NCBI GenBank assembly: GCA_903905065.1
Contig: CAIVEW010000009.1
Location: forward strand, 1-64,000
DNA length: 64,000 nucleotides
Reading direction: 5' to 3'
Source of the DNA: an uncultured Bacteroidota bacterium
GTDB taxonomy: Bacteria; Bacteroidota; Bacteroidia; Chitinophagales; Chitinophagaceae
Position 1 is the first letter of the stretch, and the number at the start of each line of letters is the position of its first letter. Of the stretch, positions 1 to 64,000 are shown piece by piece. The notes beneath the pieces are model-generated. The model searched no databases, was not told where the DNA came from, and saw nothing but the letters and a program-made list of their open reading frames with translations. Both the position numbers and the translations under genes were made by a program.

Positions 1-522
1 ATCGATTTGATATGGGTGAAAGACAGGCATGAAGATATATATGGATGCAATGGCGCATACCAGGACTGTGACCGCTGATAGGTTCACCCACCGGTATTCA
101 AACCCGTTGTGAAAACGGATCAGCAAGCCGAGCACAAGGAGTAGTCCAACATTCTTGACAAGGGACGCCGATGGGCTCATCCATATTGCATCGCCGAAGC
201 AGCCGCAGTTAACATTGTTGCCAGCGGTGGCCCACAGCCAAACGAGGTACAGGCTGAAAACAGCAACGAGCGTGAAAGCTCCTTTAAGTACCCACTTTTG
301 CCTTCCGAAGAAATGTAAAACGATCAAAGCACCAAGGCCGGCTTCGAGGCCCACGAAGAAGCGGGCAGCAATAGAGGCTACTTTGCGGGAGAGATGCGCC
401 TGGTCGGCGAGCGTATATTCGAACGACTGGACGGGGAACAACTTGGTGTAGGCAGAATACAGGAAGAGTGCCCCGGTGGCAACCGAGAGCAGTGTTAATA
501 GCGCTTTGAATGTCTTGGACAT
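1..522 (-). CDS. MauE/DoxX-type membrane protein, 3' end beyond window
   Basis: The minus frame is open from the ATG at 520-522 to the window edge (174 codons, no stop), so the C-terminus is missing. The protein has four to five hydrophobic stretches, starting with a signal-anchor-like segment at residues 7-24. It carries a Cys-Gly-Cys-Phe-Gly motif at about residues 106-110 (N-C-G-C-F-G-D). That motif in a small four-helix membrane protein is typical of the MauE/DoxX group, whose members are linked to electron transfer or disulfide chemistry at the membrane. The exact role here is unknown. A plus-strand reading frame inside the same region is a shadow. The gene is divergent from the lipoprotein gene at 780. 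Confidence 0.72.
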   Translation of the reverse strand, partial: MSKTFKALLTLLSVATGALFLYSAYTKLFPVQSFEYTLADQAHLSRKVASIAARFFVGLEAGLGALIVLHFFGRQKWVLKGAFTLVAVFSLYLVWLWATAGNNVNCGCFGDAIWMSPSASLVKNVGLLLVLGLLIRFHNGFEYRWVNLSAVTVLVCAIASIYIFMPVFHPYQID

Positions 523-581
523 ATAGGAGATACCATTCAAAATTAGCAGCTATTTGTGAAAAAAGACTTCTTTCATAAACA

Positions 582-611
582 TAAAAAGCTACCTGGTTGA
601 GAGGTAGCTTT
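582..611 (-). terminator. Rho-independent-terminator-like hairpin
   Basis: A perfect 10-bp inverted repeat (585-594 with 602-611, loop of 7) is followed on the minus strand by a short T run (plus-strand A run 583-587). It sits upstream of the MauE-like gene, not downstream of a recognised gene, so what it terminates is unclear. It may insulate the MauE-like gene from minus-strand readthrough. Confidence 0.5.
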
Positions 612-779
612 AATTAATATTAAAATTATTTTTTTCGAGGGACTATTTAAGTGCGCAAGTGGCGGTAGAGCCAGCAGTGGAAATATTTATTTTTAACTGT
701 GCTGAATTTCTTTGTATGTGTGGCCTGATTGTTTGTTGTTCTATTTATTTGTTATTAATTTAGCGAAAAAATAAACGTT

Positions 780-1565
780 ATGAAAAAATCCCTCCTACTG
801 AGCCTTTTGGCTTTGTCTTTTGCGTATACAACCAATACAGGTTGTGTAAAACCCGGTGGTGGCACCTCTCTTGCTTTGCCGGACCTATCCAGCTTTAATG
901 TGGCTGCTTCTTCTTTTGCGGTGGGTGCTGCAGCTACAATCGAGATAGCGTCCAGCAGCCTAGGTTCCGGTACTTTTACGGTGAATTACAGTCTTAGCGG
1001 CGCGAATAACCTTGTGAACCAGGTAGCTACGCTTATCATGAATGGCGGCAATGGAACTTTCTCTACACCAGCACTTAACGGCGTAAGCACGACCGAGGGA
1101 ACGACCATCACGATCAACTCAATTCAAAATTCGGCTGGCGGCTCTGCAAACCCAAATGGCAATAATGTTCAAACGTTTAGTGACTCTACCGGCCTGATGA
1201 CCGCCACGATCACTGGTGCAAGTGGTGGCCCAACGTCATTTAGAGGTATACAAGTTAGCGCACTGTTGGCGGGCGAAAACCTGCAAATCGATGGCGTTAT
1301 CTTTACGCCAATGCTTACAGCTATTGATTTGAATGTGCATAACTATATGCATGCGAATAGCACAACTGCGATAAATATTTCAGATCCAGGGACAAACGGC
1401 GGTGCATTTTACAATGTTTCCGGGAATGGTGTAGCGATTGCTGATATAGCGCAAACCGGGTCGATTACCATTACCGGCACCAGTCCATTGCTTACAGGTA
1501 CTTTTTCGTATACTAATCAAGATGGCAGCGTTGTGAGCGGCTCTTTCTCTTGCCCTGCACCATAG
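780..1565 (+). CDS. Putative lipoprotein of unknown function
   Basis: 261 aa. The N-terminus is Lys-Lys plus a hydrophobic stretch ending at Cys22 (T-N-T-G-C). This resembles a lipoprotein signal with an imperfect lipobox, so an outer-membrane lipoprotein is likely. The rest is low-charge, Ser/Thr/Gly/Asn-rich and beta-strand-like. The C-terminal stretch (T-G-T-F-S-Y ... G-S-F-S-C) recalls the end of small Bacteroidota lipoproteins that form a beta-sandwich (DUF6252-like), but this is a weak resemblance. The start is the only ATG before the signal sequence, behind an AT-rich leader. The gene stands alone, divergent from the MauE-like gene and convergent with the Spy-like gene. No function can be assigned. 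Confidence 0.7.
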   Translation: MKKSLLLSLLALSFAYTTNTGCVKPGGGTSLALPDLSSFNVAASSFAVGAAATIEIASSSLGSGTFTVNYSLSGANNLVNQVATLIMNGGNGTFSTPALNGVSTTEGTTITINSIQNSAGGSANPNGNNVQTFSDSTGLMTATITGASGGPTSFRGIQVSALLAGENLQIDGVIFTPMLTAIDLNVHNYMHANSTTAINISDPGTNGGAFYNVSGNGVAIADIAQTGSITITGTSPLLTGTFSYTNQDGSVVSGSFSCPAP

Positions 1566-1590
1566 CCGACTCCAGGAAGTTTTCATTTAT

Positions 1591-1617
1591 ACTGATGCGG
1601 CACTTTGCCGCATCAGT
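1591..1617. terminator. Hairpin between convergent genes
   Basis: A perfect 12-bp stem (1591-1602 with 1606-1617) with a 3-base loop lies between the stop codons of two convergent genes. There is no strong T tract on either side, so it may work as a weak bidirectional terminator or a transcript-end stabiliser. Confidence 0.55.
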
Positions 1618-1668
1618 CATTCAAAGACGTCGTCAGAAAAAGTTGGTTACAAGACTAAGCGAAAACGA

Positions 1669-2136
1669 TCACCGGAACCTTCCGCCAGGGCCCTGCGGGC
1701 CGCCGGGTGAACCGTTAAGCCGCTTGAGGAGCAATTGGCGAAATTCACGCTCCGCTTTGTATAACTCTGCGAGCTGGGTAGGGGAGATGATCTTCAGGAA
1801 GCGGTCGTTGTATTTACGTTTCAGGTCTATTATAGCTTGCTGGTAATCGAGGTTGTCGTCTACAAATTTCATAGAGGCTTCATCGCTCGAATCGTGAATA
1901 TGGTTATTCTTATACTTGCCCAGGAATGATTGCCGGGTGGCCCTCACTTCCCGCTCATATTCATTATAAAGTGGCACAAAGTTGGCGGACTGGTCGGATG
2001 TGAGGCGGAGTCGGTCGGTGATATAAGCCATTTTAGCTGCATGAATGCGCACCATGCCCTCCTGCCCCCGACGTTGTGCAAAGGCTGCGGAACTGGTGAT
2101 CAATACAATTAAAAAGGCTCCTAATAATGTTTTCAT
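1669..2136 (-). CDS. Spy/CpxP-like (LTxxQ-type) periplasmic protein
   Basis: 155 aa with a clear signal peptide (residues 1-20, cleavage after A-F-A). The mature part is almost entirely charged alpha-helix, with L-T-S-D-Q near residue 45 and a second helix pair around I-S-P-T-Q-L near residue 118, followed by a Gly/Pro-rich tail. This matches the Spy/CpxP-type envelope-stress proteins, which bind misfolded periplasmic proteins. It lies downstream of an ECF sigma factor and a membrane protein in the same orientation, with a 190-base gap to the latter. A stress-responsive periplasmic effector of that sigma system is the natural reading, but co-transcription is not proven. Confidence 0.68.
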   Translation of the reverse strand: MKTLLGAFLIVLITSSAAFAQRRGQEGMVRIHAAKMAYITDRLRLTSDQSANFVPLYNEYEREVRATRQSFLGKYKNNHIHDSSDEASMKFVDDNLDYQQAIIDLKRKYNDRFLKIISPTQLAELYKAEREFRQLLLKRLNGSPGGPQGPGGRFR

Positions 2137-2326
2137 AAACTGCGTAAATCCCCAAAACTAAAAATCCAAATTCCAATTTTGTACGAGAAAGTCCAGTAAT
2201 TTTAATACATTTTGTTTGTTCAGGCGGGGAAAGCAGAAAAGCCAAATCCTTTTCTCAGTTATATCCAATCTATAGTTCATATTCCAGTCGCAATTCCCAA
2301 AAAATAATCCCTGATAGTTATCTGGA

Positions 2327-3037
2327 CTAATCTACTACATCCCAGCCAGTTTCGTTAAGATACTGAATAATATCTGTATTGTCAACCTGTATCTTATTTA
2401 TGTCGTTGTTGTTTACTATCCTGTTCACATCCAGTATATAGGCGTGCTGCAGGTAGTCCTGTATCTCTTCAGTTGGCACAGAAGCAAGCATAGTTTCCGT
2501 GCCGTTTTGGCGACCATTGCCGCTGAAGAAACTTACGTATCCACCCAATCCGATGCAGACAAGCAATACAGCCGCTGCGGCCCACCGTACCTGCCTGAAG
2601 GAATTGCGGCCGAGCGGAATAGTTGTTGCCTTCTTTTTTACCGGGCTGGCATATTTGGCCGCCTGCAGTATTTTGCCAGGTAAGGAATCGAAGTAACCGG
2701 CAGGAACGCTATTTGGCATTTGCCTGTTCAGGTTGTCTAACCGATCAGCACTGCCGACTTTTGCCGCGGCAATTACGTTTCCCGCAAAACCTGCAAAATA
2801 ACCATCGGGCACAATATAGGGCATCAATTTATCTCCCTTGACGCCGGGGTGATTGATCCGGGGATCGTTGGTAATGGAGGAGAAATCCTGTGGCACGAGG
2901 TTAATGTCCGGGTGAGCAAAGTTGAACCACTGATCAAAATAACCAGCGGGAACAGAATAGGGCATAGCCCTGCTGAGTACAGCAAGTATGCTGCCCATGC
3001 TCTCCAATTCTTCTGTTACTTCATTTGCCCGATTCAT
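2327..3037 (-). CDS. Putative anti-sigma factor, single-pass membrane protein with three VPxGYF motifs
   Basis: The ATG at 3037 is preceded by a strong Shine-Dalgarno (AAAGGAGG, spacing about 6), unusual in this window. A TTG seven codons upstream is therefore less likely as start. The product is about 236 aa. The cytoplasmic part contains three spaced copies of a motif of the form M-P-x-x-V-P-x-G-Y-F. One transmembrane helix follows (W-A-A-A-A-V-L-L-V-C-I-G-L-G-G-Y), then a short acidic extracytoplasmic tail. The position directly after the ECF sigma gene (about 90 bases) and the topology (cytoplasmic domain, one helix, periplasmic tail) indicate an anti-sigma factor, although no classical zinc-binding anti-sigma motif is visible. 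Confidence 0.65.
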   Translation of the reverse strand: MNRANEVTEELESMGSILAVLSRAMPYSVPAGYFDQWFNFAHPDINLVPQDFSSITNDPRINHPGVKGDKLMPYIVPDGYFAGFAGNVIAAAKVGSADRLDNLNRQMPNSVPAGYFDSLPGKILQAAKYASPVKKKATTIPLGRNSFRQVRWAAAAVLLVCIGLGGYVSFFSGNGRQNGTETMLASVPTEEIQDYLQHAYILDVNRIVNNNDINKIQVDNTDIIQYLNETGWDVVD

Positions 3038-3126
3038 AATGTCCTCCTTTGCCTTCAATTCCCTTTATTTGTTGCGTCTGATCGCCCTAAAGTATCATAA
3101 TTGAGACGCTTTTTGTTATTAAAAGT

Positions 3127-3687
3127 TTAATTCCCCGTCAGGAATGCTTCCACCTTTTTCACCGCATGATGGTAGCTTGCTTTCAGCGCTCCCACCGATG
3201 TATCCAGCACTCCCGACATCTCTTCGTAGGGCATCTCGTCGTAATACCGCAGGTTGAAAACGATCCTTTGCTTCTCCGGCAGTGTTTGTATGGCCTGCTG
3301 CAATTTCCACTCTATTTTGTTAGGGTCAAAATCTTTCTGGGCAGTCAGCCGCTCACTAAACAGGTCTTCATTGTCGCTCAATGACACGGAAGTGCGACGT
3401 TTCTGCTGCTCGATCCAGGTCAATGCTTCATTGGTACCTATGCGGTACAGCCAGGTATAGAGGTTAGATTCTTCCCGGAACTCCCCGAGGTTCTTCCAAA
3501 CTTTAATAAATACATTCTGGAGTATATCGTTGGTATCCTCGTGAGCCACTACCATGCGGCGGATGTGCCAATACAACCGCTCCTGGTACTTACGCACCAG
3601 TTGAGTGAACGACGCGTCCCTCAGTTTTTCGTCTCTGAAGGAAGCTACCAGTATATGATCATCTATCTGATCAGTAGGATCCGGCAT
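3127..3687 (-). CDS. ECF-type RNA polymerase sigma factor
   Basis: 186 aa, the usual size for an extracytoplasmic-function sigma-70. Region 2 spans about residues 20-95, with the core-binding and -10 recognition stretch D-I-L-Q-N-V-F-I-K-V-W-K and T-W-L-Y-R-I-G-T-N-E-A. Region 4 spans about residues 135-183, with L-P-E-K-Q-R-I-V-F-N-L-R-Y-Y-D and a helix-turn-helix ending in S-V-G-A-L-K-A-S-Y-H-H-A. It heads a minus-strand set: sigma, putative anti-sigma, Spy-like protein. It would direct RNA polymerase to envelope-stress promoters when released from the membrane protein downstream. Autoregulation is probable by analogy, but no operator was recognised. Confidence 0.92.
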   Translation of the reverse strand: MPDPTDQIDDHILVASFRDEKLRDASFTQLVRKYQERLYWHIRRMVVAHEDTNDILQNVFIKVWKNLGEFREESNLYTWLYRIGTNEALTWIEQQKRRTSVSLSDNEDLFSERLTAQKDFDPNKIEWKLQQAIQTLPEKQRIVFNLRYYDEMPYEEMSGVLDTSVGALKASYHHAVKKVEAFLTGN

Positions 3688-3773
3688 TGTATCTGTTTGA
3701 CTATGGGAAGGTAGGATAGTTTAACTAAGATTTTTAGGATGAAAGGATTTTAGGATGTGTAGAAAAATACCCC

Positions 3774-3840
3774 GGGATTGCAAATCCCTAACCATAGCAT
3801 TCGGATTGCAAATCCGAATGCTATGCTTGCAAATCCGGAT
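3774..3840. repeat. REP-like palindromic element with three TTGCAAATCC cores
   Basis: Three copies of the core TTGCAAATCC lie within 67 bases. The first forms a 6-bp hairpin (3774-3779 with 3783-3788, loop GCA). The second forms a perfect 15-bp hairpin (3793-3807 with 3811-3825, loop GCA). The third is a half copy. It sits between the sigma gene's upstream region and the 3' end of a convergent-side T9SS gene. Such short palindromes built on a repeated core resemble REP/MITE-type dispersed repeats of Bacteroidota, but only one clear example is in the window. Confidence 0.6.
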
Positions 3841-3847
3841 GAGCGGG

Positions 3848-5440
3848 TTATTCTTTCACAAACCGCCGCAACTCTGTGCCGTTTACTCTTACAAAGTATA
3901 TACCGGGTTGGAGTGCAGAAATATCAACGGTTAAGAGTTGGTCGTTGGCCGTTTGCTGATGTATAGTTTGGCCTAATATATTGGAAATGGAAAGTTGGTT
4001 GATTGGTTCATTGGTTGACTGAATAGTAAGTTGTGTGGTAGCGGGATTTGGGTAGAGGGTTATTTGGTTTATGGGGGCAATTACCTGTCCGACAGAATTT
4101 GGAACAATAGAATTAAAACCACCACAAGTAAGGCTATGGTTATTATTATACATATAGTAGCCTGTTTCGGCACCCCAGGGGTATCCAGTGTTACTGTTTG
4201 TATAATCATTCATCGAAATGCCAGATAAACCCAACCCGATACTATATGCATTGGTAGTATTGCCGACTACAGCCACGCCCACTGCCGTGCTCTCCATTTC
4301 AAATATCACGACACCAGACGGGTATGCAATATTATTTAAGTCAACAATACAAACAGTGTCCGGGCATCCAGTTACGGAATCATAATTAGCTTTTGGGAAA
4401 AAATGATAAAAGTATTGTGCATTCCATTCTTCCGGCATTAAAGTGGTATCTATTAATAAGGTATTACCGTATGACCTAGCAGCAATTCCGTAAGAATAGG
4501 TTGTAGTGGTAGTTACAGACGGAGGGAGGATGGTTGTTACGGTGTACATGCCCCGCTCAGCAAACGTATAGCTTACAGATGTTGCTGTATAAGTTTTTGA
4601 CAAAACGGTATCTAATGTTATTTGAAGCGTGACATAGTCGCCGGAATACTCCGATATCTGATCACTGATTTCCATCACCTGGCCCACTGAAAAATTATTT
4701 ACTTCCATTAAAGTAGGGTCGTGAAACGGCACAGTGTGAAAAATGGAATTTGTAGTATCAACATAATTATTAGTGCTCGGTTCGTCGCATACGCAAGGCA
4801 GTTTGTTCGTTACAAGATCCAGGTAATAGTCAAATCCCCACATGCCACTACTAACGTTGTTGGGGATATGGTATGGGAAGGTATACAGATCAAAGATCTG
4901 TACGAAGCCATGGTTCTGGCTTAATATTATTTTGAAATTATTTACAGGGTCCGCGGCATTCATAACCCCGGTTGTGTCTGCCTCTATGGTGATCTTCTTT
5001 ACTGAGTCCACTATCCCCAATATGGTCATGGTATCTATAGCCGTAAGCGTCGCTTTGTAAGAAATGTGGGTTTTATCCGCGAAAAAAGTCCAGGTGTCGC
5101 CGGAATGAGCCTGCGTTTTTATTACAACGGAATCATGCCACACACCGTCGAACACAAAAGTACCATCGGCATGCTTGATCACGTTTTTACCCAGCCAGCT
5201 GCCACCTGTAGAATCAAGCGCGCCAGCGTAGCTCAAAAATGATAGTGCCGATCTTGGAGTGCGATAAGGATGAAAAACAGTGTCCGTGCCGCTAGTGGTG
5301 ACGGAATCGATCCGCATGCCGCGCAGATAGCCATTGCCGTTTGTGTAGAAGGGTTTAACGCCGGGTTGCAGGCAGTTGTAGTTTTGGGCATTGCCACAAT
5401 ACGCAGTGAGGAAGAAAAGAAGAAGTAGAATATTTTTCAT
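3848..5440 (-). CDS. Secreted protein with T9SS type A C-terminal sorting domain
   Basis: 530 aa. A signal peptide covers residues 1-18 (ends G-N-A-Q). The central 420 residues are beta-rich and not recognised. The last about 75 residues are a textbook type A sorting domain: L-Y-P-N-P-A-T-T-Q-L-T-I, then I-S-N-I-L-G-Q-T-I, then L-Q-P-G-I-Y-F-V-R-V and a basic end (R-R-F-V-K-E). The protein is therefore exported by Sec, crosses the outer membrane through the type IX system, and is likely anchored to the surface or released. It is monocistronic, divergent from the TPR membrane protein gene at 5668. No catalytic motif was seen. Confidence 0.85.
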   Translation of the reverse strand: MKNILLLLFFLTAYCGNAQNYNCLQPGVKPFYTNGNGYLRGMRIDSVTTSGTDTVFHPYRTPRSALSFLSYAGALDSTGGSWLGKNVIKHADGTFVFDGVWHDSVVIKTQAHSGDTWTFFADKTHISYKATLTAIDTMTILGIVDSVKKITIEADTTGVMNAADPVNNFKIILSQNHGFVQIFDLYTFPYHIPNNVSSGMWGFDYYLDLVTNKLPCVCDEPSTNNYVDTTNSIFHTVPFHDPTLMEVNNFSVGQVMEISDQISEYSGDYVTLQITLDTVLSKTYTATSVSYTFAERGMYTVTTILPPSVTTTTTYSYGIAARSYGNTLLIDTTLMPEEWNAQYFYHFFPKANYDSVTGCPDTVCIVDLNNIAYPSGVVIFEMESTAVGVAVVGNTTNAYSIGLGLSGISMNDYTNSNTGYPWGAETGYYMYNNNHSLTCGGFNSIVPNSVGQVIAPINQITLYPNPATTQLTIQSTNEPINQLSISNILGQTIHQQTANDQLLTVDISALQPGIYFVRVNGTELRRFVKE

Positions 5441-5642
5441 AGGGCTAGAATTATATAGTGAAGATAAGAATTTATTTATTGAGAAGTCTTTTATGCAGGT
5501 TGGTTGGGCATATGGAATGAAGGAAATACTGGATGATACAAATCAACATTCGCTATCTATTCTTTACAATTTGATAATTATCAATTTTTCACAATCATTT
5601 CGGACTAAGACGCAAGCACTCCATTATTTTCCCAACTTACCC

Positions 5643-5650
5643 TATATTTG
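5643..5650 (+). promoter_or_regulatory. Bacteroidota-type -7 box (TATATTTG)
   Basis: An exact match to TAnnTTTG, 17 bases before the ATG at 5668. It predicts a very short leader for the TPR membrane protein gene. No convincing -33 TTG was located at the ideal spacing. Confidence 0.45.
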
Positions 5651-5667
5651 AGTTTCACTGACCAATA

Positions 5668-7686
5668 ATGGCAAAAAAAATAAACAATAATACTAACAAA
5701 CCTTTGCAGGGGCCGGTGAAGGGGCCTTCAAACCAGGTTATCAAACCTAAACAGTCTGCTGTGCCTGTGGACGAACCCCAGGTAAAGGACCCGTTGATAC
5801 CTGCATGGTTGTATGAGTTTAAGATACAGGCGATTATCGTGGGGATACTGGCCTTTGTGCTGTACGTAAATACCTCACAGAACGAATACGCGCTTGACGA
5901 CACCATCGTGATCGTGAAGAACGAATATGTTTATGAAGGGTTTAGCGGCATCTGGGACATACTTACAAAAGACGCGTTTGATAGCTACTACAGGCAGTTC
6001 AATTCATCGAACCAACTGAGCGGGGGGCGTTACAGGCCATTGTCGATAGTTACTTTTGCGATTGAGCAGCAATTTTTCGGGGCGATACCTAAGGACCGGA
6101 TGGATAGTACGCGCACAAACCCGAATGGAATAACGCCGGGCTTCAGCTACGATATGAAACAACCCTTCGAAAGGCGGTTCCTGGAGGATATGCATATCCG
6201 GCACTTTTTTAATGTTATCTGGTTTACATTGTGTGTCATAACGCTGCTTTACTTTTTGAGGTATGTGGTGTTTAAGAACAACCATATACTGGCGTTATTG
6301 GCGGCAATACTGTTTACCGTGCACCCCATACATACGGAAGTAGTGGCGAATGTAAAGAGCCGGGACGAGATCATGTCGCTGTTGTTTATTTGCCTCACGT
6401 TTATACTTGCATTTAAGTACCAGGAACATAAAAAGATGTGGATGCTGGTATGCGGGATGGTGAGTTACTTCCTTGCCTTCCTGTCGAAAGAGTATGCGAT
6501 ATCGCTGATTGTGCTGCTGCCAATGTCGTTCTTCCTGTTCAACCGGTACACGCTGGCGCAAAGTATAAAAGCATCTCTGCCTTTTTTAGGGGTTATGGTG
6601 GTTTATATTATCATGAGGCTACAGATCGTGGACTCTATGAGCCCCAACTCTGACAGCGACATTCTCAACAACCCTTACGCCAAGGTGACGGATGCCAACG
6701 AAAAACTGGCCACGCAAATATCAACTACGCTGAACTATTTGAAATTGCTGATATTCCCTGACCATCTGTCTGCGGATTATTCGTACAATACCATCCCCTA
6801 TAAGACCTTTGCTAACCCGCTGGTGTGGCTTTCGCTGATCATACACGTTGGGCTTGTTGGCTTCCTTCTGTCGCTGATCAGGAGATTGTTCAGCCCGGCT
6901 CCTAAGCCCGGTGAGCCGGCAAAAAAACTGAGCATGGAGACGGTTCGGGTACTTTGTTTCGGGATCAGTTTCTATTTGTTCAACCTGTTCCTGGTGTGCA
7001 ACATATTCTTCAACATCGGTGGCACGATGGGTGAACGTCTTATTTTCCATTCATCGGTGGGGTTCTGTATAGTGCTTGCATACTTGCTGTACAAAGGAAG
7101 TGAAATGATAAAACCTGCGGTGACCGGAAAGGTGGCGCTGACCGGGGCGATGCTGGTGATCGTAGGGTTGTGCAGCTTTAAAACCATAACACGTAACCCC
7201 GACTGGAAGAATGATGAGACATTGTGGAACCATGACATAGCTGAGGCGCCCAATAGTGTGCTTGTAAATGCAAACGTGGCGTCATCGCTGATAAACAAGG
7301 CGGAAACGGAAAAGGATATTGTGAAAAAAAGAGACGATCTGCACCGGGGGCTTGTGTATTACAAAAAGGCGCTGGTACTCCACAACACCTTCGTTTCGGG
7401 ATATATGAACAGTTTTGTTGCTTACCTGAAACTGGAAGAGCCGGACAGCGCCAAGATGAACCTGGATATGGTGAAAATGTATTATCCTAATTATCCGAAG
7501 CTGGAAGAAATATACTACAATCTGGGCGTGTGCTACTACATGAAGAAGGAGATACCACAGGCTATACAGCAATGGCAGACATCGCTGAAACTAAAGCCAA
7601 CCTACATCATAGCCCAACAGAGTATTAATACGGCGACGCAGGCAATGAATGCACAGCAAAGGGGTGAAGAGGTGAAGGTGAAGTAG
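5668..7686 (+). CDS. TMTC-like polytopic membrane protein with C-terminal TPR
   Basis: 672 aa. A hydrophilic N-terminal tail (about 50 aa) is followed by roughly ten or more transmembrane segments (residues 52-510) and a soluble C-terminus of TPR-like helices (about 540-665; e.g. Y-Y-N-L-G-V-C-Y-Y-M-K-K). The first extracytoplasmic loop has Asp-Asp (D77-D78 in Y-A-L-D-D-T), the position of the acidic catalytic residues in GT-C glycosyltransferases. The motif H-P-I-H-T-E-V-V-A-N-V-K-S-R is characteristic of the TMTC/DUF1736 group, whose animal members O-mannosylate cadherins. By analogy it may transfer a lipid-linked sugar to extracytoplasmic protein. Substrate and donor are not visible. An AT-rich leader with a TATATTTG box precedes it. 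Confidence 0.8.
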   Translation: MAKKINNNTNKPLQGPVKGPSNQVIKPKQSAVPVDEPQVKDPLIPAWLYEFKIQAIIVGILAFVLYVNTSQNEYALDDTIVIVKNEYVYEGFSGIWDILTKDAFDSYYRQFNSSNQLSGGRYRPLSIVTFAIEQQFFGAIPKDRMDSTRTNPNGITPGFSYDMKQPFERRFLEDMHIRHFFNVIWFTLCVITLLYFLRYVVFKNNHILALLAAILFTVHPIHTEVVANVKSRDEIMSLLFICLTFILAFKYQEHKKMWMLVCGMVSYFLAFLSKEYAISLIVLLPMSFFLFNRYTLAQSIKASLPFLGVMVVYIIMRLQIVDSMSPNSDSDILNNPYAKVTDANEKLATQISTTLNYLKLLIFPDHLSADYSYNTIPYKTFANPLVWLSLIIHVGLVGFLLSLIRRLFSPAPKPGEPAKKLSMETVRVLCFGISFYLFNLFLVCNIFFNIGGTMGERLIFHSSVGFCIVLAYLLYKGSEMIKPAVTGKVALTGAMLVIVGLCSFKTITRNPDWKNDETLWNHDIAEAPNSVLVNANVASSLINKAETEKDIVKKRDDLHRGLVYYKKALVLHNTFVSGYMNSFVAYLKLEEPDSAKMNLDMVKMYYPNYPKLEEIYYNLGVCYYMKKEIPQAIQQWQTSLKLKPTYIIAQQSINTATQAMNAQQRGEEVKVK

Positions 7687-7839
7687 TTTTTTGGGAATTG
7701 GTTCGTTGGAATTAGGAATTGGGATTGGTATAGCTTTAAGGATTGCTTATTTGTATGCACGCATGTAGGATTTATCTTTACGGCAGGTAAGCCAGTACTG
7801 CGCCAGATAAAGTCCGTTTTTTTTCTTCACTTTAGCTAT

Positions 7840-8067
7840 ATGAAAACACTTACAGTACGGATACCTGATAGTGTGGATGTCGATGATAAGGATATACTTA
7901 TTATGCTTGCTGCACAACTTTATGAACTAGGGAAATTATCTTTGGGGCAGGCAGCAGATATGGCTAAGCTCACGAAGCGGGCATTTGCCGAAATCCTTGG
8001 GCAGTATGGTGTTTCCTTGTTTAATTATCCTGCCTCTGATCTGGCAAGAGATATTCAAAATGTATAA
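7840..8067 (+). CDS. UPF0175 family protein, antitoxin-like
   Basis: 75 aa. It begins with a beta strand (K-T-L-T-V-R-I-P-D-S-V), followed by helices with L-A-A-Q-L-Y-E-L-G-K-L-S-L-G-Q-A-A-D-M-A-K-L-T-K-R-A-F-A-E-I-L, the hallmark of UPF0175. This is a small DNA-binding-like family that often precedes DUF3368 genes and is thought to be the antitoxin of such pairs. Its stop overlaps the start of the downstream DUF3368 gene by 8 bases (8060-8067), implying translational coupling. A promoter was not pinpointed. Confidence 0.85.
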   Translation: MKTLTVRIPDSVDVDDKDILIMLAAQLYELGKLSLGQAADMAKLTKRAFAEILGQYGVSLFNYPASDLARDIQNV

Positions 8068-8516
8068 CGCAGTCATTTCCGATACGAGTTGTCTGACTAG
8101 TATTAACGAACATTAATGAATTGGAGCTTTTGTCCCTGCTATACGATAAGGTCATTACTACCTCCGAGGTTTTGGCAGGGTATGGCGCAATTCTTCCCGA
8201 ATGGTTTCAAATCATTAACGCAACTGATAAAAATTGTCAAAAGAATCTTGAGCAGGAATTAGATAAAGGAGAGGCAAGTGCCATAGCGCTTGCATTGGAA
8301 TTACAGGATATAACAACAATCTTAGACGATTATAAAGCAAGGAAAGTGGCAATACGCCACGGCCTTGAAATTACCGGTACGTTGGGTGTTATAATTAAAG
8401 CTAAGAAAAATGGGTTAATACCCAGCATATTACCGCTGCTTGCTAAATTAAGAGCAACTAATTTCAGGTTAAATGAGGAGTTAGAACGATTTGCGATCAC
8501 GGAAGCGGGAGAGTAG
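8060..8516 (+). pseudogene. DUF3368 (PIN-like) toxin gene with a +1 frameshift near its start
   Basis: The ATG at 8060 overlaps the antitoxin stop. It encodes M-Y-N-A-V-I-S-D-T-S-C-L and then runs into TAA at 8114-8116. Skipping the single A at 8096 restores the family reading: D-T-S-C-L-L-V-L-T-N-I-N-E-L-E-L-L, continuing open to the stop at 8514-8516 (about 151 aa). The acidic residues expected of a PIN-like nuclease are all present across the two frames: Asp8 in S-D-T-S, the E in D-K-G-E-A-S-A-I-A-L-A, and the D-D pair in I-L-D-D-Y-K-A-R. The rest of the gene is undamaged, so the break is recent, a sequencing error, or recoded. The downstream part alone could start at TTG 8121 but would lack the first catalytic Asp. 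Confidence 0.75.
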
Positions 8517-8680
8517 CGCTATTCTGATTCATATTAGCTAATGAACATTCGATACCTTCGGCATCGCGTTTCTTCATCATTATTTATTGGCGATAGATTT
8601 GTGCTGCCTTCGGGATATTTACATTTAACAAAGGGACGGGGGCTGCAATTTGGAATTTAGCGTTTGGAATTTAAGATTTA

Positions 8681-8688
8681 TATCTTTG
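8681..8688 (+). promoter_or_regulatory. -7 box (TATCTTTG) directly before purB
   Basis: An exact TAnnTTTG match ending only 4 bases before the purB ATG at 8693. If used, transcription would begin at or next to the start codon, giving a leaderless or nearly leaderless mRNA. Two TTTGGAATTTA direct repeats lie just upstream (8649-8674). Confidence 0.45.
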
Positions 8689-8692
8689 CCGC

Positions 8693-10042
8693 ATGGAACT
8701 TACCGCACTCACTGCCATCAGCCCTATAGATGGGCGCTACCGCTCACAACTTGCTGCACTCGCTCCTTATTTTTCGGAATACGGGCTCATACGCTACAGG
8801 GTGAAGGTGGAGGTGGAATACTTTCTTTTCCTTGCGGAAAAGAAAGTGATAAAACTACCCGTAAAAGTGAAGCCTGCGAAGTTGCGTGCGATCTACCAGG
8901 ATTTCACGGAGGCCGACGCACTGAAGATCAAGGAGACGGAGCGCACTACTAATCATGATGTAAAGGCGGTAGAATATTTTCTAAAGGACAAACTGACCGC
9001 CCTGGGCGCGGGGGAGAGCGTAGAGTGGATCCACTTTGGGCTGACCTCGCAGGACATAAATAATACCTCCATACCCATGCTGTGGAAGGATGCACTGGAG
9101 GAGCAATACCTGCCTTTGCTGCTCAATACTCACCTGGCCCTGTATCATATGGCGCAGGAATGGAAGAGTGTACCTATGCTGGCGCGGACACATGGCCAGC
9201 CGGCATCGCCCACTATGCTGGGCAAGGAAATAATGGTATTTGTAGAAAGGCTGGAAGGGCAGATAGATCAGTTACTGAATATACCCTTTGCCGCTAAGTT
9301 TGGCGGGGCTACCGGTAATTTTAACGCACATCATGTTGCTTTTGGCAATATAGACTGGGTGCAGTTTGGTAATGATTTTGTGGAGAAAAAACTAGGCCTG
9401 GAGCGAATGCAATACACCACACAAATAGAACACTACGATAACCTCGCAGCGCAGTTTGATGCGTTGAAGCGCATCAATACCATTCTCATCGATTTCTGTC
9501 GGGATGTGTGGCAGTATATATCTATGGAGTATTTCCGGCAGAAGGTGAAGGCCGGAGAAGTGGGCAGCAGCGCTATGCCGCATAAAGTGAACCCAATAGA
9601 TTTTGAAAATGCAGAGGGCAACCTGGGCATAGCGAATGCGCTCTATGAGCATCTGAGTGCCAAGCTTCCCGTCAGCCGATTGCAGCGGGACCTTACCGAC
9701 AGTACGGTATTACGTAATATTGGCGTGCCGATGAGCCACAGCTTCCTGGCGCTGCGGTCCTTAGAGAAGGGTATAGGTAAACTGGTACTGAACCAGGATA
9801 AAATGAAGGATGACCTGGAGCGAAACTGGGCCGTAGTGGCAGAGGCAATACAGACAGTGCTCAGGCGCGAGAACTATCCTCAGCCCTATGAGGCGCTAAA
9901 GGCGCTGACACGCGGCAAGGCCAGCATTACCAAGCAGGATATTCATGAGTTTGTAGATACGCTAAAGGTAAATGCCAAGGTTAAGAAGGAGCTGAAGGCG
10001 ATCACTCCGCATAATTATACGGGAGTGGATTTTGAGTACTGA
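8693..10042 (+). CDS. purB: Adenylosuccinate lyase
   Basis: 449 aa, full length for the family. It splits SAICAR into AICAR and fumarate, and adenylosuccinate into AMP and fumarate, so it acts twice in purine synthesis. The N-terminus (A-I-S-P-I-D-G-R-Y-R) and the fumarase/aspartase-superfamily signature G-S-S-A-M-P-H-K-V-N-P (residues 291-301, flexible catalytic loop with its serine) are present. So are the T-S-Q-D-I-N-N-T and R-T-H-G-Q-P-A-S-P-T substrate-binding stretches. It is a soluble homotetramer in known relatives. The 3' end overlaps a longer possible start of the next gene, but that gene most likely starts at 10059. Assignment is secure. Confidence 0.97.
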   Translation: MELTALTAISPIDGRYRSQLAALAPYFSEYGLIRYRVKVEVEYFLFLAEKKVIKLPVKVKPAKLRAIYQDFTEADALKIKETERTTNHDVKAVEYFLKDKLTALGAGESVEWIHFGLTSQDINNTSIPMLWKDALEEQYLPLLLNTHLALYHMAQEWKSVPMLARTHGQPASPTMLGKEIMVFVERLEGQIDQLLNIPFAAKFGGATGNFNAHHVAFGNIDWVQFGNDFVEKKLGLERMQYTTQIEHYDNLAAQFDALKRINTILIDFCRDVWQYISMEYFRQKVKAGEVGSSAMPHKVNPIDFENAEGNLGIANALYEHLSAKLPVSRLQRDLTDSTVLRNIGVPMSHSFLALRSLEKGIGKLVLNQDKMKDDLERNWAVVAEAIQTVLRRENYPQPYEALKALTRGKASITKQDIHEFVDTLKVNAKVKKELKAITPHNYTGVDFEY

Positions 10043-10058
10043 CCGATATCGAAAATTT

Positions 10059-10778
10059 ATGATTAAAAATTTACTGATAGCGGCATTTTCTTGCTTAACC
10101 CCTTTCTTTGTTTGCGGCCAGCAATTCGCACTAAACGAAATCGTAAAGATCGACACTGAAAAGGGAATAGATATTAAGTACCCAATATTTACTTATAAAA
10201 ACCCAGACGTTTCCGCTAAAGTCAATCAAAAGATAAAATACGTTTTTTATGAGTATAGTTCAGTTGATGCGCGCGAAAAAATAGAAAATGCAATTGATAG
10301 CGCAATTAATATAGCAATGACTGATTTTTATGCAGATGTTCCATTTCGCAACAACGATATTTTATGTGTTCAGTTACATTACGAAGCCATGGTGGCTTAC
10401 CCTTCATCCTGGACCGAATATTATAATTTCAGCGGCTATGGTAATATCCTGACGATAGACAGCTTAATAGCGCCATCAAAAATGATCATATTCAAATCAT
10501 TGTTGGAAAAGAAACAGGCCGTGAACATAAAAAATGCAATTGCAAATTTTAAAGATTTTAAGTCGTTTCTTGATGCCGTTTCTGGAAATTGCATGGACCA
10601 TTACGACCCCTCTAAATTCTTTATAACAGATACAGGTTTGACCGTGATCATTGATTGCGACTTTCCTCACGTGATCCAGAGCATGAATCCCAATACTTAT
10701 GTTTTTTTCTCTATTACAGAATTGAAGGGAATATTTACCAGAGATAAATACTTTTCTCTTAATAAACCTCGTCATTAA
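10059..10778 (+). CDS. Secreted protein of unknown function (DUF3298-like C-terminus)
   Basis: The ATG at 10059 gives a clean signal peptide (M-I-K-N-L-L-I-A-A-F-S-C ... V-C-G-Q). A start at 10032 would put nine polar residues ahead of it and overlap purB, so it is less likely. The mature part is about 220 aa. It opens with conserved-looking K-Y-P-I-F-T-Y and then S-A-K-V-N-Q-K-I, the pattern of RsiV/DUF3298-type proteins in which a peptide is compared with small-residue lysozyme-binding domains. It also has Y-E-A-M-V-A-Y and Y-N-F-S-G-Y-G-N-I-L-T-I-D-S-L strands. The family call is tentative. It ends one base before the rRNA methyltransferase start, so the two are probably co-transcribed. 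Confidence 0.6.
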   Translation: MIKNLLIAAFSCLTPFFVCGQQFALNEIVKIDTEKGIDIKYPIFTYKNPDVSAKVNQKIKYVFYEYSSVDAREKIENAIDSAINIAMTDFYADVPFRNNDILCVQLHYEAMVAYPSSWTEYYNFSGYGNILTIDSLIAPSKMIIFKSLLEKKQAVNIKNAIANFKDFKSFLDAVSGNCMDHYDPSKFFITDTGLTVIIDCDFPHVIQSMNPNTYVFFSITELKGIFTRDKYFSLNKPRH

Positions 10779-12125
10779 ATGGTTCCGGATAAACTATTGC
10801 AGGAATTGCAAGCAGTAAAGGGCTTTAACGAAGCTGCGTTCCTGGCAGCGCATGAGCAAACCGCGCCGGTATCCGTTCGTTTAAATCCGGCAAAAGATAT
10901 CGGGTTATTTATTGAAAACGAAAAAGTAGCGTGGTGCAATAATGGCGTATATCTTAGTGAGCGGCCTGTGTTTACACTCGATCCTTCTTATCACGCCGGC
11001 GCATATTATGTACAGGAGGCATCCTCTATGTTTTTGGAGCATATGCTCAAAGTTATTTTAGCGGAGAAAAAGGGATTGCGCGTGTTAGACCTCTGTGCAG
11101 CGCCCGGCGGGAAGAGTACATTGATAGCGTCTCTGCTTGACAAAGAAAGCCTGCTTATATCCAACGAAGTGATACGTACCCGCGCGTCGATACTTGAAGA
11201 AAATATGACCCGGTGGGGGCATATGAATACTTGGGTGACCAGCAATGATCCGCGTGACCTGGGGCGGCTGCGTGGCTACTTTGATGTTATTTTGGTAGAT
11301 GCGCCGTGCAGCGGTTCCGGTCTGTGGCGAAAGGACCCACGGGCGCTGGATGAGTGGAGTGAAGCCAATGTGCAAATGTGCGGTGAGCGGCAGCAGCGGA
11401 TACTTGCCGATGTTTGGCCTGCGCTGAAACAGGGCGGGGCATTGATCTATGCGACATGCTCTTACTCGCCGCAGGAAGACGAGGAAATACTGGATTGGGT
11501 GGCGGGTGAGTATGATGTCACGCCAATTTCCATAGAGCTAAATGAGGAATGGGGTATCGTACCCGCGTCTACAGCAAAAGGTATGACCGGTTATCGCTTT
11601 TTTCCGGATAGGCTAAGGGGGGAGGGCTTTTTTATAGCTGCAATAAGGAAAAACGAGGAAGCCGAAAACCTTCGCCCGGAAAGGTTGAAGTCGGCGAACG
11701 ACAAGAAAATACAGGAACAGGCTGCGTATTTGCTGAGAGAAAATAATGCTGTTTTTATACAAACGGATAAAGAAAACTACAGTGCCATGCTGCCCCAGCA
11801 TGAGGCCGATCTGCAAATACTCCGAAAGGCAGTTTATATGAGGAAACCCGGGTTGAAGTTGGGCATGCCCGCGGCGAAGGAATGGTTGCCGGAACATGAA
11901 GTGGCATTAAGCATTGATGCAAACACTGCCTTACCTTTTGTTGAGGCAGATCGGGAACAGGCGCTACGGTTCCTGAAAAGAGAGGAAATGGGCGTAGCCA
12001 ACATACCTAAAGGATGGCAGTTGGTGCGGTATAAGGGTTTAGGGTTGGGCTGGATAAAATCGCTGGGGAACCGCTCTAATAATTACCTGCCGAAGCAATG
12101 GCGAATAAGAATGGATATTGAATAA
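10779..12125 (+). CDS. rRNA cytosine-C5 methyltransferase (NOL1/NOP2/Sun, RsmF-like)
   Basis: 448 aa. The SAM-binding motif is V-L-D-L-C-A-A-P-G-G-K-S-T. The two conserved cysteines are present: D-A-P-C (D174, C177) and the T-C-S-Y motif (C227, the expected nucleophile). The N-terminal segment (S-V-R-L-N-P) and the C-terminal extension ending L-G-L-G-W-I-K-S-L-G-N-R-S-N-N-Y match the RsmF group, which methylates 16S rRNA, with a PUA-like tail. Which cytosine is modified cannot be read. The ATG directly abuts the preceding stop (10778/10779), suggesting translational coupling. Confidence 0.9.
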   Translation: MVPDKLLQELQAVKGFNEAAFLAAHEQTAPVSVRLNPAKDIGLFIENEKVAWCNNGVYLSERPVFTLDPSYHAGAYYVQEASSMFLEHMLKVILAEKKGLRVLDLCAAPGGKSTLIASLLDKESLLISNEVIRTRASILEENMTRWGHMNTWVTSNDPRDLGRLRGYFDVILVDAPCSGSGLWRKDPRALDEWSEANVQMCGERQQRILADVWPALKQGGALIYATCSYSPQEDEEILDWVAGEYDVTPISIELNEEWGIVPASTAKGMTGYRFFPDRLRGEGFFIAAIRKNEEAENLRPERLKSANDKKIQEQAAYLLRENNAVFIQTDKENYSAMLPQHEADLQILRKAVYMRKPGLKLGMPAAKEWLPEHEVALSIDANTALPFVEADREQALRFLKREEMGVANIPKGWQLVRYKGLGLGWIKSLGNRSNNYLPKQWRIRMDIE

Positions 12126-12224
12126 AGTTCGTTATTTTGGTCAGCGCCAATATTAATTTTAACATCGGCAAGGCTGATAATTGGGCATAAATGTTGTACT
12201 TTTCGCAACAAATCCTAAGGTATT

Positions 12225-13091
12225 ATGTTTAAATACTTGTCTATATTTTTACTCTGCGTGCTCAGTTTTGGCGTCAAGGCCCAGGACGCGGACAGCATAC
12301 TTGCCGTGCGCAGGGGAGTGAGGTGGGCGGTAAAATATGAAATGAAGCAAGGGGAAAACCTGCATATGCTGGCCCATCGTTTTTATGTCGCTGAAAAAGA
12401 TATAGAATTCGAACCTGATTTTGATAAAACAAAGAAAATAACGCCGGGCACTGTTATCTATATTCCTGTACTTAGCCAGAATTATTCTTTAAGCAAGCCA
12501 TCTATTCTTGATTCCAGGGATATGCATGAGCTCTACTTTCATGTTGGCGCCCACGACGATATCGGCATTATCAGCACTTATGCCGGCGTTACTAAATCGA
12601 CGATGAGGATGTGGAACAACCTGCACGGCAATACCCTTTTAGAAGGTCAGGCACTATTTATAGGTTGGGTAAAAATGATTGGCCGGGACACTACCGATAA
12701 TCCGCTACGCGAGTCGGCATATGCTGTTGTGCAGAAGGCTGTGGTGACGGATACCTCGAAGATGCGGGTATTGGGCGGACTGGATACAGTATACAACCGA
12801 CAAACCAGTAACGGGCTGAATATACTTACAGAAAAAGGTACGGCTGTTTTTTTTGAAAAAGCAGGAAAGCTGGGTACTTTTCAGGCCTTTCATAATGCTA
12901 CGCCACGGGGCACGGTCATAAAAGTATTTAACCCAGGTACGGGGAAAACTATCTATGTAAAAGTGCTGGGCCCTGTTCCTGATACGAAGCTCTATGCCAA
13001 TAGCATCATTGGTATTTGCGACGCCGCAAAAGAAGCGCTGGGTATCACGGAGAGCAAGGCATGGGTGGAATTGTCTTATCCGGTTAATTAG
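12225..13091 (+). CDS. LysM-repeat protein with RlpA-like double-psi beta-barrel domain
   Basis: 288 aa with a signal peptide (ends V-K-A-Q). Two LysM-like segments bind peptidoglycan: about residues 40-90 (Q-G-E-N-L-H-M-L-A-H-R-F ... I-T-P-G-T-V-I-Y-I-P-V) and 103-152 (H-D-D-I-G-I-I-S-T-Y-A-G-V ... L-L-E-G-Q-A-L-F-I-G-W). The C-terminal 90 residues (E-K-G-T-A-V-F-F-E ... F-H-N-A-T-P-R-G-T-V-I-K-V ... Y-V-K-V-L-G-P-V-P) resemble the RlpA/DPBB fold. The acidic catalytic residue of lytic RlpA proteins was not identified, so it may bind rather than cut peptidoglycan. It acts in the periplasm. Confidence 0.85.
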   Translation: MFKYLSIFLLCVLSFGVKAQDADSILAVRRGVRWAVKYEMKQGENLHMLAHRFYVAEKDIEFEPDFDKTKKITPGTVIYIPVLSQNYSLSKPSILDSRDMHELYFHVGAHDDIGIISTYAGVTKSTMRMWNNLHGNTLLEGQALFIGWVKMIGRDTTDNPLRESAYAVVQKAVVTDTSKMRVLGGLDTVYNRQTSNGLNILTEKGTAVFFEKAGKLGTFQAFHNATPRGTVIKVFNPGTGKTIYVKVLGPVPDTKLYANSIIGICDAAKEALGITESKAWVELSYPVN

Positions 13092-13177
13092 GAATTGTTC
13101 TTTTGGGGAATTAGGCATTCGGATTGCTCCTTCCTGGCTACTTATCCCCCTACATGCTGTAAGTTGGAAATCATTTT

Positions 13178-13205
13178 TTTTGAATTTTTACTTTTGAATT
13201 TTTAC
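13178..13205 (+). repeat. Tandem 14-bp duplication in the GT9 promoter region
   Basis: The unit TTTTGAATTTTTAC occurs twice head to tail (13178-13191 and 13192-13205), ending 8 bases before the ATG at 13214. The overlap of the copies creates the box below. Confidence 0.6.
13189..13196 (+). promoter_or_regulatory. -7 box (TACTTTTG) for the GT9 gene
   Basis: An exact TAnnTTTG match at the junction of the two 14-bp repeats. A TTG at 13164-13166 lies 22 bases upstream and could be the -33 element. The box ends 17 bases before the start codon. Confidence 0.5.
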
Positions 13206-13213
13206 TTTTTTCA

Positions 13214-14233
13214 ATGAAGTTATTGATAATCCGTTTTTCCTCTATTGGTGATATTGTGCTGACGACACCTGTGGTGCGTTGCGTGAAACAACAGGTGAAG
13301 GATGTGGAGGTGCATTATCTCACCAAGTCTTCATACGCTGCTCTACTAAAAGGCAATCCTTATATAGATAAGCTGCATTTTCTTGATGATGAACTGGATG
13401 CAGTGACCGAGGAGTTGAAGAAAGAAAAATTTGACTGCATTATAGACCTGCATCATAATCTACGAACGCTGCGCGTGAAGAAAGCGCTGAATATAAAGAG
13501 CTATTCGTTCCCGAAACTGAATGTGCAGAAATGGCTTCTGACCACGCTAAAGGTGGACCTGATGCCCGATAAGAGCATTGTGGAGCGGTACTTTGAGACA
13601 GTAAAGTCGCTGGGCGTGCAGAATGATGGCAAAGGACTGGACTACTTTCTGCGGCAGGGTAAATTGCTGGCAAACACGGACATACCCATGAGCCACTGGG
13701 GTGGTTATGTGGGCTGCGTAATAGGGGGGTCTTATAACACCAAGAAGCTGCCGGTAGAGCAGTGGAAGAAATTTTGCGATCTCTCGCCGTACCCGGTAAT
13801 ACTGCTGGGCGGGCCGGAAGACCGGGTAGATGGCCTGGCAATAGCCGAACAGGACCCAATTAAAATATACAATTCCTGCGGCAAATTCGATCTGAATGAA
13901 TCTGCGGAGCTGGTGAAGAATGCACGCGTGATCGTGAGCAATGATACGGGACTGATGCACGTGGCGGCAGCCTTTCAGAAACCGATTATCTCCCTGTGGG
14001 GCAATACTTCTCCGGAAATGGGTATGTTTCCCTACTACGGTTTTAATAACCTCAAGGAGCGGGTGGCGTCACAGTCGATAATTATGGAAGTTGAAAAGCT
14101 GAGCTGCCATCCTTGCAGTAAACTCGGTTATAATCGCTGCCCGAAAAGACACTTCAAATGCATGAATGACCTGGATATGAGTGTTGCGGTGGAGCAGATG
14201 AAAAAGCACTGGGGGGTTAGTGCAAAGAGTTAA
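13214..14233 (+). CDS. Glycosyltransferase family 9 (heptosyltransferase-like)
   Basis: 339 aa, normal for GT9. N-terminal motif I-I-R-F-S-S-I-G-D-I-V-L-T-T-P. C-terminal donor-binding stretch S-N-D-T-G-L-M-H-V-A-A-A-F and L-W-G-N-T-S-P-E. Near the end, C-H-P-C-S-K-L-G-Y-N-R-C-P and C-M-N-D-L are the cysteine-containing loop typical of ADP-heptose:LPS heptosyltransferases. It probably adds a sugar to the LPS core on the cytoplasmic face of the inner membrane; donor and acceptor are not defined. Its last 4 bases overlap the stop of the convergent Uma2 gene. Confidence 0.88.
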   Translation: MKLLIIRFSSIGDIVLTTPVVRCVKQQVKDVEVHYLTKSSYAALLKGNPYIDKLHFLDDELDAVTEELKKEKFDCIIDLHHNLRTLRVKKALNIKSYSFPKLNVQKWLLTTLKVDLMPDKSIVERYFETVKSLGVQNDGKGLDYFLRQGKLLANTDIPMSHWGGYVGCVIGGSYNTKKLPVEQWKKFCDLSPYPVILLGGPEDRVDGLAIAEQDPIKIYNSCGKFDLNESAELVKNARVIVSNDTGLMHVAAAFQKPIISLWGNTSPEMGMFPYYGFNNLKERVASQSIIMEVEKLSCHPCSKLGYNRCPKRHFKCMNDLDMSVAVEQMKKHWGVSAKS

Positions 14234-14814
14234 TCCAGTGTATCAAACAATTCTTTCAGGTCCATTGAAAAGCCCGGCAGTACAGGTGTAGTTACCGAGT
14301 CGCCGCAGGTCATCGGGCGGGATGTTACATATTTCCCATCAACAAGCGTATTAACCAAAAAGCTTTTGTCCTGCGGGGAGACGATCCAATATTCCTTTAC
14401 GCCGGCTTCTTCGTAAGCGTCAAATTTATTCTTTAGCTCTTTGGCATTATTCCCCGGAGAAAGGATCTCTACTACAATATCAGGTGCGCCTATGCAGCCT
14501 CGTTTGTCGTATTTTGAGGTGTCACAAACCACGCACACATCTGGCTGCAGCACAGTGTAGATATCTTTGTCTTCTGTTGATTTTTTTGGGAGGCGAACGT
14601 CAAAAGGAGCTACAAAGACCCTAGCTTTTTGCTTCCCTAAAAAATTACTCAACATTCCAAAAACTTCGCCCACTAACACTTGGTGATCAAAATTTGAGAT
14701 GGAGTTCATTTTGAATATCCTGCCCTTTATCAATTCCACTCGCTCCTCAAACTGCCAATTGAAGTAGTCGGCATAAGAATATAATTTGTTCAGGTCGAGA
14801 TCAGCGAGTTCCAT
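14230..14814 (-). CDS. Uma2 family (DUF820) restriction-endonuclease-like protein
   Basis: About 194 aa from the ATG at 14814 (M-E-L-A-D-L-D-L). A start 18 codons upstream adds a hydrophobic Lys-rich stretch and is less likely. Hallmarks: Y-F-N-W-Q-F-E-E-R-V-E-L-I-K-G, V-F-V-A-P-F-D-V-R-L-P, Q-P-D-V-C-V-V and the core I-G-A-P-D-I-V-V-E-I-L-S-P-G-N (PD-(D/E)xK-type acidic residues). It also has Y-E-E-A-G-V-K-E-Y-W-I-V. Uma2 proteins are putative nucleases common in cyanobacteria and Bacteroidota, with no settled role. The gene is alone, on the strand opposite its neighbours. Confidence 0.88.
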   Translation of the reverse strand: MELADLDLNKLYSYADYFNWQFEERVELIKGRIFKMNSISNFDHQVLVGEVFGMLSNFLGKQKARVFVAPFDVRLPKKSTEDKDIYTVLQPDVCVVCDTSKYDKRGCIGAPDIVVEILSPGNNAKELKNKFDAYEEAGVKEYWIVSPQDKSFLVNTLVDGKYVTSRPMTCGDSVTTPVLPGFSMDLKELFDTLD

Positions 14815-14927
14815 GGGTGATTTTCTCTTAAGCAAATTTAGAATAAATAATTTGGCGTTGAAAATCACTGGTGCGAAACAAAAGGAGTTGAGAAATTTAG
14901 TATATTACTTACAAAATTTGTGCGGGC

Positions 14928-15626
14928 ATGAAAAAAGCGCTTCTAATTTTGCTGTTTTCGTTCAGTTTATTTTCGCCCAGGGCGGTTGCTGGCAAGCAAC
15001 TCACTGATAGTGTGAGAAATGAATTGAGAACACTGAGCAATAAGATGCTTTTTGCGCACAATGATAATTTCATCATTTTAGATGCATTAGTTGACGGTTA
15101 TGTTACCATTGGCGGGAAAGCTAGTATCGTTTATGAAAACGACATTGTTACTATTAACGATAAGCAAATACCAGATCCTAAAAAATCGTGGTATGTGGAT
15201 AAGATCAGGTTGTTTCAATCCGCGCAGACAAATGATAAAGACAAACTAAATGGGGATGCCGGAACGACAACGCGTTTTTATGTAATTAATCGTAAAGTCA
15301 CTTTAGCGGAGATATTTGATACGGCGTCATCTTTCAGGAAAAACGTGGTGCCACGGCTGTCTACAAGGGAAGAGGTATTAAAGCAGAAACAGGCTAAGGT
15401 TGTGTTAGTGGATATGCTTGCTGCGGATAAACTCATTGATACTTCTGCGGATTTTACTATCAGATATAATATACTCGGTTTTTTCCTGAACAATGTAAAG
15501 GTTGACGAAGCAGTCGGTGCGAAGTTTGTGAAGTATATTAATGCCACATGGCTTGTCGTTAAGGAAAAGTCTGACTATTTGTACATGGACAAAGAACAAT
15601 GGATCGTGTCATCAAACAACGACTAA
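14928..15626 (+). CDS. Secreted protein of unknown function
   Basis: 232 aa with a clear signal peptide (hydrophobic residues 3-20, ends V-A-G). The mature part is a mixed alpha/beta polypeptide containing D-G-Y-V-T-I-G-G-K-A-S-I-V-Y-E-N-D-I-V-T-I-N-D and, in the second half, T-L-A-E-I-F-D-T-A-S-S-F. Only the signal peptide holds a cysteine-free start, so it is not a lipoprotein. No family was recognised. It is transcribed divergently from the Uma2 gene. Confidence 0.65.
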   Translation: MKKALLILLFSFSLFSPRAVAGKQLTDSVRNELRTLSNKMLFAHNDNFIILDALVDGYVTIGGKASIVYENDIVTINDKQIPDPKKSWYVDKIRLFQSAQTNDKDKLNGDAGTTTRFYVINRKVTLAEIFDTASSFRKNVVPRLSTREEVLKQKQAKVVLVDMLAADKLIDTSADFTIRYNILGFFLNNVKVDEAVGAKFVKYINATWLVVKEKSDYLYMDKEQWIVSSNND

Positions 15627-15743
15627 CATTTCCATTTATCTTCATTTTGTTAATATCCTGTGAATTTCATTTTCGCATAACTCAGGAATAATATTTTGGT
15701 AATGTATTTGCTGGTAACTTTAGTATAACTAAAAATTATACTT

Positions 15744-16217
15744 ATGCTTTGGCGTAGATTTAGCGGAGAACCATTACGGGAACCGGTTAAGAAGGCTGTT
15801 GAAGAAGCCATTGTGAGAGAAACAGGCGCTGGTTACAAGCTCAAGGTATGCATCGGCACGGACTCACAGGTACGTGGTGCGGATACGGAGTTTGCCACAG
15901 TGATCGTTTTTCTGCGGGAAAAACATGGGGGGTTTATGTTCATCAGCAATGATAAGACAAAACAACCTTATAGCATCAAGGAGCGTATGCTGGTGGAAGT
16001 AGCCAAGAGCATTGAGATCGCTTATGAGCTTTGCGATCTGTTCAACAAGTATGATGTGGACATGGAGGTACATGCCGACATTAATACAAATCCGCAATTC
16101 AAGAGCAATGAAGCGCTGCGGGAAGCCATGGGTTATATCCTGGGTATGGGCTATGCTTTTAAGGCCAAACCCGATGCATTTGCCAGCAGTTGCTGTGCAG
16201 ACAAGATGGTAAACTAA
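15744..16217 (+). CDS. YkuK/DUF458 family RNase-H-like protein
   Basis: 157 aa, the usual size. Diagnostic segments: V-C-I-G-T-D-S-Q-V-R (first Asp of an RNase-H-like fold), A-T-V-I-V-F-L-R, and E-V-H-A-D-I-N-T-N-P-Q-F-K-S-N near residue 112 (second Asp). The G-M-G-Y-A-F-K-A-K-P-D-A-F-A-S-S-C-C-A-D-K stretch closes the family pattern. YkuK proteins have an RNase H-like fold and unknown physiological role. It is monocistronic. Confidence 0.88.
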   Translation: MLWRRFSGEPLREPVKKAVEEAIVRETGAGYKLKVCIGTDSQVRGADTEFATVIVFLREKHGGFMFISNDKTKQPYSIKERMLVEVAKSIEIAYELCDLFNKYDVDMEVHADINTNPQFKSNEALREAMGYILGMGYAFKAKPDAFASSCCADKMVN

Positions 16218-16390
16218 ATGTTCTTTTTTCCTTCGTTAGCAGGGGCTCAAATCCCCTGGGTGGCTTTATCACCTCAATATTTTAAGTCCCGATTATTATT
16301 TTTTATTTTCTACCTGACTTTTTTGTTTATTTTCCTGTCTATTTATTAGAAAAAGGTTAAATTTACTATCATAATTATCAAAATACTATA

Positions 16391-19300
16391 ATGAAAGCGC
16401 GTCATTTACTGCTATGCTGCTTCCTGTCGGTCATTGCACATGCTGCTTATTCGCAGGCTTCGGCTGAGTTTGTTGAGAACCAGGGCCAATGGGGAAGCTG
16501 GTTCAAATACAAAGCCATAAGCCTCGCAGGTGAGGTTTACCTCGAAAATGACGGGTTCCGTTACCTCCTGTGCGACCCTGCCAATGGCAGAAAGATAGAC
16601 TCTGTGCACCTGGGGCTGCTGGACACGCCTACGGTTAGGTTTCACGTATATAAGATGACCTTTGAAGGCGCCAATATGCAGCCGGATATTGTTGGCAACA
16701 AACCACAGAAGAACTATTACAATTATTACTACGGCAACGATCCTAAGCGCTGGAAGTCAGGCATCCACCCCTACCAGTCGCTGGATTACAATGATCTTTA
16801 CCCCGGTATTAATATGCATGTGACCTCTGAAGTGGGGTCATTGGTGTACGAATTTTTCGTGCAGCCCGGTGCAGATGTTTCGCTGATCAAATTGAATTTT
16901 GATGGCCCTGATCGTATGTATACCAAGGACGGCAACCTGTATATCAATACCTCGGTAGGGCAGGTGGTAGAGATGAAGCCCAATGTTTTCCAATACATTA
17001 ATGGCGATAAAAAGGAAGTTGCATGTAGTTATCGTTTGAAGCATAACCAGGTAACTTTCGATTTCCCGGACGGGTATGACCATTCCGCGCAACTGATCAT
17101 TGACCCTACTATAGCTTTCTGGTGCTCGTTTACCGGTTCTACGGCGGACAACTGGGGCTTTACGGCTACTTATGATAACACCGGCGATTTTTATCTCGCA
17201 GGGCTTGTAAATGCACTGTCTACATCTGCAGGTGGCCTTGGGGGCGCATATCCGGTTAGCCCTGGTGCGTATCAGAGCACTTTTGGCGGCGGACAGGGCA
17301 ACACAGCCATTGAGTATGCAGCGGACATTGGTGTAATGAAATTGAGCCCGGACGGTGTTTCCCGTATCTATGCTACTTATATCGGTGGGAGCTGCAATGA
17401 GCGTCCACACAGTATTATTGTGGATGCAGCTGATAATTTGATAATTGCCGGAAGAACGCACTCTACAGATTATCCGGTTACAGCAGGAGCTTACCAGACG
17501 GCAAGCCATGGCGGGTGGGATATAGTAGTAAGCAAGCTAAACTCAACGGGTACGGCAATGTTGGCTTCAACATACGTGGGCGGATCAACTGACGATGGTG
17601 TGAACTTTGACTCGACGGAAGTGGGATATGGCCACCTGAAATGGAATTATGGTGATGATGCACGCAGTGAAGTGCAGGTGGACAACCTGGGTAATGTTTA
17701 CGTTACCGGAAATACAACTTCTGCTGATTTCCCGACAACGGCGGGAGCCCTTTCTACCACCTATGGCGGTGGTATGCAGGATGGTGTTGCATTTAAACTG
17801 AACAGCTCACTTACCTCACTTTTGTGGAGTTCCTATATTGGTGGTAATGGTGATGATGCAGGCTATGTGCTCACGTTCAACCCGACCCAAACATCCTTCT
17901 ATATTGCAGGTGGAACAAACAGCACAAATTTTCCCACAATTCCGGGATGCTGGCAAACTACCTACATGGGCGATTCTTCTGATGGTTTTATTTTGAAATT
18001 CAGGAACAGCCCGCCGTACACTTTGCAGAAAGGCACTTATGTAGGCACTTCGCATTTTGACCAGGTATACGGGATACAGATAGATAACCTGGGGGCTGTA
18101 TGGGTGATGGGGCAATCACTGGGTGGAGCATTTCCTGTGACCAGTGGTGTATATACCAACCCGAACTCCAGCCAGTTTGTAATGAAGATAGACAGCAACC
18201 TGGGCACTGACCTCATTTCGACCGTTTATGGATCAGGAGATGCGGCTCATACAAACATTTCACCAGTTGCTTTTCTTGTTGATACCTGTAATAACGTGTA
18301 TATATCGGGTTGGGGTGGTAATATTATGGGCACCGGGGCTCCTGGCCTTGCTCACAGCGGTACAACAGTAGGAATGCCTATTACTTCGGACGCTTTTCAG
18401 AGCACTACGGATGGATACGATTTTTATTTTATTGTGTTTGGCGCAGATCTTGCCACATTAAGATATGCTACGTTTTACGGACGTAATGCTCCCGGCGGAT
18501 ACGGGGAACATGTTGACGGCGGGACCAGCCGTTTTGATAAACATGGCATAATTTACCAGGCCATATGTGCAAATTGCGGAGGCAGTTCGGGGCCTCCATT
18601 TCCGACGACAGCAGGTGTTTGGGCACCTACGGACATGAGTGGAAACTGCAATGAAGCAGCGTTGAAAATTTCATTTAATATTGGCCCGGTTCAGGCAATT
18701 GTTACAGCCGGACCCAGCACTAACGGTTGTGCACCGTTGACCGTGAACTTTACAAATACTTCGAATAATGGCCTGTCGTTCGTCTGGAATTTCGGAGACG
18801 GGAGCCCGATCGATACTTTATATTCACCGACTCACACCTTTACCGCTTCAGGTACTTTTACAGTGTCGCTGTCCGCGGCTAACTCAAATGCGTGTTTTGT
18901 GACTAATGATACCGCTTATCTCATTATCCGTGTAGATACAAACTATATTACTCCGGGATTCACTACTACGGTTACGGATAGTTGCGGACCATATACCGTG
19001 ACAGTCAATAACACATCAGTGGACCATACTACAGGTACATCTACTTACCAATGGTGGTTTGGTAACGGCTCTGTGTTTACAGGTGCCAACCCTCCTGTAC
19101 AGAACTATGCGGACACTGGTACGTACACAATAACATTGGTAATGTCTAACGATAGTGCCTGCCATTCGCCTGATACGGTTATAGAACAAGTGCATATTTA
19201 TAACCAAAAGGTTTCGGCGCATTTCATCATTCCAGATTCGATATGCGCGGGTACGCCGTTCACACCATCGGGTGGAGCGACAAATGCAGCTTCCACTACC

Positions 19301-19966
19301 TGGTATTATGGACACGGGCTGACTACTACGGATTCCATGCCCACTTTTACTTTTGACAGCGTAGGTGTAGACACCATAACACTTATTGCCCTCAACTCCG
19401 GGGCGTGCAATGGAGGGGATACCGTAACCGAGATCATAAAAGTCTTGCCGCTTCCGGTGGCGAATTTTTCGTTTATTCCGCTCACACCTACCGCGAATGT
19501 GCCTACCACATTCACCAACCTTTCTCTCAATGCAACCAGATACACATGGGATTTTGGCGATAATACCGCAAGCACAGAAGTGAACCCGATACACCAATAC
19601 ACCAAGACCGGTAACTATAAGGTTTGCCTAACGGCCTACAACAGCAGTAATTGCCCTTCGATACTGTGCAAACTCGTTCCCGCGGATGTGGAACCGGAGC
19701 TTGGCCTGCCAACGGCTTTCAGCCCTAACGGAGACGGAGAAAATGACGTTCTCTATGTGCGGGGAGCGGCAATAGTGACGCTGGATCTAAAAATATTCAA
19801 CCGATGGGGACAGCTTGTATTTGAGACCACCAGCCAGGATAAAGGATGGGATGGTAAATACAATGGACAACCACAACCGATAGATGCGTATGCTTATGTG
19901 CTCAATGCCACATTCATTGACGGGTCTGCGAAATTATTAAAAGGAAACATTACATTGTTGAGATAA
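16391..19966 (+). CDS. Large T9SS type B surface protein with SBBP and PKD repeats
   Basis: 1191 aa. Signal peptide (residues 1-21). A DUF7948-like N-terminal domain starts V-E-N-Q-G-Q-W. SBBP-type beta-propeller repeats (about residues 240-620; recurring T-Y-I-G-G-S/G-N-G-D-D-A, V-T-G-N-T-T-S, F-P-T-T-A-G) follow. Then come PKD domains (about 790-1100) with F-G-D-G-S-P and W-D-F-G-D-N. The last about 90 residues are the gliding-motility-associated type B domain (A-F-S-P-N-G-D-G-E-N-D, F-N-R-W-G-Q-L-V-F-E, G-W-D-G-K-Y-N-G-Q). It is exported through the T9SS and probably displayed at the surface as an adhesin or enzyme scaffold. The PorP/SprF gene lies 33 bases downstream. Confidence 0.92.
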   Translation: MKARHLLLCCFLSVIAHAAYSQASAEFVENQGQWGSWFKYKAISLAGEVYLENDGFRYLLCDPANGRKIDSVHLGLLDTPTVRFHVYKMTFEGANMQPDIVGNKPQKNYYNYYYGNDPKRWKSGIHPYQSLDYNDLYPGINMHVTSEVGSLVYEFFVQPGADVSLIKLNFDGPDRMYTKDGNLYINTSVGQVVEMKPNVFQYINGDKKEVACSYRLKHNQVTFDFPDGYDHSAQLIIDPTIAFWCSFTGSTADNWGFTATYDNTGDFYLAGLVNALSTSAGGLGGAYPVSPGAYQSTFGGGQGNTAIEYAADIGVMKLSPDGVSRIYATYIGGSCNERPHSIIVDAADNLIIAGRTHSTDYPVTAGAYQTASHGGWDIVVSKLNSTGTAMLASTYVGGSTDDGVNFDSTEVGYGHLKWNYGDDARSEVQVDNLGNVYVTGNTTSADFPTTAGALSTTYGGGMQDGVAFKLNSSLTSLLWSSYIGGNGDDAGYVLTFNPTQTSFYIAGGTNSTNFPTIPGCWQTTYMGDSSDGFILKFRNSPPYTLQKGTYVGTSHFDQVYGIQIDNLGAVWVMGQSLGGAFPVTSGVYTNPNSSQFVMKIDSNLGTDLISTVYGSGDAAHTNISPVAFLVDTCNNVYISGWGGNIMGTGAPGLAHSGTTVGMPITSDAFQSTTDGYDFYFIVFGADLATLRYATFYGRNAPGGYGEHVDGGTSRFDKHGIIYQAICANCGGSSGPPFPTTAGVWAPTDMSGNCNEAALKISFNIGPVQAIVTAGPSTNGCAPLTVNFTNTSNNGLSFVWNFGDGSPIDTLYSPTHTFTASGTFTVSLSAANSNACFVTNDTAYLIIRVDTNYITPGFTTTVTDSCGPYTVTVNNTSVDHTTGTSTYQWWFGNGSVFTGANPPVQNYADTGTYTITLVMSNDSACHSPDTVIEQVHIYNQKVSAHFIIPDSICAGTPFTPSGGATNAASTTWYYGHGLTTTDSMPTFTFDSVGVDTITLIALNSGACNGGDTVTEIIKVLPLPVANFSFIPLTPTANVPTTFTNLSLNATRYTWDFGDNTASTEVNPIHQYTKTGNYKVCLTAYNSSNCPSILCKLVPADVEPELGLPTAFSPNGDGENDVLYVRGAAIVTLDLKIFNRWGQLVFETTSQDKGWDGKYNGQPQPIDAYAYVLNATFIDGSAKLLKGNITLLR

Positions 19967-19999
19967 CCCAAGAAACGCGTAGTACATAAAGTCGGTAGG

Positions 20000-21031
20000 A
20001 TGAAAAAGGCAGTATGGTTATTTATAGTTGTTTTTATTGTTTGCAGCCATGTTGCTGTTGGGCAGAGTATTCATTTCAGCCAGTATTATAATGCGCCGCT
20101 GCTGCTGAATGCAGCAAATACGGCCCTTTTGCCGGGTGATGATTACCAGGTGGGCGCTAATTACCGCACGCAGTGGTCATCGGTGCCTGTGCCGTATAAA
20201 ACTTTTGCTGCTTTTGCTGATTGTAAAGTGGGTGGCAATCGCGAAAATGTAAACCACAATAACTGGCTTGGACTTGGCCTCGTATTTTTCGATGATAAGG
20301 CGGGTGATGGTAATCTTTCGCTATTACAGGTGCAAGGGGATTTGGCATATCATTTACGTCTCAGTGAGTTTACGATGATATCCCTTGGGCTTTCCGGGGC
20401 CACGATACAGCGGAGTGTAAACTACGACAACCTTATCTTTGACCAGCAGTGGGATGGAGTTGAGTTCAATCCACATCTGGCCAACGGCGAAAAAGTGGGC
20501 ATTATCAAAACCAGTTATTACACGATAGGCGCGGGCGGCAACGTTACAATCTTCCCTAACGAGAACCTTTACATAAAACTGGGAGGCGGTGCCACTAACA
20601 TTAATACGCCAACCGAGAGCTTTTATAAAAGCAGCAATGTGGTAGGTTTGCGGCCCACCGGCAATCTTGATGTGATATTCAAAACGGGGCCGTCATTATT
20701 AATAAACCCATCTGTTTACTATACTACGCAAACAGGTGCATCTGAGCTTGTTGCCGGCGCGCAGTTCAGGATAAAACTCAGCAGTGACAACAGTTCACCT
20801 ACTGAGCTGATATTAGGTGCATATGACAGATTGGCTGATGCAATTATCGGTGTAGTAGGTGTGAAAATAAGCGGTGTGCAATTTACGGCCAGTTACGACA
20901 TGACGACATCGGCACTTGCCCCATATAATTCCGCTTATGGTGCGCTTGAGTTTTCTATCATTTATCAAAGTCCTTATGGTAGGAATAAGGACAGGATATC
21001 CAAGCAATTCAGTTGTCCCAGGTTCTTTTAA
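20000..21031 (+). CDS. PorP/SprF family type IX secretion membrane protein
   Basis: 343 aa. Signal peptide ends V-A-V-G-Q. The mature start S-I-H-F-S-Q-Y-Y-N-A-P-L-L-L-N-A-A-N-T is the hallmark of PorP/SprF. The rest is an amphipathic beta-barrel (Y-R-T-Q-W-S-S-V-P-V-P-Y-K-T). SprF-type proteins are outer-membrane partners needed to place particular type B cargo on the cell surface. The 33-base gap and shared orientation with the type B protein upstream make a cargo/anchor operon very likely. The last residues (S-C-P-R-F-F) end just before the response-regulator promoter. Confidence 0.92.
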   Translation: MKKAVWLFIVVFIVCSHVAVGQSIHFSQYYNAPLLLNAANTALLPGDDYQVGANYRTQWSSVPVPYKTFAAFADCKVGGNRENVNHNNWLGLGLVFFDDKAGDGNLSLLQVQGDLAYHLRLSEFTMISLGLSGATIQRSVNYDNLIFDQQWDGVEFNPHLANGEKVGIIKTSYYTIGAGGNVTIFPNENLYIKLGGGATNINTPTESFYKSSNVVGLRPTGNLDVIFKTGPSLLINPSVYYTTQTGASELVAGAQFRIKLSSDNSSPTELILGAYDRLADAIIGVVGVKISGVQFTASYDMTTSALAPYNSAYGALEFSIIYQSPYGRNKDRISKQFSCPRFF

Positions 21032-21065
21032 CAAAAGATTTTACTGACATAAAAGTTCGTGGTAT

Positions 21066-21073
21066 TATATTTG
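21066..21073 (+). promoter_or_regulatory. -7 box (TATATTTG) before the response regulator
   Basis: An exact TAnnTTTG match 31 bases before the ATG at 21105, in the 73-base gap after the PorP/SprF gene. It suggests the regulator has its own promoter. Confidence 0.45.
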
Positions 21074-21104
21074 AGTGTAGTGTTAAAACACACCAGCTAA
21101 CTAT

Positions 21105-21806
21105 ATGGAAAAAGAAAAGAATAAAATACTGTTAGTAGAAGACGATACTAACTTCGGTCAGGTATTAAAGAGCTACCTGGAATTACATGATTTTGTAGTA
21201 GAACTAGCGCGTGATGGTATCCTTGGCCTCGCCGCTTTCCGCCGTGAGCGTTTTGATATTTGTCTCCTGGATGTGATGATGCCTAATATGGATGGCTTTA
21301 CACTGGCTGAAGAGATCAGGAATGTAGACCCTGATGTGCCGTTGTTCTTCCTCTCTGCAAAGAGCATGAAGGACGACATCCTTACCGGATACAAACTTGG
21401 CGCAGATGATTATATCACTAAACCTTTTGACAGCGATGTGCTGCTTTCTAAGATCAAAGCCGTGCTGAAACGTAACCAGGAACTGCATGAGAAACAACAT
21501 TCACAGATAGAGTTCAATATCGGGGTATATCATTTCAACAGTAAGTTACGTACGCTGAAGCATGGCAATGAGTCGCACACGCTTTCTCCTAAAGAGAATG
21601 AGCTATTACTGATGCTGGCAGAATACAAAAACGACCTGCTGCCACGCGAAACTGCATTAAAGCGGATATGGGGTAGTGATACCTATTTCAATGGCCGCAG
21701 CATGGATGTTTACATTGCCAAACTGCGCAAATACCTTAAAGACGACAGCAGCGTGGAGATCGTGAACATACACGGTAACGGTTTCAGGCTTGTTGTTCCG
21801 GAATAA
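21105..21806 (+). CDS. OmpR/PhoB-type response regulator
   Basis: 233 aa. Receiver domain (residues 6-120) with acidic pocket E12-D13-D14, phospho-acceptor D56 (L-L-D-V-M-M-P-N-M-D-G-F), conserved Ser in F-F-L-S-A-K and K106 (Y-I-T-K-P-F-D). A winged-helix DNA-binding domain spans about 135-233 (L-S-P-K-E-N-E-L-L, S-M-D-V-Y-I-A-K-L-R-K-Y-L). All key residues are present, so it should be phosphorylated by a histidine kinase, but none is encoded next to it: it is an orphan regulator. The type B cargo/SprF pair upstream and the TonB receptor downstream are possible, unproven targets. A strong terminator follows. Confidence 0.95.
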   Translation: MEKEKNKILLVEDDTNFGQVLKSYLELHDFVVELARDGILGLAAFRRERFDICLLDVMMPNMDGFTLAEEIRNVDPDVPLFFLSAKSMKDDILTGYKLGADDYITKPFDSDVLLSKIKAVLKRNQELHEKQHSQIEFNIGVYHFNSKLRTLKHGNESHTLSPKENELLLMLAEYKNDLLPRETALKRIWGSDTYFNGRSMDVYIAKLRKYLKDDSSVEIVNIHGNGFRLVVPE

Positions 21807-21830
21807 TTTTTGAATTAATTTTGATTTAGT

Positions 21831-21867
21831 CCCCAAAAACGCACGTTTTTGGGGCTTTTCTTTTTTT
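21831..21867 (+). terminator. Strong Rho-independent terminator
   Basis: A 10-bp perfect stem (21831-21840 with 21845-21854), tetraloop GCAC, then CTTTTCTTTTTTT. It closes the response-regulator transcript. Confidence 0.88.
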
Positions 21868-21973
21868 GTATTTGTTGTTTGTAATTTTGCCCTTGCCTTT
21901 TGTTCGTCAGGTAACAAAGGCTATTTTGTTTTCGGTCTTAATCAATATATCTTTGAGCGGTATACCATTAAGT

Positions 21974-22501
21974 TTGAAAAAACGCTTACATCGCCTGTTC
22001 TCTGTGTTGCTGATACTTGTGTTTGGTGTCAGCGGGGCTTCCTACTTTTTCTTTGATGCGATGCAAACCAAGGACAAAATAGAAGCCAGGGAGCGTATTT
22101 CGGCTAAAGACAAACTTGACATTATCAGGATACCATTGAAAGATTTCAAAGGGCTTGAAGGGGCCAATGAGATATGGTATGGCGGTGAGCTGTATGATGT
22201 GGCCGGGTATAGTATAGAGAACGATATTGCCTGCGTAACCGTTTACCACGACAAAGATGAAACAGGGCTTGTGAAAGGTTTGGCAGAGCGTTTTGAATCC
22301 AGCGACAGATCAAACATTCGGAGCGGGCCGCATATCGAGAAACACAAAATTCACTATCCTAATGACGGGAAGATACTGGTGACAACCCACGTATTAAGAC
22401 ATTTTACAGCCCCGGGAACCTATCACAATGAGCCAAGGTTTCTATCTGTATCGCTACAGGTATATAGCGCTGTTATTAAACCTCCCCCAAGGTTGAGCTA
22501 A
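21974..22501 (+). CDS. Membrane-anchored protein of unknown function upstream of the TonB receptor
   Basis: The open frame reaches back to the terminator tail, so its earliest TTG (21866) is unlikely. The TTG at 21974 gives K-K-R-L-H-R-L-F-S-V-L-L-I-L-V-F-G-V, a signal-anchor, and fits best; no ATG precedes the hydrophobic segment. The product is about 175 aa. The extracytoplasmic part has an alternating pattern: D-I-I-R-I-P-L-K-D-F-K-G-L-E-G-A-N-E-I-W-Y-G-G-E-L-Y-D-V-A-G, then C-V-T-V-Y-H-D-K-D-E, and ends P-P-P-R-L-S. No family is recognised. The 103-base gap with a hairpin before the TonB receptor gene, in the same direction, suggests a functional link such as sensing or substrate capture. 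Confidence 0.6.
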   Translation: MKKRLHRLFSVLLILVFGVSGASYFFFDAMQTKDKIEARERISAKDKLDIIRIPLKDFKGLEGANEIWYGGELYDVAGYSIENDIACVTVYHDKDETGLVKGLAERFESSDRSNIRSGPHIEKHKIHYPNDGKILVTTHVLRHFTAPGTYHNEPRFLSVSLQVYSAVIKPPPRLS

Positions 22502-22513
22502 CCGTTTTTTAAG

Positions 22514-22539
22514 TTTGCGAAGGCCTGATCCTTCGCAAA
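22514..22539 (+). terminator. Hairpin between the small protein and TonB receptor genes
   Basis: A perfect 10-bp inverted repeat (22514-22523 with 22530-22539, loop CCTGAT). There is no T tract after it on the plus strand. It may be a weak terminator, an mRNA stabiliser that sets the ratio of the two products, or a protein site in the receptor leader. Confidence 0.5.
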
Positions 22540-22604
22540 GGTTATACACGCATTCGTACTCGCGGATTGTGCTTTCTCCATTTATTTAATCAAAACTATA
22601 ATTT

Positions 22605-25115
22605 ATGAACACGAAGTATATTCGTTTATCAATACTATTATTATGCTTTTTATCAGTGAAGGCACTAGCCCAAAATTCATTAAGCGGCAAAGTCTACAAT
22701 AAAATAACCAATTCGCCCATCAAGGGGGCATTGCTGCAAATACCTGACCTGAGAGTAGCCGCAGTAGCGGATTCTGAAGGCAATTATATTTTTAACAACC
22801 TTCCCAAAGGCACTTACCTCGTTGAAGCGGATGCACTTGGGTACGCGTCCGCAGCACAAACGGCAAAAACCGGTACTAATTCAACTTTGAATTTTGACCT
22901 GGCAATTTCGGTTATCGAAGAAAATGAGGTGGTGATCACCGGTGCTTCTTCGGCAAGAAGCAGGCAAATGACGCCGCAACCCACTACTGAGGTGACCAAT
23001 GAATATCTCAATGAGCACTCTGCTACGAATATTGTAGACGCGATCGGGTTGGTCCCCGGCGTATCCGTAATGACTGACGGACAAAGCATTGGTAAGCCAT
23101 TCATACGCGGGCTGGGTTACAATCGCGTGCTAACCGTAAACGACGGAGTGGAACAAATGGACCAGCCGTGGTTTGACGAATTTGGCATAGAAGCAGACCC
23201 GGATGCTGTTCACCGTGTAGAAATACTCAAGGGCCCGGCGTCGCTTGCTTATGGATCGGATGCGATAGCCGGCGTAGTAAACTTTATTCCGGAGGCTCCT
23301 CCTGCTGAAGGCCATAAGGAAGGTGATGTGCTTTTCAATTATCAGACTAACAATGGACTGATAAACAATATGGTGCACCTGGCCGGCACACAAAATGGCA
23401 TTTCTTGGAGCGCACGCGTAGATAATATTATGGCGCATGCCTATCATGACCCTTCCGACGGTTATGTGCTGAATTCCCAGTTCAGTGATTTCAATATGGA
23501 TGGCACGATAGGGATACACAAGAAATGGGGGTACTCTCAACTTCACGCGAGCTATTTTGATATGGCTACGGGCATAGTAGATGGCACTCGTGATTCTGCA
23601 GGTACTATGGCGCAGATCGTTTCGTATCCTGACTTGAACGGTGGTGCTCCGACCTATGAGACCCCAACAAAACAAATGCTTACCTCCTACACACCGCTTG
23701 TTATCAACCAACGCATACGCCACAGCAAGGTGGTATGGGATAACAGCCTGGCGGTAGGCGAGGGCCGCATCACCGGTACATTCTCTTACCAGAAGAATCA
23801 GCGCCAGGAGACCAATGACCCAACTATGCCGAATACTCCGGATATCTATTATTCGTCAGATGCGATCACGTATGATCTTCGTTATATCTCGAAACAAATG
23901 GGCGGCTTCAATTTTTCAGCAGGTGTGAATGGCGCGTACCAGGACTCGAAGACCCTTGGGCCAATAATGCTCATTCCGAATTATAATTTTCTCCAGGTCG
24001 GAGCTTTCGTTATAGCAAACTACCAGGTTGGAAAATTGGCTATCAGCGGCGGTGCGCGATTTGATAACAGAAGCTTTACCGGCAAGGGACAATGGATAGA
24101 TACGACTAATGTAGCGCAGGCCCCGGTTCCTGCAAACACACCTGGCGCGTTCCAGGAATTCACTCCGTTCACTTCTAAATTCAGCGGCGTATCCGGCAGT
24201 GTTGGCGCAACCTACAGCTTTACTAAAGCTATTTATGCTAAACTTAATTTAGCCCGTGGATTCAGAGCTCCCAATGTGGCTGAGTGTGCGGCAGACGGAG
24301 TGCATGATGGAACACCTTTGTACGAGATCGGCGACAAAGACATAAAGCCGGAGACAAATATTGAGGAGGATCTGACTTTTGGTGTGAATACAAAAGACAT
24401 CACATTTGAAGGAACGGTATTCAATAACAGCCTGAATAATTTCATTTACTCGAAAGGGTTGCTCAACTCGTCCGGAACAGATTCATTCAGCAACCTGCTG
24501 AGTGTTGGCGGCACCCTGTTCCCTAATGCCCCGGTATTTGCGTACGTGAATGGGAATGCGCAGATGTATGGCGGGGAAGCAATGCTTGATGTTCATCCAT
24601 CGGCTCTACCTTGGCTGGAACTTAATGCCACTTTCAGTTATGTAAATGGCGGCCTGCTAAACGTACCGGATAGTGTGAAGTACTTACCATTCGTTCCGCC
24701 GGCAAGGGTAACAGCCGACCTTATTTTCCACTTTAAGAAAGTGGGCAGGGGAATCAAGAATGCCTATGCAAAAGTGGGTGTGGTGACCGTTGCGCAGCAA
24801 AAAAATATATTCTTCCAGGATACTACATTAAATCCGGGGCCGGATGCATATGCCAACAAGGCAATTACATCTGCAACGGCGGGCTATACCCTTTTTAATG
24901 CAGGGCTGGGAGGGGATATTCAGAATAATGGGCATACGATATGCAAGATCTTTATTAATGGAACAAACCTTTTTGACACCCCATATATGGACTATATGAG
25001 TCGTTTCAAATACCTGCCATACAATCCGGCAAACGGCAGGGTAGGGGTGCTGAACATGGGCAGGAATGTTAGCATCAAAGTAATTATTCCATTTGATTTC
25101 AGTAAGAAGAAGTAG
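22605..25115 (+). CDS. TonB-dependent outer-membrane receptor
   Basis: 836 aa. Signal peptide (residues 1-22, ends A-L-A-Q). CarboxypepD_reg-like domain (about 25-105; S-G-K-V-Y-N-K, G-N-Y-I-F-N-N-L-P-K-G-T-Y-L-V-E-A-D-A-L-G-Y). Plug (about 120-230; P-F-I-R-G-L-G-Y-N-R-V-L-T-V-N-D-G-V, V-E-I-L-K-G-P-A-S-L-A-Y-G-S-D-A-I-A-G-V). The remaining 590 residues form the 22-stranded barrel with R-G-F-R-A-P-N-V-A-E and a final F-D-F-S-K-K-K. It takes up a ligand by TonB energy. No SusD partner is adjacent, which argues against a SusCD glycan system and fits metal, siderophore or vitamin uptake; the ligand is not readable. Confidence 0.93.
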   Translation: MNTKYIRLSILLLCFLSVKALAQNSLSGKVYNKITNSPIKGALLQIPDLRVAAVADSEGNYIFNNLPKGTYLVEADALGYASAAQTAKTGTNSTLNFDLAISVIEENEVVITGASSARSRQMTPQPTTEVTNEYLNEHSATNIVDAIGLVPGVSVMTDGQSIGKPFIRGLGYNRVLTVNDGVEQMDQPWFDEFGIEADPDAVHRVEILKGPASLAYGSDAIAGVVNFIPEAPPAEGHKEGDVLFNYQTNNGLINNMVHLAGTQNGISWSARVDNIMAHAYHDPSDGYVLNSQFSDFNMDGTIGIHKKWGYSQLHASYFDMATGIVDGTRDSAGTMAQIVSYPDLNGGAPTYETPTKQMLTSYTPLVINQRIRHSKVVWDNSLAVGEGRITGTFSYQKNQRQETNDPTMPNTPDIYYSSDAITYDLRYISKQMGGFNFSAGVNGAYQDSKTLGPIMLIPNYNFLQVGAFVIANYQVGKLAISGGARFDNRSFTGKGQWIDTTNVAQAPVPANTPGAFQEFTPFTSKFSGVSGSVGATYSFTKAIYAKLNLARGFRAPNVAECAADGVHDGTPLYEIGDKDIKPETNIEEDLTFGVNTKDITFEGTVFNNSLNNFIYSKGLLNSSGTDSFSNLLSVGGTLFPNAPVFAYVNGNAQMYGGEAMLDVHPSALPWLELNATFSYVNGGLLNVPDSVKYLPFVPPARVTADLIFHFKKVGRGIKNAYAKVGVVTVAQQKNIFFQDTTLNPGPDAYANKAITSATAGYTLFNAGLGGDIQNNGHTICKIFINGTNLFDTPYMDYMSRFKYLPYNPANGRVGVLNMGRNVSIKVIIPFDFSKKK

Positions 25116-25135
25116 TAAATGGTTAGTAAAACAAG

Positions 25136-25163
25136 ATACCCGGCCATGTGCCGGGTATTTTTA
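25136..25163 (+). terminator. Rho-independent terminator after the TonB receptor
   Basis: A 9-bp stem (25136-25144 with 25150-25158), loop CATGT, then TTTTT. It ends the receptor transcript in the gap before the convergent gene. Confidence 0.85.
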
Positions 25164-25183
25164 TGCTCATTATTGAATGCTTT

Positions 25184-25693
25184 CTATGCCACGGTCACCC
25201 TGGCCGCCAGCCAGCTTTCGCTCAATGGCACCAGCCATTTCTCCAGCAGCTCTTTTTTTGTTGTGGCGATATTGTTGAACAGGAGCGTGTCTTTTGTAAT
25301 GTATCCCTTGTCTATGGCATACTGCACCTGTGTAAACGGCAGCATCTCCGCTTTGTTGTTACGCAGGAAAGTGATCATCATCCGGTCAAAGAAATTTACG
25401 TCATACTGGCGTTCCAAGCTCTTTATGACCCTTACCGAACTATCTGTGCTGCAACCGCTCACTTCCACATCGGTTTCGTCGGCTATGATCACTACAAACT
25501 GCCGGAAGAGCAACCTCGCCCATCCCTTCACCGGGGCGCCATGAGCTTGCCACTGCGAATAGAACTGGTAGAGCTGTTCATTCACTTCTCTTTCTTCTTT
25601 CTCAATAAACGCCCGGCTGCACTGATAGACCCATACTCTTGCATTGTCTGCGAAATCAGCCGGCAGCAGGCTATTTAACTCATTAGTAACCAT
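25184..25693 (-). CDS. Bacteroidota-conserved soluble protein, often labelled ABC transporter ATPase
   Basis: About 169 aa from the ATG at 25693 (M-V-T-N-E-L-N-S). A start eight codons earlier is possible but adds a Cys-Cys stretch. Diagnostic elements: A-R-V-W-V-Y-Q-C-S-R-A-F, Q-W-Q-A-H-G-A-P-V-K-G-W, F-V-V-I-I-A-D-E-T-D-V-E-V-S-G-C-S-T-D-S-S-V-R, and L-F-N-N-I-A-T-T-K-K-E-L-L-E-K-W-L-V-P-L-S-E-S-W. The family is frequently labelled an ABC ATPase, yet there is no Walker A or signature motif, so that name is misleading. Function unknown; it is a single-copy-type cytoplasmic protein. Convergent with the TonB receptor, divergent from darB. Confidence 0.85.
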   Translation of the reverse strand: MVTNELNSLLPADFADNARVWVYQCSRAFIEKEEREVNEQLYQFYSQWQAHGAPVKGWARLLFRQFVVIIADETDVEVSGCSTDSSVRVIKSLERQYDVNFFDRMMITFLRNNKAEMLPFTQVQYAIDKGYITKDTLLFNNIATTKKELLEKWLVPLSESWLAARVTVA

Positions 25694-25868
25694 GCAGCAA
25701 AGGTAATGTATATCCACAATATGCTCTGTTTTAGGCGTATGACGGGTTAGCGGATCCTGGTAATGTTGTTTAAATTTTCTTGTGACGCAGAAGTATTTTT
25801 TGAAGCAAAAATTGAATTACACCACTAATGCAGAAAACCTTATTTTTACAACCACAAATAATAATTGA

Positions 25869-27002
25869 TTGAGGCAAGTTTATATTACAAGACTTTCAAA
25901 ATACCTGCCAAACGAACCAGTATCTAATGATGACATGGAAGGGGTTTTGGGGATGGTAAATGGGAAACCATCGCGTGCACGTGCGTTAGTTTTAAGGAAT
26001 AATGGGATCAAGACCCGCTATTATGCCATTAAAGATGGCCGTACAACACATACTAATGCCGGGTTGGCCGCCAATGCGGTAAAAGGGCTATTTGATAGCG
26101 AATTCCCGATCAGCAAACTGGAGTTACTTGCAGCAGGCACTACGTCACCAGACCAGCTTTTACCCGCTCATGCGTCCATGGTGCAACACGAACTGAATGC
26201 AGGCAATATGGAGATCGCTTCTTTTGCTGGTGGGTGCTGCAGCAGTATGCAGGCGCTTAAATATGCCTGGATGGCAGTTGCCTGCGGCGTGGCAGATACC
26301 GGCGTGGCCTGTGGCTCTGAGCTGCTTTCCACCTGGATGCTTGCATCACGTTTCCAGGCGGAAGCAGATAACTGGAAGGAAATTGAAAAAAAACCGCATC
26401 TCGCGTTCGAAAAGGATTTTTTGCGCTGGATGCTGAGCGATGGTGCTGCGTCTGCGCTGCTGCAGGATAAGCCGAATGAAGAGGGCTTATCGTTGAAAAT
26501 TGAGTGGCTGGAAACAATTTCCTATGCCAATGAGCTGGAGACGTGTATGTATGCAGGTGCCCAGAAAAATGCAGATGGGGCGTTGATAGGGTGGAACGAG
26601 ATCGACCCATCCCTTTGGGCCCAGGAAAGTGTATTTGCTTTGAAGCAGGACACGCGCCTGCTGGGCAACAATATTATTTCTAAGGGTGGTGATTTCCTGG
26701 CTTCCCTTATGGGGAAAAGGGGGGTGACGGCGGATGATATCGATTATTACCTGCCGCATATGTCCAGTGAGTATTTCAAGACGGAGATGCAGGATTATAT
26801 GACCAGCATTGGCATGGACCTGGCCGCAGAAAAATGGTTTTACAATCTCACACGGGTAGGCAACGTAGGAGCCGCATCTCCTTTCCTGATGCTGGAAGAA
26901 CTGTTTCATAGCAACAGGCTTAAGAAAGGGGATAGACTGCTGGTGATGGTTCCGGAGAGTGCCCGGTTCACATACGCATACTTATATCTTACCGTTGTTT
27001 AA
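25869..27002 (+). CDS. darB: DarB-like ketosynthase III (dialkylresorcinol pathway)
   Basis: 377 aa. The frame opens directly after a TGA with TTG at 25869, the only start that keeps the N-terminal strand (R-Q-V-Y-I-T-R-L-S-K-Y-L-P-N-E-P-V). It has a thiolase fold with the KAS-III triad: catalytic Cys in F-A-G-G-C-C-S-S (C123/C124), His297 in Y-L-P-H-M and Asn332 in V-G-N-V-G-A-A-S. The stretch G-M-V-N-G-K-P-S-R-A-R-A-L-V-L-R-N-N-G-I-K-T-R-Y-Y is typical of DarB, which in flexirubin and dialkylresorcinol producers condenses two acyl chains into a cyclohexanedione. The partner DarA-like gene follows 20 bases later. Assignment to DarB is by motif memory, not by search. Confidence 0.82.
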   Translation: MRQVYITRLSKYLPNEPVSNDDMEGVLGMVNGKPSRARALVLRNNGIKTRYYAIKDGRTTHTNAGLAANAVKGLFDSEFPISKLELLAAGTTSPDQLLPAHASMVQHELNAGNMEIASFAGGCCSSMQALKYAWMAVACGVADTGVACGSELLSTWMLASRFQAEADNWKEIEKKPHLAFEKDFLRWMLSDGAASALLQDKPNEEGLSLKIEWLETISYANELETCMYAGAQKNADGALIGWNEIDPSLWAQESVFALKQDTRLLGNNIISKGGDFLASLMGKRGVTADDIDYYLPHMSSEYFKTEMQDYMTSIGMDLAAEKWFYNLTRVGNVGAASPFLMLEELFHSNRLKKGDRLLVMVPESARFTYAYLYLTVV

Positions 27003-27021
27003 TTTGCGATAATTATTGAGT

Positions 27022-27948
27022 ATGAGGCCACGTATATTGGTAGTGTATTATTCACAAACGGGGCAACTTCGGCAAATTCTGGATAGCATTTTGTCGGATA
27101 TTAATGGAAAGGCAGACATCGATTATGCCGTAATTGAGCCGGTTACTCCCTTTCCTTTCCCATGGTCAGCATTACAGTTTTTCGATGCTATGCCGGAAAC
27201 AGTGGAGCATTTGCCGTGTGTTGTGAAGCCAATCCCTTCAGAAATACTAAATAAAAATTACGATCTCATTATATTGGGATACCAGCCGTGGTTTTTGAAT
27301 CCTTCACAACCTGCTACCGGTTTCCTACAGTCGGAGCTCGCAAAGATATTAATGGGCAAGCCTGTAGTTACGGTTATTGGTTGCCGCAACATGTGGCTGC
27401 ATGCGCAGGAAAAAGTGAAAGGCTACCTGGATGGTCTTGGTGCGCGCCTGGTGGGCAATATAGTACTTACAGACACCAACCCTAACCTCGTATCTACACT
27501 TACCGTGATACGCTGGTCTTTCAAGGGGCAGAAGAAGGCATCAGGGCTGTTACCTGCGGCAGGGGTGCAGGATGAAGACGTAGCTGCCGCCAACCGTTTT
27601 GGTAAGACAATATACCAGCACTTTGTGGATGACAATCTCATAGACCTGCAGCGAGGCCTGCTGTCGCAAGGGGCGGTGGTGCTGAAACCGGGGTTGGTAA
27701 TCCTGGAGCAAAGGGGTATTAAAAATTTCCGGATCTGGTCAAAATATATTCGCAGGAAGGGTGGCCCCGGTGACCCCGCGCGTGCGTCCCGGGTATTGGC
27801 ATTTAAAAATCTACTGATCGTAGCGATTTTTATTCTTTCTCCTATTTCTAATCTTACTGCGCTGATAAAGCTGGCCATCAAGCGTCATGCCCTCCTGAAA
27901 GATGTAGAATATTTCCGGCAAGTGGATTATGAGAAAGGGCGTATTTAA
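27022..27948 (+). CDS. darA: DarA-like flavodoxin-fold condensing/aromatising enzyme
   Basis: 308 aa from ATG 27022 (a TTG two codons earlier exists). N-terminal flavodoxin-like FMN loop V-V-Y-Y-S-Q-T-G-Q-L-R-Q. Characteristic segments are I-E-P-V-T-P-F-P-F-P-W-S, L-G-Y-Q-P-W-F-L-N-P-S-Q-P and V-V-T-V-I-G-C-R-N-M-W-L-H-A-Q-E-K. A C-terminal hydrophobic helix (L-L-I-V-A-I-F-I-L-S-P-I) suggests membrane contact. This pattern fits proteins called dialkylrecorsinol condensing enzyme (DarA), which aromatise the DarB product to a 2,5-dialkylresorcinol. With darB it forms a two-gene unit. No acyl carrier protein, thioesterase or polyene synthase genes are adjacent. Confidence 0.8.
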   Translation: MRPRILVVYYSQTGQLRQILDSILSDINGKADIDYAVIEPVTPFPFPWSALQFFDAMPETVEHLPCVVKPIPSEILNKNYDLIILGYQPWFLNPSQPATGFLQSELAKILMGKPVVTVIGCRNMWLHAQEKVKGYLDGLGARLVGNIVLTDTNPNLVSTLTVIRWSFKGQKKASGLLPAAGVQDEDVAAANRFGKTIYQHFVDDNLIDLQRGLLSQGAVVLKPGLVILEQRGIKNFRIWSKYIRRKGGPGDPARASRVLAFKNLLIVAIFILSPISNLTALIKLAIKRHALLKDVEYFRQVDYEKGRI

Positions 27949-28059
27949 GATTTAAATGTTTACTGTGAGTTACGGATAGGTGGTCCGGTGAAAATTTTAC
28001 AGAAAGATAATAATGGGCCGCCCGAAACCACCCTACATTTACAGCCCAAATATATTTTC

Positions 28060-29007
28060 ATGAACATACCTGTAGTTAATCTCGCCGAATTTACCAGTGG
28101 TGACCCGCAACTCAAGCAGCATTTTGTGAGCCAGCTTGGCAAGGCCTATGAGGAAGTAGGGTTTGTTGCTGTAAAGAACCACGGCATCCCGGATAGCCTG
28201 ATAGCCGAATTATATGGCGATGTAGAGCAGTTTTTCGCTTTGCCTGTTGCAACAAAAGAAAAATACAAGAAGCCGGAGCTGGCTGGCCAGCGCGGTTATA
28301 CTTCGTTTGGCACCGAACATGCCAAGGGTTACGATGATGCGCCGGATCTTAAGGAATTCTTCCAGTTTGGCCAGGTGGTAGAAGACAGCAACCCACTGAA
28401 ATCCCAGTACCCCGATAACGTAGTTGTTGATGAAATACCGGCATTTACGCCGACTATGCTCGCTGCGTACAAGGCGTTTGAAGTTTCGGGTACATCCTTG
28501 CTACAGGCAATAGCTCTTTTCCTTGACCTGGACGAGCACTACTTCGACCAGTATGTGCATAACGGCAACTCTATATTAAGAGCTATCTATTATCCGCCGA
28601 TCACCCAGGAGCCAAAATCGGCCATTCGTGCAGAGCAGCACGAAGACATAAACCTGATAACATTGTTGGTGGGTGCATCTGCTGATGGCTTACAGATATT
28701 GAACATGCAAGGGGAGTGGGTACCCGTAACGTCTTTGCCGGAGCAGATAGTGGTTAATGTAGGAGATATGCTGCAACGACTGACCAACGACCGCCTGAAA
28801 TCAACTACTCACCGTGTGGTAAACCCTCCCAGGGAAAAGTGGGGCACACCACGTTATTCAATACCATTCTTCCTGCATCCGCGCAGCGATATGAGCCTGG
28901 CCTGCCTGGAAAGCTGTATTACAACTGCACACCCTAAGGCTTATGAGGATTATACTGCAGGCGAATATCTTGACGAGCGCCTGAGAGAAATAGGACTGAA
29001 AAAATAA
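28060..29007 (+). CDS. 2-oxoglutarate/Fe(II) dioxygenase, isopenicillin-N-synthase family
   Basis: About 315 aa from ATG 28060 (M-N-I-P-V-V-N-L-A-E-F); the longer GTG frame adds a non-conserved leader. Iron ligands are H194, D196 and H251 (E-Q-H-E-D and T-H-R-V), with R265 (R-Y-S) for the 2-oxoglutarate carboxylate. The N-terminal DIOX_N part (V-G-F-V-A-V-K-N-H-G-I-P) is present. It oxidises an unidentified small substrate in the cytoplasm. It lies about 110 bases after darA on the same strand, so a role in tailoring the lipid product is possible but not shown. Confidence 0.9.
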   Translation: MNIPVVNLAEFTSGDPQLKQHFVSQLGKAYEEVGFVAVKNHGIPDSLIAELYGDVEQFFALPVATKEKYKKPELAGQRGYTSFGTEHAKGYDDAPDLKEFFQFGQVVEDSNPLKSQYPDNVVVDEIPAFTPTMLAAYKAFEVSGTSLLQAIALFLDLDEHYFDQYVHNGNSILRAIYYPPITQEPKSAIRAEQHEDINLITLLVGASADGLQILNMQGEWVPVTSLPEQIVVNVGDMLQRLTNDRLKSTTHRVVNPPREKWGTPRYSIPFFLHPRSDMSLACLESCITTAHPKAYEDYTAGEYLDERLREIGLKK

Positions 29008-29050
29008 GTGTCGGTTTGCGACAATACATATTATCTAAAGAACACCTTAT

Positions 29051-29079
29051 GTAGAGACGTTGCAATGCAACGTCTCTAC
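29051..29079. repeat. 29-base perfect palindrome, REP/MITE-like
   Basis: Arms GTAGAGACGTTGCA and TGCAACGTCTCTAC pair perfectly (14 bp) around one A. It lies in the 133-base gap before cdd. The sequence type GTAGAGACG...CGTCTCTAC is known as a dispersed repeat in several bacteria including cyanobacteria and Bacteroidota. No second copy was seen in this window. Confidence 0.7.
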
Positions 29080-29140
29080 GCAACAAAAAGAAAAATAATT
29101 TTCCGGTGTGCTGCCTGAGTTTCTTTGAACAGACCCACTT

Positions 29141-29581
29141 ATGAATTACCTGACTGATACCGATGCGAAAAAATTATTTTCAGCGGCAATAGCTGCAGCT
29201 GAAAATACATATTCGCCATACTCTCATTTCCCGGTAGGGGCTGCCGTCCTTTCGGCGGATGGCACGATCGTTCCCGGCACAAACGTGGAAAATGCCTCGT
29301 ATGGTCTCACTATTTGTGCGGAAAGAACCGCTTTGGGCCATGCGGTATCTATCGGTAAAACGGACATAAAAGCGATTGCTGTATTCTGTAAGACGAACAG
29401 TGCCGCACCATGCGGAGCCTGCCGGCAATTCATCCTGGAGTTCGGCAGTGATATCGTTGTCATTTTCATGCACGGCGAAGAATTGATGCAACGAACAATA
29501 GGGGAACTATTGCCATTTGCATTCACTAAGGCAACAATGGACCAGCTTGAGAAAGTTGGTGATCAGGAGCATAATTTGTAG
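29141..29581 (+). CDS. cdd: Cytidine deaminase
   Basis: 146 aa, standard for the homotetrameric type. Zinc ligands C59, C91 and C94 and the catalytic Glu61 (I-C-A-E-R-T-A, P-C-G-A-C-R-Q) are present, as is the N-E-like substrate stretch N-V-E-N-A-S-Y-G. It converts cytidine and deoxycytidine to uridine forms. It is followed 21 bases later by a nucleoside transporter, forming a pyrimidine salvage operon. Confidence 0.95.
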   Translation: MNYLTDTDAKKLFSAAIAAAENTYSPYSHFPVGAAVLSADGTIVPGTNVENASYGLTICAERTALGHAVSIGKTDIKAIAVFCKTNSAAPCGACRQFILEFGSDIVVIFMHGEELMQRTIGELLPFAFTKATMDQLEKVGDQEHNL

Positions 29582-29602
29582 TTTGTAATTTAAAAATAAC
29601 CT

Positions 29603-30835
29603 ATGGGGCGATTTACCGGGCTTATCGGCATTGTATTGATACTGGGTATCGCATTTCTTTTTTCCAATAACAAAAAACGTATCAATATCAGGCTGGTGCT
29701 GAGTGGGTTGGCATTGCAGTTGAGTATTGCGTTGCTTGTTCTGAAAGTGCCGGCCGTAAATCACTTTTTCCAGATGCTGGGCAAGGGCATGCAAAAACTG
29801 GAAGGGTTCGCAAAAGAGGGCGCCAGTTTTGTATACGGCGGTATCGGCACTTTTGGCCCCGGTGGTTTAATAGTCAACTATGGAGTCTCCCCAACATTTG
29901 TATTCGCGTTCAATATCACGGCCACTATTATTCTTGTATGTGTGCTCGTAGCTATCCTCTACCATTTAAGGATAATGCAATTTTTAGTGTCTATGGTAGC
30001 GCGTGCCATGAACTTTGTGATGCGGGTAAGCGGCGCCGAGGCATTGAGCAATGTAGCGAGTGCCTTCGTGGGCCAGGTGGAAGCGCAGGTGATGATCAGG
30101 GCATACTTGCCTACCATGACCAAAAGTGAGTTGCTGGCTTCTATGAGCGGCAGCCTGGCCTGCATAGCCGGAGGAATTCTTATTGTGTATGCCAATATGG
30201 GTGCGCGGCCGGATTACCTGATCGCGGCGAGTCTGATGGCGGCGCCGGGGGCTTTGGTCATCTCTAAGATCGTTTTCCCGGAAACCGAAGAGTCGAATAC
30301 GATGGGCAAAGTGAAACTGGATGTGAAAAGTGACTACGCCAACCTTGTTGACGCCATCACCCACGGCGCTGCAGATGGGTTTAAGATTGCCATGAACGTA
30401 ATCGCCATGCTGATAGGTTTTATAGCACTGATAGCCATGGTAAACTGGATGCTGGGGCATATTCACAGCGGGCTTTCGCTCGATTTCATTTTCGGCAAAT
30501 TGTTTTATCCCTTTGCCTGGGCCATGGGTGTGCCTCAGCAGGATATACATAATGCGGCTACTTTACTTGGGCAGAAACTTACCGTGAACGAATTTGTAGC
30601 GTTTAAGAGCCTTACCACAAATTCTGTGCCTATGGTGACGCCGAAAGGATTAACGATCATTACCGTGGCGATTTGCGGCTTTGCCAATTTCAGCAGCGTA
30701 GGAATGCAGATAGGCGGCATCGGGGCGTTAGCTCCTACGCGCCGCCACGACCTTGCCAAACTAGGGATGAGAGCATTGCTTTGTGGTACACTGGCCTCAT
30801 ACCTCTCCGCTACCATCGCGGGTATGCTTGTGTAA
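29603..30835 (+). CDS. Concentrative nucleoside transporter, NupC family
   Basis: 410 aa with about ten hydrophobic segments, inner membrane. Typical CNT signatures are present: F-V-G-Q-V-E-A-Q-V-M-I-R, G-S-L-A-C-I-A-G-G-I-L and the C-terminal N-S-V-P-M-V-T-P, A-N-F-S-S-V-G-M-Q-I-G-G-I-G. The N-terminal half is loosely hydrophobic (I-R-L-V-L-S-G-L-A-L-Q). It imports nucleosides with H+ or Na+. The operon with cdd gives the substrate context (cytidine, uridine). Confidence 0.94.
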   Translation: MGRFTGLIGIVLILGIAFLFSNNKKRINIRLVLSGLALQLSIALLVLKVPAVNHFFQMLGKGMQKLEGFAKEGASFVYGGIGTFGPGGLIVNYGVSPTFVFAFNITATIILVCVLVAILYHLRIMQFLVSMVARAMNFVMRVSGAEALSNVASAFVGQVEAQVMIRAYLPTMTKSELLASMSGSLACIAGGILIVYANMGARPDYLIAASLMAAPGALVISKIVFPETEESNTMGKVKLDVKSDYANLVDAITHGAADGFKIAMNVIAMLIGFIALIAMVNWMLGHIHSGLSLDFIFGKLFYPFAWAMGVPQQDIHNAATLLGQKLTVNEFVAFKSLTTNSVPMVTPKGLTIITVAICGFANFSSVGMQIGGIGALAPTRRHDLAKLGMRALLCGTLASYLSATIAGMLV

Positions 30836-30969
30836 CCTAGTGCCTCGATCTGCACGCTGGGCGAGTTAATGCTCTAGGTAACAATTTGGTAATATTCAAT
30901 CGACAAAAACATAATCTTAAGATAACATTGTTTCGGCAAATTTGCAGCAATATATAAATACAATTTTTC

Positions 30970-33900
30970 ATGCTGCTATTTGTACGAAGGAAGTCATTAC
31001 TGGTTATTTTATTAATAAATAATTTTATACTTCTTTCGTTTTCAGGCGGCAGAGTTTATGCGCAATCGTTCACGGCAGGCAACCTGGCGATACTGCGGGT
31101 TGGGGATGGCGTGACTGGCCTGGTAAGTTCGGCACAGCCCTTAACAGTGGTGGAGTATACTACTTCGGGGGTCGCGACGGGAGTTACCGTTGCACTTCCG
31201 AGTTCCGGAGCAGGACCATACGTTACCAATAGTGGCAGCGCAACTTCTGAGGGGCAAATGACCATGTCGGCGGAAAGAGACCGGTTGGTAGTGGTTGGTT
31301 ATAATGCGGCACCGGGTACTGCCAATGTTGCGACTTCGCTTTCCTCCACTTATAACCGGGAGTTGTTTACCATAAATTCGGGAGCGGTAAGCACAAATGC
31401 TGCGTCCACTACACTATACTCCGGAAATAATATCCGGTCTGGAACTGCGTCGGGGACAAATTATTTTGGCGGGGGACCTGCAAACGGTATATCTGACCTG
31501 AATACCAACACAATGCTGACTGCGGCTTTGGTTAACACACGTGTCGTTCAAATATTTAACGGACAAACTTATATCTCATCAGGTAGCGGGACATTTCTTG
31601 GTGTTAATAGTCTCGGAACTGGCATCCCCACAACTTGCTGCCAGGCCACGTCGCTGCTTAACACGCCTAATTCGGGCAGTGCGTACGGATTTTCATTCAG
31701 CCCTGATGGTAATACATTGTATATAGCGGATGATGGATTATCGGGAGGCACTCCGGGTATCAGCAAGTATACAAAAAGCGGTGCCACTTATACGCTTGCG
31801 TACGTCGTCAATACAACTACCAGCAGAAGTATTGCGGTAGATTATTCAGGAGCAAATCCGATCATTTACGCTACTACAGCCAGCAGCACAGCTCCGAATT
31901 CCATTATCAAGATCACGGATGTGGGTGCAGGGTCGGCATCAACTATTTTGGTGGCATCGTCGCCCGCAAATACGGTATTCCGGAGTCTAACTTTTGTCCC
32001 GTACTGCGGTGCATCAATATCGTTGATAGGCGCGTCAACCGTTTGCAGCGGCACTAACCCGCGAATTGTAATCAAAGGTAATCCTACCGGCGCTGTCACG
32101 TACAATATTAACGGAGTTACCACATATACCACAACGATAGGCCCAAATGGTTTCGATACCGTAAGCATAGGGCCGATAACTGCGAATACAACTGTCAACC
32201 TGGTGAGCATTAACACCCAGGCTTGTTCGTCGGTTCCAATTACCGGCAGTGTGACAGTCAACGTATTTCCTGCTGCTACATTTGCTTCCATTAGTACGGA
32301 TGGCCCGTTATGTGCGGGCTTCGATCTGCACCTGAATGCTGCTATTACGGCCTCTGCAAGCCCGTATACCTATACATGGAGTGGCCCTGCTTATTCATCA
32401 GGCACGATATCGTCGGCACTGCTTACAAGTTCAGTTACCGTAACGTCGATACCCGCGCTACCTGCTAATCCCGTCTATACGCTTACGGTAACAGATGGCA
32501 ATAGCTGTGCTATTTCTACAACGGTTACAACAACCGTAAATCCTTTGCCCATAGCCTACACCGTCTTTGGTTCCGGCAGTTATTGCGTTGGCGGAACAGG
32601 GATTGACGTGCAATTGAATAATTCTCAGACCGGCGTCAACTACCAACTATACAATACCACCGGGCCTGTCGGCAGTGTGATGCCGGGCACAACAGGGTCA
32701 TCTGTAAATTTTGGTAACTGGCCGGCGGGTACCTATACTGTATCGGCAAGTAACCCTGCAACCGGCTGTAATAATGGTATGGTGGGCTCTGCGGCTATAA
32801 CCGTGAACCCGCTGCCTGCAGTGATCACAGGGTCGATGACGGTTTGCCCGGGTACTACCACTGCGTTGACTGATGCCGGCGGCGGGACTTGGAGTTCTGC
32901 GTCACCCGGAAATGCAAGCGTTGGATCGACTGGGATCGTAACCGGAATTACCGGCAATACTACAGCCATCATAACCTATACGCTCCCCACTACCTGTTAT
33001 ATTACGGCCACGGTCAGCGTGAACCCATTGCCATTAACGATCACCGGCGGCAATGCTGTGTGTATGGGCTCGTCCCTTGCTCTTTCTGATGCAACGGGTG
33101 GTGGCACCTGGATCAGCAGTAATACCGGGGTTGCTACGATAGGATCGGGTAGTGGTGCGGTTACGCCCGTTTCCCAGGGAACAACCACGATCAGTTATGT
33201 GCTCCCTACAGGCTGTATGGTCAATGCGGTGATCACAGTCAACCCATTGCCAGCAGCGATCACGGGAACTATGAATGTATGCGCCGGATCGAATATTACA
33301 CTCAGTGATGCGGTTGGGGGTACATGGAGCAGCAGCAATACGGGCACTGCTACTGTAGGTTTACTTTCCGGTATCGTAAACGGTGTTGCCGCGGGTACGA
33401 CAAACATTACCTATACACTGCCAACAACCTGCCTGATCTCTACACCGATAACGGTAAACCCCTTGCCTACGAGCATTCTCGGAAATCCTTCGGTTTGCGT
33501 TGGGTATACAACATCTTTGAGTGATCTTACGACGGGCGGGACCTGGAGTTCGGGTGCGCCCGGGCTGGCGACTGTGGGCTCTTCGGGTCTTGTAACAGGC
33601 CTTTTCACAGGAACTGCAAACATATCTTATACCATATCTTCCACCGGCTGCTATTTATTTGACAATGTTACCGTCAATCCACTGCCGGTGACGATCAGTG
33701 GCCCATCCACCGTTTGTGCAGGATCTGTTACCGTTTATACCGATATTTCTACCGGCGGCACCTGGAGCAGCAGTAACACAGGCGTGGCTAATATTGGCGT
33801 CGGCACCGGATCACTCACAGCCATCATGGCGGGGACAACCGTAATTACTTATACGATCGGCACAGGGTGTACAACATCCTCTGTGATTACCGTCGATCCA

Positions 33901-36900
33901 TTGCCAGCAGCGATCACGGGAACAATGAGCGTTTGCCAGGGATTGTCAACCGGCCTTACCGATGGTACCGGCGGCGGCACATGGAGCAGCAGCGCAGCCG
34001 CTTTCGGTACCGTAGATGCGACTGGAAATGTTACCGGAATTTCCGCCGGGGCATTTTACATCTCTTATACGCTGCCCACCACCTGTTTCACAACTACTTC
34101 ATTCACGGTCAACCCTTTGCCTGGCCCGATAAACGGCCCGTCCAATATTTGCGCAGGTTCATCTGTGGGATTAACCGATGCAGTTGGCGGCGGCACCTGG
34201 GTAAGCAGCAGCCCCAGCTTTGTTTCCATCAACGCGGCGTCCGGCTTTACATCTGGGATCATGGGGGGGACAACGGTGATCACATACACGCTACCTACTG
34301 GTTGCCTTGTCACTAAAGGAATCACTGTAAATCCGCTGCCCTCGGCCATTACCGGTACGGGAAATGTGTGTGTGGGATCAACAGTTTCACTGAGCGATCT
34401 TACCACCGGTGGTGCCTGGAGCAGCAGCAATACTTCGTACGCCACAGTTGATGCAACGACCGGAGTCGTAACGGGAACTGGTGCGGGAATTCCACACATT
34501 ACCTATACACTGCCGTCATCCTGCTACACCACGTTTATTCTAACCGTCAACCCGTTGCCATTAGCAGTGTCTGGTAACCTGGCCATTTGCCTGGGCGGCA
34601 CCTCCTCTTTGAGCGACAGCCCTACCGGCGGCACATGGATCAGCAATGCTCCGGCGACGGCTGACATCGGCTTAAGTAGCGGCTTGGTTACCACAACCGC
34701 TGTTGGTACGGCAACGATCACTTATACCAGTCCGGCTGGGTGTGTGAATAGCGCAGTTGTTACGGTGAATCCCCTCCCACCGGCTATTACCGGGACGCTT
34801 GATGTTTGTCCAGGTACAACAACGATTTTGACGGACGTTATTTCCGGTGGGACATGGAGTTCTGTAACACCGGGGCTCGCCACAGTAGCGGTAAGCGGGG
34901 TAGTGACAGGGGTTGCAGCAGGAATGGCGACCATCTCATATTTACCGGCAACGGGCTGCGGCACATTTGCTATGGTAACGGTGAATCCTCTGCCGGCAGC
35001 CATTGCGGGCAACCTGGCTGTTTGTAACGGATTGACATCTGCGCTAAGCGATGTCGTTACCGGTGGTACATGGAGCAGCAGTACAGCGGGTATTGCTTCC
35101 ATATCTTCAACCGGGCTGGTGAGTGGTGTATCGCTTGGTACGGCCATTATTACCTATACACTACCCACAGGTTGCTATATCACCGCGACGGTCACCGTCT
35201 ATCCGGTCCCGGGAGCGATATCGGGAACAGCGTCCGTCTGCCCGGGAACAACAACAAGTTTGAGCGACCTGCCCGCCGGGGGAACCTGGAGTTCCGCGTC
35301 TCCCGGTATTGCCACTGCAGGCTCAGCCTCCGGAATCGTTACAGGCGTAGCTGCGGGTACAACAAATCTCACATACACGGTTGCGGGTGGTTGCACTGCC
35401 GTTGCTGTTGTGACTGTAAATCCACTTCCGGCGTTGATATCGGGTAATGTTCATGCCTGCCTTGGTCTTACGACATCATTAAGTGACGCCGTTGGCGGTG
35501 GCACGTGGAGCAGCTCTTCAGCCACTACAGCTTCTATCGATATGGTTACGGGATTAGTAACAGGTAACGCTGCGGGAAGTGCAACCATAACTTATACCTT
35601 GCCTACCGGCTGTGTCAGAACAACAATCGTTACGGTTGATACTTTGCCGCAACCAATATCGCTCAACACACCAGTATGTGTCGGGTCGTCAATTGTTTTA
35701 AGTGATGCAGGTGGCGGCACGTGGGCCAGCGGCAATCTTCCTGTTGCGGCCATTACATTCGGAGGCGGAACGGTTATCGGCATCTCGGCTGGTACAGCGG
35801 TCATCACTTATACCTTGCCGTCAACGTGCGTGATAACAACTATTGTCACTGTGAACCCGGTGCCATCTCCAATAGCCGGGGCGTCGCAAGTATGTGGTGG
35901 CCTCACGATCACATTAACCGACGCTACTGCAGGCGGTTCATGGATCAGCAGTAACCCAGCTATTGCTACTATAGGTTCGGCTACCGGGGTTGTAACCGGC
36001 GTGTCTACGGGCAACACATTGATCACTTACACAGCTTCCGTTACAGGCTGCCGTGCAACGACAACGGTTTCCGTTATTGCATTGCCGCCGGCCATTACCG
36101 GTACAACCGTTGTTTGTGCAACATTAACTACGGCGCTTAACATAGCTGTTTCGGACGGTACCTGGAGTTCGGGTGCTCCGGCCATTGCAACTGTAGGTTC
36201 TACCGGAATAGTCACAGGTGTAGCAGCAGGAACTGCTAACATAACTTATACGGCGACCAGCGGATGTTTCTCCACTACGGTTGTCACCGTAAATCCCCTG
36301 CCAGTTGCTATCAGTGGCACGACTGCGATCTGCTACGGGCTGACCACTACTGTGAGTGATTTATCCGCCGGCGGTACCTGGCTCAGCGGAAATACTGCTG
36401 TCGCAACGATAGGCACTTCCGGGCTGGTTACTTCGGTTTCCGTGGGCACGGCCAATATAACCTATACGCTGCCAACGGGCTGTCTTACCGCGCGTACGGT
36501 TTCCGTAAACCCCTTACCGGGCGCTATATCGGGCGCACTTTACCTTTGTGTGGGTGCAGATGGCACCTTAACGGACGGCGCTGCAGGCGGATTCTGGAGC
36601 ATAGATGCCCCCGCATCCGGCATTGCTTCCGTATTCGGTCCTACGGGGGATGTTTCGGCACTTTCCGCCGGCACAGCCACCGTTACTTACACTTTGCCTA
36701 CCGGTTGCACTACGACAGCGGTAATTACCGTCAACCCTGTTCCGCTTGCCATCACCGGTGCTACGAACGTCTGCGTTGGCTCAAGCACAACATTAACTGA
36801 TGCGACAGCCGCAGGTACATGGACCAGCAGCAGCACCGTACAAGCAACAATAACTGCAGGTGGCGGGACGGCGTCTGGCATATCACAGGGCGTGGTTGTT

Positions 36901-38958
36901 ATCACCTACAAGCTATCTACGGGCTGCTTTACTACTACGGTATTTACAGTAAACCCTTTGCCGGCGGCCATTGCAGGCAACAGGAGTATTTGCCTGGGTA
37001 CGGCGACCACTTTGAGTGATGCCTCGTCGGGTGGTACCTGGAGCATCGGTCATCCTGACAGTATTGGTATAGTCTCCGGTATTGCGACAGGAGACAGTTT
37101 AGGAGTAGACACGGTTACTTATACATTGCCCACCGGATGTTTGATCACTTCAGTCATTACCGTTAACCCTTTCCCAACTGCTATCCTGGGAGATACATTG
37201 GGCATATGCCAGGGATATAATATTTTATTGAGCGATAGTACTCCGGGCGGTGCGTGGAGATCTATCAACCCCGCCGTTGCAACGATTAATACTTCGGGCA
37301 TCGTGGCGGGTTTATCGGCAGGTACGGCTAATATCTCCTACACACTGCCTACCGGCTGCGGAGTAACAGCGATTGTGACCGTAAATCCGCTTTTCCCGAT
37401 ATCCGGAAATACAAACATTTGCCTGGGCATGACAGATTTTTTAAGTGACCTGGCAGCTGGCGGTACCTGGAGCAGCGGTTCACCACTGGTAGCCACGGTA
37501 GGCAGCGCAACAGGTGTCGTGTCTGGTGTATCTTCCGGAGCCGCGTATATCAGCTACCACCTCGTTACCGGTTGTGTTGCTGCAATTGTAGTAACCGTGA
37601 ACGATCTGCCTTCTTTATACGTCGTTACGGGTGGCGGCAGTTATTGCGCCGGTGGGGCAGGTGTGAATATTGGTCTTAATGGCTCGGATATCGGTATTAG
37701 TTACCAGTTACAGCAATCGGGTTCGGTCCTTGACACACTTCCCGGCTCTGGCGTGTCCCTTGACTTCGGCTCATTTACGGTTGCCGGTGGCTATACTGTC
37801 CTTGCTACAGATTCCATCACCGGATGCTCCGCAACCATGACAGGTAGCGCTACCGTGATAGTTAACCCCATAGTTGCTCCATTTGTAAGTATAGGCACCA
37901 GCAGCGGAACAACTATATGTGTTGGAACGGTAGCTGATTTCACCGCAGCAGCGGTCAATGGAGGCAGTGCACCGTTGTATCAATGGTCGGTGAATGGTAT
38001 TCCGGCTGGCTCAGGTCCAGAATATAGTTATGTGCCGCTGAATGGAGATATTGTATCCGTCGATCTTATCAGTAATGCACCTTGCGCCATCACATATTCA
38101 GCGACCGCGTCTGTGACAATGACAACAGTAAACGGGATCATGCCGTCCGTAAGTCTGTCAGTAAGCCCGGGAGATTCCGTTTGTCCCGGCACGCCTGTAG
38201 CCGTGATTGCGTCGACTTCGACCGGAGGGAGCTCGCCGACATTTGAGTGGATAAAGAATGGAATAAATGTTGGCTCAGGCCTTACTTATACTTTTCTGCC
38301 AGTCGACGGGGATAATGTCTTTTGCTGGATGCACAGCACGCTGACCTGTGCACTTGCAGATACAGTGCATAGCGATAACAACATAAATATGCGCGTACCA
38401 CCGATCTATCTGCCGGACGTCACCCTAGCGGCCTATCCGGGCACACGGATAGAATCGGGAGATACAGTGACATTAGTTGCTTCGGTAACCTTCAGTGGAT
38501 TGTCCTTTTCCTACCAATGGAAAATAAATAATTTTGCGGTACCCGGCGCTACGACGGATACATTTAAGAGCAATTTATTTAATAACCTGGATGTGGTGAG
38601 CTGCGATGTCACCGGTATCAGCCTTTGTGGCATGGCGTCAAGATCGGCACAGGTACTGATCGTAGACACCATAGCGACTGGAATAAATGGGGTGGAGGCG
38701 TCTATTTCTGATGTAGAACTTGTTCCAAACCCGAACAACGGGACGTTCACTATTAAAGGCACAATTGGCACGATTAATGATGTATCAGTGGTTGTTACAG
38801 ACATGGTAGGCCAAATCGTGTATAAGAGCCGTGTGCCTGTTAACAGTGGAAAAATAAACCAGGAAATAAGGCTCGGCAACATCGCAAACGGCATGTATTT
38901 ATTGGAGATCACCACCGGGGCTGTTAATAAATTTCTTTATTTTGCAGTAGGGCAGTAG
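30970..38958 (+). CDS. Giant T9SS type A surface protein with 22 Ig-like repeats
   Basis: 2662 aa. Signal peptide to about residue 32 (G-G-R-V-Y-A-Q). Head (33-452) resembles a beta-propeller-like stretch (F-S-P-D-G-N-T-L-Y-I-A-D-D-G), unlike the paralogue. A shared bridge (453-613) contains L-H-L-N-A-A-I-T and Y-C-V-G-G-T-G-I-D-V-Q-L. Residues 614-2211 hold 22 consecutive units of about 73 aa, each P-L-P-x-x-I-x-G ... V-C-x-G ... L-S-D ... G-G-T-W-S-S ... G-I-V-T-G-V ... I-T-Y-T-L-P-T-G-C. The C-terminal 451 residues carry more Ig-like domains and the type A sorting signal (V-P-N-P-N-N-G-T-F-T-I, G-M-Y-L-L-E-I). A cell-surface or released adhesin-like filament is inferred. Confidence 0.93.
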   Translation: MLLFVRRKSLLVILLINNFILLSFSGGRVYAQSFTAGNLAILRVGDGVTGLVSSAQPLTVVEYTTSGVATGVTVALPSSGAGPYVTNSGSATSEGQMTMSAERDRLVVVGYNAAPGTANVATSLSSTYNRELFTINSGAVSTNAASTTLYSGNNIRSGTASGTNYFGGGPANGISDLNTNTMLTAALVNTRVVQIFNGQTYISSGSGTFLGVNSLGTGIPTTCCQATSLLNTPNSGSAYGFSFSPDGNTLYIADDGLSGGTPGISKYTKSGATYTLAYVVNTTTSRSIAVDYSGANPIIYATTASSTAPNSIIKITDVGAGSASTILVASSPANTVFRSLTFVPYCGASISLIGASTVCSGTNPRIVIKGNPTGAVTYNINGVTTYTTTIGPNGFDTVSIGPITANTTVNLVSINTQACSSVPITGSVTVNVFPAATFASISTDGPLCAGFDLHLNAAITASASPYTYTWSGPAYSSGTISSALLTSSVTVTSIPALPANPVYTLTVTDGNSCAISTTVTTTVNPLPIAYTVFGSGSYCVGGTGIDVQLNNSQTGVNYQLYNTTGPVGSVMPGTTGSSVNFGNWPAGTYTVSASNPATGCNNGMVGSAAITVNPLPAVITGSMTVCPGTTTALTDAGGGTWSSASPGNASVGSTGIVTGITGNTTAIITYTLPTTCYITATVSVNPLPLTITGGNAVCMGSSLALSDATGGGTWISSNTGVATIGSGSGAVTPVSQGTTTISYVLPTGCMVNAVITVNPLPAAITGTMNVCAGSNITLSDAVGGTWSSSNTGTATVGLLSGIVNGVAAGTTNITYTLPTTCLISTPITVNPLPTSILGNPSVCVGYTTSLSDLTTGGTWSSGAPGLATVGSSGLVTGLFTGTANISYTISSTGCYLFDNVTVNPLPVTISGPSTVCAGSVTVYTDISTGGTWSSSNTGVANIGVGTGSLTAIMAGTTVITYTIGTGCTTSSVITVDPLPAAITGTMSVCQGLSTGLTDGTGGGTWSSSAAAFGTVDATGNVTGISAGAFYISYTLPTTCFTTTSFTVNPLPGPINGPSNICAGSSVGLTDAVGGGTWVSSSPSFVSINAASGFTSGIMGGTTVITYTLPTGCLVTKGITVNPLPSAITGTGNVCVGSTVSLSDLTTGGAWSSSNTSYATVDATTGVVTGTGAGIPHITYTLPSSCYTTFILTVNPLPLAVSGNLAICLGGTSSLSDSPTGGTWISNAPATADIGLSSGLVTTTAVGTATITYTSPAGCVNSAVVTVNPLPPAITGTLDVCPGTTTILTDVISGGTWSSVTPGLATVAVSGVVTGVAAGMATISYLPATGCGTFAMVTVNPLPAAIAGNLAVCNGLTSALSDVVTGGTWSSSTAGIASISSTGLVSGVSLGTAIITYTLPTGCYITATVTVYPVPGAISGTASVCPGTTTSLSDLPAGGTWSSASPGIATAGSASGIVTGVAAGTTNLTYTVAGGCTAVAVVTVNPLPALISGNVHACLGLTTSLSDAVGGGTWSSSSATTASIDMVTGLVTGNAAGSATITYTLPTGCVRTTIVTVDTLPQPISLNTPVCVGSSIVLSDAGGGTWASGNLPVAAITFGGGTVIGISAGTAVITYTLPSTCVITTIVTVNPVPSPIAGASQVCGGLTITLTDATAGGSWISSNPAIATIGSATGVVTGVSTGNTLITYTASVTGCRATTTVSVIALPPAITGTTVVCATLTTALNIAVSDGTWSSGAPAIATVGSTGIVTGVAAGTANITYTATSGCFSTTVVTVNPLPVAISGTTAICYGLTTTVSDLSAGGTWLSGNTAVATIGTSGLVTSVSVGTANITYTLPTGCLTARTVSVNPLPGAISGALYLCVGADGTLTDGAAGGFWSIDAPASGIASVFGPTGDVSALSAGTATVTYTLPTGCTTTAVITVNPVPLAITGATNVCVGSSTTLTDATAAGTWTSSSTVQATITAGGGTASGISQGVVVITYKLSTGCFTTTVFTVNPLPAAIAGNRSICLGTATTLSDASSGGTWSIGHPDSIGIVSGIATGDSLGVDTVTYTLPTGCLITSVITVNPFPTAILGDTLGICQGYNILLSDSTPGGAWRSINPAVATINTSGIVAGLSAGTANISYTLPTGCGVTAIVTVNPLFPISGNTNICLGMTDFLSDLAAGGTWSSGSPLVATVGSATGVVSGVSSGAAYISYHLVTGCVAAIVVTVNDLPSLYVVTGGGSYCAGGAGVNIGLNGSDIGISYQLQQSGSVLDTLPGSGVSLDFGSFTVAGGYTVLATDSITGCSATMTGSATVIVNPIVAPFVSIGTSSGTTICVGTVADFTAAAVNGGSAPLYQWSVNGIPAGSGPEYSYVPLNGDIVSVDLISNAPCAITYSATASVTMTTVNGIMPSVSLSVSPGDSVCPGTPVAVIASTSTGGSSPTFEWIKNGINVGSGLTYTFLPVDGDNVFCWMHSTLTCALADTVHSDNNINMRVPPIYLPDVTLAAYPGTRIESGDTVTLVASVTFSGLSFSYQWKINNFAVPGATTDTFKSNLFNNLDVVSCDVTGISLCGMASRSAQVLIVDTIATGINGVEASISDVELVPNPNNGTFTIKGTIGTINDVSVVVTDMVGQIVYKSRVPVNSGKINQEIRLGNIANGMYLLEITTGAVNKFLYFAVGQ
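32809..37602 (+). repeat. 22-copy repeat array in giant protein 1
   Basis: 4794 bases, mean unit about 218 bases (72.6 codons), reading frame kept throughout. The protein motif is conserved while the codons for identical motifs (e.g. Y-T-L-P-T-G-C) vary from copy to copy, so the array is not a recent amplification. Confidence 0.9.
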
Positions 38959-38996
38959 CAGTGTATAATAAATGGGCATTTTGATAATCCGGTACT

Positions 38997-41900
38997 ATGA
39001 AGCGCGCAGTAATTTTTACTTATAATATTTTTATTATTATCTTACTTAGTCTGCTGGCTAACGTTTTTGTAGTCAATGGGTCATTTGCACAATGTTCAAC
39101 TACGGCGGCACCGGTTTTCTCGGGCACTTGTTCTTCCGAATATTTTGCCTCACTTACGGCGTCTGGGTCATATGTGGCTTCAAGTGTCAATGTCAGCAAT
39201 TCATCCTGTACGGTAACATATATAAATAATTTTACGACGCAAGGCATTCAGGCTCCGCTTGGAGGTACTGTTAACCTGAATGTTACAAGGGCTGCCGGCA
39301 GTACTTTTACCGGTTATCTTTCCGTATATGTGGACTGGAATAATGACGGTATTTATGAAACCACGGAACTTGCGGGCGCGACATATACATTTGCGGCCCT
39401 GGCTGCAACGACCGTATATAGTTTTACGATACCAACGACCGGAGTAGTTACAGGAACAAACCTGCACATGCGGATATGCCTTGGAGAGGGATTGGGTTTG
39501 GCTCCGTGTACCGAGACTTACGGGCAATTTGTAGAGGTTTATTTAAACCTGGTTTGCAGTACCGCACCTACGATCACCGCTACGCCAGCCACTGGCAGCT
39601 ATTGTACCGGAGGGCAGGGTGTAACGATCACCGGGTCTGGTGCTGGAACAGGCGCCACGGTTTATACCTGGGCTCCGGCTACCGGCCTGTCGGCAAGCAC
39701 AGGCGCTGCAGTTATCGCTTCACCTGCAGCTACCACAGTTTATACTGTTACCGGGATCTCCGCACTCGGTTGTTCAAATACAGCAACTTCCACTATCACT
39801 GTTTATTCTGTCGCTCCGACGATATCTTCTGCCGGTGCCGTTGAATCTTCTTTATGTGCTGGCACCGCGCTGCACCTGAATGCTGCAATTACTTCATCGG
39901 CGTCGCCATATACTTATGTGTGGACGGGCCCGGGGAGTTATACGCACTCTACAACAACTTTTGCTTTTACTAATTCTGTGACGGTTACCTCGATCCCGGT
40001 ATCGCCCACAAATCCTGTTTATACGGTTACTGTTACTGATGGGCATCACTGTATGGTCTCCGCTACGGCTACGACAACGGTGGATCCGTTACCGACGGCA
40101 TACAACGTATACGGGAATGGCGTTTATTGTGTCGGAACGGCCGGTATTGATGTGCAGCTGGCGGGTTCTGAACCTGGCGTCAATTACCAGCTTTATTCCG
40201 GCAGCACAGCAGTGGGTGGCATCATTACAGGTACCGGCGGTTCACTGGACTTTGGCAACTACCTCGCAGGTAGCTACTCTGTTTCGGGGGTTTATTCTGT
40301 TACGGGCTGCTCTGTTGGCATGACGGGCAACGCTACCATTGGTGCGGTTTCCCCCCCGCCCGCTATTACAGGGTCCATGACGGTTTGCTCCGGGCTCACG
40401 ACGACGCTAAGTGATGCAGCCGCAGGCGGTACCTGGAGCATTTCCGGAAGTTCTATAGCAATCGTTGATGCCAGTGGGGTTGTGACCGGTGTGGCGGCGG
40501 GAAACGTGATTATTACCTATACATCCGGTGGCTGCTTGACAAGTGCTATTGTGACGGTATATCCGCTAGGGCCAATAACAGGTGGCGCCGGCCCTTGTGC
40601 GGGTTCAAGTGAGTTTTTAAGTGACCTTGCATCCGGCGGTGCCTGGTCCAGCAGCATCCCCGGGGTTGCCAATATCAATGCCAGTGGGTTGCTTAATGCG
40701 ATCATGGCGGGCAACACCACCATAACTTACCTTATGCCCACCGGCTGCATGGCCACACTGCCTGTAACCGTAAATCCACTACCTCCTGCTATAACTGGAA
40801 CAGTCGCTGTGTGCCCCCTATCATCCGGTACACTAAGCGACCCGTCACCCGGCGGGACATGGAGCAGCAACAACATAGGGATTGCAGTGGTGGGGTCTGG
40901 TACAGGAGTGGTTACCGGAGTGGCTCCGGGCACAGCAACTATTACCTACACCCTGCCAACAGGCTGTGTTACTACAGCCCCGGCTACCGTTTTTACGCCT
41001 CCGCCAGCGATACTCCAGTTTTCCGGCCTTTGCCTGGGTTATAATGTTTCGCTCAGCGACGCCGTACCGGGTGGTACGTGGAGCAGCAGTACGCCAGGCA
41101 CGGCCAGTGTTGGGTCTGCTGGTGTGGTCTCCGGGAATGCGATAGGAACATCAACGATCACCTACACCGCGCCTCTCACAGGGTGCATGACCGCACATAT
41201 TGTTACGGTTGAACCATTGCCGTCTGTCATTACAGGCCCGCTCACTATCTGCCAGGGCCCGTCAGTTACACTAAGTGACGCCACATTCGGTGGAATATGG
41301 ACGTGCAGCACTCCGTCTGTTGCAACTGTTAATCCGTCGACAGGACTTGTTACCGGGGTGTCGGCGGGCGTCGCAATGATAACTTACACTGTAAACACAG
41401 GTTGTATACAAACAGCAGGAGTAACGGTGAATCCATTGCCTATGCCAATCGTGGGGAATGACAATGTTTGTGTTGGCTCAACAATCGGATTAGTTAACTC
41501 AAGTGACGGCGTTGGAACATGGAGCAGCAGTGCGCCGGGCATTGCTTCGATAGGAAGCAGTTCGGGAGTTGTCAGCGGCTTAGCGGCAGGCACAGCAGTA
41601 ATTACTTTTACGTTGTCAACCGGCTGTTTTGTTACAATGCCTGTGACCGTCAATCCGCTGCCAACGGCTATTTCAGGGAATACACCAGTGTGTGCCGGGG
41701 CAAATATTACATTATCCGGGGCTCCAACCGGAGGTAGCTGGTCGTCTGGCGGAGTTGGTGTTGCGACAGTTGGCTTAAGTTCGGGCAACGTTGTTGGTGT
41801 CACTGCAGGAACTGTCGCCATCACCTATATGTTATCTACGGGATGCCCGCTTTCCACCGTGGTAACGGTTAACTCTTCACCCGCCGGCATCTCCGGCACT

Positions 41901-44900
41901 ACCAATATTTGTCTTGGTTTAACAAGTAGTTTGAGCGATGCCACTACGGGGGGCACGTGGTCAAGCTCCTTCGCATTCGTAGCGTCCGTCGGAAGTTCGG
42001 GACTTGTGACCGGAAACGCTATTGGCACGGCTACTATTACTTATGCCTTGCCTACAGGTTGTGTCGCTACCGCTACTACGGCCGTGTATCCGCCCCCTTC
42101 GCCTATTACAGGGGTTCTGAGTGTTTGTTCCGGTTCTACGACAAGTTTATCAGATGCGGGCGGCGGCACCTGGAATTCCGGTGCAACGACCATAGCTTCT
42201 ATAGCTGCGGCTGCAGGTATCGTTACCGGCAACGCTGCAGGTACAGCAACTATTACTTACACATTGCCCACTGGTTGTACTACTACTGCAGTCGTAACCG
42301 TGAACCCATTACCTCTGGCAATATCCGGCATTACGAATGTTTGCGCTGGTTTGACAGTCACGTTCAGTGACGCGTCTGCCGGTGGATCATGGAGTAGTGG
42401 CAACCCTTCCGTGGCTACGATTGGCTCCGGTACCGGCCTTGTAACAGGTGTATTTACCGGCACTGCTGCCATAAGTTATAAACTTGCCACCGGGTGTATC
42501 AGCACTGCAGTTGTTACTGTTGAACCGTTGCCGTCTGCAATAACGGGTATTACACACGTATGCGCTGGTTTAACCACTTTATTGACCGACGTAATTGCAG
42601 GGGGTACGTGGAGTTCTGACGCACCGGGCATTGCGGGCATCGGCGGTACTGGTATTGTAACGGGTATTACTGCAGGGTCTGCAAATATTACCTATACAGT
42701 GGCTGGTGGTTGTATCGCCACTACAACCGTTACTGTTAATCCGTTACCCGCCGTGGTCAACGGAACGATGGGCATCTGTGCGGGATCGACGACTACGTTA
42801 AGTAACGTTTCAGCCGGTGGTACGTGGTATAGCAGCAATACGTTCGTTGCCAGTATTGGCACAGGTGGGCTAGTTACTGCTTTGTCGGCAGGTGTATCCG
42901 GGATCACTTATACGTTGCCAACAGGTTGCCTGTCTTCAGTTACCATTACTGTAAATCCACTGCCATTAGCCATATCCGGCCCAATGCAATTGTGTGTTGG
43001 TGCTGACGTAAGCCTCTCGGACGCCAATGCAGGCGGACTGTGGAGCGTTAATGCTTCTGCGTCGGGAATAGCGGCTATCTTTCCTTCATCCGGTGATGTA
43101 TCGGGCCTTGGTGCAGGCACGGCCACCGTTACGTATCGACTACCAACCGGATGTATTACAACATCAATTATTACGGTAGATCCGCTGCCCGCAGCCATTA
43201 CCGGCAGTACAAGCCTGTGTGTAGGGGCGGGTACAACGCTCTCAGATGCCAGCACCGGAGGCACCTGGAGCAGTAGTAATACGGCGCAAGCTACGATCAC
43301 TACAGGTAGTGGAACGGTATCGGGCATTTCCCAGGGTATTCTGGTTATCACGTACCAACTGCCTACGGGTTGCATGACCACCATTGCGTTTACGGTGAAC
43401 CCGCTGCCGGCAGCAATAGCAGGCAACAGAAGCATTTGCCTGGGCGTTACTTCTGCGCTTAGCGATGCATCCACAGGGGGTACCTGGAGCTTGTATCCTT
43501 CTTCACGCGATAGTATCGGCACTGGCTCCGGCATTGTGACGGCCGATTCTTTTGGTCTCGCAACGGTAACCTATACCTTGCCGACAGGTTGTTTAATTAC
43601 GGCGGCCATTACCGTCAATCCTCTTCCCTCGGCCATTCTTGCAGATGCTTACCCTATATGCCAGGGCTTTGATATTACGCTTAGCGACAGTACGCCTGGA
43701 GGTGCCTGGAGTAGTGCGAATACAGGTATCGCTACAGTCATAACAAGTACGGGTGTTGTTGCAGGTGTTTCGGCGGGCACGGTTGATATTTCTTATACAC
43801 TTTCCACAGGTTGCGGCGTGGCAGCTGTTGTTACCGTGAACCCTTTATTTCCCATCGCTGGCAACCGGGATATTTGCCTCGGCGTTCCAGCTACGTTGAG
43901 TGACCTCGCCACTGGTGGTTCCTGGAGTAGCGGGTCTTCGTCGGTCGCTTCAATAAACAGCATTAGCGGTATCGTGACCGGCGTCACATCGGGTTCTACA
44001 TACATCAGCTACCACCTTAGCACAGGTTGCGTAGCCACCACGATCATCACCGTGAATCCCTTGCCTGCTTCTTACAATGTTACGGGTGGCGGTAGCTTCT
44101 GCGCTGGCGGAACAGGAGTGGATGTCGGGCTCAATGGCTCACAAGACGGCGTCGATTACCAATTGATATATTCAGGCTCCGCGATTGGCAGTTTCCCCGG
44201 ATCGGGCTCTGCCATTGACTTTGGCTCATTTACGTTTGCCGGTGGCTATACGGTACTGGCTACCGATTCAGCTACAGGCTGTTCCGCAACGATGACTGGT
44301 AGCGCGACGGTAACCGTTAACCCGACAGTGGCACCGTTTGTGAGTATTGGCGCAAGTGGCGGCACAACTGTATGTGTTGGAACAATTGCTGATTTCACAG
44401 CTACAGCGATCAATGGCGGCAGTGCACCGTTATTTGAGTGGTCGGTGAATGGTATCGCTGCAGGCTCGGGCGCAGACTTTAGCTATGTACCTCTAAACGG
44501 TGATGTTGTATCGGTTGAACTCATCAGCAATGCTGCCTGTGCCAATCCTGATTCAGCAGCCGCGGCTGTAACGATGACAACGGTTAACGGGATAATGCCA
44601 TCGGTGAGTATATCGGTAAGCCCGGGAGATTCGGTGTGTCCAGGTACTCCGGTAACAGTAACACCATCGAGCTCAACCGGCGGTACTTCACCGACGTTCG
44701 AGTGGATGAAGAATGGGGTAAATGTTGGATCTGGTCTTACCTATACCTTCCTGCCTATTGATGGGGATAATATCTTTTGCATAATGCACAGTACCCTTAC
44801 ATGTGCTTTAGTGGATACGGTGCCGAGCATCAATAACATTAATATGCACGTGCCACCCATTTTTGTGCCTGATGTAACGATAGCAGCTTACCCCGGTACA

Positions 44901-45416
44901 CGAATAGAACCGGGCGAATTAGTAACCCTGGTTGCTTCAGTAACCTTCAACGGATTATCTTTTTCGTACCAATGGGATATAAACAATATGCCGGTGGCGG
45001 GAGCGACAACAGACACGTTCAGGAGCAGTTCGTTGAATAACATGGACGTGGTAAGCTGCGTGATAACCGGCACCAGTGTTTGCGGTGTTGCCAGCAGGTC
45101 GGCACAGGTGCTGATCGTGGATACTATTGCTACGGGTGTGCAGGAATTGCAACCTTTTATTGCCTGTGTCAGGCTCATCCCGAATCCGAACAACGGTGCG
45201 TTTACAATCAGTGGTACGATTCCGCAATCCGATGAAATAAAATTGTTGATAACGGATATGCTGGGGCAGATAGTCTATTCAAGGAATGTACGCGTGTTAA
45301 ATGGCACAATAAACGAACAAGTGCAGTTAAGTGGCATGCTGGCCAACGGTATGTATACATTGGAACTTCGTTCTGGAACGACAAATAAGGTGGTTCACTT
45401 CGTGGTCGGACAATAA
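38997..45416 (+). CDS. Giant T9SS type A surface protein with GEVED head and 17 Ig-like repeats
   Basis: 2139 aa, starting 38 bases after the first giant gene. Signal peptide to about residue 32 (G-S-F-A-Q). Head (33-291) contains a GEVED domain (Y-V-D-W-N-N-D-G-I-Y, A-C and M-R-I-C-L-G-E-G) and a short Ig-like part (W-A-P-A-T-G-L-S-A-S). A bridge (292-452) is shared with its neighbour. Residues 453-1687 are 17 units of about 73 aa of the same type as in protein 1. The C-terminal 452 residues align along their length with the neighbour's last 451 and end in the type A sorting domain (I-P-N-P-N-N-G-A-F-T-I). No catalytic motif is seen. Confidence 0.93.
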   Translation: MKRAVIFTYNIFIIILLSLLANVFVVNGSFAQCSTTAAPVFSGTCSSEYFASLTASGSYVASSVNVSNSSCTVTYINNFTTQGIQAPLGGTVNLNVTRAAGSTFTGYLSVYVDWNNDGIYETTELAGATYTFAALAATTVYSFTIPTTGVVTGTNLHMRICLGEGLGLAPCTETYGQFVEVYLNLVCSTAPTITATPATGSYCTGGQGVTITGSGAGTGATVYTWAPATGLSASTGAAVIASPAATTVYTVTGISALGCSNTATSTITVYSVAPTISSAGAVESSLCAGTALHLNAAITSSASPYTYVWTGPGSYTHSTTTFAFTNSVTVTSIPVSPTNPVYTVTVTDGHHCMVSATATTTVDPLPTAYNVYGNGVYCVGTAGIDVQLAGSEPGVNYQLYSGSTAVGGIITGTGGSLDFGNYLAGSYSVSGVYSVTGCSVGMTGNATIGAVSPPPAITGSMTVCSGLTTTLSDAAAGGTWSISGSSIAIVDASGVVTGVAAGNVIITYTSGGCLTSAIVTVYPLGPITGGAGPCAGSSEFLSDLASGGAWSSSIPGVANINASGLLNAIMAGNTTITYLMPTGCMATLPVTVNPLPPAITGTVAVCPLSSGTLSDPSPGGTWSSNNIGIAVVGSGTGVVTGVAPGTATITYTLPTGCVTTAPATVFTPPPAILQFSGLCLGYNVSLSDAVPGGTWSSSTPGTASVGSAGVVSGNAIGTSTITYTAPLTGCMTAHIVTVEPLPSVITGPLTICQGPSVTLSDATFGGIWTCSTPSVATVNPSTGLVTGVSAGVAMITYTVNTGCIQTAGVTVNPLPMPIVGNDNVCVGSTIGLVNSSDGVGTWSSSAPGIASIGSSSGVVSGLAAGTAVITFTLSTGCFVTMPVTVNPLPTAISGNTPVCAGANITLSGAPTGGSWSSGGVGVATVGLSSGNVVGVTAGTVAITYMLSTGCPLSTVVTVNSSPAGISGTTNICLGLTSSLSDATTGGTWSSSFAFVASVGSSGLVTGNAIGTATITYALPTGCVATATTAVYPPPSPITGVLSVCSGSTTSLSDAGGGTWNSGATTIASIAAAAGIVTGNAAGTATITYTLPTGCTTTAVVTVNPLPLAISGITNVCAGLTVTFSDASAGGSWSSGNPSVATIGSGTGLVTGVFTGTAAISYKLATGCISTAVVTVEPLPSAITGITHVCAGLTTLLTDVIAGGTWSSDAPGIAGIGGTGIVTGITAGSANITYTVAGGCIATTTVTVNPLPAVVNGTMGICAGSTTTLSNVSAGGTWYSSNTFVASIGTGGLVTALSAGVSGITYTLPTGCLSSVTITVNPLPLAISGPMQLCVGADVSLSDANAGGLWSVNASASGIAAIFPSSGDVSGLGAGTATVTYRLPTGCITTSIITVDPLPAAITGSTSLCVGAGTTLSDASTGGTWSSSNTAQATITTGSGTVSGISQGILVITYQLPTGCMTTIAFTVNPLPAAIAGNRSICLGVTSALSDASTGGTWSLYPSSRDSIGTGSGIVTADSFGLATVTYTLPTGCLITAAITVNPLPSAILADAYPICQGFDITLSDSTPGGAWSSANTGIATVITSTGVVAGVSAGTVDISYTLSTGCGVAAVVTVNPLFPIAGNRDICLGVPATLSDLATGGSWSSGSSSVASINSISGIVTGVTSGSTYISYHLSTGCVATTIITVNPLPASYNVTGGGSFCAGGTGVDVGLNGSQDGVDYQLIYSGSAIGSFPGSGSAIDFGSFTFAGGYTVLATDSATGCSATMTGSATVTVNPTVAPFVSIGASGGTTVCVGTIADFTATAINGGSAPLFEWSVNGIAAGSGADFSYVPLNGDVVSVELISNAACANPDSAAAAVTMTTVNGIMPSVSISVSPGDSVCPGTPVTVTPSSSTGGTSPTFEWMKNGVNVGSGLTYTFLPIDGDNIFCIMHSTLTCALVDTVPSINNINMHVPPIFVPDVTIAAYPGTRIEPGELVTLVASVTFNGLSFSYQWDINNMPVAGATTDTFRSSSLNNMDVVSCVITGTSVCGVASRSAQVLIVDTIATGVQELQPFIACVRLIPNPNNGAFTISGTIPQSDEIKLLITDMLGQIVYSRNVRVLNGTINEQVQLSGMLANGMYTLELRSGTTNKVVHFVVGQ
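40353..44057 (+). repeat. 17-copy repeat array in giant protein 2
   Basis: 3705 bases, mean unit about 218 bases, in frame. Copies 13-17 match copies 18-22 of the upstream array in order (markers: L-C-V-G-A-D, then S-S-N-T/S-T-V-Q-A-T-I-T, then I-A-G-N-R-S-I-C-L-G, then I-L-x-D-x-x-x-I-C-Q-G, then P-L-F-P-I-x-G-N). Confidence 0.9.
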
Positions 45417-45459
45417 AAATATTGTTTGAATTTTTTCTCGAGGCTTTGGATGCTTTTAA

Positions 45460-45732
45460 CTAAACCATGTCCAAACTGATCTTTTGCTGCAAGGTCCAGT
45501 GCGAAACACGCGAGTAATAACTCGTAGCGATCTTATTGAGGTTCTTCCTCGATACCTTTCTCTTCTTGATGGGAATATTTTGTAGTATTCGGTTGCGCTC
45601 AGCTATGAATTCTTTCGCAACGTCCTTTACTGTGATAACAGCCTTGCTATTAGAGTGCAGCACAATTTTTTTAAACCAAATGGTGAGTTCGCAAAAATGT
45701 GAGTAATAATCTAAGAGTTCAGTTTCTATCAT
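45460..45732 (-). CDS. Small protein of unknown function
   Basis: 90 aa, predicted soluble and helical, basic C-terminal half (K-K-R-K-V-S-R-K-N-L-N-K). The ATG follows an AT-rich run. The codons are richer in A/T than in the flanking T9SS genes. It faces the 3' end of giant gene 2. No relative recognised; it could be a chance frame, but the length, the regular codon use and the isolated position support a gene. Confidence 0.5.
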   Translation of the reverse strand: MIETELLDYYSHFCELTIWFKKIVLHSNSKAVITVKDVAKEFIAERNRILQNIPIKKRKVSRKNLNKIATSYYSRVSHWTLQQKISLDMV

Positions 45733-45949
45733 AATATCAAATTTTTAAAATAGAATGATAGGTGAAGTAGCTCATAAAGTTAACGAATTAATATTATAAT
45801 TATCAATTGTTTTTATTCATTTGGTTTATAGCTTTTAGTTATAAAGGTCTATTTTTTGGTACATTTTTGGATATCCAGAAGTTTGTTAATTGGAGCGCTT
45901 AGTAGAAATTGGTAGATAGTGTGGTATCTATTAAGGTACTAGATACCAT

Positions 45950-46336
45950 TCAACTCACGAGACCTTCAAAATTTACATCATTGTATTCTATCCTATTAAT
46001 CGTGGCCTTAGCGCCTCCGCAAAAGCATTCATAAAAATCGAGCACGCCGTTATAGGCTGTTACGAGGCATAAGGACTTAAATTTCTTTTTCGACAGATAC
46101 ACTCTGTTTTCATAAATGGAAATTGCTTCAATTTTAAAATAGCACTGCCACTGAAAGTAACCCTTATCAAAATATCTGGCAGCATATAGCACTGATTTGC
46201 GTACATCAAATATCACGTCACCGGACAAAAATTTACCCTCGTATTTTTTCCCACTGATAATCAAGTTACCGACCCATGGACCGCCGATGTTCCATATTTG
46301 TTCGACCGGTTCTATTATTGTTTCGGGCTGATTCAT
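45950..46336 (-). CDS. Small protein of unknown function
   Basis: 128 aa without a signal peptide. Contains W-N-I-G-G-P-W-V-G-N-L-I-I-S-G-K-K-Y-E-G-K-F, an extended beta-rich core and F-Y-E-C-F-C-G-G-A-K-A-T-I-N-R. AT-rich codon use as in the 90-aa gene next to it. The two are separated by 217 bases with nothing recognisable. No family assigned; a small single-domain protein, cytoplasmic by default. Confidence 0.55.
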   Translation of the reverse strand: MNQPETIIEPVEQIWNIGGPWVGNLIISGKKYEGKFLSGDVIFDVRKSVLYAARYFDKGYFQWQCYFKIEAISIYENRVYLSKKKFKSLCLVTAYNGVLDFYECFCGGAKATINRIEYNDVNFEGLVS

Positions 46337-46472
46337 TGATTTCTATTCAAATTCAGCGATTTGGCGTTTTGTACATACTTCAGCAAACCTATAGAAAAGT
46401 ATACTAGCAACAAATAGCTGAAATACTATTTCCACATACCGTTATAGTATCGTGGTAAGCAAAGCAGGATAA

Positions 46473-49121
46473 TTATCTTATCAAAGTCACCGTGCCTTTG
46501 AACATCCGGTTATCACCATTGTCGAGGGCAACGATGATCATGTATTGGTATGTGCCGAGGTCTTGAAGAACACCGTCGAAACTGCCGTCCCATCCCTGTT
46601 CTTTATTGGCGGTATAGAATATCTGTTGCCCCCAGCGGTTATAAATGCTGAAGGATACCAGCTTCTGGTACTTCATACCTATGGGGCGGAAGATATCATT
46701 TAGCCCGTCACCGTTTGGTGTAAATGCAGACGGTATGGTGATGCTGTCGAACGTGACATCAATAGTGATCTTGGCACTATCCATGCAGCCGGTGCTGTCC
46801 GTTCCATACACAGTATAGACAGTGTTTTGTGTTGGGGTGGCTATTGGGTTATTGATATTGCGGTTGTTCAGGCTACCGTCATTTGGCAGCCACCAGTAAT
46901 AAACGGCGTTATCTGCATTCAGTTGCACGCTGCTGCCGTAGGAAATGGTTTGGTTGGGTGTTATGTTGGTCAGTGTAGTATTTAAGATCGGATTAATAAA
47001 TACGGTAGTACTATTCTCGCCGTTGCATCCTGTGGCGGTTTGTACTACAGTAACCGAATATATGCCATTGTCGGCAGGTACAGCACCATTAATATGCGGG
47101 TTTGGCATGCTGTCGTTGAATCCACCTGGGCCTGTCCACTGGTAGCTGTATTCCGGGCCTGAGGGCGTTACCGAGAAGTTGATACCAGAATTGCATGCCT
47201 GGATAAATGAAGAGGCTGCGACTGCGAGTGGTGGTGCTATGGTAATGGTAACCTGCGCTGCCGCTGTGCAGGGAGTACCCGGATAGGTTGCAACAACGGT
47301 GTAAGTCGTAGTAAGTGCTGGTGTTGCCGTTGGTTGCATAACCAGTGGGTTGCTAAGGCTGGTGCCCGGCGTCCATAAATAAGTAAGGGAAGGATCACCA
47401 TTTACCCTGATGTTCACCGGAATACCTGCACATACCGTCGTATCCGGCGTAAGTATAACCACTGCAGGATTAGCTACAGTTATGGTTACACTGGCCGATG
47501 CGGTACAACCGCCCCCGGCCGAACTTGCGTTTATCGTATAGGTTGTTGTCACTGTTGGAGTAGCAACTGGTTCCTCAATATTTGGATTGCTAAGCCCGGC
47601 AGCAGGGGTCCATGAATAGGTAGAACCTGCAGCACCGCTTACAACCAGGCTAACGGACGCGCCATAGCAGATCGTGGTGTCCGGAGTGATGATGGCAATG
47701 CTTGTACTGCCAATGCCTACAGCAATTGTTCTTACTATGGCCGGGCAACCCGAACCGGGCAATGTGGCGGTCATAGTATAGATCGTAGCTGCTGTTGGTG
47801 TGCAAATAGGCTGCATTACAGTTGTACTGCTCAGGCCGGCCGGTGGCGCCCAGTTATATACCAATCCTGTGGTTCCGCTTACCTCTATCTGGAAAGACTG
47901 GCCGATACAAACTGATGTATCGGAAGTGAGAATATGTGCCGACGGGGTATCCAGGATGTTTATGGTGACGCTGTCTGCAATACCGCAGCCTCCCTGTAAA
48001 TAAATAGTAAGTGTTTTGTTGCCGCCCGGAGGGGTAGGGATGCCCTGTACGTTGATGCCCACTGTGGTACTGCCTGCGGGCAAGGTCACCGTGTTGGGAA
48101 TCGTGGTAACGTCCGTTCCATTTATCGCGGTACCGCCAAACGACAAATTAAGGGTTGTGGCTGTCGGGTTGGCATGGGACGCAATGATATTTACAGTCGT
48201 TGGAGAGCAGCCTTTTACGATCGTATGCGGAACGCCAAGTATTGTAGCGCCTATGGAGTCGGCATGGTTGAAACTATAAGAATTAGATGTAAGGCTGGCA
48301 GCTTCCAGGAATACCCCTGAATCGTATATCGAATTATCTGCATCAGCTACCGATAGATGCAGGTGGTAGGTATCGCAAGGTGTTACGGAATGCACTGCTC
48401 TGAGTTTAGTAGTATAGCCGGTATACGACAAGAGCGTACCTCCCCAGTTGTTAAGAAAATAGGCAGTGAATGGCGAGCCCGCGCCAAGGCTGGTACAGTT
48501 GGCAATATTCACCCCCGGGCCTGTGCCTCCCGGCCCGCCAGGTGTACCCGCGTTGACGCTGTTTATTTCAACGGGAATGTTCGTGCCGGGTACCAATGCT
48601 ATATTTGGAGCGCCGGTGATTCCCGGGCCAGAAATGAAAAAAGCAAAAATGTCCGGGTACTGGCCGCAGGTGGAGTGATAGTATTCCTGTGAGCCGAACT
48701 GATAATTAAATCCTATGCTGTCTCCCTGGGCCACCAGGTCGAATTCAAGTATGCACGCATCATGGGTAGCCGTACCAGCGGGCAAGAATGGAGCTAGCAG
48801 CGGATCGCCGGCGGCAGCGTCATTGAACGACGCAACGCCGGGAGGAGCCCCATTAGGCCCTACGCATGCAGCCGAATGTCCGTTAGTCAAAATGATACCA
48901 TTGGTCATTGCCAGCAATGTGCCGGTTGATGTAAATGAGCCATTCGCTACAGCGGGGCATGTCAATACCGGGTTAAGAACTATAACGCCAGGGCCTGCCA
49001 GAGTTGACGCTAGCGTTGCCGCAGATAAGGAGGGGGTGACTACCAGTTGGGAAAAAGAATTAATGGTAATCAGTGAAAAACAGGTAAAAAGAAAATATTT
49101 GAATAATTTAACGGGATTCAT
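46473..49121 (-). CDS. Choice-of-anchor-L T9SS type B surface protein
   Basis: ATG at 49121 (M-N-P-V-K-L-F-K-Y-F-L-F) gives a proper signal peptide ending S-F-S-Q; the frame extends 17 codons further upstream without a conserved sequence. About 882 aa. The N-terminal 270 residues match the choice-of-anchor L domain (N-G-I-I-L-T-N-G-H, F-L-P-A-G-T-A-T-H-D-A, L-E-F-D-L-V, F-Q-F-G-S-Q-E-Y). Ig/PKD-like domains follow, including three units with I-L/I-T-P/S-D-T-T/S-V/I-C ... L-S-N-P ... T-T-Y-T. The C-terminus is the type B sorting domain (A-F-T-P-N-G-D-G-L-N-D-I-F, Y-N-R-W-G-Q-Q-I-F-Y, G-W-D-G-S-F-D-G). Exported to the surface. Confidence 0.9.
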   Translation of the reverse strand: MNPVKLFKYFLFTCFSLITINSFSQLVVTPSLSAATLASTLAGPGVIVLNPVLTCPAVANGSFTSTGTLLAMTNGIILTNGHSAACVGPNGAPPGVASFNDAAAGDPLLAPFLPAGTATHDACILEFDLVAQGDSIGFNYQFGSQEYYHSTCGQYPDIFAFFISGPGITGAPNIALVPGTNIPVEINSVNAGTPGGPGGTGPGVNIANCTSLGAGSPFTAYFLNNWGGTLLSYTGYTTKLRAVHSVTPCDTYHLHLSVADADNSIYDSGVFLEAASLTSNSYSFNHADSIGATILGVPHTIVKGCSPTTVNIIASHANPTATTLNLSFGGTAINGTDVTTIPNTVTLPAGSTTVGINVQGIPTPPGGNKTLTIYLQGGCGIADSVTINILDTPSAHILTSDTSVCIGQSFQIEVSGTTGLVYNWAPPAGLSSTTVMQPICTPTAATIYTMTATLPGSGCPAIVRTIAVGIGSTSIAIITPDTTICYGASVSLVVSGAAGSTYSWTPAAGLSNPNIEEPVATPTVTTTYTINASSAGGGCTASASVTITVANPAVVILTPDTTVCAGIPVNIRVNGDPSLTYLWTPGTSLSNPLVMQPTATPALTTTYTVVATYPGTPCTAAAQVTITIAPPLAVAASSFIQACNSGINFSVTPSGPEYSYQWTGPGGFNDSMPNPHINGAVPADNGIYSVTVVQTATGCNGENSTTVFINPILNTTLTNITPNQTISYGSSVQLNADNAVYYWWLPNDGSLNNRNINNPIATPTQNTVYTVYGTDSTGCMDSAKITIDVTFDSITIPSAFTPNGDGLNDIFRPIGMKYQKLVSFSIYNRWGQQIFYTANKEQGWDGSFDGVLQDLGTYQYMIIVALDNGDNRMFKGTVTLIR

Positions 49122-49274
49122 ATCAGTGCAGTTGTTATGCGTATCTAGTACGTTTGCAAAGAAAAGACACATACATTACCCCAATATTATGGTAGTGTAA
49201 ACAAGCCCTGTGTCCGTATTATTATTATGTTATTTTTGTATTATCCCGCCCGAATTAAGGTGTATTGGATACCG

Positions 49275-49994
49275 CTACTGTATCCATCTATTGAGGTCTG
49301 AAAGCACGTCCCGGCTTATCGTATGACCCATTCCCGGGTAGGAGTGAAATTCGGGTTTCAGGCCCAGCGTTTTGAGATAGTCAGCGGCTTCCTTTCCGTC
49401 TGAAAATAAGATACGCTCATCTGCTTCTCCATGGGATACGAATATCCGTAGTTGCTTTAGCGGTGTAGTCTTTTTCACCATCGTCTTTAGGGAAGGGTAG
49501 ATGGTACCGCTGAGCACACCAATGCCTTTTAGCAGCGCGGGATTGGTGAGCCCAACCCGGTAACTCATTATGGCACCTTGGCTAAAGCCCATAAGATAAA
49601 CCCGGGCAGGATCGGCATGGTACGCAGCCACAACCTGTTTCACAAACTTTTCGATGAGTTTTTTGCTGTTGGCGAGTTGCGCGGCATTGCCATCATGTAC
49701 ACCATTCACCTCGGTCATTTCATACCACTCATATCCACCACCGGGCAGTGGATAGGGTGCGCGTGCAGAAACGATAAGATAGTTTTTTGGCAGAAAAGTG
49801 CGCAGCGCAAACAGGTCGTTTTCATCACTGCCATAGCCATGCAGCAAAATGATCAGGGGCGGATGCGCTGACTTTTCGCCGGGCATTTCTACCAGGTATT
49901 TCAATGCAAGGCCCTCCTGCAATGGCATTCCCTGCGCCGATGCATTAAGGTAAAAGGCAAATGTCAGCAGTAAAACGGACAGTATCTTTTTCAT
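49275..49994 (-). CDS. Phospholipase/carboxylesterase-like alpha/beta hydrolase
   Basis: 239 aa with a signal peptide (residues 1-20), so periplasmic or secreted. Catalytic triad: Ser138 in G-F-S-Q-G, Asp192 in H-G-E-A-D-E-R-I, His224 in G-M-G-H-T. The oxyanion stretch is L-L-H-G-Y-G-S-D-E. This is the phospholipase/carboxylesterase (Abhydrolase_2) type. It hydrolyses an ester substrate that cannot be named. Transcribed in the same direction as the lipid A genes on its upstream side, with only 25 bases to the acyltransferase, so the three may form an operon. Confidence 0.9.
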   Translation of the reverse strand: MKKILSVLLLTFAFYLNASAQGMPLQEGLALKYLVEMPGEKSAHPPLIILLHGYGSDENDLFALRTFLPKNYLIVSARAPYPLPGGGYEWYEMTEVNGVHDGNAAQLANSKKLIEKFVKQVVAAYHADPARVYLMGFSQGAIMSYRVGLTNPALLKGIGVLSGTIYPSLKTMVKKTTPLKQLRIFVSHGEADERILFSDGKEAADYLKTLGLKPEFHSYPGMGHTISRDVLSDLNRWIQ

Positions 49995-50019
49995 GCGCTT
50001 TAATTATACCATAAAGATA

Positions 50020-50913
50020 CTATGGCTTAGTGACTTCACTCACCGGCCGTTTATACTTCCATCTCCTGTGCGACCACAGCCAAGAGGCGGGCGCGGCGAT
50101 TATATCTTTTTCCAGCCGGCGGGTGTGCAGTTCAGATATTTCGCCATCGGCAGTACTTGTGGGGTTTTCTACAAGCACTTCCGCATACATTTCGTAATAG
50201 CCGCGCTTTACTTTTTTTATAGAGCAGTAAACCACAGGCAGGTTCATTTTTTTTGCAATTACCTCTGTGCCCTTAAATATGGGTGTGTCCTGGTTGAGGA
50301 AAGTGGTCCAGTATGCAGTCTCAGGTAGCGCTGTCTGGTCTGAGATAAATACGGTTGCTGTAAGTTCATTCCGATGGGCCAACATTTCCTTATACGCCGT
50401 TCTCATGGGCATCATGCGTGTACCAAAACGGCTGCGCATCCGGAACATCAGCCCGTTGAAGTATTTATTGGATAGCGGGTGATAGAGCACGTCCAACCGT
50501 TGCTTGCACTGCAAGCTGAATGGGTGCCCCGCCCACTCCCAGTTGCCCAGGTGGCCCATAACCATTATCACGCTCCTGTTCTTATTGGCAAACTTTTCAA
50601 AGACCGCAGCGCACTCAGGGGTCATCCGGCACCGCTTCATGATCCCGGCCTTACTTATGGTAAGTATTTTGAAGGTCTCCACCATGAAATCACATAGGTT
50701 GTGGTAGAATGCATCACTGATCTCTCCGATTTCTTTGTCTGTTTTCTGCGGGAATGAGTTGCGCAGGTTTTGCAGCACTACGACTTTCCTGTAACCAAAA
50801 CATTTGTACAGGACAAAGTATATAAGATCAGAAAACAGATAGAGCACCCGGAAGGGCAATACAGAAAAGAAATAGATAAACGGTAGCGAAATGTAATATA
50901 CCAGCGCCTGCAA
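50020..50913 (-). CDS. LpxL/HtrB-type lysophospholipid acyltransferase
   Basis: About 297 aa. I prefer the TTG at 50913 (Q-A-L-V-Y-Y-I-S-L-P-F) because relatives begin with this stretch and because the TTG six codons earlier (50931) lies inside a TAGTTTTG promoter box. An N-terminal membrane helix is followed by the H-x4-E acyltransferase motif (M-G-H-L-G-N-W-E-W-A-G, H121/E126) and F-I-S-D-Q-T-A-L-P. Such enzymes add a secondary acyl chain to lipid A or to ornithine/glycolipids at the inner membrane. It follows an LpxR-like gene in the same frame and strand, so lipid A acyl remodelling is the likely shared job. Confidence 0.86.
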   Translation of the reverse strand: MQALVYYISLPFIYFFSVLPFRVLYLFSDLIYFVLYKCFGYRKVVVLQNLRNSFPQKTDKEIGEISDAFYHNLCDFMVETFKILTISKAGIMKRCRMTPECAAVFEKFANKNRSVIMVMGHLGNWEWAGHPFSLQCKQRLDVLYHPLSNKYFNGLMFRMRSRFGTRMMPMRTAYKEMLAHRNELTATVFISDQTALPETAYWTTFLNQDTPIFKGTEVIAKKMNLPVVYCSIKKVKRGYYEMYAEVLVENPTSTADGEISELHTRRLEKDIIAAPASWLWSHRRWKYKRPVSEVTKP

Positions 50914-50928
50914 GAAAACGTGTTTGTA

Positions 50929-50936
50929 CAAAACTA
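50929..50936 (-). promoter_or_regulatory. -7 box (TAGTTTTG) before the acyltransferase
   Basis: An exact TAnnTTTG match on the minus strand, in the short gap after the LpxR-like gene. Used as a promoter it would allow the acyltransferase to be expressed apart from the LpxR-like gene. Confidence 0.4.
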
Positions 50937-50958
50937 AATTATTTATGCCAAACCGATG

Positions 50959-51927
50959 TTACAGGCCAAATGCTACCTGCACACCGCCCCATACGTGGTA
51001 ATTGCCGGTGGTAAACTCATTGCTTAGTAAGGATTGAAAATACTCTAGCCATATGCGGCGGTACTGCACTACAAAGCCAAAGCGGTTTTCGAATACAAAA
51101 GAGGTAACGTCTTTCGGGCGGATGGTATACGGGCTTGTCTGGTTAAAAACGCCACCTTCCAGTGTAGCGTCGTATCCTACTAAGTTTACGGCCGCATGCT
51201 CGTATGCATATACACGCAGATTTTTAGCGTTGGCTTTTATACTGCTGAACGGATCGTCAAGGTAGCCAAACATGATGGTGGTGCCTGCATTCACTTTGTC
51301 GCTAAGTGTGCCGGCCCTCGCCATTGCATCTGCATCAATGGACAGGAAATGCCCAAGTGAGATTAGTTGCTTTTCATAATCCACCTGGTAGTTGAGTATA
51401 GCGTCGTTGTGTATCTGGTTGGGCCAGCCATATGGTGTTTGGTCGTGCAGCCAGCGGTGTATGCCTGTTTGCATTTCTGCGCCACCGGCAGCCTGGCCTA
51501 TAACACCGGTGCTCACGGATGTGGAGAAACGTTGTTTTCTCGCAGAGTCTGTAGCGATGAGAAAGGTCTTTGAAAAGAAGCAGGCCGCAAACGGCCGGTC
51601 GCCATATAGTACGTAAGGCACTGTATAGTCGGATGGGGTGTAGCCTTCATGTTCCAAGGCTATGCCATACTTTATATCGCTGAAATGGGGATGAACCAAT
51701 ATTTTACTGACCGGGAATTTCCGCACACATGGGGCTACCAGTTCCAGGTGAATTCCCTGGGTGTAATATTTATCAGTGGCTGAGAAAAAATCATTCTCAT
51801 AGTTCAGCCGGAAGTAGCTTTCTGCAGCTATGTTCTTAAAGGATAGGGTGTTATCTATAGCTTGCGCACCTGATGAGAGAGATGCCAGACAAGCGAATGC
51901 GAAAAGAATGTGGCGGTGAAAGCGCAT
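50959..51927 (-). CDS. LpxR-like lipid A deacylase (DUF2219)
   Basis: 322 aa with a signal peptide (ends A-Q-A). The mature N-terminus has the signature Y-E-N-D-F-F-S-A-T-D-K-Y-Y-T-Q-G (N45-D46 and the T-D), the residue set used by LpxR for its calcium-dependent removal of the 3'-acyloxyacyl group from lipid A. A-L-E-H-E-G-Y-T-P, G-Y-D-D-x-x-F-x-S-x and a beta-barrel-like remainder fit an outer-membrane enzyme. It is first in a minus-strand set with the acyltransferase. Physiological substrate is inferred. Confidence 0.85.
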   Translation of the reverse strand: MRFHRHILFAFACLASLSSGAQAIDNTLSFKNIAAESYFRLNYENDFFSATDKYYTQGIHLELVAPCVRKFPVSKILVHPHFSDIKYGIALEHEGYTPSDYTVPYVLYGDRPFAACFFSKTFLIATDSARKQRFSTSVSTGVIGQAAGGAEMQTGIHRWLHDQTPYGWPNQIHNDAILNYQVDYEKQLISLGHFLSIDADAMARAGTLSDKVNAGTTIMFGYLDDPFSSIKANAKNLRVYAYEHAAVNLVGYDATLEGGVFNQTSPYTIRPKDVTSFVFENRFGFVVQYRRIWLEYFQSLLSNEFTTGNYHVWGGVQVAFGL

Positions 51928-52069
51928 TTTGTTTCAGGAATATACGAAACATGTGCCAGTAAAGATTTTCAGCCGCCGGATACTCTCTTTTCCGGATACG
52001 GAAATTTATTATTGCAGTTGCTAGGATATTCATTGTTGTTTATGCATATTTGTGTAGCAATAATTATTT

Positions 52070-52921
52070 ATGCCTTCTTACCTCATTGCAGACAGCGGAT
52101 CCACAAAAACAGACTGGTGCCTTTTAAGAAAGGGTAAGAAGCCTGCACGCTTCAGCACACAAGGTATCAATCCGTACCTCCAGAGCAAGCAGGATATAGA
52201 GACGATGCTGAAAAACGAACTGCCCTGGGATAATGGTAAATACCAGGCCGATAAAATGTCTTATTTCGGTGCTGGTGCAGCTAATCCTGAGAAGCAAGCC
52301 TTCCTGGAAGAAATACTGGTAAGGCACTTTGGCATAAAGAAAACCGAAGTAGCAGGCGATATGGTAGCTGCAGCAAGAGCATTGTGCGGCGAACAGAAAG
52401 GTATAGTGTGCATATTGGGTACCGGCAGTGCAAGTTGCTATTATAACGGTAAGAAAATAAAAGAGCAGCGGCCATCGCTGGGCTACATAGCGGGTGATGA
52501 GGGCGGCGGCAACTATATGGGCAAGCGCATACTTCAATACTATGCTTACGGTACATTTGACAGTGAACTGAAGGTGGGCTTTGAAATGCGCTTTGGCGAC
52601 AACATAAAGCAGATCATCAATACACTCTACCACCAACCCAACCCCAACCGATACCTTGCCTCCTTTGTGACCCTGCTGAAGGAAAACCGTGGGCACTATA
52701 TGGTGGAGAATATTATTGAAGACTGCCTCAACGACTTTTTTCATACCAGTATACTCAAGCACCGCAATAGCTGGAACCTGCCGCTGTATTTCTCGGGCTC
52801 TGTTGCCTTTGAGTTCCGCGATGTGCTCGAAAACCTATGCGGCCAGTATGAGCTGGAAATAGGCGACGTGATAAAAAGCCCTATGGATGGGCTTATCAAG
52901 TATTATAAGGGGCTGCTTTAA
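52070..52921 (+). CDS. BadF/BadG-type ATPase (N-acetylglucosamine kinase-like)
   Basis: 283 aa. The N-terminus Y-L-I-A-D-S-G-S-T-K-T-D-W is the phosphate-1 loop of the ASKHA fold. V-C-I-L-G-T-G-S-A-S-C-Y-Y-N and G-Y-I-A-G-D-E-G-G-G-N-Y-M-G-K form the sugar- and phosphate-2-binding elements, and Y-F-S-G-S-V-A-F the adenosine motif. It belongs to the family that includes N-acetylglucosamine kinases and the 2-hydroxyacyl-CoA activators; the sugar-kinase type is favoured because no cysteine pair for an iron-sulfur cluster is seen. Cytoplasmic. Divergent from the LpxR-like gene. Confidence 0.88.
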   Translation: MPSYLIADSGSTKTDWCLLRKGKKPARFSTQGINPYLQSKQDIETMLKNELPWDNGKYQADKMSYFGAGAANPEKQAFLEEILVRHFGIKKTEVAGDMVAAARALCGEQKGIVCILGTGSASCYYNGKKIKEQRPSLGYIAGDEGGGNYMGKRILQYYAYGTFDSELKVGFEMRFGDNIKQIINTLYHQPNPNRYLASFVTLLKENRGHYMVENIIEDCLNDFFHTSILKHRNSWNLPLYFSGSVAFEFRDVLENLCGQYELEIGDVIKSPMDGLIKYYKGLL

Positions 52922-52986
52922 GCTTCTTTATCATTTCATTAAGAACCGAAGAGAACCGCGACTCGTATCTGTCACAAAACGTACAC

Positions 52987-53730
52987 ATGCGCTTCAGTAA
53001 AATAATAGTATCGGGTCTGTTTTCTTTGTTTTTGTTCGGCAAAGATTGTTACAGTCAACAGCAAGAATCCCTGCCAAACAATGGCTTTGCGGTAGTTGAG
53101 CTATTCACATCGGACGGGTGTTCGAGTTGCCCTGCGGCGGAAACTGCGTTATCGCAACTAAACGACGAACACCAGCAAAACGTTTACGTAATGGAATTCC
53201 ATGTTGATTACTGGAATTACATTGGCTGGAAGGATGTATTCAGCAGCAGCGAATACACAAAGCGGCAGCAGCAGTATGCGAATGTGCTGGGCCTGAGCAC
53301 TACCTATACACCACAAGCTATTGTAAACGGTAAGAACGAACTTGTTGGCTCTGACAAATCAAAACTGCACTCGCTTGTTAAAGCCGCTCGGCAGAATGCT
53401 CCGGAAAATGTTATAGGATTGACCGCTAAGGCAAAGGCCGACAACATTACTATTTCTTACACTGTTGCAAATACTCGGGGCCAGCTACTGAATATAGCGC
53501 TGGTACAGAAAACAGCGGAAACCGATGTAAGAAAAGGAGAGAACTCCGGGAGAAAGTTAAAGCATATCAATATTGTGCGTGAGCTTAAAGTGATGGATGC
53601 AAGAGAAAAAGGCGAAGTGCGCCTGGCGTTGCCTAAAGGCCGGGCTGCAAGTGACTTCATTGTTATTGCCTATACCCAAAGCAAAGACGCGTGGAAGATA
53701 ACCGGTGCTACAGAAAAGATCATTGATTAA
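52987..53730 (+). CDS. DUF1223 secreted thioredoxin-like protein
   Basis: 247 aa. Signal peptide (M-R-F-S-K ... D-C-Y-S-Q). The mature start V-V-E-L-F-T-S-D-G-C-S-S-C-P-A-A-E has a CxxC pair at C45 and C48, and F-H-V-D-Y-W-N-Y-I-G-W-K-D is the DUF1223 signature. T-Y-T-P-Q-A-I-V-N-G is the cis-Pro region of a thioredoxin fold. It probably acts in the periplasm in thiol/disulfide chemistry; the partner is unknown. Convergent with the gene at 53831. Confidence 0.9.
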   Translation: MRFSKIIVSGLFSLFLFGKDCYSQQQESLPNNGFAVVELFTSDGCSSCPAAETALSQLNDEHQQNVYVMEFHVDYWNYIGWKDVFSSSEYTKRQQQYANVLGLSTTYTPQAIVNGKNELVGSDKSKLHSLVKAARQNAPENVIGLTAKAKADNITISYTVANTRGQLLNIALVQKTAETDVRKGENSGRKLKHINIVRELKVMDAREKGEVRLALPKGRAASDFIVIAYTQSKDAWKITGATEKIID

Positions 53731-53830
53731 TAATAGTCTTAACCTTGATGCTCTTTACCCGCATACCGGCTGGCAGGTTGACGGATCTTCATGATTTTAT
53801 ATTTCTTTTGAGGGAAAACCGCGGTTGCAA

Positions 53831-54253
53831 TCATTTTGCGGCTTTGTCCACCACACCTATACCGTGATTCTTACCATTGCCATATACTTCCAGAACAACT
53901 TCCTTCTCCGTTACCGAATTATATAACCGAACTCTGGCTAGCGTATCATTAAGCCAGGTATATGCAGCCTTATCCATATCGGGCTTAGATCTCATGGACA
54001 ATTCATCCTGGTAGCATTTAAGCGTATCACTTTCTCTGCGATAGAAATAGACAAGGTAGCCTTCGGAATCGCCTTTTCTCGTTCTGTACACTGCTATGTC
54101 ATGATATTTATGATGCGCCGGGTCGGGAGCAGGTGCACCGGTCTCCCTGACGTCTTTGATATCGACCGTGTTCACCTTGGCGCGGCTGGTAATGAAGCTG
54201 GTGGTAATGATTATTAATAGTGCGGCCACTATCAACCTCGCTGATCGTTTCAT
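53831..54253 (-). CDS. Small secreted or anchored protein of unknown function
   Basis: About 140 aa from ATG 54253 (M-K-R-S-A-R-L-I-V-A-A-L-L), giving an N-terminal hydrophobic segment. A start seven codons earlier adds a short polar leader. The mature part is hydrophilic with Y-H-D-I-A-V-Y-R-T-R-K-G-D-S-E-G-Y-L-V-Y-F-Y-R-R, a strand-rich middle, and V-V-L-E-V-Y-G-N-G-K-N-H near the end. No family recognised. It lies 49 bases after the polytopic protein gene on the same strand, so co-transcription is possible. Confidence 0.65.
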   Translation of the reverse strand: MKRSARLIVAALLIIITTSFITSRAKVNTVDIKDVRETGAPAPDPAHHKYHDIAVYRTRKGDSEGYLVYFYRRESDTLKCYQDELSMRSKPDMDKAAYTWLNDTLARVRLYNSVTEKEVVLEVYGNGKNHGIGVVDKAAK

Positions 54254-54302
54254 TGTGTTCGGTTTTGCAGGCAAATGTATGAAAATGTTATAACAACCAC
54301 TG

Positions 54303-55685
54303 TTATTGATCCACTATATAGCCGGAAGTGGTGTCGGTGAAATGAAAATACTTAGGGTTTAGCTCGGTGTAGGGATATATATTCCAGTTGACAATAAGGG
54401 ACTTTTTTTTCTCCGAAGCCCATGCTCGTTGAGCCGGGGTTTCATCAATTATTATTGAGGCTGAGGTCCCTTTTTCTATTGTTGATAACAGCCAGAATTC
54501 GTAGGGAGTTCCCCACAACATTTCCAGAATATCCGCCTTTGCCCTTGCGGCATCTACAATTAGTTTTTTGTTTTCGTTTTTACTTAAAAACGAACGTTCC
54601 CAGTTTAGCCGTGCAACGTATTTTGTGCTGGTGGAATAAATACGGAAGGTGCATGATAATACCAGGATCGCCATTACCAGGCTAGCCCCTTGTTTTTGCT
54701 TTAGCAGCGGCAGCATATCAAATACAAGCGGCAGGGAGAGAAAAACAGACAATGGCAAATATAGGTTCTCCATGTAGCATTCGGCGGTAGTCTTAGTAGG
54801 ATAGGAAACATTAATGAGCATCAAATAACCCCCAAAGAAGGAAATAAAGACCACTAATTTTCTCCACTCCTTTTTAGTGCAGTAGAAGACCACAATGGTT
54901 AAAAAGAACAGCAGTATCCAATAGTACTTTGATAAAATATTGTTTAAGAAGCGTTTGTTGGAATAGATGCTAAAATAGTCCGGGAACAGAGCGACAAAAT
55001 TCTTTAATCCGGAGAACGAATGCGTTTCGTAGGTGGTTCTAAATAACAATGCTTTTATAAGCACAGCAGTGCAGTAAAAGATCAAAATAGCAAACAAAAG
55101 CCGGCGATCAATAATGGCTTGCTCCCTGTTTAAGAAAAATATACTGCAGTAGATGATCACAAAAACCAATAGTGGATGAAAAAAGGCCAGTACTGACAAA
55201 GACACCAGCAACAACAACCAGGTGAAAAGTTTCGTGTTTTTGTACTCAAGTTTACTAACAAAGGCAAATACCACCATAAGCAACGCAATACTTTGCGGCA
55301 GTTCCGATTGGATCCAAAAGAAAGTATCTGAAACGAAAAGTATGTTGAGCAAAAGAATTATTAACGCGAAGTCATACCGTTTTAAAACGCTCCCGGCTAT
55401 TACATAGCATGTAAAATAGTAGAGCACAAAACCAATTGAATAGCTTAAGGTAATTACATTAAGCGGCAGGCATGGCTTTCTGGTCAATACGGGTAACACC
55501 TGGGTGGCTATTTCGCCAAAACGAAATGTCTCAATGCTGAAAGTGTTGTCTTTTACAATATGAAATATGGTGTAGGCCGTATCGATGAAAATGATCCGTT
55601 CCTTGTAAAACAACGCTGACAGCATCAGCATTACCACGTATGCAGTGCTGCCGAAAAAATACAGTCGTTTGTACGTCCCAGCCAT
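54303..55685 (-). CDS. Polytopic membrane protein, GT-C-like, unknown function
   Basis: 460 aa with about ten to eleven hydrophobic segments (residues 8-360) and a soluble C-terminal tail of about 100 aa. Topology resembles glycosyltransferase-C or O-antigen-type membrane proteins. The first loop has acidic residues (I-D-T-A-Y) and there are two H-P-L-like turns (L-A-F-F-H-P-L), but no diagnostic GT motif is clear. An inner-membrane protein for envelope sugars is one possibility. Low in G+C relative to its neighbours. Confidence 0.7.
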   Translation of the reverse strand: MAGTYKRLYFFGSTAYVVMLMLSALFYKERIIFIDTAYTIFHIVKDNTFSIETFRFGEIATQVLPVLTRKPCLPLNVITLSYSIGFVLYYFTCYVIAGSVLKRYDFALIILLLNILFVSDTFFWIQSELPQSIALLMVVFAFVSKLEYKNTKLFTWLLLLVSLSVLAFFHPLLVFVIIYCSIFFLNREQAIIDRRLLFAILIFYCTAVLIKALLFRTTYETHSFSGLKNFVALFPDYFSIYSNKRFLNNILSKYYWILLFFLTIVVFYCTKKEWRKLVVFISFFGGYLMLINVSYPTKTTAECYMENLYLPLSVFLSLPLVFDMLPLLKQKQGASLVMAILVLSCTFRIYSTSTKYVARLNWERSFLSKNENKKLIVDAARAKADILEMLWGTPYEFWLLSTIEKGTSASIIIDETPAQRAWASEKKKSLIVNWNIYPYTELNPKYFHFTDTTSGYIVDQ

Positions 55686-55757
55686 GGCTTACCAATTATT
55701 AGTCCCCCCGAAGCCCCTTCGGCGAGATAAGGATGAGCAGAAAAACAGTTCCAATGT

Positions 55758-57596
55758 TTACTCTACAGTGACCGACTTCGCCAGGTTTCTCGGCTGGTCC
55801 ACATTGCAGCCGCGCATGATGGCGATGTGGTAGGCGAGGAGCTGCAGGGGCACTATGGTGATGAGGGGGGAGAGTATCTCCTCGGTCTCGGGCACCTCAA
55901 TGATATGATCTGCGAGCTCGCGTATCTGGGTATCGCCTTTGTGCACTACGGCTATGATCTTGCCTTTGCGGGCTTTCACTTCCTGCACGTTGGAAACGAT
56001 CTTTTCGTAGGCGCTCTTGTTGGTGGCGAGGAACACAACAGGCATGTTCTCATCTATGAGCGCTATGGGGCCATGCTTCATTTCGGCAGCAGGGTAGCCC
56101 TCGGCATGTATGTAGGATATTTCTTTTAGTTTCAGCGCACCCTCAAGGGCTACAGGGAAGTTATAGCCACGGCCCAGGTACAGGAAGTTGGTTGCGTCTT
56201 TGTAAATGGCGGCTATCTCTTTGATCTGTGCATCGAGCAGCAGTGTCTCTTCTATTTTCTTGGGGATGTTCTCCAGTTCGTACAATATCTCGCGCAGCTT
56301 GGAGGTAGGTATGGTGCCTTTTACTATGGCAAGCTGCAGTGCAATGAGGGTGATAAGCGATATCTGTGTAGAAAAAGCTTTGGTAGAAGCAACGCCTATC
56401 TCCGGGCCGGCATGGGTATAGGAGCCGGCATGGGATGCACGCGCTATAGATGAGCCGATGACATTGCAAACGCCATATATGAGCGCCTGGCGGTCCTTGG
56501 CAATATCTATGGCTGCAAGGGTATCGGCAGTCTCACCAGATTGGGAGATCGCGATCACCACATCCTTCTCCGAAATTATGGGGTTGCGATAGCGGAATTC
56601 GGAGGCGTATTCCACTTCTACCGGCACTCGCGCAAGGTCCTCTATCAGGTATTCGCCTATGAGACCGGAATGCCAGGAGGTGCCGCAGGCGGTAATGATA
56701 AAACGTTCTGCGTTGTCTATGCGGTTGATATATTCGTTAAGGCCGCCGAGCTTTATCCAGCCATCGCGGGCACTCATGCGGCCGCGGAGGGAGTCTTCTA
56801 TAGCACGTGGCTGCTCGTATATTTCCTTGAGCATGAAGTGTTCAAAGCCACCTTTCTCGATCATTTCGAGCGAGAATTCGAGTTTCTTTATTTCGTGTGA
56901 TTTCTCTACATTGCCCAGTGTACGGATCGAATACTGCCCATTGCGGTTGATGACGGCATACTCCTGCTCGTCCAGGTAAACTACGTTCTGGGTGTATTCG
57001 ATAATGGGAGAAGCATCTGATGCTATGTAAAATTCATCGTCGCCGATGCCGATTACGAGCGGGCTGCCTTTGCGGGCAGCTATGAGCTGGTCGGGATTGT
57101 TCCGGTTGAGGACCACAATGGCGTAGGCACCTACCACCTCATTCAGGGCTATGCGCACCGCATTATCCAGCGTTGTTTTTTCTGTTTTCTGTACCTCTTC
57201 TATCAGGTTTACCAGCACCTCGGTATCGGTATCGGAGTGAAAAGTATAGCCGCGTTTCTTCAACTCGGCCTTGATGGAGGAATAGTTCTCAATAATACCA
57301 TTGTGTATGACCGCAAGGTTGCCGGACTGGGAGATGTGTGGATGCGCGTTTACGTCATTTGGTTCGCCATGGGTAGCCCAGCGGGTATGGCCAATGCCAA
57401 TATTGGCGGCTATATGGTTGTGGTCAACTATTTTTTCGAGGTCGCTTACCTTACCTGCTTTCTTAAAAACGGTCATGCCGCCATTCAGTAAGGCAATCCC
57501 TGCGCTATCATAGCCCCGGTACTCCAGGCGTTTCAAACCTTTTATCAGAATCGGGAAGGCCTCTTTGTTCCCAATGTAACCTACAATTCCACACAT
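55758..57596 (-). CDS. glmS: Glutamine-fructose-6-phosphate aminotransferase (isomerising)
   Basis: 612 aa, full length. Catalytic Cys follows the initiator Met (M-C-G-I-V-G-Y-I-G). The glutaminase domain includes G-H-T-R-W-A-T-H-G and N-G-I-I-E-N-Y. Two SIS sugar-isomerase domains follow (A-C-G-T-S-W-H-S-G, I-S-Q-S-G-E-T-A-D-T, then G-R-G-Y-N-F-P-V-A-L-E-G-A-L-K-L-K-E) and the C-terminal N-L-A-K-S-V-T-V-E. It makes glucosamine-6-phosphate, the first step to UDP-GlcNAc for peptidoglycan and LPS. It ends the minus-strand block with DUF4270 and the glycogen-synthase-like gene. No glmS ribozyme-like leader was seen; the upstream gap is 14 bases. Confidence 0.97.
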   Translation of the reverse strand: MCGIVGYIGNKEAFPILIKGLKRLEYRGYDSAGIALLNGGMTVFKKAGKVSDLEKIVDHNHIAANIGIGHTRWATHGEPNDVNAHPHISQSGNLAVIHNGIIENYSSIKAELKKRGYTFHSDTDTEVLVNLIEEVQKTEKTTLDNAVRIALNEVVGAYAIVVLNRNNPDQLIAARKGSPLVIGIGDDEFYIASDASPIIEYTQNVVYLDEQEYAVINRNGQYSIRTLGNVEKSHEIKKLEFSLEMIEKGGFEHFMLKEIYEQPRAIEDSLRGRMSARDGWIKLGGLNEYINRIDNAERFIITACGTSWHSGLIGEYLIEDLARVPVEVEYASEFRYRNPIISEKDVVIAISQSGETADTLAAIDIAKDRQALIYGVCNVIGSSIARASHAGSYTHAGPEIGVASTKAFSTQISLITLIALQLAIVKGTIPTSKLREILYELENIPKKIEETLLLDAQIKEIAAIYKDATNFLYLGRGYNFPVALEGALKLKEISYIHAEGYPAAEMKHGPIALIDENMPVVFLATNKSAYEKIVSNVQEVKARKGKIIAVVHKGDTQIRELADHIIEVPETEEILSPLITIVPLQLLAYHIAIMRGCNVDQPRNLAKSVTVE

Positions 57597-57610
57597 AAGA
57601 TGTAACGGTG

Positions 57611-59062
57611 TTAGTTATTCAGCTTTGAATATACGACAATTAATTTAGGACGGTAATTTGTGTCCACGTACGTGCCTCCGCCAGCTACCATCTGGAAGGC
57701 ACCATAGTAATCCTGTGTGCCGCTTATGTGGAGATGTATGGTATCGTTTTTAGCTGCAATAGAGTTGAGTACCTCCCTGGGCAGGTTTATGGTATAGGCA
57801 CGCTGGTTAACTCCATTAACGGGCAACACATGGTAGAAACCATCCATAAAGGCAAGCGGAGACAGGCTGGTAACCGGGTACCTGTCCGCGAGGTTGTACT
57901 CACCTCCCGCGCCTACGCCGCTAGGATAATTGGCACTACCTATGCCGATAGGGTACATGCGTTCGGGCAGTAATGTTGTATCCCGGTTATATGTAGGTAA
58001 CAAGTGTATTTGCAGTTGAGCGTTATTGATGACACCTGCGGGCAATGAGCTGATACCGGGTATCACAATATCCAGGCTGGCGCCGGGCTGGTTTTGCAGC
58101 ACAATTACGCTGTCATTGGCTGCCGATGAGTGTAACAGATTGTTGACCGGGTAGCGGCTGTAAGACCGAGTAATATTGTTGAAGTGTGAGCAGATGCTTG
58201 GTGAAAAATAATATCGTTCTATAAGATCTGTATCTCCGGCGACCCAGCCAACTGGCTGGTGATAGTACACCAGAATCCCCGCCTGGCTATAGAGGCCACC
58301 TGAGCCATCACCGTCCAGCCGGAAATAGGGTATGGCGGTGCTGCCCTGCCTGGTGTTGGCCGGCATTACACAGATTCCATTAAATGCATTCAGAAAATCC
58401 TGCGTAGGATTTGAACTGTTTGCCAGGATATTGAGGGCCGGGGTAAGATGTTGTAACAGGGCCGGCAGCCTAAGCTTTACGCGTAATGCAGGGGTGTTAA
58501 CGGCTACCAGGTTGTAGCCGAAAGAGTCTTTTAGCTGGTATAGATTTGCTGTAACCGGGTCACTAAGTGGATTAGAGTAGTCAACTGGTTTTGTGCTGTT
58601 GGCGTAATAGCTGACGAGGTTCGGATCCCCTAGCGTATCCATCATATAAAAAACCTGGTAGGTCTGTGTCAACGATTGATTAGTGCTGTCGCCAAACGTA
58701 AATCCGCCGTAAGGCAAAAACAGGATTGCCGAGTCCACTTGATAATCAGTGAATACATTGAAGTAGTCATCGGTTGTAAGGTTGAAGAAAGTGGAGCCGG
58801 TCATGGTGCCAAAAAAGGGATCGGTATACACACCAACACCCTGGAATATCGGTATGCCGCCGATGTCTGTGCTGGTTATTGCGTTGGGATCGTAATACGT
58901 ATGTGTAATGCAGGGCAGGGAATAGGTTTTGAGGCCTACTGTATCATTAACGGGCAGAACTTTTGACCGGATCAGCGTATTTTCCCGGCAACCGCTTTGC
59001 ATAATGATAGCTGCGATGAGCAAGGATACTATCACCGGGAGGTTGAATAAGTGACGTTTCAA
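57611..59062 (-). CDS. DUF4270 family lipoprotein
   Basis: 483 aa. Type II signal with lipobox M-Q-S-G-C (Cys25), so a membrane lipoprotein. The mature part contains Y-D-P-N-A-I-T-S-T-D-I-G and V-G-V-Y-T-D-P-F-F-G-T-M-T-G-S-T-F-F-N-L, the DUF4270 signature, followed by a beta-rich body. DUF4270 proteins are found next to glmS and glycogen-synthase-like genes in many Bacteroidota and remain without a function. The 14-base gap to glmS and 38-base gap to the upstream gene indicate one operon. Confidence 0.88.
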   Translation of the reverse strand: MKRHLFNLPVIVSLLIAAIIMQSGCRENTLIRSKVLPVNDTVGLKTYSLPCITHTYYDPNAITSTDIGGIPIFQGVGVYTDPFFGTMTGSTFFNLTTDDYFNVFTDYQVDSAILFLPYGGFTFGDSTNQSLTQTYQVFYMMDTLGDPNLVSYYANSTKPVDYSNPLSDPVTANLYQLKDSFGYNLVAVNTPALRVKLRLPALLQHLTPALNILANSSNPTQDFLNAFNGICVMPANTRQGSTAIPYFRLDGDGSGGLYSQAGILVYYHQPVGWVAGDTDLIERYYFSPSICSHFNNITRSYSRYPVNNLLHSSAANDSVIVLQNQPGASLDIVIPGISSLPAGVINNAQLQIHLLPTYNRDTTLLPERMYPIGIGSANYPSGVGAGGEYNLADRYPVTSLSPLAFMDGFYHVLPVNGVNQRAYTINLPREVLNSIAAKNDTIHLHISGTQDYYGAFQMVAGGGTYVDTNYRPKLIVVYSKLNN

Positions 59063-59100
59063 AATGGTATAATTTAGGGGCTAAGATGGTAAAAGAAATA

Positions 59101-59928
59101 CTAAGACTCTGTTAAGCTTTTATACAGCTCCAAAAGAGGGGTAACATCTTCTTTCCACCCGGTCTCATATTTCAGCACTTTTTTGTAGCGGCCCGGCTTC
59201 AGTTCATCCACTACTTTTTTGTCCATTTTTTCGGATCCGAAAACGACCACATCTGCACTCTTGCCTGCACCTATGGTCAATGCGCCATTGGTACAATCCT
59301 TAAACGGGTCCATGTCTTTTTCCTTGATTTCGTTGCTGATCAGCGCCTTTTTCAGGAAGTTAGGATTCAGTTTTTCTTTAAATTGGTTAGCCTGCGCAGT
59401 ATAGATGATCTTGGAATATCCGAAAACCGGTTCTTTCTTGTAGGTTGTCTTAAGATAAAGCGGCACAAGAGAGGTCATCCAGCCATGGCAGTGAATTACA
59501 TGCGGTGGCCAGCCAAATTTCTTAACGGTCTCCAGTGCACTCTTGCAGAAAAATATCATGCGTTCCGCATTATCATCAAAGAAGTTATCCTGGTCGTCGC
59601 GGAATACCGCTTTACGCTTGAAATAATCTTCATTATCCATAAAGTAAACCTGCAGGCGGGCATTAGGAAGCGATGCAACCTTAATGATCAAAGGATAATC
59701 ATCCTTGTCAATAATCACGTTGATGCCCGAGAGCCTCACTACCTCATGGAGGCGGTGGCGGCGCTCATTGATCACTCCGAAACGGGGCATGATCACACGA
59801 ACCTCAAGGCCGGAGTCGAATGTCTTTATGGCCAGCTTATTAAGTATCTGGGCAAAATCCGTAAACTCGGTATAAGGAGATAATTCGTTGGCGATTATTA
59901 AAACACGTTTCTTTGTGTCTGCAGACAT
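59101..59928 (-). CDS. Short glycogen/starch-synthase-like protein (GT5 N-terminal half only)
   Basis: 275 aa against about 480 in true glycogen synthases: only the N-terminal Rossmann half is present (V-L-I-I-A-N-E-L-S-P-Y, V-R-V-I-M-P-R-F-G-V-I-N-E, H-V-I-H-C-H-G-W-M-T-S-L-V-P). The ADP-glucose-binding K-T-G-G-L-G-D stretch is replaced by E-F-T-D-F-A-Q-I, and the C-terminal GT-B domain is absent. It is therefore unlikely to polymerise glucose. Relatives of this length seem fixed in Bacteroidota beside DUF4270/glmS, pointing to a non-catalytic or altered role. First gene of the operon; a TAATTTTG box lies upstream. Confidence 0.85.
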   Translation of the reverse strand: MSADTKKRVLIIANELSPYTEFTDFAQILNKLAIKTFDSGLEVRVIMPRFGVINERRHRLHEVVRLSGINVIIDKDDYPLIIKVASLPNARLQVYFMDNEDYFKRKAVFRDDQDNFFDDNAERMIFFCKSALETVKKFGWPPHVIHCHGWMTSLVPLYLKTTYKKEPVFGYSKIIYTAQANQFKEKLNPNFLKKALISNEIKEKDMDPFKDCTNGALTIGAGKSADVVVFGSEKMDKKVVDELKPGRYKKVLKYETGWKEDVTPLLELYKSLTES

Positions 59929-59972
59929 GCGGGAGAATTGATTATTAATTCAGAATAAAATAAAACAGGCTG

Positions 59973-59980
59973 CAAAATTA
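59973..59980 (-). promoter_or_regulatory. -7 box (TAATTTTG) with upstream TTG for the glycogen-synthase-like operon
   Basis: An exact TAnnTTTG match on the minus strand, with TTG at 59997-59999 (16 bases between). It lies about 45 bases before the ATG at 59928, in the gap shared with the divergent panC gene. Confidence 0.5.
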
Positions 59981-60033
59981 CGAAAATATTGAATTCCAAC
60001 CGTACTTTGTGGCGCCGGAGCTAAAATAGTTAT

Positions 60034-60879
60034 ATGGTTATTTTCAAAAATATTAATGATATAAAAAAATATATATCATTAAAAAAAGAAGGAGAACGCA
60101 AGGTGGGCTTCATTCCTACTATGGGGGCGCTGCATGCCGGCCATATATCCCTGATCCAAAAAGCGAAGGAAGATAATACGCTTTCGGTATGCAGTATTTT
60201 CGTAAATCCAACCCAATTTAACGATAAAAAGGACCTGGAAAAGTATCCGGTGTCCACGGATGCGGATATAGAATTGTTGTTGAATGCCGGTTGCGATGTG
60301 CTTTTTCTGCCCAGTGTAGAAGAAATATACCCGGACGGTGAAGCCAATTTCAAGACGTATGATTTTGGCTACCTCGATACGATATTGGAAGGGGCAAAAC
60401 GGCCCGGCCATTTCCGCGGTGTGGGGCAGGTGGTAGGCCGGCTGCTGGAAATAGTGATGCCGGACAGCCTGTATATAGGCCAGAAGGATTATCAGCAATG
60501 TATGGTGCTGAAAAAACTGGCACCGATGATGGGCCTGGATAACCTGGAGGTCATCATTTGCCCAACCACGAGGGAGGCAGACGGGCTGGCCATGAGTTCA
60601 CGTAACCGGAGGCTTACCGAGCCGCAAAGGGTGGTTGCCGCCGTTATCTACCAATGCCTAGTGTCCATACAATCGAAACAACTTACCAGCCATTTTGATA
60701 TAGTACGCAAAGAATGCGAAGACCTGCTGGCGGCGAAAGGCTTTGCGACAGAATATGTGGCCCTGGCCGATGCACGCGACTTAACGTTGCTGAGCGATTA
60801 TAAAACGGATGCCCCAATGGTGGCCTTAATAGCAACGAAGATAGGGGAGATAAGGCTGATAGATAATATGCTGCTGTAG
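60034..60879 (+). CDS. panC: Pantoate--beta-alanine ligase
   Basis: 281 aa. The HxGH motif (P-T-M-G-A-L-H-A-G-H, H34/H37) is present, as are V-C-S-I-F-V-N-P-T-Q-F, G-H-F-R-G-V-G-Q-V-V, Y-I-G-Q-K-D-Y-Q-Q and the S-S-R-N-R-R-L loop. The enzyme joins pantoate and beta-alanine with ATP to form pantothenate on the way to CoA. It is transcribed divergently from the glycogen-synthase-like operon. Assignment secure. Confidence 0.97.
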   Translation: MVIFKNINDIKKYISLKKEGERKVGFIPTMGALHAGHISLIQKAKEDNTLSVCSIFVNPTQFNDKKDLEKYPVSTDADIELLLNAGCDVLFLPSVEEIYPDGEANFKTYDFGYLDTILEGAKRPGHFRGVGQVVGRLLEIVMPDSLYIGQKDYQQCMVLKKLAPMMGLDNLEVIICPTTREADGLAMSSRNRRLTEPQRVVAAVIYQCLVSIQSKQLTSHFDIVRKECEDLLAAKGFATEYVALADARDLTLLSDYKTDAPMVALIATKIGEIRLIDNMLL

Positions 60880-60891
60880 CGCAACGTTTTC

Positions 60892-61548
60892 CTAAAAGGT
60901 ATGTATGATGCCGGCCCCGGTGCCGCTTACATGGATCTCGTTCATTATCCGGAACCAAAGAGGGTTATAGCGGGCATGTGAGGTGTACATCACATTGTCG
61001 AACAAAAGGAGGAAGGCTCCCTGCAGAGCCACCGACCGGCCGAAGCCGCTAAAGAGCGCGGAATTGTTTTTCGTGGATTCCGAATATTTTACGAGCCCCA
61101 CGCCTGCACCTACATACAAAATATCAAGTCCGCAATTGATGAGGTATATTTTTTTGTTGGCATGATAGCGGGCATATGCTTCCTGGAAAGTAAGGATCTG
61201 TTTGGTTTCCTTACGGGTTGCGGAGAGGCTAGCGGCTGCAATACCCGTGTTTACAATACCCCACAATGCATTCATGCCGTGAAAATATTTCCATTCATCC
61301 TGTTTGGCGGTAAAATATCCCACTGTGCCCTCAGCAATATTTGCGATGCCCCATGCGCCGAGCACCCGCATACCCGTCTTATTGATCTTGATACGCGCCT
61401 TATTGTATCTCGTGATCGTATCTCCAAAAGAGATCACCTGCGCGTGTGAACCGTGCGGCAGCAAAAAGAAAATAACGATAATGATATACCTGAAGGACAA
61501 TCGATAAACTTTATGAAGCAAAGCTATAGGAAAATGTGAAGTATGCAT
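60892..61548 (-). CDS. Membrane protein of unknown function
   Basis: 218 aa. An N-terminal hydrophobic segment at about residues 20-36 (ends G-S-H-A-Q) is probably a signal, and the long N-terminal part ahead of it is doubtful. The middle has R-I-N/K-I-N-K-T-G-M-R-V-L-G-A-W-G-I-A-N-I-A-E-G and further hydrophobic segments. The motif seems conserved in a Bacteroidota membrane-protein family. No function assigned. Convergent with panC, ending 12 bases from its stop. Confidence 0.72.
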   Translation of the reverse strand: MHTSHFPIALLHKVYRLSFRYIIIVIFFLLPHGSHAQVISFGDTITRYNKARIKINKTGMRVLGAWGIANIAEGTVGYFTAKQDEWKYFHGMNALWGIVNTGIAAASLSATRKETKQILTFQEAYARYHANKKIYLINCGLDILYVGAGVGLVKYSESTKNNSALFSGFGRSVALQGAFLLLFDNVMYTSHARYNPLWFRIMNEIHVSGTGAGIIHTF

Positions 61549-61634
61549 ATAAAGAGCGGCGAGGTTAATGCTGTTTTTGAAAGATGATTTTTGATAGCGA
61601 GGTTATTCTGGCCAAAGCCGGGTATTACGCTATT

Positions 61635-61660
61635 AAAAAACCCCGGCTTAAAAGCCGGGG
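61635..61660 (-). terminator. Rho-independent terminator of the acyl-CoA dehydrogenase gene
   Basis: A 9-bp G/C-rich stem (61641-61649 with 61652-61660), loop AA, followed on the minus strand by TTTTTT (plus 61635-61640). It lies 32 bases past the dehydrogenase stop. Confidence 0.9.
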
Positions 61661-61692
61661 CAACTATCTTAGCCTGTATAACTCGCAGGCGC

Positions 61693-62835
61693 CTATGCTT
61701 TAAGAATATCCCTTGATATTACCAGCTTTTGTATCTCGGACGTTCCTTCGCCAATGGTGCATAATTTGCTGTCGCGGTAATATTTTTCCACAGGGAAATC
61801 TTTGGTATAGCCATAACCGCCGAATATCTGTACAGCGTCGGTAGAAACCTGCACCGATATTTCGGATGCATAGTATTTTGCCATTGCCGATTCTTTGGTC
61901 ATTTTCACTCCGCGGTTCTTCATGTCGGCAGCCTGGTATATGAGCATTTCAGCGGCTTCGATCTTAGTGGCCATATCTGCCAGCTTAAAGGCAATAGCCT
62001 GGAAATTAGAGATCGGCTGGTCGAACTGCTGACGCTCCTTCGAGTATTTTAAAGATGCCTCATAAGCGCCCTTCGCGATGCCCAAGGCTAGCGCGGCGAT
62101 AGATATGCGGCCGCCATCCAGCACTTTCATGGCTTGCTTGAAGCCATCACCCACAGGGCCCATGCGCTGGGCGTCTGATATGCGGCAGTTGTCAAACACG
62201 AGCTCGGCGGTTTCGCTGGCGCGCATACCCAGTTTATTTTCTTTTTTGCCGGCGGCAAATCCCGGTGTGCCACGTTCTACGATGAATGCAGTGCTGTTGT
62301 CTTTAGTGCGGGGATCACCGGTGCGGGCAAGCACTACAGCTACATTTCCGCTGATGCCATGTGTTATCCAGTTCTTGGTACCGTTCAGAATCCATCCGTC
62401 GCCATCCTTTGTGGCAGTGCAACGCATGTTACCGGAGTCACTGCCGGTGTTGGCTTCCGTAAGCGCCCAGGCACCTATCCACTCGCCAGTTGCGAGTTTT
62501 GGGAGGTATTTCTTCTTTTGCTCGTCGCTGCCGAAGTATAAGATATGCCCGGTGCACAACGAATTATGTGCTGCAACAGAAAGGCCGATAGAGCCGCATA
62601 CTTTAGCTATCTCGCTGACAACAGTAACATACTCGAAATAACCAAGACCTGAGCCTCCGTATTCTGTGGGGACAAGCACACCCATAAGGCCTAGCTCGCC
62701 CATTTTATGAAAAAGATCTACTGGAAATTTTTGTGCTTCATCCCACTCCATCATTTGCGGGCGAATATGTTTTGTTGCGAAGTCGCGGATCATTTCTGCA
62801 ATCGAACGTTGTGCATCGGTATTATTAAAATCCAT
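61693..62835 (-). CDS. Acyl-CoA dehydrogenase
   Basis: 380 aa, standard. FAD/substrate motifs A-L-T-E-A-N-T-G-S-D-S-G and W-I-T-H-G, G-Y-G-Y-T-K-D-F-P-V-E-K-Y-Y-R-D, and the catalytic base Glu363 in I-G-E-G-T-S-E-I-Q. It introduces the 2,3-double bond in acyl-CoA during beta-oxidation or branched-chain amino acid breakdown; chain-length specificity cannot be read (the sequence is of the short/branched-chain type). Single gene with its own terminator. Confidence 0.95.
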   Translation of the reverse strand: MDFNNTDAQRSIAEMIRDFATKHIRPQMMEWDEAQKFPVDLFHKMGELGLMGVLVPTEYGGSGLGYFEYVTVVSEIAKVCGSIGLSVAAHNSLCTGHILYFGSDEQKKKYLPKLATGEWIGAWALTEANTGSDSGNMRCTATKDGDGWILNGTKNWITHGISGNVAVVLARTGDPRTKDNSTAFIVERGTPGFAAGKKENKLGMRASETAELVFDNCRISDAQRMGPVGDGFKQAMKVLDGGRISIAALALGIAKGAYEASLKYSKERQQFDQPISNFQAIAFKLADMATKIEAAEMLIYQAADMKNRGVKMTKESAMAKYYASEISVQVSTDAVQIFGGYGYTKDFPVEKYYRDSKLCTIGEGTSEIQKLVISRDILKA

Positions 62836-62916
62836 AATTTCTATATATCAAATAATTGTGGAGCAATTTTACAACTTTTTCCTGAATGATATACATAAAA
62901 GGGGCAGAGATTTGGC

Positions 62917-63297
62917 ATGATAGTTATGAATGTGGAACATATGGTAAATAATGAGGCATATTTAGGTTCACCAGACAACCCCAAAACAGCAGCAATGGTA
63001 TGCTATATTACACTGATCGGTTGGCTTATTGCCTATTTTGCGTTGTATAAAAATAACAGAAACAAGCTGGCAACTGTGCATATACGGCAAACGTTGCTGC
63101 TGCATATTCTTGCATTCGTGCTGAATGTGCTGAGTTTATTTGCGCTGTGGGGAAGGATTTCGTATGCGGTGATTGCGGTATTCGCAGTGGCTCTGTTTGT
63201 GCTTTGGCTTATTGGTGCTTTTGCTGCAATAAATGAACGTGAGCAACCGATACCTTTAATAGGAGAGTGGGCACAGAAATTGTTTGGGAACTTGTGA
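62917..63297 (+). CDS. Small Tic20/DUF4870-type membrane protein
   Basis: 126 aa with three hydrophobic segments (A-A-M-V-C-Y-I-T-L-I-G-W-L-I-A-Y-F-A, L-H-I-L-A-F-V-L-N-V-L-S-L-F-A, V-I-A-V-F-A-V-A-L-F-V-L-W-L-I-G-A-F-A-A) and H-I-R-Q-T-L-L-L between them. This is the layout of DUF4870/Tic20-like proteins. Inner membrane; function unknown. Start at ATG 62917 (a second ATG follows three codons on). Confidence 0.82.
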   Translation: MIVMNVEHMVNNEAYLGSPDNPKTAAMVCYITLIGWLIAYFALYKNNRNKLATVHIRQTLLLHILAFVLNVLSLFALWGRISYAVIAVFAVALFVLWLIGAFAAINEREQPIPLIGEWAQKLFGNL

Positions 63298-63337
63298 TTT
63301 GCCTCCAGGGCCTCCAATAGTTCAAAACAATAGTCAG

Positions 63338-63802
63338 CTATTCTCCGACCGTCAGATGCTTCTTCAATACGTCAAAAGTGGTGTTGGACATAGATGATAC
63401 TTCAAGAAGCTGGCTCACATTCGTGAACAAGCCTTTGTTTTTCCTTCGTGCTACGATTTTTGCGGCAGTTACAGGGCCAATACCTTTCAGGCGCACAAGC
63501 GTCGCCGAGTCGGCAGTATTGATGTTGATAATATCTGGAAGGGGGATGGTGTTGGCATCATCTGCATCGGCATAGTCATAACTGCCGTGGATATCATTTG
63601 TTTTCGCAACCGGCTGGCTACGCTTGAGTGCTTCCCAGGCTGCCACTAATTTTCTCTGTTTCTCTACATCGCCATCTGTACGCACCCACAAATGCATAGT
63701 CGCGCGGACGGCAATGAGCACGATAAGCAAAGCAGATAATGCCACCAGCCCTATACGCTCGGTGCGGGTAAAGGAAGTGAAGGATTTTATGATTTTTTTC
63801 AT
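63338..63802 (-). CDS. ComEA-like helix-hairpin-helix protein
   Basis: 154 aa. An N-terminal transmembrane helix (V-A-L-S-A-L-L-I-V-L-I-A-V-R-A) and a linker are followed by a helix-hairpin-helix domain (I-N-I-N-T-A-D-S-A-T-L-V-R-L-K-G-I-G-P-V-T-A-A-K-I-V-A-R-R). The I-N-x-N-x-A ... G-I-G pattern is that of ComEA DNA-binding domains. It could bind DNA at the outer face of the inner membrane during uptake, but non-competence relatives are common. It follows a partial gene on the same strand by 15 bases. Confidence 0.85.
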   Translation of the reverse strand: MKKIIKSFTSFTRTERIGLVALSALLIVLIAVRATMHLWVRTDGDVEKQRKLVAAWEALKRSQPVAKTNDIHGSYDYADADDANTIPLPDIININTADSATLVRLKGIGPVTAAKIVARRKNKGLFTNVSQLLEVSSMSNTTFDVLKKHLTVGE

Positions 63803-63817
63803 TCGCGAGAATGAAGT

Positions 63818-64000
63818 TTAGTTACCCCTGATAAATTCTTCGGCTTGTTCGACGCTAAATGGGCTGGTTCTTCCAGAGGGATCCAGTGAGAGTTCCTTTT
63901 CTATGAGGGATAACTGTTCCCGGGTAATGGTAAACAGCGAGTCCTGCACCTCTTCTTGTAACATATAAAGTGTGCTGAGATGCATATCATCAATCGCGGA
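63818..64000 (-). CDS. C-terminal end of a protein cut by the window edge
   Basis: An open minus-strand frame of 60 codons ends at TAA 63818-63820 and runs to the edge. It is hydrophilic and helical (L-Y-M-L-Q-E-E-V-Q-D-S-L-F, I-E-K-E-L-S-L-D-P). No domain is recognisable in this piece. Its stop lies 15 bases before the ComEA-like start, suggesting an operon. Confidence 0.55.
   Translation of the reverse strand, partial: SAIDDMHLSTLYMLQEEVQDSLFTITREQLSLIEKELSLDPSGRTSPFSVEQAEEFIRGN

Follow-up and report, generated by a model that had tools for sequence, protein, structure and literature searches.

The two giant genes lying side by side in the window, by which we mean the whole analysed stretch of 64,000 nucleotides, are best explained, with a probability of about 0.75, as old paralogues coding for fixed-length Ig-like stalks, which were brought adjacent to each other and whose tails were homogenised by gene conversion. 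The upstream gene, P1, is a mosaic rather than a simple tandem copy of the downstream one, P2, and its end is like P2 through later copying. P1 (positions 30970..38958, forward strand) codes for a giant T9SS type A protein of 2662 aa with 22 Big_2-like units, and P2 (38997..45416, forward strand) for one of 2139 aa with 17 units; both open reading frames are located where the original prediction had placed them. Their neighbour on the left is the gene of a Na+-dependent nucleoside transporter (29603..30835, forward strand) and that on the right a gene of the phospholipase/carboxylesterase family (49275..49994, reverse strand), both conserved at the locus. The intergenic gap spans 38 bp, and its surroundings contained two promoter-like matches against 0.9 expected and no terminator in our scan, an uninformative outcome; P1 and P2 are likely to share one transcript.

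Both proteins follow the same plan. In P1, the N-terminus and head of about 453 aa (30970..32328), with a WD40-like PD40 match slightly under the cut-off, are followed by a bridge of 162 aa (32329..32814), the array (32815..37611) and a post-array tail of 448 aa ending in the C-terminal sorting domain PF18962 (38725..38922). In P2, a head of about 291 aa harbouring a GEVED domain (39315..39527) precedes a bridge of the same 162 aa (39870..40355), the array (40356..44066) and a tail of 449 aa with its own PF18962 domain (45180..45407), all on the forward strand. The GEVED match recurs in the head of the P2 orthologue of genome G004 and was not obtained for the P2 orthologues of G001 and G016. 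A search with a profile built on the P1 and P2 units themselves yielded the anticipated 22 and 17 units of one type, each about 73 aa long; array lengths taken from unit coordinates differ by 362 aa, which is exactly five units. Slightly other values proposed before (bridges of 161 aa, C-terminal parts of 451 and 452 aa, a difference of 363 aa, a P1 head of 452 aa) come, for bridges, tails and arrays, from the choice of unit cut point, and the heads are indeed different and unrelated. Sorting domains exceed the thresholds in both proteins (PF18962: 42.9 bits in P1 and 35.4 in P2, cut-off 27; TIGR04183, T9SS type A: 29.6 and 29.0, cut-off 23), as does Big_2 (PF02368: 169.5 and 159.9 bits, cut-off 22.8), for which 10 stretches in P1 and 8 in P2 pass individually. 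A hydrophobic stretch at each N-terminus was seen by eye in the translations; P1 and P2 would be secreted and anchored to the cell surface. Two cysteine positions are occupied in 39 of 39 units and may form disulphides between the fixed cysteines of the units.

Pairwise alignment, which had been named among the checks, gave 62% identity across 1693 columns (BLASTP), 59% for the bridges and 71% for the tails (58–81% by segment). With a shift of five units the arrays run colinear: when the order of P2 units was permuted 10,000 times, this diagonal was never reached. For P1 units 6–12 compared by themselves with P2 units 1–7, 17 of 10,000 shuffles did as well in the pooled test, and 14 and 42 when the two groups were taken singly. 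Offset 0 counted from the bridge side had a mean of about zero and was rejected. The five surplus units of P1 sit at the bridge end of the array, units 1–5 (32815..33903, forward strand) being the best candidates, with almost equal scores for a gap placed one or two units further on. They do not represent one clean copy of an adjoining five-unit block, since likeness in the self-comparison is scattered, being strongest between P1-type units 5 and 7 and then 9 and 13. At the DNA level, nearest units share a median of 60.3% identity in P1 and 59.4% in P2 (maxima 64.4 and 61.1%), and the longest exact repeat inside either gene is 26 bp, so that little substrate for length switching is visible here.

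The number of units is the same in close orthologues: 22 in three of three complete P1-type genes (G000, which is the genome studied here, G004 and G013) and 17 in four of four P2-type genes (G000, G004, G001 and G016), these counts being a comparison between species. Units also correspond by position, the best match carrying the same index for 22/22 units between P1 and its G004 orthologue, for 17/17 between P2 and those of G004 and G001, for 15/17 between P2 and G016, and for 12/22 between P1 and G013. Third-codon-position agreement at shared residues across species falls to 52 and 45% in the region made up of the final seven units plus the tail, and unit number stays constant between species in spite of agreement at only about half of these positions. 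Because close relatives retain 22 and 17 units, the stalks seem to have a set length instead of a changing one; the five-unit difference is old and was later frozen.

Phylogenetic trees assign different histories to different parts of P1. For the bridge and units 6–12, P1 groups with its G004 and G013 counterparts against the four P2s (100/100), and topologies that unite P1s and P2s are rejected (AU p no higher than 3.7e-7). Full tails, in turn, place P1 and G004-P1 inside a clade that also contains the P2s of G000, G004 and G001 (100/100), G004-P2 being nearest to the two P1 tails (100/96), while the tails of the P1-type proteins from G013 and G016 form a pair of their own (100/99) outside it. 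A single clade of P1-type tails is disfavoured (AU p 0.005 under LG and 0.033 under C20), the test being modest under the mixture model, with groups named after the trees had been seen and with the G016 tail shortened to 373 aa. Conversion probably ran from P2 to P1, its direction being less than certain because the P2-type tail of G016, too, is not part of this five-member clade, with no resolved position relative to the G013 and G016 P1-type tails. The portion of P1 most like P2 comprises units 18–22 and the tail (36517..38955, forward strand), good evidence of conversion being confined to the tail. For units 18–22 the P1s are sister to, not nested in, the P2s of G000, G004 and G001 (90/95); unit 20 of P1 is equally close to G013-P1 and to the P2s (64 and 64%), and unit 21 is closer to G013-P1 (68%) than to the P2s (63%). 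Derivation of P1 units 13–17 from P2 finds no support, as in their tree the four P2s form a clade of their own (96/99) with the P1s outside. Part of the likeness between P1 and P2 is old, since units 14, 15 and 17–22 of the G013 and G016 P1-type proteins also find their best P2 match in register. In G004, a conversion tract links the tails of the neighbouring genes, with 92% nucleotide and 81% third-position identity over 60 codons and an identical run of 110 nt, against 76% between P1 orthologues in the same region.

The locus between transporter and esterase holds both genes in the genome studied here; in G004 both adjoin the same transporter, in G001 and G016 the P2-type gene stands alone, and in G013 neither type is present. 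The P1-type genes of G013 and G016 occupy another locus, common to both. G001 has a 621-aa protein adjoining the P0003-like gene, with 48% identity over 152 aa to a piece of the G016 P1-type protein. A P1 head occurs as a fragment at the P2 locus of G005, G001 lacks P1, and the base of the locus tree is poorly resolved, which together fit more than one order of gains and losses.

These observations bear directly on the original prediction, according to which one gene was recently duplicated in tandem, the copies then came to differ by five units gained or lost and by an exchanged head, and copy number goes on changing so as to alter surface length and antigenicity. Paralogy, colinearity, the five-unit difference and the distinct heads stand, and tandem position, colinear flanks and tail segments up to 81% identical are what a recent event might leave. 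A recent date and continuing change of number do not: the same 22 and 17 units in other species, the P1-type gene residing elsewhere in G013 and G016, the separation of P1s from P2s in the bridge tree, the tail conversion and unit DNA no more than 64% identical leave this scenario very improbable, and we reject it on the strength of unit numbers in orthologues, the comparison of loci and the trees. The finding named beforehand as adverse to it, identical unit numbers in related genomes together with independent ancestry of the two genes, was obtained in its first part for close orthologues; P1 and P2 themselves share ancestry.

Arrival of the P1-type gene from a different species within the genus by transfer, instead of by an intragenomic move, with tail conversion afterwards, appears doubtful. 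It accords with the different locus in G013 and G016, and with the fact that in G000, G004 and G001 the P0003-like gene was not seen to have a full P1-type gene next to it, which fits either loss there or foreign origin here. Nothing points to a donor, however, and P1 and P2 diverge from their G004 orthologues to a similar extent (73 and 71% nucleotide identity for the tail together with the seven units before it), so any transfer would predate the split of G000 and G004. Scarcely credible is an artefact of metagenome assembly, with collapsed unit numbers or two misjoined genes: the genome is a draft of 113 contigs with 3.05% contamination, and repeats are described, in the accessible part of one report, as a cause of misassembly (PMC6868369), but the short exact repeats, the best unit pair at 64%, the recurrence of the arrangement in G004 and of the counts in G001, G013 and G016 led us to reject collapse.

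According to the preferred reading of old paralogues of fixed length, P1 and P2 would belong to a family of cell-surface rods that extends across the genus, built of an N-terminal signal, an exchangeable head, a bridge, a long Ig-like (Big_2) stalk and a common tail, whose terminal T9SS sorting domain would keep the rod on the outer surface. Both would descend from a single ancient gene, the five-unit difference between them lying close to the bridge, with unit number preserved in each among close orthologues after divergence. In the lineage of this genome the P1-type gene, which is sited elsewhere in sister species, would have come directly before P2; its tail, and probably its last five units, would then have been overwritten in register by P2 sequence, so that 22 units remain, and conversion between neighbouring tails would have continued later, as in G004. 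P1 and P2 may serve as stalks of fixed length presenting their heads.

Of 35 genomes from the genus, 17, its own included, encode relatives of the P1 head (at least 34% identity); heads at 48–61% identity belong to open frames of other lengths, 1460 to 5681 aa (among the matches listed above 1000 aa), and of these more distant P1-head proteins L119 has 13 units and L120 has 8 counted. Only one group paired by heads changes its unit number (L053 with 20, L057 and L070 with 16 each), L053 and L057 pairing by tail as well. Proteins with glycine-rich heads seem variable (33 units in L054, 39 in L055, at least 38 in L071, which is cut, 36 in L072), yet pairing by head and pairing by tail disagree among them; L052_17047 and L072_148 represent a single gene covered by two overlapping stretches. 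Pairs of G000 and G004 joined by tail only also differ in number (11 and 12 in L067/L081, 20 and 39 in L053/L055), and the units of L068 (2759 aa) and L082 (3193 aa, its frame running off the stretch) are of a different type, which the unit profile does not count. These changing arrays are a limited contrast to P1 and P2.

Since both domains exceed curated cut-offs, P1 and P2 belong among the proteins combining Big_2 (PF02368) with Por_Secre_tail (PF18962), with no difference in kind. Apilactobacillus kunkeei, which carries the giant proteins Giant1-5, is a Gram-positive bacterium. These giants have other folds than P1 and P2, and, in the accessible part of the report, recent gene conversion between giants of one strain was not seen by its authors (PMC12863079), in contrast to the tract between neighbours in G004. 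Periscope Proteins, as portrayed in the accessible parts of two papers, expose an N-terminal head held off the cell by a surface stalk of tandem, mostly Ig-like domains, and have highly identical repeat DNA with repeat number variable between similar strains (PMC8201768, PMC9704523). The domain order of P1 and P2 agrees with stalk and N-terminal head, but their unit DNA is far from highly identical and their unit numbers do not vary across species among complete close orthologues; they are a counter-example to Periscope-like length variation rather than a new system. Gingipains and HagA of Porphyromonas gingivalis are likewise large Bacteroidota surface proteins with shared domains rearranged and exchanged by recombination; the available portion of this study compares strains of one species and cites earlier work in which the number of hagA repeats was variable (PMC5266723). 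In P1 and P2, by contrast, tails are converted between neighbours and unit number is steady across species.

Tandem surface repeats are commonly read as length or antigen switches, and the present case cautions that two paralogues of one genome are a poor basis for inferring a change of copy number, their neighbour arrangement having probably been made by relocation and tail conversion. Tentatively, stalk length in this genus may be strongly selected to act as a fixed ruler: unit number stays put although heads are swapped and tails homogenised, whereas a second stalk of these genomes, with units more alike, changes its number. Constant and changing arrays are comparable side by side within this family, which, if the fixed-ruler reading is true, would be a natural experiment on the determinants of repeat-number stability.

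Two open reading frames lying on the same strand and separated by 38 bp, P1 (window positions 30970-38958, 2662 aa) and P2 (38997-45416, 2139 aa), encode giant proteins composed of an N-terminal head, a bridge, an array of Big_2-like units and a tail terminating in a T9SS type A sorting domain (PF18962, TIGR04183). Big_2 (PF02368) gives many matches in both, a profile built on the units themselves counts 22 units in P1 and 17 in P2, and two fixed cysteine positions are both filled in 39/39 of these units. By our own cuts the bridge comprises 162 aa in each protein and the tail 448 aa in P1 and 449 aa in P2; reading frames, profile counts and part lengths bear out in every main point the original prediction of two tandem giant proteins with equal flanks and 22 and 17 units. 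The heads are unrelated to each other, that of P1 having a WD40-like match slightly under the cut-off and that of P2 a GEVED domain. P2-type heads in two fetched stretches, L049 and L050, are about 160 aa shorter than those of the own genome (G000) and of the compared genome G004 and have no GEVED match, implying that this domain was gained or lost inside the P2-type group. P2 is adjoined by an 899-aa CHU_C protein (46473-49172), which has a G004 counterpart at 91% identity and a 953-aa relative (54%) in stretch L087 of the same genome, while no match was found in the compared G001 and G016 stretches and none was flagged in that of G013. Elsewhere in the window (16391-21031), a PorP/SprF gene comes after the gene of a 1191-aa protein that contains PKD and carries a CHU_C T9SS signal.

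Comparison of each P1 unit against each P2 unit revealed similarity along the diagonal where P1 unit i corresponds to P2 unit i-5, strong at P1 units 18-22 (62-72% identity versus a mean of 49% over all cross pairs) and weak ahead of unit 18, yet detectable along the P2 array. Taken alone, P1 units 6-12 against P2 units 1-7 were equalled by 17 of 10,000 shuffles with orthologues pooled, and by 14 and 42 of 10,000 with the two P1 groups kept apart. The length difference is best placed at the bridge end, so that P1 units 1-5 are likely the extra ones, a placement one or two units further on scoring nearly as well.

P1-type genes, defined by the P1 head at no less than 68% identity together with a colinear array, hold 22 units in all three complete representatives (G000, G004 and G013), two further ones being incomplete (split across two contigs in G016, head only in G005), and P2-type genes hold 17 units in 4/4 (G000, G004, G001 and G016). 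The best match falls at the same unit index for 22/22 units of P1 and 17/17 of P2 against G004, for 17/17 and 15/17 units of P2 against G001 and G016, respectively, and for 12/22 units of P1 against the more distant G013 gene. Between G000 and G004 third positions at shared residues agree by 52% and 45% (last seven units and tail), and the genomes compared for unit number are far apart. Nearest units within P1 and P2 have median DNA identities of 60.3% and 59.4% (64.4% at most), and the longest exact repeat measures 26 bp; slippage or intragenic recombination would find little to act on in these arrays. Shared origin of the two arrays, as originally proposed, is well founded, since none of 10,000 shuffles reached the offset-5 diagonal and P1 and P2 descend from one array; of the duplication followed by change in unit number, the part on paralogues of one array, now five units apart, stands, but the number is constant among close orthologues (22 in 3/3, 17 in 4/4). 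P1 and P2 are to be regarded as old paralogues, the initial observation being upheld and its interpretation partly so.

The locus is delimited by a nucleoside transporter gene (29603-30835) on the left and an esterase gene (49275-49994) on the right. Both P1 and P2 reside there in G000, and both adjoin the same transporter in G004; in G001 and G016 a P2-type gene stands alone between transporter and esterase, and in G013 both types are absent from this locus. The transporter was found in 8/12 genomes searched. In G005 it is followed straight by a P1 head at the contig end, in G010 it is adjoined by an 18-unit family member of opposite direction, and in G007 no family member was found beside it. 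P1-type genes of G013 and G016 occupy a different locus common to the two. A gene like their neighbor there also occurs in G000, G004 and G001 (55-57% identity), with no full P1-type gene beside it, the sameness of locus being uncertain. In G001 (L089, 10119-11984) a 621-aa protein located beside this P0003-like gene shows 48% identity over 152 aa to the G016 P1-type piece and may be a remnant or another family member. A relative of the nuclease-like gene P0003 with an internal stop was seen in G016 (L117, contig C104, 4752-5783).

Different parts of P1 give different phylogenies. For bridge and units 6-12, P1 groups with its G004 and G013 counterparts versus four P2-type genes (100/100), and trees uniting P1s with P2s were rejected in 4/4 tests (AU p 3.7e-7 or lower). 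In the tail tree (32 rows, one gene being entered twice), P1 and G004-P1 fall inside a five-row clade (100/100) with P2 tails of G001, G000 and G004, nearest to G004-P2 (100/96); the tails of the G013 and G016 P1-type genes form a pair of their own beyond it (100/99), and the G016 P2-type tail likewise stands beyond it, without firm placement. A forced P1-type tail clade was rejected with AU p of 0.005 (LG) and 0.033 (C20), the clades having been named after the trees were seen and the G016 tail shortened. Between these parts, P2s form their own clade with P1s outside in the tree of units 13-17 (96/99), and in that of units 18-22 P1s stand beside, not within, P2s of G000, G004 and G001 (84/90 for that group). 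In identity, most of P1 units 2-14 have their best or nearly best match in the G013 unit of equal index; at units 15-19 and 22 the in-register P2 unit scores higher, at 20 the two are level, and at 21 P2 falls behind. Units of the G013 and G016 P1-type genes match P2 in register as well (14, 15, 17-22), so that any conversion was laid over older likeness. An exchange that entered at the tail and stayed in register would keep the number at 22, the count found in P1. P1 is a mosaic, and we consider it a relocated gene whose tail is kept like that of P2 by conversion.

In G004 tail conversion continued later: over 60 codons its P1 and P2 tails agree at 92% of bases and at 81% of third positions, and they have an identical run of 110 nt, whereas the orthologous G000-P1 and G004-P1 agree at 76% in that stretch, with no identical run above 25 nt in the part compared. 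The window's own P1 and P2 tails are less alike, at 74-79% in part of their length and with no identical run above 20 nt.

The family is large. The own genome, a draft of 4.68 Mb in 113 contigs, contains at least 150 PF18962 matches (150 of 236 candidates scored), and search with the P1 tail gave matches in 40/40 genomes, 27 to 96 per genome in the 25 among them that belong to the genus, the own one included, single tail-type domains being counted in. Heads related to that of P1 are present in 17/35 genomes of the genus; the listed open frames with heads 48-61% identical to it span 1460 to 5681 aa, shorter truncated ones aside. Member L119 has 13 units and 8 were counted in L120, so that heads, arrays and tails are recombined over longer times. 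Another mosaic is the pair L067/L081, with tails 84% alike, differing heads and 11 versus 12 units; by its head, L067 instead belongs with the 33-unit members L054 and L052. Among fetched members with at least five units, selected by tail search and comprising less than the whole family, all seven G000/G004 pairs whose heads and tails are both reciprocal best matches have equal unit numbers (22, 17, 42, 47, 12, 14 and 5), and the two pairs matching by tail alone are unequal (11/12 and 20/39). L053, L057 and L070 pair by head yet differ in having 20 (G000), 16 (G016) and 16 (G013) units, and, with median nearest-unit identity of 67-69% versus 54.5-63% in the seven equal pairs, represent a candidate for a changing array within the genus. 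Arrays of another type, with units of about 90 aa akin to the first tail domain, were noticed in L068 (G000, contig C95; 2759 aa) and L082 (G004, C37; at least 3193 aa), probably differing in unit number, and still larger open frames with tail matches reach 7246 aa (G000, C69) and 10076 aa (G004, C33).

Domain composition predicts T9SS export and surface retention of P1 and P2, with an Ig-like stalk bearing the head. An Ig-like domain measures about 4 nm, and the stalks would reach roughly 90 nm with 22 units and 70 nm with 17; such architecture suggests the role of an adhesive or scaffold rod. A three-unit profile gave seven weak matches to solved structures (E 2e-5 to 4e-3), namely a bglH chain, nucleoporin 210, intimin and BIG2-type proteins. 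A profile of the P1 head hits WD40 proteins, most clearly in a single short segment.

Periscope Proteins are surface stalks of highly identical repeats whose number varies between strains, most at the highest repeat identity (PMC8201768; PMC9704523); P1 and P2 resemble them in architecture, but as far as tested have neither highly identical repeats nor varying number. Domain rearrangement was already known for P. gingivalis surface proteins (PMC5266723), and consecutive giant genes have been described in Apilactobacillus, with no recent gene conversion between them seen by the authors (PMC12863079). Among the titles listed for a few word combinations in open-licence literature, none concerned T9SS stalks combining constant unit numbers with tail conversion. 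P1 and P2 are ordinary in kind and informative as a counter-example.
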